This document shows, one piece after another, positions 1 to 26,889 of a DNA stretch of 26,889 nt; position 1 is the stretch's first letter; every line of letters starts with the position of its first letter. The translations under genes were made by a program, and so were the position numbers. Under the pieces are notes generated by a model that did not search any database, was not told the DNA's origin, and saw nothing but the letters and a program-made list of their open reading frames with translations. The DNA lies in the IMG/VR virus record IMGVR_UViG_3300007363_000083, positions 1 to 26,889 of that record; one strand, written 5' to 3'. This DNA comes from a virus.

Positions 1-327
1 ATACAAATTACTGCACGCCAGGGTCAATATGCCATGGATCTCGTTGATGATTTTTCTGCAGAAATTTCTATAACGCCCAGTGCTGTGTCTGCTGTTGATA
101 CAACACAAAGAGCAGCAGTTGATCAAGTAATGGCTGAAATTATTGGTGATCCAAAAATTCCAGTTCCACAATATACTGATGTTGAAATTAAAGTAACAGA
201 CACATCAACGGTCTATGAAAATGTGCTACAACCCGACGGAACAATTGTGCGTGTGGCTGTAACTCCACCTGATGTCACACAAGACGACAGCACATTCCGC
301 TTGGCTCCGGGCGGCAAACAAAGTTAA
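1..327 (+). CDS. C-terminal end of an unidentified virion-region protein (5' end outside window)
   Basis: The reading frame is open from base 1 and ends at TAA 325-327, so this is the tail of a longer gene; the ATG at 34 is probably internal. The visible 108 residues are acidic and rich in Thr, Val and Pro, with no membrane segment or catalytic motif I recognise. They end in a short Gly/Lys tail (APGGKQS). The gene lies 8 bases before a gp25-like gene. In T4-like phages this position is often held by baseplate hub or spike genes (gp5 or gp53 group), so a baseplate role is likely from context only. I cannot match the sequence to gp5 or to a PAAR protein. Confidence 0.6.
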   Translation: MQITARQGQYAMDLVDDFSAEISITPSAVSAVDTTQRAAVDQVMAEIIGDPKIPVPQYTDVEIKVTDTSTVYENVLQPDGTIVRVAVTPPDVTQDDSTFRLAPGGKQS

Positions 328-335
328 ATAACAAT

Positions 336-710
336 ATGCCTGCATTCATTGGATTTAACACACAAGGTCAATACAAAAAATTTACTCTAACTGATTTAGA
401 GTTAATCAAGCGTGATTTTTTAAATGCGCTGAATATCCGTCAGGGTCAGATTCCTGGGCGTCCACAAGCAGGGACCATATTATGGGACAATTTGTTTGAA
501 AGTCAAACAACCGAAACAGAAACTGCAATTGTCAATGAAATACAGCGTGTGGCCGGCGGCGATCCTCGCTTGCAAATTTCCAACATTGAAATTTTTCCGC
601 AGCAGAATGGAATTCTAATACAGATAGAAATACAATTTGTGCCCAGCACAGAACCTCAAAGGTTGAATATTTTCTTCGACCAAAATACAAGAACAGCCAG
701 CTACGTTTAA
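336..710 (+). CDS. 25: gp25-like baseplate wedge protein
   Basis: A 124-residue protein of the T4 gp25 / phage lysozyme-like baseplate family, close to the usual 125-135 residues. The family forms part of the inner baseplate wedge next to gp6 and helps anchor sheath assembly. Visible family features are GQIPGRPQAGTILWDNLFE at about residues 37-55 (the conserved 'G..P..P..G...W..LFE' pattern) and GDPRLQISNIEI at about 74-85, where the family normally has an EPR motif and this protein has DPR. The second half is alternating beta strand. The ATG at 336 lies 8 bases after the upstream stop and has no clear Shine-Dalgarno sequence, so translation may be coupled. The next gene is gp6-like, as expected for this module. 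Confidence 0.85.
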   Translation: MPAFIGFNTQGQYKKFTLTDLELIKRDFLNALNIRQGQIPGRPQAGTILWDNLFESQTTETETAIVNEIQRVAGGDPRLQISNIEIFPQQNGILIQIEIQFVPSTEPQRLNIFFDQNTRTASYV

Positions 711-727
711 CTACGCCGTTTTTAGGA

Positions 728-739
728 CCGATAAATAAA
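728..739 (+). promoter_or_regulatory. T4-like late promoter box before gene 6
   Basis: CCGATAAATAAA, with an ATAAATA core at 731-737, lies in the 45-base gap before gene 6. It resembles the T4-type late promoter core TATAAATA, and similar TAAATA boxes precede 18389 and 19196. A start about 6-8 bases downstream would leave a leader of roughly 11-13 bases before the ATG at 756. This is a pattern match only. Confidence 0.45.
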
Positions 740-755
740 CAGATAACGGACTATT

Positions 756-3700
756 ATGGCTAAGACTACTAGACAAACAGCAATATTTGGTGTAGAAGAC
801 TGGAAAAGAATCTACCAAACTTATCGTGAAGCAGACTTTCAAAGCTATGACTTTGAGACCCTGCGCAAGAGTTTTGTAGACTATCTACGCTTATACTATC
901 CAGAAACTTTCAATGACTATATTGAAAGTTCAGAGTTTATTGCCTTGCTAGATCTCATGGCTTTTATGGGCCAGAGCATGGCCTTCCGCAATGATTTAAA
1001 TGCACGTGAAAACTACATGGATACTGCCGAGCGCAGAGATTCTGTAGTCAGGCTAGCTAACTTGGTCAGCTATACTCCTAAACGAAATACCGCTGCGTCG
1101 GGATATCTTAAAATATTTTCTGCGGTGACCACAGAAAACGTCACTGACATTAATGGAATAAATTTAGCCAATGTTACTATAAACTGGGCAGACCCCACTA
1201 ATTTTAATTGGCAAGAACAATTCGCTGCCATCATCAATGCCAGCTTGGTCAGTAGCCAACGTATTGGTCGTCCTGCTAATAGAACTAGTATTCTTGGTGT
1301 TGACACATCAGAATACACTATTAATTTAGTTCCTGGATACCTTCCAATCATCCCCTACACCGCCACCATTGACGGTGTCAACATGCCCTTTGAAGCGGTA
1401 AATGCAACGTCGGTTAACAAAGATTACATTTACGAACCCAGTCCCTTGCCCAACGGCGAATTTAACGTGCTGTTCCGTAACGACCAACTGGGATTCAATT
1501 CAGCTAACACTGGCTATTTCTTTTTATTCAAGCAAGGCGTACTACAGAGTCAAGATTTTAATCTTGCCGATCGTGTCAGCAATCGAGCAGTTGACATCAA
1601 CATCGAAGGCTGTAATAATGACGACCATTGGCTGTATCAACTTGACAATGTTGGTTCTGTAGCTGGTGCTTGGCAATGGGTAGAAAGTGTTTATGCAGCC
1701 GCAGCCGAACAAACACAGCCAGGTGAGCGTCGATTATTTTCTATCTCCAGCAGAACCAATGATCAAATTACATTAAACTTTGGTGATGGTGTATTTTCCG
1801 CTATCCCAGTTGGCAATTTCCGTTGTTATGTACGTGCTTCCAATGGACTACAATACATTATTAATCCTGAGGAAATGCAAAGTGTAGTAATTCCTATCAG
1901 CTATATTAGCCGCTCAGGACAACTGGAAACCATTACATTTACCTGTGGTATTACAACTCCTGTGTCTAATAGCCAGGCACGTGAAACCATTGACGAAATT
2001 AAACAACGTGCGCCAGCAAGATACTACACACAAAATCGTATGGTCAATGGAGAAGACTACAACAACTTTCCATTTACCGCTTACAATTCTATTATAAAAT
2101 CAAAGGCACTGAATCGTGCCAGCATTGGCACCAGTCGATATCTTGAACTAGTAGACGGCACCGGCAAATATGCTTCGACTAATGTGTTTGGCAGCGACGG
2201 TGCATTGTACGAAAATTATTCATTGCCTAGTTTTAGGTTTACCTACAGCACCAATAACGAAGTGGCAAACATCGTTGCCAATCGTGTTGAGCCCTTGTTG
2301 AGAAACAGCTTGATGCAGCAGTTTTATTATGCTGAATTTCCCAGGCCTAATCTTGCTGTATTAAATGTTGCTTGGCATTTGAGCACCAGCATTTCCAATA
2401 CCACCACCGGGTATTTTATGAATAATCTTGGAAATCCTGTGCCCATTGGACCCTACACCAGTGACAATAAAAAATATATTGTGGTCAGTAGCCTGGTTAA
2501 ATTTGAGCCACCTGCAGGCTATTACTTTGATGAGAATAATAGACTCAAGGCCGGAACTCCCAGCAAGCCTGATGAAAAATTAGTTATCTGGGCCAGCCCA
2601 ACCAGTGTTTACCTTGAAGGCACTAACAACGGACTGGGCAACTTGCCCAATGATGTTGGACCAGTGGTATTAAACAACTACATACCCACAGGAGCCTTGG
2701 CCACACAGGTAATTCCAATTTTTGTCACTGACTTGCCAGTCGGATTCCAAACCAGTATGGCCGAACAAATTTTATTGAATAGAGACTTTGGCATTGGCTA
2801 TGACAGTCTAGGTGACATTACTGGGTCAGCAGGTAATTGGTATCTTATTACTTCGACTAATCTTTCACCGTACCCGCCCAATGATACATTTAGTCTGGCC
2901 AATGCTGGCAGCACAGCAGGTACAAATCGAGATGCCAGTTGGCTGGTTCAATTTGTCACCAACGGCAGTACATATACAGTTAGTTCTCGCGCCCTTGAAT
3001 ACTTCTTTGGTTCAGTATTACAAACAAGATTTTTCTTCTACGGTGACCAACAGGTCTACGACAGCAGAACTGGCACAGTCATTAAAGATTTTGTCAATGT
3101 GCTGAAAACAAATAGTCGCCCCGACAGCTCGTTACCACTAGCTGGGGATACCAAGCTGGACATCATTGATCAGCCGGTGCTCAGTGACGGCTACGTTGAC
3201 GACTTTCAAGTGCTGGTCAGTTTTAAAGACTCGGACGCCGATGGTGTGCCCGATGACCCAGACTTTTTTACTAATATCGTTGCCCCAACAGTAAATCCAA
3301 AAACCAAATTGGTGTTCCTTGAACAAATGGTTGACTTTGACAACCTGCAAAGATATCTGTTAGTTGAAAAAGGTCGTGTAAATTCAGAATATCCTGACCA
3401 AGACTCAATTGAACTGGTCAAAGAACAGTATGTTGCCGGACAAATTTTTTATGCCTACAGCACTAAAATTTTCTATAAACTCAATATCAACACCGCAACT
3501 GGTGTTAGAACGCTGTCAGACGTGAGTTCCAGCTGGATTGCCAGAACTGGACGACAAGATCTCTATTTCCAATATAGGCATAACAGTCCCTTAACTTCAA
3601 GGATTGACCCAGGAACCACCAACATCATTGATCTATACGTGGTAACAGCACAGTATTATAATGCTTATCAAAATTATATTCGAGATGTAACTGGAACGGT

Positions 3701-4193
3701 TCCTGAACCAACACCGCCAACAATCAACGAATTAACCACAGCTTACCAAGGCCTGCAAGATTACAAAATGATGTCGGACTCGGTTATTCTTAACAGCGTC
3801 GACTTTAAGCCATTGTTTGGCGAAAAGGCCGACGAAACCCTTCGTGCTACTATTAAAGTAATCAAGGCATTTAACAGTAATGCCAGCGTCAGCGAAATTA
3901 AAAATCTTGTAATTTCAAATATGAACAATTATTTTAGTCTCGATAAATGGGACTTTGGTGATACTTTTTACTTTTCAGAATTAGCAGCATACCTGCATGC
4001 CGAAATGGGAGGAATTATCAGTTCTGTTGTCTTGGTTCCACTTAGCCCAGAAAAGAGCTTTGGGGATCTTTACGAAATTAGATCAGAGCCCAATCAAATT
4101 TTTGTCAATGCGGCCACTGTAAATGACGTTGATGTAATCGAAGCGTTAACCAGCACAAATCTGCGTACAGCGCCTGGCAGTGGAGTAATTTAA
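756..4193 (+). CDS. 6: gp6-like baseplate wedge protein
   Basis: A 1,145-residue homologue of T4 gp6, the wedge subunit that dimerises to form the inner ring of the baseplate. The N-terminal 90 residues carry the family signature: a 'tyrosine + SYDFETLRKSFVDYLR' region, IESSEFIALLDLMAFMGQS at about 58-76, and LNARENYMDTAERRDSVVRL at about 81-100. The C-terminus (residues 1040-1145) has the usual SEIKNLVISNMNNYF and GDTFYFSELAAYL segments. T4 gp6 is about 660 residues, so this copy is much enlarged, as in other marine T4-like phages. An Asp-rich loop, DSDADGVPDDPD (825-836), looks like a calcium-binding DxDxDG loop. The ATG is preceded by ACGGA at 746-750, 5 bases away. The stop TAA abuts the next ATG directly, so the giant protein is probably made by coupled translation. 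Confidence 0.9.
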   Translation: MAKTTRQTAIFGVEDWKRIYQTYREADFQSYDFETLRKSFVDYLRLYYPETFNDYIESSEFIALLDLMAFMGQSMAFRNDLNARENYMDTAERRDSVVRLANLVSYTPKRNTAASGYLKIFSAVTTENVTDINGINLANVTINWADPTNFNWQEQFAAIINASLVSSQRIGRPANRTSILGVDTSEYTINLVPGYLPIIPYTATIDGVNMPFEAVNATSVNKDYIYEPSPLPNGEFNVLFRNDQLGFNSANTGYFFLFKQGVLQSQDFNLADRVSNRAVDINIEGCNNDDHWLYQLDNVGSVAGAWQWVESVYAAAAEQTQPGERRLFSISSRTNDQITLNFGDGVFSAIPVGNFRCYVRASNGLQYIINPEEMQSVVIPISYISRSGQLETITFTCGITTPVSNSQARETIDEIKQRAPARYYTQNRMVNGEDYNNFPFTAYNSIIKSKALNRASIGTSRYLELVDGTGKYASTNVFGSDGALYENYSLPSFRFTYSTNNEVANIVANRVEPLLRNSLMQQFYYAEFPRPNLAVLNVAWHLSTSISNTTTGYFMNNLGNPVPIGPYTSDNKKYIVVSSLVKFEPPAGYYFDENNRLKAGTPSKPDEKLVIWASPTSVYLEGTNNGLGNLPNDVGPVVLNNYIPTGALATQVIPIFVTDLPVGFQTSMAEQILLNRDFGIGYDSLGDITGSAGNWYLITSTNLSPYPPNDTFSLANAGSTAGTNRDASWLVQFVTNGSTYTVSSRALEYFFGSVLQTRFFFYGDQQVYDSRTGTVIKDFVNVLKTNSRPDSSLPLAGDTKLDIIDQPVLSDGYVDDFQVLVSFKDSDADGVPDDPDFFTNIVAPTVNPKTKLVFLEQMVDFDNLQRYLLVEKGRVNSEYPDQDSIELVKEQYVAGQIFYAYSTKIFYKLNINTATGVRTLSDVSSSWIARTGRQDLYFQYRHNSPLTSRIDPGTTNIIDLYVVTAQYYNAYQNYIRDVTGTVPEPTPPTINELTTAYQGLQDYKMMSDSVILNSVDFKPLFGEKADETLRATIKVIKAFNSNASVSEIKNLVISNMNNYFSLDKWDFGDTFYFSELAAYLHAEMGGIISSVVLVPLSPEKSFGDLYEIRSEPNQIFVNAATVNDVDVIEALTSTNLRTAPGSGVI

Positions 4194-7100
4194 ATGGCTC
4201 GAGTTAGAACCGTAGATTTTTTACCTGAGATTTTTCAAACGTCGACTAATCGACAGTTTTTAGCAGCCACACTGGACCAGCTGGTTCAAGAGCCAGCATT
4301 TACCAAAATACAAGGATTTGTTGGTCGACGTGTGGGCCCCGGTGTTAATCCCAACGACGAGTATGTAAAAGAAAGTACTGCTGTTAGAACCAACTACCAA
4401 CTTGAACCAGGTGTTGTATTAAAAAAATACAATACCAATCAAGTTGAAGATGCTATTACCTATCCTGGAATCACTGATGCTGTTGATCTAGCTGGCGGAT
4501 TTACCAACAACGCAAATAGACTCTATACCAGTGACTATTATACCTGGGATCCATTTGTTGACTTTGACAAGTTTGTAAACTTCAGTCAATATTATTGGTT
4601 ACCTGCTGGCCCCGATGCGGTTGATGTATTTTCTGGCTCGGTGCCGCTGACTGACACATTTACAGTAACCAGAGAAAATGGTGTTTATACCTTTAGTGGA
4701 GTTGCCGGCGACAACCCAGCGTTGACTTTAGTTCGCGGCGGATCATATCAATTTAATGTTGCGCAAAATGACAAGGAAACTGTTAATTTTCGTGTGTCGA
4801 CCGCAGGCACCAGCGCATTTGTAATTGACTATGAAAACAATCCCACTTTGACTTTGGTTCGTGGCAATACCTATGTCTTTACACTAGTTCTCAAGGGACC
4901 TTATCCATTTTATATTAAAACTGATCCTAGTCCTGGCACCACCAATCAATACAACAGCGGAGTTACCAACAATGGCGCCATAACTGGAACTGTTAGATTC
5001 ACTGTGCCACAGGATGCGCCTGACACCTTGTACTACTCGACCGCTGTGCAGCCCAATATGAAGGGCACATTTAATATTGTCAACGCCACTCCTGGAACAG
5101 GCCCTGGATTTTGGATACAGGTTGACCCGGGTGTTGATGGCAAATTGATTGCCACCCCAAACATCAGCGGTCGAGATGTATTAGGAGTGGTCAACAACGG
5201 CGAGGACCTTGGTACTGTTACCTTTAATGTTCCGCTTGCCACAGCACAGAATTTTTATTATTCATTGACCAACATCAACAGTCAATTGCCCAACAACGGT
5301 GTTGACCTAATAACAAGTTTAAAATTCAATCAAATTAATAATATATTTGTAGATCAATTCCTATTAGAAAACCCAACAGGCATTGACGGTATTGTTAATC
5401 TTGATGGTAAAACAATAGTTTTTCTAGAACAAGACCCCGACCCCGACACCGGCGGCTGGCTGGCTACCAGTCAGTTCGATCCATTACCAAATGTTGGCAA
5501 TGTGGTAAGCACCACAGGTTCGTTTGACACTACATTATTTGACCAAACAACAGTTGTTCCAACAGATCAACGCTATAGCGTCTGGTTGGCCAACTATGTC
5601 ACAGCCGAAGGTGGCGGCCAATATATTCAACTTACTTCTGTGTTGCCGGTCAGCAATCTTGAGAAATTCAGTATCTTAAGTGGTACAGTTAATTCAAGTA
5701 CACAATGGTTTAAAAATTCCTCGGGCGTGTTTGAAAAAATCCCACTGCTGACCGCGGCCAAATCTGTTCTTTATTATCAAGATGGTACCGACCCAGAAAT
5801 ATTTGGATTAATCAAACTGGTTGATCAAGATAATTCAGACCAAATAGATGTCAATGAGATCATCGGTAAAAAGAATTATGTCAGTCCAAATGGAGTAACA
5901 TTTACCAATGGACTTAAAGTTACATTTATCGGAAATGTAACACCCAGCACATATCTAAATAACAGTTATTATGTTGAAGGAGTGGGCACAGCGATTAAAT
6001 TGTTGCCAGTGCAGAATTTTGTCACCCCCGAAACCTATACACAAAGCGCCTCTATTCCCTATGACAGCACGGCCTACGACGTGGGCAACTTTGATGCCAG
6101 TTTAAATCAACCACTGATACCTGAATATCTTACAATTAATCGAGCCAGTCCTGATTTAAATCCCTGGACACGATCAAATCGTTGGTTTCACGTTGATGTA
6201 ATCAATGCATCCGCTGAATATAACAATACAGTTGCGGTACTAGACAATAATTTTAGAGGCAAGCGTCCTATCCTTGAATACCGGGCCGGAACTCGATTGA
6301 TCGACTTTGGCACGCAAGGTAAATCCCCTGTTGATGTAATTGATTTCAGTACAACTGATGCATTAAGCACCGTTAACGGATCTACAGGCTATAGTGTAGA
6401 TGGCTATACATTTATCAACGGGTCCAGGGTTATTTTTGCCGCCGATCTTAATGCGCAGGTACGCAATAAAATCTATCAAGTCGAATTTATCAATATCGAC
6501 AGTGCCGAACCAATTATTAATTTAACCGTGGCCACCGATGGTCTAGCCCTGCCCGATCAAGCAGTGGTCTGTTTGAGTGGCGCCGTACAACAAGGAAAAA
6601 GTTTTTACTTTGACGGTGTTAATTGGTTGGCCACACAGCAAAAAACAAAAACTAATCAAGCACCGTTATTCGATGTTTACGATTTAGCTGGTGTAAGTTT
6701 TAAAGATCCAATTAAATATCCATCGACTAATTTCGTTGGCAGTCGACTATTTTCCTATGCTACCGGACCGGGTAATGCCGATGTTGTGCTGGGATTTCCT
6801 TTACGATATCTAAGTTTAACTAATGTTGGCGACATTGTTTTTGACAATAATCTTTACACAGACACATTTACCTACACTAGAGATAGTGTGTCAAGTACAG
6901 AATCAATCAGCCAAGGTTATGTAAAACAATACAGTAACCGTGTGGACTTTATTAAAGAAATTGGTTGGCAACCGGCTATCACCAAGAGTCTGGTGCGGCA
7001 ACAATTTAGATTCACCTACCAAGGAAGGCCTTTACTGTTAGATATTCCAGTCAGTGGAGTCAACTCCTTGCCGGCACTGCAAATTTATGTGGCTGGAATT

Positions 7101-10100
7101 TTTGTTGAACCCAGCGACTACACCTATATAGTCTCAGGCGATACCACTACTATTACCATTACCAACATTGATGAACTTGCTGGCTTTGGCAGCGTAGTTG
7201 AAGTTGAAGCATTGAGTTCAAAAGTTAGTAAGGTGGCCTTTTATCAAGTGCCAGTTAACCTTGAAAACAATCCATTAAATCAAAATAGTCCTTCATTTAC
7301 ACTGGGAACAATTCGTAGTCACTATCAAACCATTGGTCGAAATCTCAAAGACTTACAGGGACCAATTAACGGTGCTAATAATTCTCGAGACCTTGGCAAT
7401 ATTATTCCCTACGGCACTAACATTTTACAACAAAGTAGTCCAATGACCCTGGCTGGTTATTTTATGCGCAGCATGAAATACAACCTGTTTAACTCGTTGG
7501 AGTATAACAGTCGAGAGTACGAAAAATTTAAAGCTCGGCTATTGGACACAGCCACAAGGAATGACTATACCAATTATACCAATAATATTCCGGCCATGCT
7601 TACAGCAATTGTCAGTGATATTAACATTGGAAAAATAGAAAACAATTCATTCTACTGGTCGGACATGTTGCCGGCCAGTTCGGTGTATAAACAAACCACA
7701 ACAACAATTACTCCAATATCGGATAATGAGTTTGATTTGTCGACCACTTATGATTTTACTAGCTCAAACTATAAAGGATTATTGGTCTATCTAAATAACA
7801 GAATTCTAACCATTGACAAAGATTATACTGTTGCTGTTGATGCGCCCAGGCTGACCATTACCACTGCACTAACAACAGGCGATGTGGTTATAATTAGAGA
7901 GTACGCAACAACCTATGGTAATTTTGTTCCCAATACTCCTACCAAGTTGGGGCTTTATCCAGCATACCAGCCAAAAATATATCTGGATACAAATTATGTA
8001 ACACCACAGTTGGTTATCCAAGGTCACGACGGTAGCCTTACCATGGCTTTTGGTGATTTCCGTGATGACCTACTGTTGGAATTTGAAACACGAATTTTCA
8101 ACAACTTAAAGATAAAAAGCGAAATACCTTTGCCCATGACAGAAGTCGTACCCGGGCAATTTCGAACCACTGACTACAGCCTAGCTGAAATCAATCAAAT
8201 TTTAAACAAAGACTTTTTAAGTTGGATTGGTTGGAACAAGCTGAATTATCAAGAACAAGACTATAATGTCAGCAACGAGTTTACTTGGAATTATAGCGCG
8301 GCAGGAAATAAACTGTCAGAACCCTTTGAAACACCATTGCCGGTGGCTGCCTGGCGCGGATTATATCAATGGTTCTACGACACCACTAGCCCCAACACAA
8401 CTCCTTGGGAAATGCTGGGATTTAGCATTAAGCCCAGCTGGTGGAATGAAGTCTATGGTGATGCTCCTTACACCAGCGATAACCTGGTATTGTGGGACGA
8501 TTTGGCTGCAGGAAAAGTTGCCGACCCTCTTGGCGCATATTATCTGCCAGAGTATGCCAGACCTTCGCTGACTCAAGTAATACCCACCGGCACCGAAGGA
8601 CAGCTATTGAGTCCGTTTGACAGCGTGGTGGGCAGTTATGATTCTGGTCAATTCCAAAAGTCCTGGGTATTTGGTGATGGCGGCCCAGTTGAATATTCTT
8701 GGCGTAAAAGCTCAAGCTATCCATTTGCCATCATGCGAATGTTGGCCTTGACACGACCAGCAGAATTCTTCTCCTTGTTTGCCGATCGCGATCTTTACAA
8801 ATTTGATGCAGAATTTAATCAGTATCTTTATAACAACCGCTATAGACTTGATGCCAACGGTGTTGAAGTCTATGGTGATGGGTTAAGCAAGGCTAGCTAT
8901 ATTAACTGGATTGTTGACTATAATCAACAAACTGGGGTTAACAGTACAGTAAATCTCACTGAAGATCTTGCCAGCCTGGATGTTCGGTTATGCTATAGAA
9001 TGGCCGGGTTCACTGACAAACAGTATTTAAAAATTTATACAGAGAAATCAAGTCCTAACAGTCAAAATGCCAGCTTGCTCTTGCCCGACGAAAGTTATAA
9101 CCTACTGCTTTACAAAAATCAACCGTTTGAACGAATTAACTACAGCTCGGTTATTTTTCAAGTGGTAGATGGTGGCTACGCAGTCTATGGTTACAGTATC
9201 ACTAACCCATATTTTGAAATATTGGTCAGTAAAACCTATGGCACCAGGATACCCATTGATGGTGGTGGACGAGTAGTTTCCGCACCAAATCAATACACAG
9301 ATCAAGTGGTAAAAATTCCCTACGGCTATGTGTTTACCAACGAAACAATGGCAGTGGACTTTCTACTAAGCTATGGAGCACTACTAACAACTCAAGGTTT
9401 AATATTTGACAGCAGAGAAAATGGCTATCAGTTAGACTGGCGGCAAATGGCCCGGGAATTTTTGTATTGGGCCGAACAGGGTTGGGAACCCGGGGCGGTA
9501 ATTAATTTAAACCCCACTGCCTACAGTTTGTCAGCAATAAAAGCACAGGCCATTGTTGACAGCGTAGTGGCACAAACACCTGAAAACAGTATTCTAGATC
9601 AAAATAGAACGACTCTACCAGTACGAGATCTAGTTGTTGATCGATTAGACAATGTATTCAGAATACGTTCGCTAAGCCAACAGACAATCAGTTACCTGGA
9701 ACTTAAATATACCAGTTATGAAAGCATGGTAGTGCTGGACAATGTCAGCATATTTAATGACTTAATTTATAATCCAACTACAGGTGCTAGACAAAGTCGC
9801 ATAAACATTGCGGCTACCATAAGCGCAGACTGGAATGGTCAAGTTGATGCACAGGGCTTTATTTTAAACAACGACAAGACAGTTGAGGAATGGCAGCCCA
9901 ACCGCAAGTATGCCAAAGGCGAAATTGTTCTTTACAAAAATAATTATTGGTCAGCACAGACCATTGTTCAGCCTAAGGTCTTGTTTGACTATGCTGACTG
10001 GGTAAAAAGCGACTACACCAAAATACAGCGAGGCCTGTTACAAAACTTGCCGAACTTCAGCAACCAATTACAAAATTCTTATGACACAGTAACAGCAAAT

Positions 10101-13100
10101 CTCGAAGGCGACCAAGATTTAGTATCATATGGCTTGATTGGTTTCCGCCCGCGGGAATATATGACAGCGTTGAATCTCAGCGATGTTAGTCAAGTTAATC
10201 TATATCAAGAGTTTATCAAAGACAAAGGCACTATCCGTAGTGTTCAAGTGATTGGTAATGCCCGCACAGGAAAAGAAACTGCTGACTACAGCCTATATGA
10301 AAACTGGGCGGTACTCAGAGGTACTTACGGGGCCAATGCTAATCGTAGCTTTATCGAATTACGGTTAAACGAAGCAAAACTTTTATCAGATCCGTCGGTG
10401 GTTCAAGTTGTTCAAGTTGGACAAACCAGTCAAGCAGACCAAACAATTTTATTACAAGACCTGTGGCGTCAGAGTTATAAGATCCCCAACACTGATATTT
10501 TTACCACAACGTTAGTTCCAATTCAGGACTCGTCACTGCCCAGTGCTGGTTATGTTAATATTGACGATGTTGATATTACAGTATTTTCTCTAGACGGACA
10601 ACTTAATCTTGCGCCCGGGGTAATTGATACCATTGGTGTTGGAACAACAATTTGGGCAGCAAAAGTCAATGCTTACGATTGGAATGTTTATCGTTGTAAC
10701 CGAGTTAACGGCTATGTTGAGTCTGTTTCCAGCAACTTAAATTCAACCAGTTATGTGACCTTTAGTCAACAGCACGGCCTAACAGTTCATGACATCATTG
10801 TTATTCGATTCTTCGACTCTTCTGTTGATGGTGTTTATCGAGTGTTATCGATCCCAGCAGCCAACGCTGTTGTGATAGAATTGCCTTTAAACAGAAGTCT
10901 TGTAGGCAGCGGCGTGGCACTGGTATTAAAAACCATGCGTGTAAACCAGGCCAGCGATGTTATTAATTTAACTTATGCCAACAGTCTAATTGCCGGCTCT
11001 CGTGCCTGGGTCGACGACAATGGTGCTGGACTCTGGACAGTATTAGAAAAACAAACACCATTTTCTCAATCAGCCGTTGAGGCTTTGCCCCTGGCATTGC
11101 CGATTGAACAATCACAATTTGGTGCCAGTATCAGCCAAGGCAGCAATAACATCATAGCGGTAGTAGGAGCTCCAGGGTATAGATATACTAGCATTTCGCC
11201 AGTTGTTGGCGCAGTATATCCTTATATTAGAGACAATTCTAACCAATACACAGAAACAACCTTGTTAAATCTTGGAGCCACCGACACCTTGGGCTATGGT
11301 AATGCAGTAGACGTTGGCAATCAAGTTTGGATTGCTGCTGGTGCTAGTGCTTCAAATAGCGGCATGGGTTATACTGGTGTAATTTATCGCGCAGAAAACA
11401 GTAATGCGTTTGAACAAAGACAATTATTAGTAGTTGACAATGCCTCGGATGAATTTGGATATTCAGTATCAGTCAGCAAAGATGAGCGTTGGATGTTTGT
11501 TGGTGCTCCAGGAAACAATAAAGTTTATGCATTTGCTCGTCGAGACATTGAAGATCAATATGTAAAATATACTACCACTGGCACTACTGCAATTTATTCT
11601 TTTGCCGATCAAATTGAAATTGATCCAGGCGAGGACGAACAAGTTGCTGTTGTTTATAATAATTCTTTATTAATTCCGGCAATAGATTATTCTGTTACCG
11701 GCACCAGTGTTGTTTTAACCACAGTTCCGCCTGCTGGGCAGACATTAATTATTCAACGTAAACAAGCACAACAGTTAGACAAAAAAACCTATTACAACAT
11801 TAGTTCTAACTCCACATCTGGCTCAGGAACAGATGCTACATTTACCGTTACCAACACACGAGGCGAGTATCTTGCCACTGTAGTTGACGCCGGATCAGGT
11901 TATGCAGTTAGCGACACACTGACATTTAATGGAGCCGCCCTGGGCACAGACTATTCAGAACCCAGTAGTCCAACAACACCGGCTAACAATCTTGTGTTAA
12001 CAGTGACAGATGTTGACGCTTTTGGTGGAATATTGTCATTTACCACCAGCGGTTCAGGCATCGACAACAACGACACTTTCCCAGTGGATCCATACATCTA
12101 CGGTCTTGTTGATCGTTGGTCAGTGTCAGTTACTGTTGATGGCGCACTGCAACGACCATTCATAGACTATGATTTTGACACCGTTGGACCAAATGCCAAT
12201 AAAATTGTGTTTAATGTTCTTCCCGATCCAGGTGCTAATATTGTAGTGACTGCCAGGACCCAATTTACTCTAGTGGATACTCTTGAGGTACCTGGTATTG
12301 ATTCAGATGCAAGATTTGGACAATCTGTATCTCAATCCGGCAACGGTCGAATGATATTGATTGGTGCCTCCAATGACGATTCGGACACAGTCAACGACAG
12401 TGGCTCCGTTTATGTATTTGACCGCGGAACAATCAAGTATATCGTTGACAATACCAGCGAAGATACATATCCATTGCCCACTGGATTTATTGAACCAATT
12501 GCAGTAACAGTCAACGGGGAATATCTAACAAATTCTGCACAATATATCAACGGAGAATTTTCAGTAGTTGGTACCGATGTGGTATTGAGTAGTTCCGTTG
12601 CATTGAACATCGGCGATGTAATTGAGATTGAAAATAATATTTTTACACAGGTACAAAAAATATCTGCCGCTGCGCCAATTGCTCAAGCACAGTATGGTGC
12701 AGCCACTGAATTGTGTCCAACAAATTGCAGCTTGTATGTCGGCGCACCAACTGACGGCACAGTATATTCGGCAGCCGGCTCAGTTGAACGCAATGTTAAT
12801 CAGTCTAGACTGTTTGGTGTAATAACCTCGACAAATGCTAATCCAACGTTGACCGCTGGAGACACTATTAGAATTAATAATCAATTAGTAGAAGTCCCAA
12901 CCACCGCAGTTGCAAATCTCAGTACCGCAATTAATTCTTCGGGAATTCCAAATGTAACTTCAAGCGTAGTTGATGGGCTATTGACTATCAGTGTAATTAA
13001 CCTTGAGGCCGCAACCGAATTTGACCGGCTGCAGGTATTGCCAGGATCTGGTACCGCTTTTGATGATCTGGGATTTGATACTTTTGTTTATACGCAGACA

Positions 13101-16100
13101 ATTACCAGCCCTAGCCCAGTTGTAAGTGCAAACTTTGGCGCTTCCTTGTCCATCTCTTCGGATGCCGCTACATTAATTGTTGGCGCACCTAGAGGAAATC
13201 TCTATGAGCCAGTGACCTTTGACGACAATACTACTATATTTGACGATAGCAGCACAAATTTTGAATCTATCCAGATTCAATCTGGTGCAGTATACTCCTT
13301 TGATTTCTTACCAAGTGCAAATGGTTCAATTACCAACGCAGGCAAGTTTGCGTTTGGCCAACAGATTTATAGTTCATCCACACTGAGTCTTGATCAATGG
13401 GGTGCAGCAGTAAGTTATGTTTCGGGACGACTACTGGTTGGCGCCACCAACAGCAATTTTGACAGTGTGTCAAATTCAGGAAGTGTTTCCATATTAGAAA
13501 ACACAACCAATAGGCCTGCTTGGTATCCAATACACGTTCAAACACCGGTTGCTGACGTTTCACTGTTTAATTCAGTGTTTATGTACAACAAATTGCAGTC
13601 CAGTCAAACACATTTCTTTGACTTTATTAATCCATTGCAGGGAAAGATTCTTGGCGCTGCAAGACAAAACATCGATTACATTGGATCAGATGATCCAGCA
13701 AAATATAATACTGGACCAGTTAACAACAATGGCAATTTCTGGGGCCAAGAACACATTGGCCAAATTTGGTGGGACATAAGCTCAGTGAGATTTATTGATC
13801 CCAGTCAAGATGATCTGGTCTACGCAAGCCGTCGTTGGGCTCAGACATTCCCGGGCAGCAGGATTGAAATATATCAGTGGATTGAAAGTGATGTTCCTCC
13901 AGCCCAGTATGCTGGACCTGGTGCCCCACTGTCAGCGACAAGTTTTACTCATACTTCATCATTGAATCAACAGGGATTTTTTGTCACACGCTACTATTTC
14001 TGGGCAACTGGCATAGATTCGATCAATACCAATGCTGGCAAAACTCTCAGCACAACAGGCATAGCCAGGTATATTGAAAATCCACGCAGCTCGGGTATTC
14101 CTTATGTTGCCCCACTGAATGCAAATACTGTGGCAATCTATAATGGACTTGAGTTTTTAAGTGCGTCTGACACAATTTTACATATCAACTATGATAGAGA
14201 GTATACTGACAACAACATTCATACCGAGTATGAATTAATTGCACAAGATAAACCTGATAGCTTTTTAAGTGCCGGCCTGTATCGTAAACTGCAAGATTCT
14301 TTCTGTGGTGTTAACTCTGATGGTGCAGCAGTTCCAGATACGTCATTAAGTCCAGCCGAACGCTATGGCGTACAGTTCCGCCCAAGACAAAGTATGTTTG
14401 TCGACCGGTACACAGCACTTGAAAATTATTTGACCTACGCCAATGGTATTCTTAAAACTTATCCAACAGTTGAGAATAAAACTTTTATATTATTAAACAG
14501 TTCAGAGCCAGAACCAACAGTGGCCAGCGGAGAATGGAACCAGCGTGTTGCAAACCTTCAGGAACTAAGCTATCAAGATTTATATGAAGTTCCACTAGGC
14601 TACAAATACCTGGTGGTAACCGACAGCAGCAACGACGGACTCTGGACAATTTATACCGTAATACAAGATTTATCCTTGTTAGGCGGTCAACGAACAACCG
14701 AATTAACTCGTGTTCAGAATTATGACACAAGAAAATTCTGGACTCATATTGATTGGTATGCCCCAGGATATAACAGTTCCGTTATTCCTGTAAATGAAGT
14801 GGCCAACTATGCTGATCTGGCCACCATCTACAGCATCACTCCTGTGGGCGCCAGCGTTAAAGTTACCGCAAACGCACAGGGAAAATTTGAAATTTATATT
14901 CGAACTGACCTTGGTTGGGACAGAGTTGGACTACAGGATGGAACCATTGAATTCAGTGAGCAATTATGGAATTACAGCGTCGGACGCTATGGATTCGACG
15001 TTGAGGTCTTTGATGCACAGTATTTTGACGCTGAGCCAGTGATCGAAACTCGTAAAATTATTCAGGCCATCAACGAAGAATTGTTCATTGACGATCTTGC
15101 TATCAATCGTAATCAAGCATTAATCTTGATGTTTAACTACATCTTAAGCGAGTTCCAAGCACCCGAGTGGCTAACTAAGACCAGTTTGATTGATGTTAAT
15201 CATAACATTCGCGAGCTGTTGCCGTTCCAGGTCTTCCGCCAGGATAACCAAGAGTTTGTGCTGGACTACATTCAGGAAGTTAAACCCTACCACGTACAAA
15301 TACGTGAGTTTAATTTGATCTATAACGGCCAAGACCAATATCCAGGTCTGCTGACTGACTTTGATAACCCAAGTTACTATAATCGAGAATTTGAAATACC
15401 ACAGTATGTCAGTCCCGTTTTGCTGCCCTATACAAAAAGTACCGCAGTAGGCACAGGAACTCCCAGCAGCATAGCTGACACCGCTGCTGATGCCGAAGTT
15501 TGGACACTATCTCCTTGGTCACAGTGGTTTGAAAACTATCTTCTCAGCATAGACGATGTGGTCATTATCGACGGCGGCAGTGGTTACATTGAGCCACCGA
15601 CAGTTGAAGTCACTGGTACCTGTGTTACACCTGCAGAAATGACTGCCATTATTAACAGTGCAGGGAAAGTTGTTGGCATAAACATTGTCAATCCAGGTAG
15701 TGGATATTCAACCACTGCTGTTATTACATTTGTTGGTGGCAGCGGCGTTGGTGCTAGAGCCTATGCTGTAATGAGTAATGCCCTGGTAAGATCCATTAAG
15801 ACCACAATCAAATACGACAGGTATCAATATCGTTCTACTATTGTTGATTGGGAATCCAATGTCAGTTATAGTGCCGGCACACAGGTAAGATACAATGACC
15901 GTGTGTGGTCAGCCGATTCTACAGTACAAACTATAGAATTTGATCCTGATGATTGGACATTAGTACCAGCAGACTCCTTGAGCGGTATAGATCGAACACA
16001 GGGATTTTATACGCCAACAGTTAACATGCCTGGCCTTCAACTGCCCTTGTTAATTGATGGGCTCGAATATCCTGGGGTCCAGGTACTTGGTGTTGATTAT

Positions 16101-18371
16101 AATCAAAATACTGGCTACGACATCGGCAACTACGATATCAATCCATTTGATAATATCAGTTATGGTCCAGAAGGACGTCCTACTTACGATCCAGGCATTC
16201 TGGATGCTGTTTATGAAAGCTCATATCTAGACCTATTCCTTGGTACCAGACCAACAGATATTAATGTTGATGGCGGAGCCTACGTTGACACTTATTCTAG
16301 TTTTGCTCCTGAGGAATTAATACCTGGTGCCGAATTTGACACACTGGACATGCGCATCTATACCCGTCCTGGTGCAGACTGGGCGGTTAATGGTCACGGT
16401 TTTCCAACTTATAATCAATCAGTGGAAATCAATTCTTTACCACAAACTTATGAGTTTAGCAGTTGGTATGAGCATGTTCCTTATTTGGTATCTATATCGT
16501 TACTCAACGTCAACTATCAAGTTGATTTAATTGAAAATGTTGACTATACTGTTGACTGGGCTGCAAAAACCTTTACTATAACATCGGGCTGTAACATAGG
16601 CGATTATGTTGCTGGTACTGCCTACGGTGTTGGCGGCGGCAATCAGTTGTACAGGCAAAGAGTTCTGGGCGCTGACATAGTTGATGATGAGATTGTTATA
16701 CCTGTTGCTTATAGTCAAATTCAAGAGGTTGATGCCTGGGTTAACGGACAATTGTACAGCGGAGTAACATTCACTGCCGGTGACGATAATACCACAGTTG
16801 TTTCTTTTGCCACAACATTTACCTCAACTGATCTTGTTACCATTTATGTACTTGGCCCAACCACAATAGATTCAACAACAGTTGACTACAGTTGGAGTAC
16901 ACCAACTACTCAATATATCATTGCCGACGGGTCGACTGTGCTTTTTGCGCTAGACAATAGCCTAGAATATACCAACCCGGCCAATATGATTGTTACAATC
17001 AATGGTGTTCGTGCTAGAACAGCAGCCGGCGTTGAATATTTGGCCGATGGTAGCTCAGGATACTTGTTGCCCAATCGTTTGGGATTTACACAGGCATTTA
17101 TTGCTGATAATGAGGTACTAGTCTACATCAACGACGTCCCACAAATACTGGGCGTCGACTATACAGTTGAACCATTTGAAACCGAAGACACTAGAGAAGT
17201 TTTATTTTCCACTACTCCCGCTACAGGCGAAAGAATTTTAATTGCTGTCACCACTAACACACAGGCTAGAATCACTGGCGGCAACAGTTTATTCATTGAT
17301 ACTACACAGGGCTACGTGCCCATTGCCGGAGATATTATTGCTGTTACCACCTGGAATGATACTCGCCAGCAAGATATTGTTACCACTGTTTACGTTGGGC
17401 CCGTGACATCAGGGGCCACAGTAACAGAAGGTTACGATGATACTGATTTTGATGCAGCAGATCTTAACTTTGAGCCTGGAAGTTTTGACTACGCCGAAGG
17501 TATAATTGTTACCAACAACGATTTGTTCTTGTCAAGACCCACTACAAACCCCAATAGGCTTGTGGTTACACGAAATGGGTTTATTTTAAACTATGGTAGC
17601 GATTATACCATTGTCAATGATGAAATTGTTTTGGCCACTGGAATTATCAATGCTCTTGATGTAATAATGATTACACAATTTACTGACAGTCTAGTACCCG
17701 AAGCTATGGCATTCCGCATATTCCAAGACATGCGTGGAGTTCAGGCCACTTACCGTATAACACCCAACACCACTACGGTATTGGCACAACCATTGGGAAT
17801 AACCGATGATGTGATTTACGTTGAAAATGCTGCTAATCTCGATGACCCTGATGTTGCTGCTAATATTTGGGGAGTATTGACCATTAACGGTGAACGCATT
17901 ATGTATCGCGAAAAAGATAACAGTGCCAATACTGTCAGCAGCCTACGTCGCGGTACAGCAGGAACTGCCGTTGCCGAACACAATTTGGGATCCTATGTCT
18001 ACGCAATGGGTCGTGGTGAAATTATGCCCGCAGAATTCCAAAATTACATCGACAGTAACACTTTCTTGGGCGATGGCTCTACAGTAAACTTTGAAGCAAC
18101 CAATATCTATTTTGATGGCGGAGATAGTTCCTTGCCTACAGAATCGGTTGAAGTTTGGGTAGGCGGTACTAGAATAACCAGCGGATACACGGTCACTGGT
18201 GCAGGCCCGGTTACAGTAGAATTTGATACAGCACCAGCAGCTGGTGTACAAGTTGTTATTTTGGTACGTCGCGGAGTAAATTGGTATCAACCCGGACCAA
18301 GTACTCCCAGCAATGGCGTGGCACTACAAGATACCAATACCCTAGCTGCAAGGTTCTTGAGGGGGCTATAA
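4194..18371 (+). CDS. Giant modular virion/baseplate protein (4,725 aa) in the gp7 position
   Basis: One uninterrupted frame with start ATG directly after the gene 6 stop and GGAG at 4182-4185. The N-terminus (residues 1-145, with YYTWDPFVDFDKFVNFSQYY) and several inner blocks resemble, from memory, the very large structural proteins that follow gp6 in marine T4-like phages. Modules in order: a cupredoxin-like tandem at about 155-360; a Trp/Tyr-rich core around 1040-1700; a CBM5/12-like motif at about 1896-1939; seven FG-GAP repeats at 2309-3100; a block with GQIWWDISSVRFID near 3190; a block with LIDVNHNIRELLPFQVFRQD near 3660-3680; GSGY repeats at 3790-3863; a second CBM5/12-like motif at 3878-3928; a LRRGTAGT domain at about 4531-4614; and repeated DYTV-type beta modules to the C-terminus. 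It has no signal peptide or membrane segment. It probably forms part of the baseplate periphery or adsorption apparatus. Sequence identity to T4 gp7 is not evident, so no symbol is given. Confidence 0.85.
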   Translation: MARVRTVDFLPEIFQTSTNRQFLAATLDQLVQEPAFTKIQGFVGRRVGPGVNPNDEYVKESTAVRTNYQLEPGVVLKKYNTNQVEDAITYPGITDAVDLAGGFTNNANRLYTSDYYTWDPFVDFDKFVNFSQYYWLPAGPDAVDVFSGSVPLTDTFTVTRENGVYTFSGVAGDNPALTLVRGGSYQFNVAQNDKETVNFRVSTAGTSAFVIDYENNPTLTLVRGNTYVFTLVLKGPYPFYIKTDPSPGTTNQYNSGVTNNGAITGTVRFTVPQDAPDTLYYSTAVQPNMKGTFNIVNATPGTGPGFWIQVDPGVDGKLIATPNISGRDVLGVVNNGEDLGTVTFNVPLATAQNFYYSLTNINSQLPNNGVDLITSLKFNQINNIFVDQFLLENPTGIDGIVNLDGKTIVFLEQDPDPDTGGWLATSQFDPLPNVGNVVSTTGSFDTTLFDQTTVVPTDQRYSVWLANYVTAEGGGQYIQLTSVLPVSNLEKFSILSGTVNSSTQWFKNSSGVFEKIPLLTAAKSVLYYQDGTDPEIFGLIKLVDQDNSDQIDVNEIIGKKNYVSPNGVTFTNGLKVTFIGNVTPSTYLNNSYYVEGVGTAIKLLPVQNFVTPETYTQSASIPYDSTAYDVGNFDASLNQPLIPEYLTINRASPDLNPWTRSNRWFHVDVINASAEYNNTVAVLDNNFRGKRPILEYRAGTRLIDFGTQGKSPVDVIDFSTTDALSTVNGSTGYSVDGYTFINGSRVIFAADLNAQVRNKIYQVEFINIDSAEPIINLTVATDGLALPDQAVVCLSGAVQQGKSFYFDGVNWLATQQKTKTNQAPLFDVYDLAGVSFKDPIKYPSTNFVGSRLFSYATGPGNADVVLGFPLRYLSLTNVGDIVFDNNLYTDTFTYTRDSVSSTESISQGYVKQYSNRVDFIKEIGWQPAITKSLVRQQFRFTYQGRPLLLDIPVSGVNSLPALQIYVAGIFVEPSDYTYIVSGDTTTITITNIDELAGFGSVVEVEALSSKVSKVAFYQVPVNLENNPLNQNSPSFTLGTIRSHYQTIGRNLKDLQGPINGANNSRDLGNIIPYGTNILQQSSPMTLAGYFMRSMKYNLFNSLEYNSREYEKFKARLLDTATRNDYTNYTNNIPAMLTAIVSDINIGKIENNSFYWSDMLPASSVYKQTTTTITPISDNEFDLSTTYDFTSSNYKGLLVYLNNRILTIDKDYTVAVDAPRLTITTALTTGDVVIIREYATTYGNFVPNTPTKLGLYPAYQPKIYLDTNYVTPQLVIQGHDGSLTMAFGDFRDDLLLEFETRIFNNLKIKSEIPLPMTEVVPGQFRTTDYSLAEINQILNKDFLSWIGWNKLNYQEQDYNVSNEFTWNYSAAGNKLSEPFETPLPVAAWRGLYQWFYDTTSPNTTPWEMLGFSIKPSWWNEVYGDAPYTSDNLVLWDDLAAGKVADPLGAYYLPEYARPSLTQVIPTGTEGQLLSPFDSVVGSYDSGQFQKSWVFGDGGPVEYSWRKSSSYPFAIMRMLALTRPAEFFSLFADRDLYKFDAEFNQYLYNNRYRLDANGVEVYGDGLSKASYINWIVDYNQQTGVNSTVNLTEDLASLDVRLCYRMAGFTDKQYLKIYTEKSSPNSQNASLLLPDESYNLLLYKNQPFERINYSSVIFQVVDGGYAVYGYSITNPYFEILVSKTYGTRIPIDGGGRVVSAPNQYTDQVVKIPYGYVFTNETMAVDFLLSYGALLTTQGLIFDSRENGYQLDWRQMAREFLYWAEQGWEPGAVINLNPTAYSLSAIKAQAIVDSVVAQTPENSILDQNRTTLPVRDLVVDRLDNVFRIRSLSQQTISYLELKYTSYESMVVLDNVSIFNDLIYNPTTGARQSRINIAATISADWNGQVDAQGFILNNDKTVEEWQPNRKYAKGEIVLYKNNYWSAQTIVQPKVLFDYADWVKSDYTKIQRGLLQNLPNFSNQLQNSYDTVTANLEGDQDLVSYGLIGFRPREYMTALNLSDVSQVNLYQEFIKDKGTIRSVQVIGNARTGKETADYSLYENWAVLRGTYGANANRSFIELRLNEAKLLSDPSVVQVVQVGQTSQADQTILLQDLWRQSYKIPNTDIFTTTLVPIQDSSLPSAGYVNIDDVDITVFSLDGQLNLAPGVIDTIGVGTTIWAAKVNAYDWNVYRCNRVNGYVESVSSNLNSTSYVTFSQQHGLTVHDIIVIRFFDSSVDGVYRVLSIPAANAVVIELPLNRSLVGSGVALVLKTMRVNQASDVINLTYANSLIAGSRAWVDDNGAGLWTVLEKQTPFSQSAVEALPLALPIEQSQFGASISQGSNNIIAVVGAPGYRYTSISPVVGAVYPYIRDNSNQYTETTLLNLGATDTLGYGNAVDVGNQVWIAAGASASNSGMGYTGVIYRAENSNAFEQRQLLVVDNASDEFGYSVSVSKDERWMFVGAPGNNKVYAFARRDIEDQYVKYTTTGTTAIYSFADQIEIDPGEDEQVAVVYNNSLLIPAIDYSVTGTSVVLTTVPPAGQTLIIQRKQAQQLDKKTYYNISSNSTSGSGTDATFTVTNTRGEYLATVVDAGSGYAVSDTLTFNGAALGTDYSEPSSPTTPANNLVLTVTDVDAFGGILSFTTSGSGIDNNDTFPVDPYIYGLVDRWSVSVTVDGALQRPFIDYDFDTVGPNANKIVFNVLPDPGANIVVTARTQFTLVDTLEVPGIDSDARFGQSVSQSGNGRMILIGASNDDSDTVNDSGSVYVFDRGTIKYIVDNTSEDTYPLPTGFIEPIAVTVNGEYLTNSAQYINGEFSVVGTDVVLSSSVALNIGDVIEIENNIFTQVQKISAAAPIAQAQYGAATELCPTNCSLYVGAPTDGTVYSAAGSVERNVNQSRLFGVITSTNANPTLTAGDTIRINNQLVEVPTTAVANLSTAINSSGIPNVTSSVVDGLLTISVINLEAATEFDRLQVLPGSGTAFDDLGFDTFVYTQTITSPSPVVSANFGASLSISSDAATLIVGAPRGNLYEPVTFDDNTTIFDDSSTNFESIQIQSGAVYSFDFLPSANGSITNAGKFAFGQQIYSSSTLSLDQWGAAVSYVSGRLLVGATNSNFDSVSNSGSVSILENTTNRPAWYPIHVQTPVADVSLFNSVFMYNKLQSSQTHFFDFINPLQGKILGAARQNIDYIGSDDPAKYNTGPVNNNGNFWGQEHIGQIWWDISSVRFIDPSQDDLVYASRRWAQTFPGSRIEIYQWIESDVPPAQYAGPGAPLSATSFTHTSSLNQQGFFVTRYYFWATGIDSINTNAGKTLSTTGIARYIENPRSSGIPYVAPLNANTVAIYNGLEFLSASDTILHINYDREYTDNNIHTEYELIAQDKPDSFLSAGLYRKLQDSFCGVNSDGAAVPDTSLSPAERYGVQFRPRQSMFVDRYTALENYLTYANGILKTYPTVENKTFILLNSSEPEPTVASGEWNQRVANLQELSYQDLYEVPLGYKYLVVTDSSNDGLWTIYTVIQDLSLLGGQRTTELTRVQNYDTRKFWTHIDWYAPGYNSSVIPVNEVANYADLATIYSITPVGASVKVTANAQGKFEIYIRTDLGWDRVGLQDGTIEFSEQLWNYSVGRYGFDVEVFDAQYFDAEPVIETRKIIQAINEELFIDDLAINRNQALILMFNYILSEFQAPEWLTKTSLIDVNHNIRELLPFQVFRQDNQEFVLDYIQEVKPYHVQIREFNLIYNGQDQYPGLLTDFDNPSYYNREFEIPQYVSPVLLPYTKSTAVGTGTPSSIADTAADAEVWTLSPWSQWFENYLLSIDDVVIIDGGSGYIEPPTVEVTGTCVTPAEMTAIINSAGKVVGINIVNPGSGYSTTAVITFVGGSGVGARAYAVMSNALVRSIKTTIKYDRYQYRSTIVDWESNVSYSAGTQVRYNDRVWSADSTVQTIEFDPDDWTLVPADSLSGIDRTQGFYTPTVNMPGLQLPLLIDGLEYPGVQVLGVDYNQNTGYDIGNYDINPFDNISYGPEGRPTYDPGILDAVYESSYLDLFLGTRPTDINVDGGAYVDTYSSFAPEELIPGAEFDTLDMRIYTRPGADWAVNGHGFPTYNQSVEINSLPQTYEFSSWYEHVPYLVSISLLNVNYQVDLIENVDYTVDWAAKTFTITSGCNIGDYVAGTAYGVGGGNQLYRQRVLGADIVDDEIVIPVAYSQIQEVDAWVNGQLYSGVTFTAGDDNTTVVSFATTFTSTDLVTIYVLGPTTIDSTTVDYSWSTPTTQYIIADGSTVLFALDNSLEYTNPANMIVTINGVRARTAAGVEYLADGSSGYLLPNRLGFTQAFIADNEVLVYINDVPQILGVDYTVEPFETEDTREVLFSTTPATGERILIAVTTNTQARITGGNSLFIDTTQGYVPIAGDIIAVTTWNDTRQQDIVTTVYVGPVTSGATVTEGYDDTDFDAADLNFEPGSFDYAEGIIVTNNDLFLSRPTTNPNRLVVTRNGFILNYGSDYTIVNDEIVLATGIINALDVIMITQFTDSLVPEAMAFRIFQDMRGVQATYRITPNTTTVLAQPLGITDDVIYVENAANLDDPDVAANIWGVLTINGERIMYREKDNSANTVSSLRRGTAGTAVAEHNLGSYVYAMGRGEIMPAEFQNYIDSNTFLGDGSTVNFEATNIYFDGGDSSLPTESVEVWVGGTRITSGYTVTGAGPVTVEFDTAPAAGVQVVILVRRGVNWYQPGPSTPSNGVALQDTNTLAARFLRGL
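4656..5263 (+). repeat. Tandem degenerate cupredoxin-like modules in the giant protein
   Basis: Residues 155-360 hold three related stretches. NPALTLVRGGSYQFNV is followed by NPTLTLVRGNTYVFTL, then GVTNNGAITGTVRFTVPQDA with LYYSTAVQPNMKGTFNI. A third partial copy has GVVNNGEDLGTVTFNVPLAT with NFYY. I recognise the pattern 'LTLxRGNTYxF ... VTNNG...GTxxFTVPxDAPxxLYY' from cupredoxin-like domains common in marine phage structural proteins. The usual His and Cys copper ligands are replaced here (PYPFYIKT; TAVQPNMKG), so the fold is probably structural only. Confidence 0.5.
9880..10011 (+). other. CBM5/12-like (chitin-binding type 3-like) motif, copy 1
   Basis: Residues 1896-1939 of the giant protein read EEWQPNRKYAKGEIVLY, then NNYWSAQ, then YADWVK. 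This fits the small carbohydrate-binding module pattern 'W....Y..G..V.Y....W.A......P....W'. Such modules bind polysaccharide with surface aromatics. Binding is inferred from the pattern only. Confidence 0.5.
11118..13500 (+). repeat. Seven FG-GAP repeats: predicted integrin-like beta-propeller
   Basis: Seven copies of the pattern '(F/Y/W)G.(S/A)(V/I/L)......(L/V/I).VGA(P/S/T)' are visible. They begin near 11118 (FGASISQG, VVGAPG), 11292 (GYGNAVDV, AAGAS), 11454 (FGYSVSVS, FVGAPG), 12314 (FGQSVSQS, LIGAS), 12690 (YGAATELC, YVGAPT), 13132 (FGASLSIS, IVGAPR) and 13395 (WGAAVSYV, LVGAT). Most continue to a strand such as SGSVYVFDR or SGAVYSFDF. Seven is the blade number of integrin-type propellers. 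Two DYTV-type beta modules and a GSGY segment are inserted between blades 3 and 4, and another DYTV-type module between blades 4 and 5. Confidence 0.7.
15826..15975 (+). other. CBM5/12-like motif, copy 2
   Basis: Residues 3878-3928 of the giant protein read VDWESNVSYSAGTQVRYND, RVWSAD, then FDPDDWTLVP. This is the same aromatic and glycine spacing as copy 1 near 9880. It directly follows a GSGY-type repeat pair (15560-15775: GGSGYIEPPTVEVTG and NPGSGYSTTAVITFVGG), another accessory module typical of phage adhesins. Confidence 0.5.
16486..18276 (+). repeat. C-terminal array of DYTV-type beta-sandwich modules
   Basis: The module pattern is 'V.V.NG.......DYTV......V.F...P..GD.V.I'. Copies here lie near 16486 (NVDYTVDW), 16728 (VNGQLYSGVTF), 17115 (YINDVPQILGVDYTVEP), 17560 (VTRNGFILNYGSDYTIV) and 18148 (VWVGGTRITSGYTVTG). 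Five more lie upstream, near 7078, 7780, 11644, 12124 and 12499. The array is interrupted by a domain at 17786-18035 with VLTINGERIMYRE and LRRGTAGT, which is common in large phage structural proteins. Confidence 0.6.
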
Positions 18372-18376
18372 AACTA

Positions 18377-18386
18377 GGTAAATAAT
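18377..18386 (+). promoter_or_regulatory. Late-promoter-like box before the 50-residue gene
   Basis: GGTAAATAAT lies 6 bases after the giant gene's stop and just before the ATG at 18389. It shares its GGTAAATAA core with the box upstream of the 19196 fibre gene. The very short distance to the start codon leaves room only for a minimal leader, so the box may instead be incidental. Confidence 0.35.
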
Positions 18387-18388
18387 GT

Positions 18389-18541
18389 ATGAGTCAAAAC
18401 AACGATCAAAATAAAACAGCTGAACCAACGCCTGAGCCGGCACCCAAGCGCCCAAACGAAACAGGAAGTATCAGTGTTGAAGGATTTGTGCGTATTTTTG
18501 ACCCCAAGAGTAAAGAAGTTTATGTGGAGAAAAGAGCATGA
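18389..18541 (+). CDS. Small protein (50 aa) sharing a motif with the next gene
   Basis: ATG at 18389, TGA at 18539-18541. The N-terminal half is a Gln/Asn then Pro/Glu-rich, probably disordered stretch (EPTPEPAPKRP). The C-terminal half, ISVEGFVRIFDPKSKEVYVE, ends in KRA and closely matches the N-terminus of the next protein (AKIQGFVKIYDPNNGEVFVD, then KKNA). The stop overlaps the next ATG in the arrangement ATGA, which indicates translational coupling. The ATG at 18385 opens only a 9-codon frame and is not the start. It may be a partner or decoy for the 202-residue structural protein, or a remnant of a duplicated gene. Its function is unknown. Confidence 0.65.
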   Translation: MSQNNDQNKTAEPTPEPAPKRPNETGSISVEGFVRIFDPKSKEVYVEKRA

Positions 18542-19146
18542 TTATTCAGCCTGGCCTGGCTAAGATTCAAGGGTTTGTAAAAATATACGATCCCAACAAC
18601 GGTGAAGTTTTTGTGGACAAAAAGAATGCCATTCATTACGAAAATATTAGTATTGCAATGGCTCAAACTCTAAGTAACCAAGATGTGGGTTGGATTTACC
18701 TAATGGCATTTGGCAACGGAGGGTCCAGCGTCGACCCAACAGGTGTTATTACCTACTTGCCGCCAAATACCACCGGACAAAATGCCGATCTCTACAACGA
18801 AACCTACGCCAAAGTAGTCGATGGCAACAGCGCGGCCAATACCGATTCGGTCAATAATAAAATGACTGTGCTGCATACCACAGGCAAAGTTTATACAGAT
18901 ATTTTGGTAAGTTGTTTGCTAGACTATGGTGAGCCCCAGGGGCAACAGGCCTTTGATAATTCAACTAACTTTAACGGCGAATATGTGTTTGACGAGTTGG
19001 GGTTAAAGTCTTGGAATGGTAGCGCAACAGATCTGCGACTAATTACTCATGTGATTTTCCACCCAGTACAAAAGAGTTTGAATCGTCAAATTCAAATTGA
19101 CTATACATTGCGTATTCAAACGCTGACTAATTTAAGTCAGGCATAA
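18538..19146 (+). CDS. Putative virion structural protein (202 aa)
   Basis: The start ATG overlaps the upstream TGA and has GGAG at 18526-18529, 8 bases away. The protein is beta-rich, with no signal peptide or membrane segment. Notable stretches are GFVKIYDPNNGEVFVDKKNA (N-terminus), IYLMAFGNGGSSVD, VITYLPPNTTG, SCLLDYGEPQGQQAFDN, YVFDELGLKSW and THVIFHPVQKSLNRQIQIDY near the C-terminus. From memory, proteins with these stretches are conserved next to baseplate and fibre genes in marine T4-like phages, without an assigned function. Its position between the giant protein and the fibres suggests a baseplate or fibre-attachment part. It does not look like T4 gp8, gp9 or gp10. Confidence 0.75.
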   Translation: MIIQPGLAKIQGFVKIYDPNNGEVFVDKKNAIHYENISIAMAQTLSNQDVGWIYLMAFGNGGSSVDPTGVITYLPPNTTGQNADLYNETYAKVVDGNSAANTDSVNNKMTVLHTTGKVYTDILVSCLLDYGEPQGQQAFDNSTNFNGEYVFDELGLKSWNGSATDLRLITHVIFHPVQKSLNRQIQIDYTLRIQTLTNLSQA

Positions 19147-19161
19147 TATGGCTATATTTTT

Positions 19162-19176
19162 GGTAAATAAATAAAG
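19162..19176 (+). promoter_or_regulatory. Late-promoter-like box before the 430-residue fibre gene
   Basis: GGTAAATAAATAAAG sits in the 49-base gap after the 202-residue protein gene. It contains two overlapping TAAATA cores and is the best match in the window to a T4-type late promoter. A start site at about 19177-19180 would leave a leader holding the Shine-Dalgarno sequence GACGGAG at 19181-19187. Confidence 0.5.
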
Positions 19177-19195
19177 TTAAGACGGAGTAACCCAA

Positions 19196-20488
19196 ATGGC
19201 ATATACAATTAATCTTACTGATGGGGCAATTTTTGCTACTATTGCAGATGGCACCATCAATACCTCTAGCTCAATGACGCTAGTGGGCAAAAACTACGCC
19301 GGCTATGGCGAGTTTTTAGATGAAAATTTTATACACCTGTTAGAAAATTCATCTAATACCACTGCACCAGGAGCACCACTAACCGGACAGATTTGGTGGG
19401 ATTCGGGCAACGGTATTCTTAATGTGTATAGTGGCACCGCTTGGAAACGTATCGGTGGCGCAACTGCCAGTGCCAGTGCTCCTAGTGGCGCAACCAGCGA
19501 GCAAGGCGACCTGTGGTATGACTCTACCAATGCTCAATTAAAAGTTTATACAGGCGCAGCCTGGTTATTAGTAGGACCTTCTTTTACCGCCGGCACTGGG
19601 GTTACTGGCGCTATCGTTGATACCATTGTTGATAATGTTGCCGTCAGCCACGTGGTAATTAAATTCTATGTCGAAGACAGCGTGATTGCAATCATGTCAA
19701 AAGACGCTGCATTTACTCCCCAGGCTGCCATTCCTGGTTGGGGTTCGGGACAGATGGTCAGCCCAGGTTTAACCATGTCCACAGGCAGCGCCAGCTACCT
19801 GTTCCAAGGCACTGCCACAGACAGCCAATTACTCGGCGGCGTTGCTGCCAGCGGATTTTTAAGCTCTACCAGTAACGACACAACATCTGGCACCTTAGGC
19901 ATTCTTAATGATTCTGGACTAACTGTTGGAGTAGATCAGGATGCAAAATTAAGTGTCAGCGGCGCAGGTGTTGTTACACTGGCCAATCAAACAAGCAACC
20001 AAAATTTAACATTTTCTGTTAATATTGGTGGAACACCAACTACCGCATTGACCATTTACGGCGCCAACGGTACTGTGGCTGGCAACCAAGTTAATGCCAA
20101 CTACGCTGACGTTGCCGAGCGGTTTGCAGCCGACGAAATTTTAGAAGCAGGCACAGTGGTTGAACTAGGCGGCACGGCAGAAATTACCAAAGTTGCCAGC
20201 GATCTAAGTGATAAAGTATTTGGGGTCATAAGTACAAGGGCAGCATATCTTATGAATAGCAATGCTGGCGGCAACGAGACGCACCCCCCAGTTGCTATGA
20301 CAGGTCGAGTACCTGTTAAAGTTATTGGACAGATTAGCAAAGGCGATCGACTTGTTTCAGCCGGAAATGGTTTAGCTAGATCTGCACAACCAGGAGAAGC
20401 AACAGCTTTCAATGTTATTGGACGCAGTTTAGAGTCTAAACTTACTGACGCAGAAGGCACAGTTGAAGCCATAGTAACAATTAAATAA
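19196..20488 (+). CDS. Tail fibre-like protein with C-terminal autoprocessing-type domain
   Basis: A 430-residue fibre protein. The N-terminal 130 residues carry two copies of the phage fibre repeat, GQIWWDSGNGILNVYSGTAW and GDLWYDSTNAQLKVYTGAAW. The middle (130-300) is Gly/Ser/Thr-rich beta structure. The C-terminus from NYADVAERFAADEILEAGTV (about 300) through HPPVAMTGRVPVKVIGQISK and GDRLVSAG resembles the Peptidase G2-type C-terminal domain of phage fibres and neck appendages, which can act as an intramolecular chaperone removed after trimerisation. I did not identify the catalytic residues. The protein is likely a trimeric adhesin or whisker-type fibre on the virion. GACGGAG at 19181-19187 is the ribosome binding site. 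Confidence 0.8.
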   Translation: MAYTINLTDGAIFATIADGTINTSSSMTLVGKNYAGYGEFLDENFIHLLENSSNTTAPGAPLTGQIWWDSGNGILNVYSGTAWKRIGGATASASAPSGATSEQGDLWYDSTNAQLKVYTGAAWLLVGPSFTAGTGVTGAIVDTIVDNVAVSHVVIKFYVEDSVIAIMSKDAAFTPQAAIPGWGSGQMVSPGLTMSTGSASYLFQGTATDSQLLGGVAASGFLSSTSNDTTSGTLGILNDSGLTVGVDQDAKLSVSGAGVVTLANQTSNQNLTFSVNIGGTPTTALTIYGANGTVAGNQVNANYADVAERFAADEILEAGTVVELGGTAEITKVASDLSDKVFGVISTRAAYLMNSNAGGNETHPPVAMTGRVPVKVIGQISKGDRLVSAGNGLARSAQPGEATAFNVIGRSLESKLTDAEGTVEAIVTIK

Positions 20489-20491
20489 GGA

Positions 20492-20623
20492 TTGAAATCA
20501 CCCAGCTATATTAAAAAAATGACGCCTGTGGAATACAACCACTTTACTATTGTAGTACAATAGAACGCCGTGAGATATAGCGTTGAAATTGATCAACTAA
20601 TACAAAGGGAAAATAGAAAATGA
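20492..20623 (+). pseudogene. Small reading frame interrupted by an amber codon (possible pseudogene or readthrough gene)
   Basis: The spacer between the two fibre genes reads as one frame from TTG 20492 (or ATG 20519) to TGA 20621-20623, with a single internal TAG at 20561-20563. The parts before and after look protein-like: MTPVEYNHFTIVVQ, then after the amber NAVRYSVEIDQLIQRENRK. The final TGA overlaps the ATG of the next gene as ATGA, the same coupling used elsewhere in this window. That argues the downstream half was once, or still is, translated. The frame is also in phase with the preceding fibre gene's TAA. It could be a decayed 42-44 residue gene, a readthrough product, or chance. 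Confidence 0.4.
20547..20563. repeat. Perfect 17-bp palindrome in the fibre spacer
   Basis: CTATTGTAGTACAATAG: eight-base arms around a single central G. The right arm contains a -10-like TACAAT and ends in the amber codon of the interrupted frame. It could be an operator-type site or the core of a promoter. No good -35 is seen 17 bases upstream. Confidence 0.5.
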
Positions 20624-21591
20624 CATATTCATCAGGTGGACTAATTGAAGCCACAGACTATAACGGATTTGTAAGTACTACCACCAACGGTAACGTTAAT
20701 GCCATTTGGAGTACTGGCGCCAGCAACTATGGTTGGGGGCAAACAGCTTTGTCAACTGTATCAGTTGGCGGAACTGTAACTGCCACAAGTTGGGCAAGTT
20801 TGGTTAATACTCTTACTTCAATGGGTAACCACACTGGTGTAGCTATTACCAGTAGAACTGCTCCTGTTGCCGGCGGTACTATTACCATTTTAAACAACGT
20901 GGCCACAGACCTATCGAATCTCTGGACTAACAGAGCCAACGCCGCCAGTTCTGGCAGCACAATCAGTCCAGCAACTGGCACCTGGTGGCAAGCGACCAAC
21001 ACACCAAATAGCGCCTGGACTATTACAACCACTCATACCATTACATTTGCCAGTGCCGACCAAGCACGTTATTTCTTTAACTCCGGCGGCCTAATCAAGT
21101 GGCAAACAGCCAAAACATCAACTGGTACAGAAGCTGACACCGAGTGGAATGACTTGGCCGGAACACTAAGCGGTATAATTTACCTAAGTGGTGCTAACAC
21201 CGCCCACACAATCAACGGTGTTGCCTATACTGGAACTACCAAATCGGGTGGCACAGGAACTCCCACAACATTGAATACCACTGTTGGCTTTTTCAATCTA
21301 ACCACAACCGCAAGTACGCTATATGATCAATATGCTGACAGCTCACCATATACCAGTGACCATATTCGTATTCAAGCCTCGGTTAATTCCAATGCTAGCC
21401 CCACAGTACTGACTCTTACCACCGATTGGATTAACGCAAGTAGTGCCACACCAGGCTCCACTGAGATTATCACCGGTGGTGTCGCTGGTACAGGACCAAC
21501 CACTGTTGTTAACTATGTTGCCCCCGAAACAACTTATCTTTCTAATACCTGGGGTGCAATTACAATCTCTGCTACAACAGTACAAACCTAA
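20620..21591 (+). CDS. Fibre- or adhesin-like virion protein (323 aa)
   Basis: The protein is low in charged residues and very rich in Thr, Ser, Gly, Asn and Ala, with alternating beta-strand patterns throughout, as in phage fibre tips and decoration proteins. It starts MTYSSGGLIEATDYNGFV and contains GTWWQATNTPNSAWTITTTH, QARYFFNSGGLIKWQ and TVGFFNLTTTASTLYDQY. The stretch around 'SADQARYFFNSGG' recalls short-tail-fibre-like proteins of marine phages. It has no enzyme motif. AAGGGA at 20605-20610 lies 9 bases before the ATG, which overlaps the TGA of the amber-interrupted frame. An intrinsic terminator follows its stop, so it ends the virion transcription block. Its receptor is unknown. Confidence 0.75.
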   Translation: MTYSSGGLIEATDYNGFVSTTTNGNVNAIWSTGASNYGWGQTALSTVSVGGTVTATSWASLVNTLTSMGNHTGVAITSRTAPVAGGTITILNNVATDLSNLWTNRANAASSGSTISPATGTWWQATNTPNSAWTITTTHTITFASADQARYFFNSGGLIKWQTAKTSTGTEADTEWNDLAGTLSGIIYLSGANTAHTINGVAYTGTTKSGGTGTPTTLNTTVGFFNLTTTASTLYDQYADSSPYTSDHIRIQASVNSNASPTVLTLTTDWINASSATPGSTEIITGGVAGTGPTTVVNYVAPETTYLSNTWGAITISATTVQT

Positions 21592-21609
21592 TTTACAACA
21601 GGTTTACCA

Positions 21610-21635
21610 AAAGGGCCTTCGGGCCCTTTACTTTT
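21610..21635 (+). terminator. Rho-independent terminator after the virion block
   Basis: A perfect 8-bp stem AAAGGGCC / GGCCCTTT (21610-21617 and 21622-21629) closes on the very stable TTCG tetraloop (21618-21621) and is followed by ACTTTT. It lies 18 bases after the fibre stop and before the 21662 promoter. Confidence 0.9.
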
Positions 21636-21655
21636 ATCTATAATTCGTTTATACT
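21627..21655 (+). promoter_or_regulatory. Sigma70-like promoter for the glycosyltransferase operon
   Basis: A -35 TTTACT (21627-21632), a 17-base spacer and a -10 TATACT (21650-21655). The expected start, about 7 bases on, falls at the ATG at 21662, so the first mRNA would be leaderless or nearly so. The -35 overlaps the 3' arm of the terminator stem. Confidence 0.55.
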
Positions 21656-21661
21656 ATCTCA

Positions 21662-21967
21662 ATGAACACAGAAAATCTTGTTGCTCACGCACGAGCACGA
21701 TTTGATCACGAAGCCGCACGTAGACTATTAAAAGAAAAATATCAGGCCAAGATGATGTTTGCCTACAATGGTGGTATGTTTCGCGCAGGCCCGGAACTAC
21801 AATCCATGCTATTGACCTGTCCCGACAGCCAGGCTGTTATTCTAGATCTATACGACAACCCTGTGCAGGTCGATGTACAAGAGTTAATGGGGTCAAGCCA
21901 ACAACGCTGGCAGGAGCAGATGAATGCCTGGCTAGTAGAATTTGAACAAACAAGCCGTAAGCGATGA
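21662..21967 (+). CDS. Conserved small phage protein of unknown function (101 aa)
   Basis: A mostly helical, soluble protein with a basic, Ala/Arg-rich N-terminus (LVAHARARFDHEAARRLLKE), a central AYNGGMFRAGPELQSMLL, a hydrophobic strand (AVILDLYDNPVQVDV) and a Trp/Gln-containing C-terminal helix (QQRWQEQMNAWLVEFEQ). From memory, proteins of this length and pattern occur in marine T4-like phages with no assigned role. No catalytic motif is visible. There is no Shine-Dalgarno sequence; a -10-like TATACT ends 6 bases before the ATG. Its stop overlaps the next start as ATGA, so it is co-translated with the glycosyltransferase-like gene that follows. Confidence 0.75.
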   Translation: MNTENLVAHARARFDHEAARRLLKEKYQAKMMFAYNGGMFRAGPELQSMLLTCPDSQAVILDLYDNPVQVDVQELMGSSQQRWQEQMNAWLVEFEQTSRKR

Positions 21968-22773
21968 CCACTGGGGCAGTAATTTTTGCTTTCAACAATG
22001 AAAAAACTGACTACGTTAAAATGGCCGCGTGGTCGGCTAAACGAATACGTCGTTGGCTTGACATACCAACAACTGTAATCACTGATTCTCTAGACCCAGA
22101 ATTAAGCAATCAGTTTGATCGGGTCATACATGCAGCACCCGAAACTGGCGGCTCACGCTACTTTGAGGACTATGCCGGATCTGTATCCTGGCACAATGCC
22201 GGAAGGACCAGCGCCTACAACTTATCACCCTATGATCAAACCTTGGTCCTTGATTCAGACTATGTTGTTTGCAGCAACCAACTTCAAGCAATTATAAATG
22301 CACCTCAGGATTTTCTAGCACATAGAACAGCACTGGATGCGACTCGTCCAGATGAACCTTTTCTTGACACATTTGGCCGCAACCGGTTTCCCATGTGGTG
22401 GGCCACAGTGATGATGTTTCGTAAAAGCATCACCGCACAGTATATTTTTGACAGCATGACCATGATCAAGGCAAACTATCAACACTATAGAGATTTATAC
22501 GGCATCACAGAACGAAATTATCGCAACGATTATGCATTGAGCATTGCGCTAGGCCTGGTGTCGGGACATACTTTACAGGTTGACAGTATTCCCTGGCCCA
22601 TGATCAGTGTCTTACCCAGTGCTGAATTAGAAAAAAATTCTGCGGGCAATAATGAAATCTGGACTATAAAATATCCTGGGGCCGATGGCAAACCTAAAAC
22701 CATTGGCATCGCCGGCCAAGACTTTCATGCCATGGGCAAACGACATTTAGAGGCAGCAATTGAAACCCATTGA
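21964..22773 (+). CDS. GT-A-fold glycosyltransferase-like protein
   Basis: A 269-residue protein with the layout of nucleotide-sugar transferases. It has an N-terminal beta-alpha start (TTGAVIFAFNNEKTDYVKMA), a strand followed by ITDS near 38-42, and a DSD metal-binding motif at residues 97-99 within TLVLDSDYVV. An acidic stretch, NDYALSIAL, has its Asp at 189. A C-terminal HAMGKRH could supply a further metal or phosphate ligand, as in GT8-type enzymes. It probably transfers a sugar to virion proteins, modified DNA or host surface glycans; the acceptor cannot be read from the sequence. It overlaps the genes on both sides (4 and 14 bases), so the cluster is tightly coupled. Confidence 0.65.
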   Translation: MTTGAVIFAFNNEKTDYVKMAAWSAKRIRRWLDIPTTVITDSLDPELSNQFDRVIHAAPETGGSRYFEDYAGSVSWHNAGRTSAYNLSPYDQTLVLDSDYVVCSNQLQAIINAPQDFLAHRTALDATRPDEPFLDTFGRNRFPMWWATVMMFRKSITAQYIFDSMTMIKANYQHYRDLYGITERNYRNDYALSIALGLVSGHTLQVDSIPWPMISVLPSAELEKNSAGNNEIWTIKYPGADGKPKTIGIAGQDFHAMGKRHLEAAIETH

Positions 22774-23536
22774 AGAACGCGGTTATATAATTCCTGCATT
22801 TAATGTTGGATCAGTTGACTATGTTGACTGTGCTAGAGCCCTAGCCAAAAGTCTTTTGGCACAGCACCCACAGGCACGAATATGCCTGCTGACCAATGAT
22901 GCCACGGCTGCTGATCCCAGCCTGTTTGCCTACACTCACACAGTAGAAGATATCAACACAGTCAATCCCTACGCCAACGATTGGCTAGTTTTCCATCAAA
23001 CCCCATTTAGGCAAACAATTAAATTAGAAGCCGACATGTTGGTGGCCACTGCTGTGGATCATTGGTGGACCCTATTTGAACATAGAGACGTTGTGGTCAG
23101 TCAAGGCTGTAGAAATTTTTATGATCAACAGGCCACCAGCAGAAAGTATCGACAAATTTTTGATGCTAATAATTTGCCCGATGTATACAATGCTGTCACC
23201 TATTGGCGGCTAAGTAAAACAGCACAGGATTTTTTTAACACAGTTAGAACAATCTTTACCAACTGGGAAAGTTACAAGACTTTATTAAAGTTTCCCGAAG
23301 ACGTTCCCAGCACTGATATAGTCTATGCCATGGCTGCACAGATCGTGGGTGTTGATCAAGTGACATTGCCACAGGGCCTTGGACCACAGATAGTTCATAT
23401 GAAGCCAGGCATTGGACCATACACGGCTGCCAAATGGACCAATGAACTGATCTGGGAAACTGATCCTTTTAGAATACAAACAGTGGCACAGTGGGGATTT
23501 GTGCATTTAAATGTCAAGGACTGGTCGAATGAATGA
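22760..23536 (+). CDS. Second glycosyltransferase-like protein, with an altered metal motif
   Basis: A 258-residue protein that starts at TTG 22760, supported by AGAGG at 22749-22753, 6 bases upstream; no ATG fits better. Its plan parallels the preceding protein: N-terminal GYIIPAFNVGSVDYVDCARA, then ICLLTNDA, then a strand ending KLEADMLVA. There an EAD (residues 90-92) stands where the DxD motif is expected. Later features are YNAVTYWRLSKTAQDFF, DVPSTDIVYAMAAQ and IVHMKPGIG near the C-terminus. The two genes are probably diverged members of one GT-A-like family. Metal binding through a single Asp, or loss of activity, is possible. It overlaps the next gene by 8 bases. Confidence 0.6.
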   Translation: MKPIEERGYIIPAFNVGSVDYVDCARALAKSLLAQHPQARICLLTNDATAADPSLFAYTHTVEDINTVNPYANDWLVFHQTPFRQTIKLEADMLVATAVDHWWTLFEHRDVVVSQGCRNFYDQQATSRKYRQIFDANNLPDVYNAVTYWRLSKTAQDFFNTVRTIFTNWESYKTLLKFPEDVPSTDIVYAMAAQIVGVDQVTLPQGLGPQIVHMKPGIGPYTAAKWTNELIWETDPFRIQTVAQWGFVHLNVKDWSNE

Positions 23537-23876
23537 AACAACCAAAAACTTTTGGGAGGTCTGGAATAACCTAGAACCGTACCAGCCGCCTGTGATATTC
23601 TGGCGACTCTACTATGATGATCGTGGTTTTCCTTTGTTTTATACGCAAGAAGATAAATCAGGTAACTACATTGATGTAACTCCCGAACAATATCAACGTG
23701 CCAGTATGCGTGTTCGAGTTCGAAACGGTCAGTTAATTGAACTTGATTCAATTACAGTAAAAAAATTAACACCAACGGCAACAGGAACACCGTGTCATCC
23801 CAGGGACGTTAGTGTAGTAGTTCACAACTCACAAGAACATACCAAATGGAGTAATCGTGTCAATGAATCAAATTGA
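23529..23876 (+). CDS. Conserved small phage protein of unknown function (115 aa)
   Basis: I place the start at ATG 23529 because AAGGA (23516-23520) lies 8 bases before it. The upstream in-frame ATG at 23511 would add six residues and has no such site. The protein is Trp/Tyr-rich at the N-terminus (FWEVWNNLEPYQPPVIFWRL), followed by YYDDRGFPLFYTQED, GNYIDVTPEQY and a basic C-terminal half with VKKLTPTATGTPCHPRDVSV. From memory this matches a small protein family found beside glycosyltransferase-like genes in marine T4-like phages. It shows no catalytic motif, signal peptide or membrane segment. The C-terminus overlaps the next gene by about 20 bases. Confidence 0.7.
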   Translation: MNETTKNFWEVWNNLEPYQPPVIFWRLYYDDRGFPLFYTQEDKSGNYIDVTPEQYQRASMRVRVRNGQLIELDSITVKKLTPTATGTPCHPRDVSVVVHNSQEHTKWSNRVNESN

Positions 23877-24789
23877 TGTAGCAGATTTAGATGTTGTATT
23901 TTTAACTTTCGACGAGCCTCGAAAAGAAGAATTTTGGGTTAAAATTAAAAATATGGTGCCCTGGGCACGAAGAGTTGATGGAGTCAAGGGCAGCGATGCA
24001 GCACATAAGGCCGCAGCCGCAGCCAGCGACACTGAAAGATTTATTCTTATTGATGGCGATAATCTTCCAAGCCCGGAATTTTTTAATCAAACTTTGACCT
24101 TTCCCAGTGCTGACTATGAGCATGCAGTGTTCCGTTGGCGTGCCCGTAATCACATCAATGGGCTAATGTATGGCAACGGTGGATTAAGTTCTTGGACACG
24201 AGAATTTGTCAACAACATGCGGACACACGAAAATACCGACGGATCAGTAGAGACACAGGTAGAATTTTGTTTTAATCCTTTGTATTGGGCTATGCACGAC
24301 TGCTATTCTACCACCTACCCCAACGGATCGGCGTTTCACGCCTGGCGTGCGGGGTTTAGGGAAGGTGTTAAAATGTGTTTGAATCGTGGTGCAAAACCAT
24401 CGGTTGCAGAGTTCCAAAGCCGTGTACACAGTAAAAACCTAGACAACTTGACCATCTGGCACAATGTTGGCGCAGATGTAGACTATGGTGAGTGGGCTAT
24501 TGCTGGCTCGCGAATGGGCACTTATATGACCATGCTAACACAGTGGGATCATACACAAGTACAAGACTTTGATGCACTGGAAAAACTATGGGCCACTGTG
24601 GAAAATGAGCAACCAAGGCTAGTGGCAAATCGTGTGGCCACTGAACTCAACACACAGCTGGACCTACCCATGATTATATTAGAAAGCGAACAGTCGGCGT
24701 TTTTTAAACAGCACTATAGATCTAACTGGCATAATCAAGGCATTATGATTCGAGAAATAGATGTGATCAGACAACAAGAAGGTTGGTAA
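23857..24789 (+). CDS. Glycosyltransferase-like protein with DGD motif (310 aa)
   Basis: The protein starts DVVFLTFDEPRKEEFW, then RRVDGVKGSDAAHKAAAAA, then RFILIDGDNLPSPEFF. Its DGD at residues 66-68 fits the DxD metal motif of GT-A-type folds. The 'VDGVKG...AHKAAA' and 'DGDN' combination is one I recall from proteins occurring in several copies in marine T4-like phages. Later features are HINGLMYGNGGLSSWTREFV, FCFNPLYWAMHDCYST and AFHAWRAGFREGVKM. Start choice: GTG 23857 is 5 bases after GGAG (23848-23851); ATG 23863 is 11 bases after it and equally possible. It is the last gene of the plus-strand chain; its stop is only 9 bases from the stop of the convergent ligase gene, with no visible terminator. 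Confidence 0.65.
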   Translation: MSMNQIDVADLDVVFLTFDEPRKEEFWVKIKNMVPWARRVDGVKGSDAAHKAAAAASDTERFILIDGDNLPSPEFFNQTLTFPSADYEHAVFRWRARNHINGLMYGNGGLSSWTREFVNNMRTHENTDGSVETQVEFCFNPLYWAMHDCYSTTYPNGSAFHAWRAGFREGVKMCLNRGAKPSVAEFQSRVHSKNLDNLTIWHNVGADVDYGEWAIAGSRMGTYMTMLTQWDHTQVQDFDALEKLWATVENEQPRLVANRVATELNTQLDLPMIILESEQSAFFKQHYRSNWHNQGIMIREIDVIRQQEGW

Positions 24790-24798
24790 TTTGTTTGT

Positions 24799-25878
24799 CT
24801 AAAATTGAGTATCTAACCAAGTTCTTGATATCTTTCCCGACGGTGAAAGTGGAATTTCGTTTAGTTGTTGAATAAATGTTGGCCTACAATGTGTTCCGAG
24901 ATTGAGTAAATACTCGATTATATCTTTTGATGTACATTTTCCAACGAACAAACATTTAAGTTGATCTTTGCCAAAGATTGTACAATTAACTAATCCAGGA
25001 ATATTTTTTATTAATTGACTTTCTAGGCTCACTGGATTTATTTTTATACCACGGATATTAATTTGATCTCTGTGCCGTCCTAAAATAGTGTAATAGCCAT
25101 CTCTGTCTCGACTTGCTAAGTCACCCGTATTAAACCAAGTTTTAGAAAAAACACATGAACCTTTGATATATAACTGTCCATCAACAATGTCGGCTTCTAT
25201 GCCATCTGGAAGTCCGACGGTTCCTATTTTTTGTTCCCCCTCTAATGGATTAGTAAAACAGTGACTCAATGCCTCAGTCATACCAAATGCTTCAATGACA
25301 GGAACATTAAACTTTTCTTTTAAGAATGAATAAGTTGAATTTGGCAACGCCGAACTGGCACTACGTATAAATCGTAAATTACTAAAATCAAATTTACCAA
25401 TGATTTTAAGTATATCGGGTATAGCGGTAATAAATGTTGGATTATATTTGGGAATATTTTTAATATCTTTAATGGTGGCATAATGAGTTTCGCACCCAGC
25501 AAGTTGTGTTGCCCAATAAAATCCCTGTCCGTGTGCATGCCATAATGGCATAATACTAACATATCTATCATTGGAAGTTAATTTATAACTATTACAAATG
25601 GTGTGTGCCATTTGCGTAACTTGTTCTTGAGTAAAACTATAAAATTTACTATCTCCGGTTGTTCCTGATGTATACCAAAATAGTTTTTCATTCGGATAAT
25701 CGTTTCCATTACGTGTTACAGTACTTGAATTAGTAATAAGTACAGTATAATCAGAATTATCAAGCAAATATTTTAATCGAGTTTCAGTAGAACCAGGATT
25801 AACAACCATGATACTATAGTTGTTTAGATCGTTGATATAATCCTGTGGATTATCTACACTTAACACAGCCCGTTTCAT
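24799..25878 (-). CDS. Compact AMP-forming acyl/aryl ligase (ANL superfamily)
   Basis: About 359 residues from ATG 25878; TTG 25899 is an alternative start, and neither has a clear ribosome site. ANL core motifs are in order and intact (residues from the ATG): YTSGTTGDSK, the ATP-binding loop, at about 70-79; PLWHAHGQG near 112; EAFGMTEA near 194; WFNTGDLASRDRDGYYTILG near 253-272; GRHRDQINIRG after it; and C-terminal LSPSGKISR with the adenylation lysine near 350. These enzymes activate a carboxylate as acyl-AMP and usually pass it to CoA or a carrier. Typical members are about 500 residues or more. Here roughly the first 60-100 residues are missing: only the 'NPG...RLKYLLDNSDYTVLIT' stretch precedes the ATP loop. 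The gene is distinctly AT-rich and on the opposite strand to its phage neighbours, and ends in TAG. The substrate is unknown. Confidence 0.85.
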   Translation of the reverse strand: MKRAVLSVDNPQDYINDLNNYSIMVVNPGSTETRLKYLLDNSDYTVLITNSSTVTRNGNDYPNEKLFWYTSGTTGDSKFYSFTQEQVTQMAHTICNSYKLTSNDRYVSIMPLWHAHGQGFYWATQLAGCETHYATIKDIKNIPKYNPTFITAIPDILKIIGKFDFSNLRFIRSASSALPNSTYSFLKEKFNVPVIEAFGMTEALSHCFTNPLEGEQKIGTVGLPDGIEADIVDGQLYIKGSCVFSKTWFNTGDLASRDRDGYYTILGRHRDQINIRGIKINPVSLESQLIKNIPGLVNCTIFGKDQLKCLFVGKCTSKDIIEYLLNLGTHCRPTFIQQLNEIPLSPSGKISRTWLDTQF

Positions 25879-25904
25879 TGAGTTACTTATTTGAATCAAC
25901 TTGG

Positions 25905-25932
25905 TTGTATTTTTTAAAAAATCAATTATAAT
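25905..25932 (+). promoter_or_regulatory. AT-rich divergent promoter region (plus-strand -10 shown)
   Basis: A perfect TATAAT at 25927-25932 has a weak -35 TTGTAT (25905-25910) with a 16-base spacer, and a second -10-like TATAAA at 25934-25939. Either would start transcription within a few bases of the ATG at 25945. The 66-base region between the two divergent starts presumably also holds the ligase promoter on the minus strand. Confidence 0.5.
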
Positions 25933-25944
25933 ATATAAACTACA

Positions 25945-26646
25945 ATGAAAATATTAGTTAATGGAGCATCAAATAGTAGAGGTCCGGGCTCCTGGCCCTA
26001 CTATTTACAGTCATCTCTTGGGTGTGAATTAGTAAATTTAGCATTGGGTAATGCCGGCGCCACTTATGTCCACGAAACTACTATCAGCGAATTAAGTCAG
26101 AGAACGTATGATTATGTATTAATCATGTGGCCGACATTTGGTCGTATTGATGTACAAGTATCCAACATCAAAAAATATAAAGATTCAACTCGTACATCGG
26201 TTTACCAGAGCGCACAAAATGATTGGCCAGAAAAAGTAAATCATCCTTTAAATGATCAAGACTATGTACAAAAAAACTGGATTTTTAGTGTAGGGGATAA
26301 TAAAGCCAGTGATAGTACTGGAGAATTTTTAAACAAGTATCATAATATTACAGACCATGCGTTGATATATCGTAACGAAATAATTCGAATTATAAGTACA
26401 CAATCTTTTTTAAAAACTCAAAATATTCCATATTTGTTTATGTTCTGGAAACCCTTTAAGAGATTTCCTAGATATGAATCTTTGTATAATCTAATAGATT
26501 GGAATGATTTTTATCTTGAAGATGATTTGCAATCGATAGGACAACGTAATGGTTGGGTTAAAGATGATAAGTTACACCTTGACCCTCAAGCGCATAAACA
26601 GTATGCATCCCTTTTATTAAACAGATTAAATTTATCTCAACAATGA
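25945..26646 (+). CDS. SGNH/GDSL-like hydrolase or acyltransferase
   Basis: A 233-residue soluble protein with the ends of the SGNH fold. ILVNGASNSRGPGSWP is at about residues 3-18, where NGASNS occupies block I, the position of the GDS nucleophile motif. LALGNAGATYVHE near 33-45 fits block II. The C-terminal DDKLHLDPQAHKQYA near 208-222 matches block V with a D-x-x-H pair. The strand YVLIMWPTFGRIDV near 57-70 sits where block III (GxND) is expected but lacks the GxND Asn. Such enzymes are esterases or O-acyltransferases on lipids or sugars. It has no signal peptide, so it acts in the infected cell. It is divergent from the ligase gene and shares its AT-rich composition, which suggests the two were acquired together. 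Confidence 0.65.
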   Translation: MKILVNGASNSRGPGSWPYYLQSSLGCELVNLALGNAGATYVHETTISELSQRTYDYVLIMWPTFGRIDVQVSNIKKYKDSTRTSVYQSAQNDWPEKVNHPLNDQDYVQKNWIFSVGDNKASDSTGEFLNKYHNITDHALIYRNEIIRIISTQSFLKTQNIPYLFMFWKPFKRFPRYESLYNLIDWNDFYLEDDLQSIGQRNGWVKDDKLHLDPQAHKQYASLLLNRLNLSQQ

Positions 26647-26671
26647 CAAAAAGCAACTAATAGTGTACAAT
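26643..26671 (+). promoter_or_regulatory. Near-consensus sigma70-like promoter for the last gene
   Basis: A -35 ATGACA (26643-26648, five of six consensus bases), exactly 17 bases of spacer, and a -10 TACAAT (26666-26671). The expected start falls at about 26678, on the ATG at 26677, so the transcript would be leaderless. The -35 overlaps the stop codon of the SGNH-like gene. Confidence 0.6.
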
Positions 26672-26676
26672 ACAAT

Positions 26677-26889
26677 ATGATTATTGCCTTTTATCCCGGT
26701 GGCGGAGGAAATCGTTACTATCATTATATCAATGGCCGCAAGGACTTTGATGCAAATACCACCTATGATCATTTGCTGCAAAATCAACATTTTAATTATC
26801 GATATTTAGACAACAACTCTAAGTTAGCAGACCAAGAACTAATTCTAACGCATTGTGTTAATGTTCCATTGTTGCGTCGACTCTTTCCT
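26677..26889 (+). CDS. Partial protein of unknown function (3' end outside window)
   Basis: 71 codons from ATG to the window edge with no stop. The N-terminus MIIAFYPGGGGNRYYHYING has a strand followed by a Gly-rich turn, which resembles the start of a nucleotide-binding fold but lacks the GK(S/T) of a classical P-loop. Later features are YDHLLQNQHFNYRYLD, then ELILTHCVNVPLLRRLFP. The 'strand-PGGGGN ... LTHC.N...(R)LFP' pattern recalls small-molecule transferases such as sulfotransferase-like proteins and uncharacterised marine phage proteins, but I would not assign it. Its base composition is less AT-rich than that of the SGNH gene just before it. There is no Shine-Dalgarno sequence. Confidence 0.6.
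   Translation, partial: MIIAFYPGGGGNRYYHYINGRKDFDANTTYDHLLQNQHFNYRYLDNNSKLADQELILTHCVNVPLLRRLFP

Follow-up and report, generated by a model that had tools for sequence, protein, structure and literature searches.

The DNA analysed here (the window) is an IMG/VR virus sequence of 26,889 bases from a freshwater virus of bacteria. Near its end, two intact open reading frames diverge from one another (24799–25899 on the minus strand and 25945–26646 on the plus strand, with 45 bp between them) and adjoin a run of glycosyltransferase-like genes:

21964–22773, plus strand: glycosyltransferase-like GTa, first copy, with an acidic DSD motif (LVLDSDYVV), placed by synteny
22760–23536, plus strand: glycosyltransferase-like GTa, second copy, matching phrog_1903 (9.9e-9), placed by synteny
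23511–23876, plus strand: c45, a small conserved gene of the fibre/glycosyltransferase locus, placed by synteny
23857–24789, plus strand: glycosyltransferase-like GTb, immediately preceding the ligase within the conserved fibre locus, with a weak match to Pfam Glyco_tranf_2_3 (0.0077)
24799–25878, minus strand: short AMP-forming (ANL) ligase, 359 aa from the conserved ATG, matching Pfam AMP-binding
25900–25944, no strand: intergenic stretch between the divergent ligase and SGNH genes, 45 bp, 15.6% GC
25945–26646, plus strand: SGNH-fold protein, 233 aa, with Ser9, Asp208 and His211
26677–26889, plus strand: start of an open reading frame cut by the contig end, without a relative in any fetched locus

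The first GTa copy gave nothing above the cut-off in a Pfam search, and phrog_1903, matched by the second, is a family of unknown function; GTb is syntenic in related phages (loci L027, L036, L039, L041 and L059–L062). The gp25- and gp6-type baseplate wedge genes of the window support the T4-like phage setting proposed in a preliminary description of this DNA. The window also encodes a virion protein of 4725 aa (4194–18371) with an FG-GAP repeat and a weak chitin-binding-like (CBM_5_12) match; the fibre-like product of 19196–20488 contains an intramolecular-chaperone domain, Peptidase_G2. As that description had stated, the divergent pair is AT-rich: the ligase and SGNH genes each have 33.3% GC (GC3 0.22 and 0.26, respectively), against a mean of 43.6% (s.d. 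2.4, n = 12) for the other window genes (z = −4.2 each). Across 46 loci the mean GC of the ligase is 1.4 points lower than that of neighbouring genes (median z −0.3), so that AT-richness was rejected as a trait of the ligase family and is peculiar to the window copy; SGNH genes are AT-richer in the majority of loci. Around the intergenic region, sigma-70-like sites did not exceed chance (they fell below the shuffled mean), and the T4 late promoter (TATAAATA) was not found in the window.

The ligase frame can be read from a TTG at 25899 (366 aa), and comparison with relatives places the conserved start at an internal ATG at 25878 (MKRA). Its match to Pfam AMP-binding (3.5e-32) begins at profile position 168 of 384, and some 100 residues at the N terminus, the larger part of the canonical region there, are missing relative to ANL enzymes of ~500 aa, a shortness that the preliminary description had not noticed; with the core and C-terminal domain present and a complete N-terminal domain absent, the protein does not have the full two-domain ANL fold. 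The core motifs reported for it hold up, given that the A3, A5, A7, A8 and A10 residues are invariant (YTSGTTGDSK, T201/E202, D253, R268/D271 and K349 are kept in 37/37 aligned relatives with 54–66% identity to the window protein). An AF2 model (pLDDT 86, pTM 0.71) aligned by Foldseek to enzymes of ~500 aa at a TMq of ~0.67–0.71. Among curated NCBIfam models the best was PRK05852, whose score of 127 bits falls below its cut-off (650), and no family model covers the short form.

Relatives of the ligase were found in IMG/VR phage contigs (at least 94, with 54–68% identity among the 80 matches listed). A motif-based scan of 84,980 species with WYTSGTTG and HGQGFYW yielded bacterial matches of at most 25% identity; since neither motif varies among the phage proteins, the scan would probably have picked up any close bacterial member, and a bacterial origin of the ligase was rejected. 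A collection of phage records contained only distant ANL genes (~21–29% identity to the ligase). On the basis of these comparisons the family appears, so far, to be restricted to phages. We found no paper describing it in the open-licence literature, which is weak evidence of absence. The novelty is a new phage-restricted ANL subfamily; phage-encoded modification of surfaces or metabolism is of a known kind.

The product of the divergent gene had been called SGNH-like, correctly: its AF2 model (pLDDT 88.9) has the flavodoxin-like SGNH fold, with Escherichia coli TesA (thioesterase I) as the best Foldseek match in the PDB (E = 7e-6, probability 1.0, TM to target 0.63–0.66), and a profile search also placed TesA first, weakly (0.005). 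A PHROG search of the protein matched nothing, and its one Pfam match, to DUF6071 (0.0069), fell short of the threshold; comparable folds are predicted for proteins of uncultured Caudovirales phages, some of which already carry the name SGNH_hydrolase. S9 (block I) and D208/H211 provide the expected Ser and D-x-x-H (block V), and G38 (the candidate oxyanion-hole Gly of block II) is invariant in A2, with no conserved block III Asn after W62. The catalytic residues are retained or lost jointly, His being kept in 33 of the 34 Ser-bearing proteins with an aligned block V and in none of seven Cys variants (33/1 versus 0/7, Fisher P = 4e-7), which indicates that Ser and His are functional in most members. 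All seven variants with Cys and no His come from ligase loci (L017, L019, L036, L041, L044, L169 and L172). Given that these ligase-linked proteins lack both catalytic residues, hydrolase or transferase activity is not general, and some ligase-linked members must work differently or be inactive.

To describe the gene neighbourhood, 101 ligase loci were clustered into 65 non-redundant loci (L043 and L172 are a single contig, which enters the count twice because it has two ligase copies), and genes at most 3 or 4 positions from the ligase were counted. The ligase–SGNH neighbourhood noted in the window is conserved: an SGNH gene lies near the ligase in 25/65 loci, in several genomic contexts and from more than one SGNH subfamily, and a search from the SGNH side found the ligase in 18/36 loci. 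The other recurrent neighbours encode a mini DegT (27/65), a hexapeptide protein (18/65), TctC (14/65) and an NMO/FabK-like protein (11/65). Profile searches of the PDB identified the mini DegT as a half-size sugar aminotransferase (best solved relatives including perosamine synthetase and WbpE), related the hexapeptide protein to the N-acyltransferases LpxD, PglD and VioB and TctC to Bug receptors, and related the NMO neighbour, a FabK-like flavoenzyme, to FabK and nitronate monooxygenase. Searches from the side of each neighbour found the ligase in 16/18 contigs for the hexapeptide protein and 20/27 for the NMO/FabK-like protein; the link is weaker for TctC (short ligase in 24/80) and weak for the mini DegT (2/80 loci examined), a family of at least 600 relatives in IMG/VR that is common in ligase-less phages. 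The mini DegT (~195 aa), observed in L222–L301 and in ligase loci, has conserved Lys and Asp residues and often lies near GalE and a 2OG-oxygenase-like gene, and on one phage contig a single mini DegT gene sits between two paralogous short ligases (L043:8001–10700). NMO–DegT–hexapeptide islands adjoin DNA polymerase without a ligase in L391 and L396/L404, so that such an island can exist ligase-free. An acyl carrier protein partner was considered and rejected, as the ~80-aa gene often found upstream of the ligase encodes a DUF2061 membrane protein; no carrier-protein gene was recognized adjoining the phage ligase.

SGNH and hexapeptide genes never occur together near a ligase (hexapeptide genes in 0/25 SGNH-bearing versus 18/40 other loci, Fisher P = 3e-5), and at least five switches between them are needed on the ligase tree. 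We read this exclusion, together with the switches, as suggestive that the two proteins perform the same job; in phylogeny-independent pairs, which are too few, the exclusion is not significant alone. Of the genes in question, the window contig, which is cut, carries only the ligase, SGNH and glycosyltransferase-like genes, with no aminotransferase, hexapeptide enzyme or TctC, and it ends 243 bp past the SGNH gene; the pathway is therefore read from relatives.

The preliminary description had proposed horizontal acquisition of ligase and SGNH as one pair, which is contradicted by related phages in which the SGNH gene stands alone in the same locus, in the order fibre–GTa–GTa–c45–GTb–SGNH–GTe–radical SAM (L059–L062 and L192–L195), and by the ligase family not being AT-rich; acquisition as a unit is ruled out by these syntenic ligase-less loci. 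In L027, L036, L039, L041 and L188, TctC and/or the ligase are inserted between GTb and SGNH, and the window ligase occupies the same junction in inverted orientation. The SGNH gene thus resided at this locus first, and the ligase arrived later. When SGNH-only phages were searched for a ligase elsewhere, it was present in one (the L060 contig) and absent from 17 others. The ligase itself is found in at least three unrelated places (the DNA polymerase, FolE/GalE and fibre/glycosyltransferase regions), and its tree requires at least 12 changes of genomic context, indicating that it moves between sites. In freshwater T4-like phages, several radical SAM proteins of ~450 aa also occur in tandem next to fibre genes, with glycosyltransferase-like genes in between (L059–L062, L216, L218, L220, L221 and L327).

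Two kinds of evidence bear on the substrate. Searches with the family profile placed oxalyl-CoA synthetases first among solved relatives (AAE3, 5e-37; grass pea, 7e-36; Pcs60, 2e-32), followed by MenE and malonyl-CoA synthetase, and Foldseek with the AF2 model agreed independently, ranks 1–7 all being oxalyl-CoA synthetases (~1e-27); profile similarity at 20–26% identity is nevertheless insufficient to fix the substrate. The invariant R172 and S175 of the phage ligase align with R286 and S289 of AAE3, the latter of which we take to be an oxalate contact. Di-/tricarboxylate receptors also lie nearby, TctC/Bug being adjacent to the ligase in every locus in which it was counted and DctP occurring in L020, L035 and L056. 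From this kinship and these receptors, we infer that a small polar carboxylate is the likeliest class of substrate, oxalate being merely one candidate.

We consider it about an even chance (roughly 0.5) that a small polar carboxylate is activated by the ligase and ends up on an amino sugar of a surface glycan. The ligase would be a synthetase of acyl-CoA (or acyl-adenylate), shortened at its N terminus and specific to phages, that uses ATP (and CoA) to produce an activated small acyl group, which would be transferred to the amino or hydroxyl group of a sugar bound for a surface glycan (host lipopolysaccharide/O-antigen or a virion glycan). In loci that carry them, the mini DegT aminotransferase would make the amino sugar and the PglD/LpxD-like hexapeptide enzyme would serve as N-acyltransferase; where the locus is of the SGNH type, as in the window, the hexapeptide transferase would be replaced by the SGNH protein, or the latter would trim the product, and the nearby glycosyltransferase-like proteins would put the sugar on the glycan. 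The preliminary suggestion of an acyl group made and attached to glycans survives in part, in that the recurrent neighbours, amino-sugar and acyl-transfer genes, fit it. A bolder version, which we put forward only tentatively, is that freshwater T4-like phages use a reshuffling set of miniature enzymes (the shortened acid ligase, the half-size sugar aminotransferase, a swappable SGNH or hexapeptide acyltransferase and a carboxylate receptor) to make, out of a scavenged small dicarboxylate, a non-acetyl N-acyl amino sugar for display on the infected cell or virion; if true, such a display may, for example, block superinfection or recognition.

Four rivals were ranked, in descending order: carbon scavenging, the SGNH protein as a deacylase, CoA-free amide synthesis and DNA modification. 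Under carbon scavenging, which we regard as unlikely, the phage would help its infected host to import a di- or tricarboxylate from outside and activate it, feeding central metabolism during infection (a TctC/DctP binding protein, the ligase forming the acyl-CoA, and SDR and BKACE for breakdown), with the sugar genes as mere neighbours. The adjacency of TctC and ligase agrees with this, as does the presence of ligase, SDR and BKACE in L020, L032 and L035 (with DctP also in L020 and L035), yet the commonest partners of the ligase are the sugar aminotransferase, N-acyltransferase and SGNH rather than catabolic genes, no transporter membrane subunit was seen among inspected neighbours, and the examined DctP proteins have, by eye, no evident signal peptide. 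Also cited in its favour is a separate phage module, incomplete in some loci (L306, L308, L310, L312 and L313), that combines a full-length ANL ligase, SDR, BKACE, PP-loop ATP pyrophosphatases, TctC and a DctP without an evident signal peptide; this module looks like a small-molecule pathway. Somewhat improbable, too, is that the SGNH protein acts independently of, or opposite to, the ligase, as a thioesterase or glycan deacylase that edits or removes the acyl group, the neighbourhood reflecting a shared hotspot of surface modification. TesA and GDSL esterases as its top structural and profile neighbours, SGNH genes at the same locus without a ligase, and the joint retention or loss of Ser and His are all in line with a hydrolase; the recurrence of the ligase neighbourhood in several contexts and the exclusion of the hexapeptide transferase, which suggests substitution, argue the other way.

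The remaining two alternatives concern the chemistry of the ligase. It is doubtful that the shortened enzyme dispenses with CoA and passes the acyl-adenylate straight to an amine, as does the amide bond synthetase McbA: the missing N-terminal region, an otherwise matching fold with McbA among the Foldseek matches, and the frequent amine-making neighbours are compatible with this route, but every one of the closest relatives is a CoA ligase, conservation is complete in the C-terminal subdomain that holds the A8 hinge and A10 Lys, and neighbouring LpxD/PglD-type enzymes take thioester donors. Very improbable is a role in DNA or nucleobase hypermodification, with the ligase acylating a modified base or DNA-linked sugar, an idea that comes from one context in which genes of the 7-deazaguanine type surround the ligase (FolE, 6-pyruvoyl-tetrahydropterin synthase and a QueE-like protein). 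FolE is found in 6/10 ligase-bearing versus 4/10 ligase-less large records, is absent from two ligase-bearing records (177 and 265 kb) and does not occur near fibre- and polymerase-type ligase loci; 7-deazaguanine DNA modification was rejected because FolE has no clear association with the ligase.

If acylation of surface sugars is correct, lytic phages carry their own acid-activating chemistry for these sugars, beyond glycosyltransferases and acetylases, which would offer a testable route to new sugar decorations and show how small ANL and PLP enzymes can get. Should the glycan link prove wrong, many lake phages would still have an unexplained metabolic input in the form of a conserved carboxylate ligase restricted to phages. 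Among known systems, oxalyl-CoA synthetases (AAE3, grass pea OCS and yeast Pcs60) have RFIRSxS and EA(Y/F)xMTEA...NPL stretches in common with the phage ligase, which differs in its low identity to them (20–26%), in being ~150 residues shorter and phage-restricted, and in having an activity that is only predicted. Virus-encoded long-chain acyl-CoA synthetases, likewise ANL enzymes in viral contigs, have been listed as auxiliary genes for fatty-acid beta-oxidation (PMC10401857); the portions of that article available here do not describe the short ligase family. The phage SGNH protein resembles TesA and SGNH/GDSL esterases in fold, block I Ser and block V D-x-x-H, but it shows no conserved block III Asn, and some relatives have lost Ser and His. 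The pairing of an aminotransferase with a hexapeptide N-acyltransferase (PglE/PglD, VioA/VioB and perosamine synthetase/PerB) is likewise found beside the phage ligase, with the differences that the aminotransferase is half-size, an acid-activating ligase is added and the pair is missing from the window contig. Loci of the Vibrio cholerae O1 tetronate (rfbKLMNO) type employ an AMP ligase to acylate the O-antigen, a likeness in the use of an ANL ligase for amino-sugar acylation, whereas those loci are chromosomal and carrier-protein based. Temperate phages modify the O-antigen through Oac O-acetylation and Gtr glucosylation, with membrane acetyltransferases that use a host donor; the likeness is a phage gene that acylates or glycosylates a host surface polysaccharide, and the difference is that the system proposed here would rely on a soluble activating enzyme and belongs to T4-like phages.
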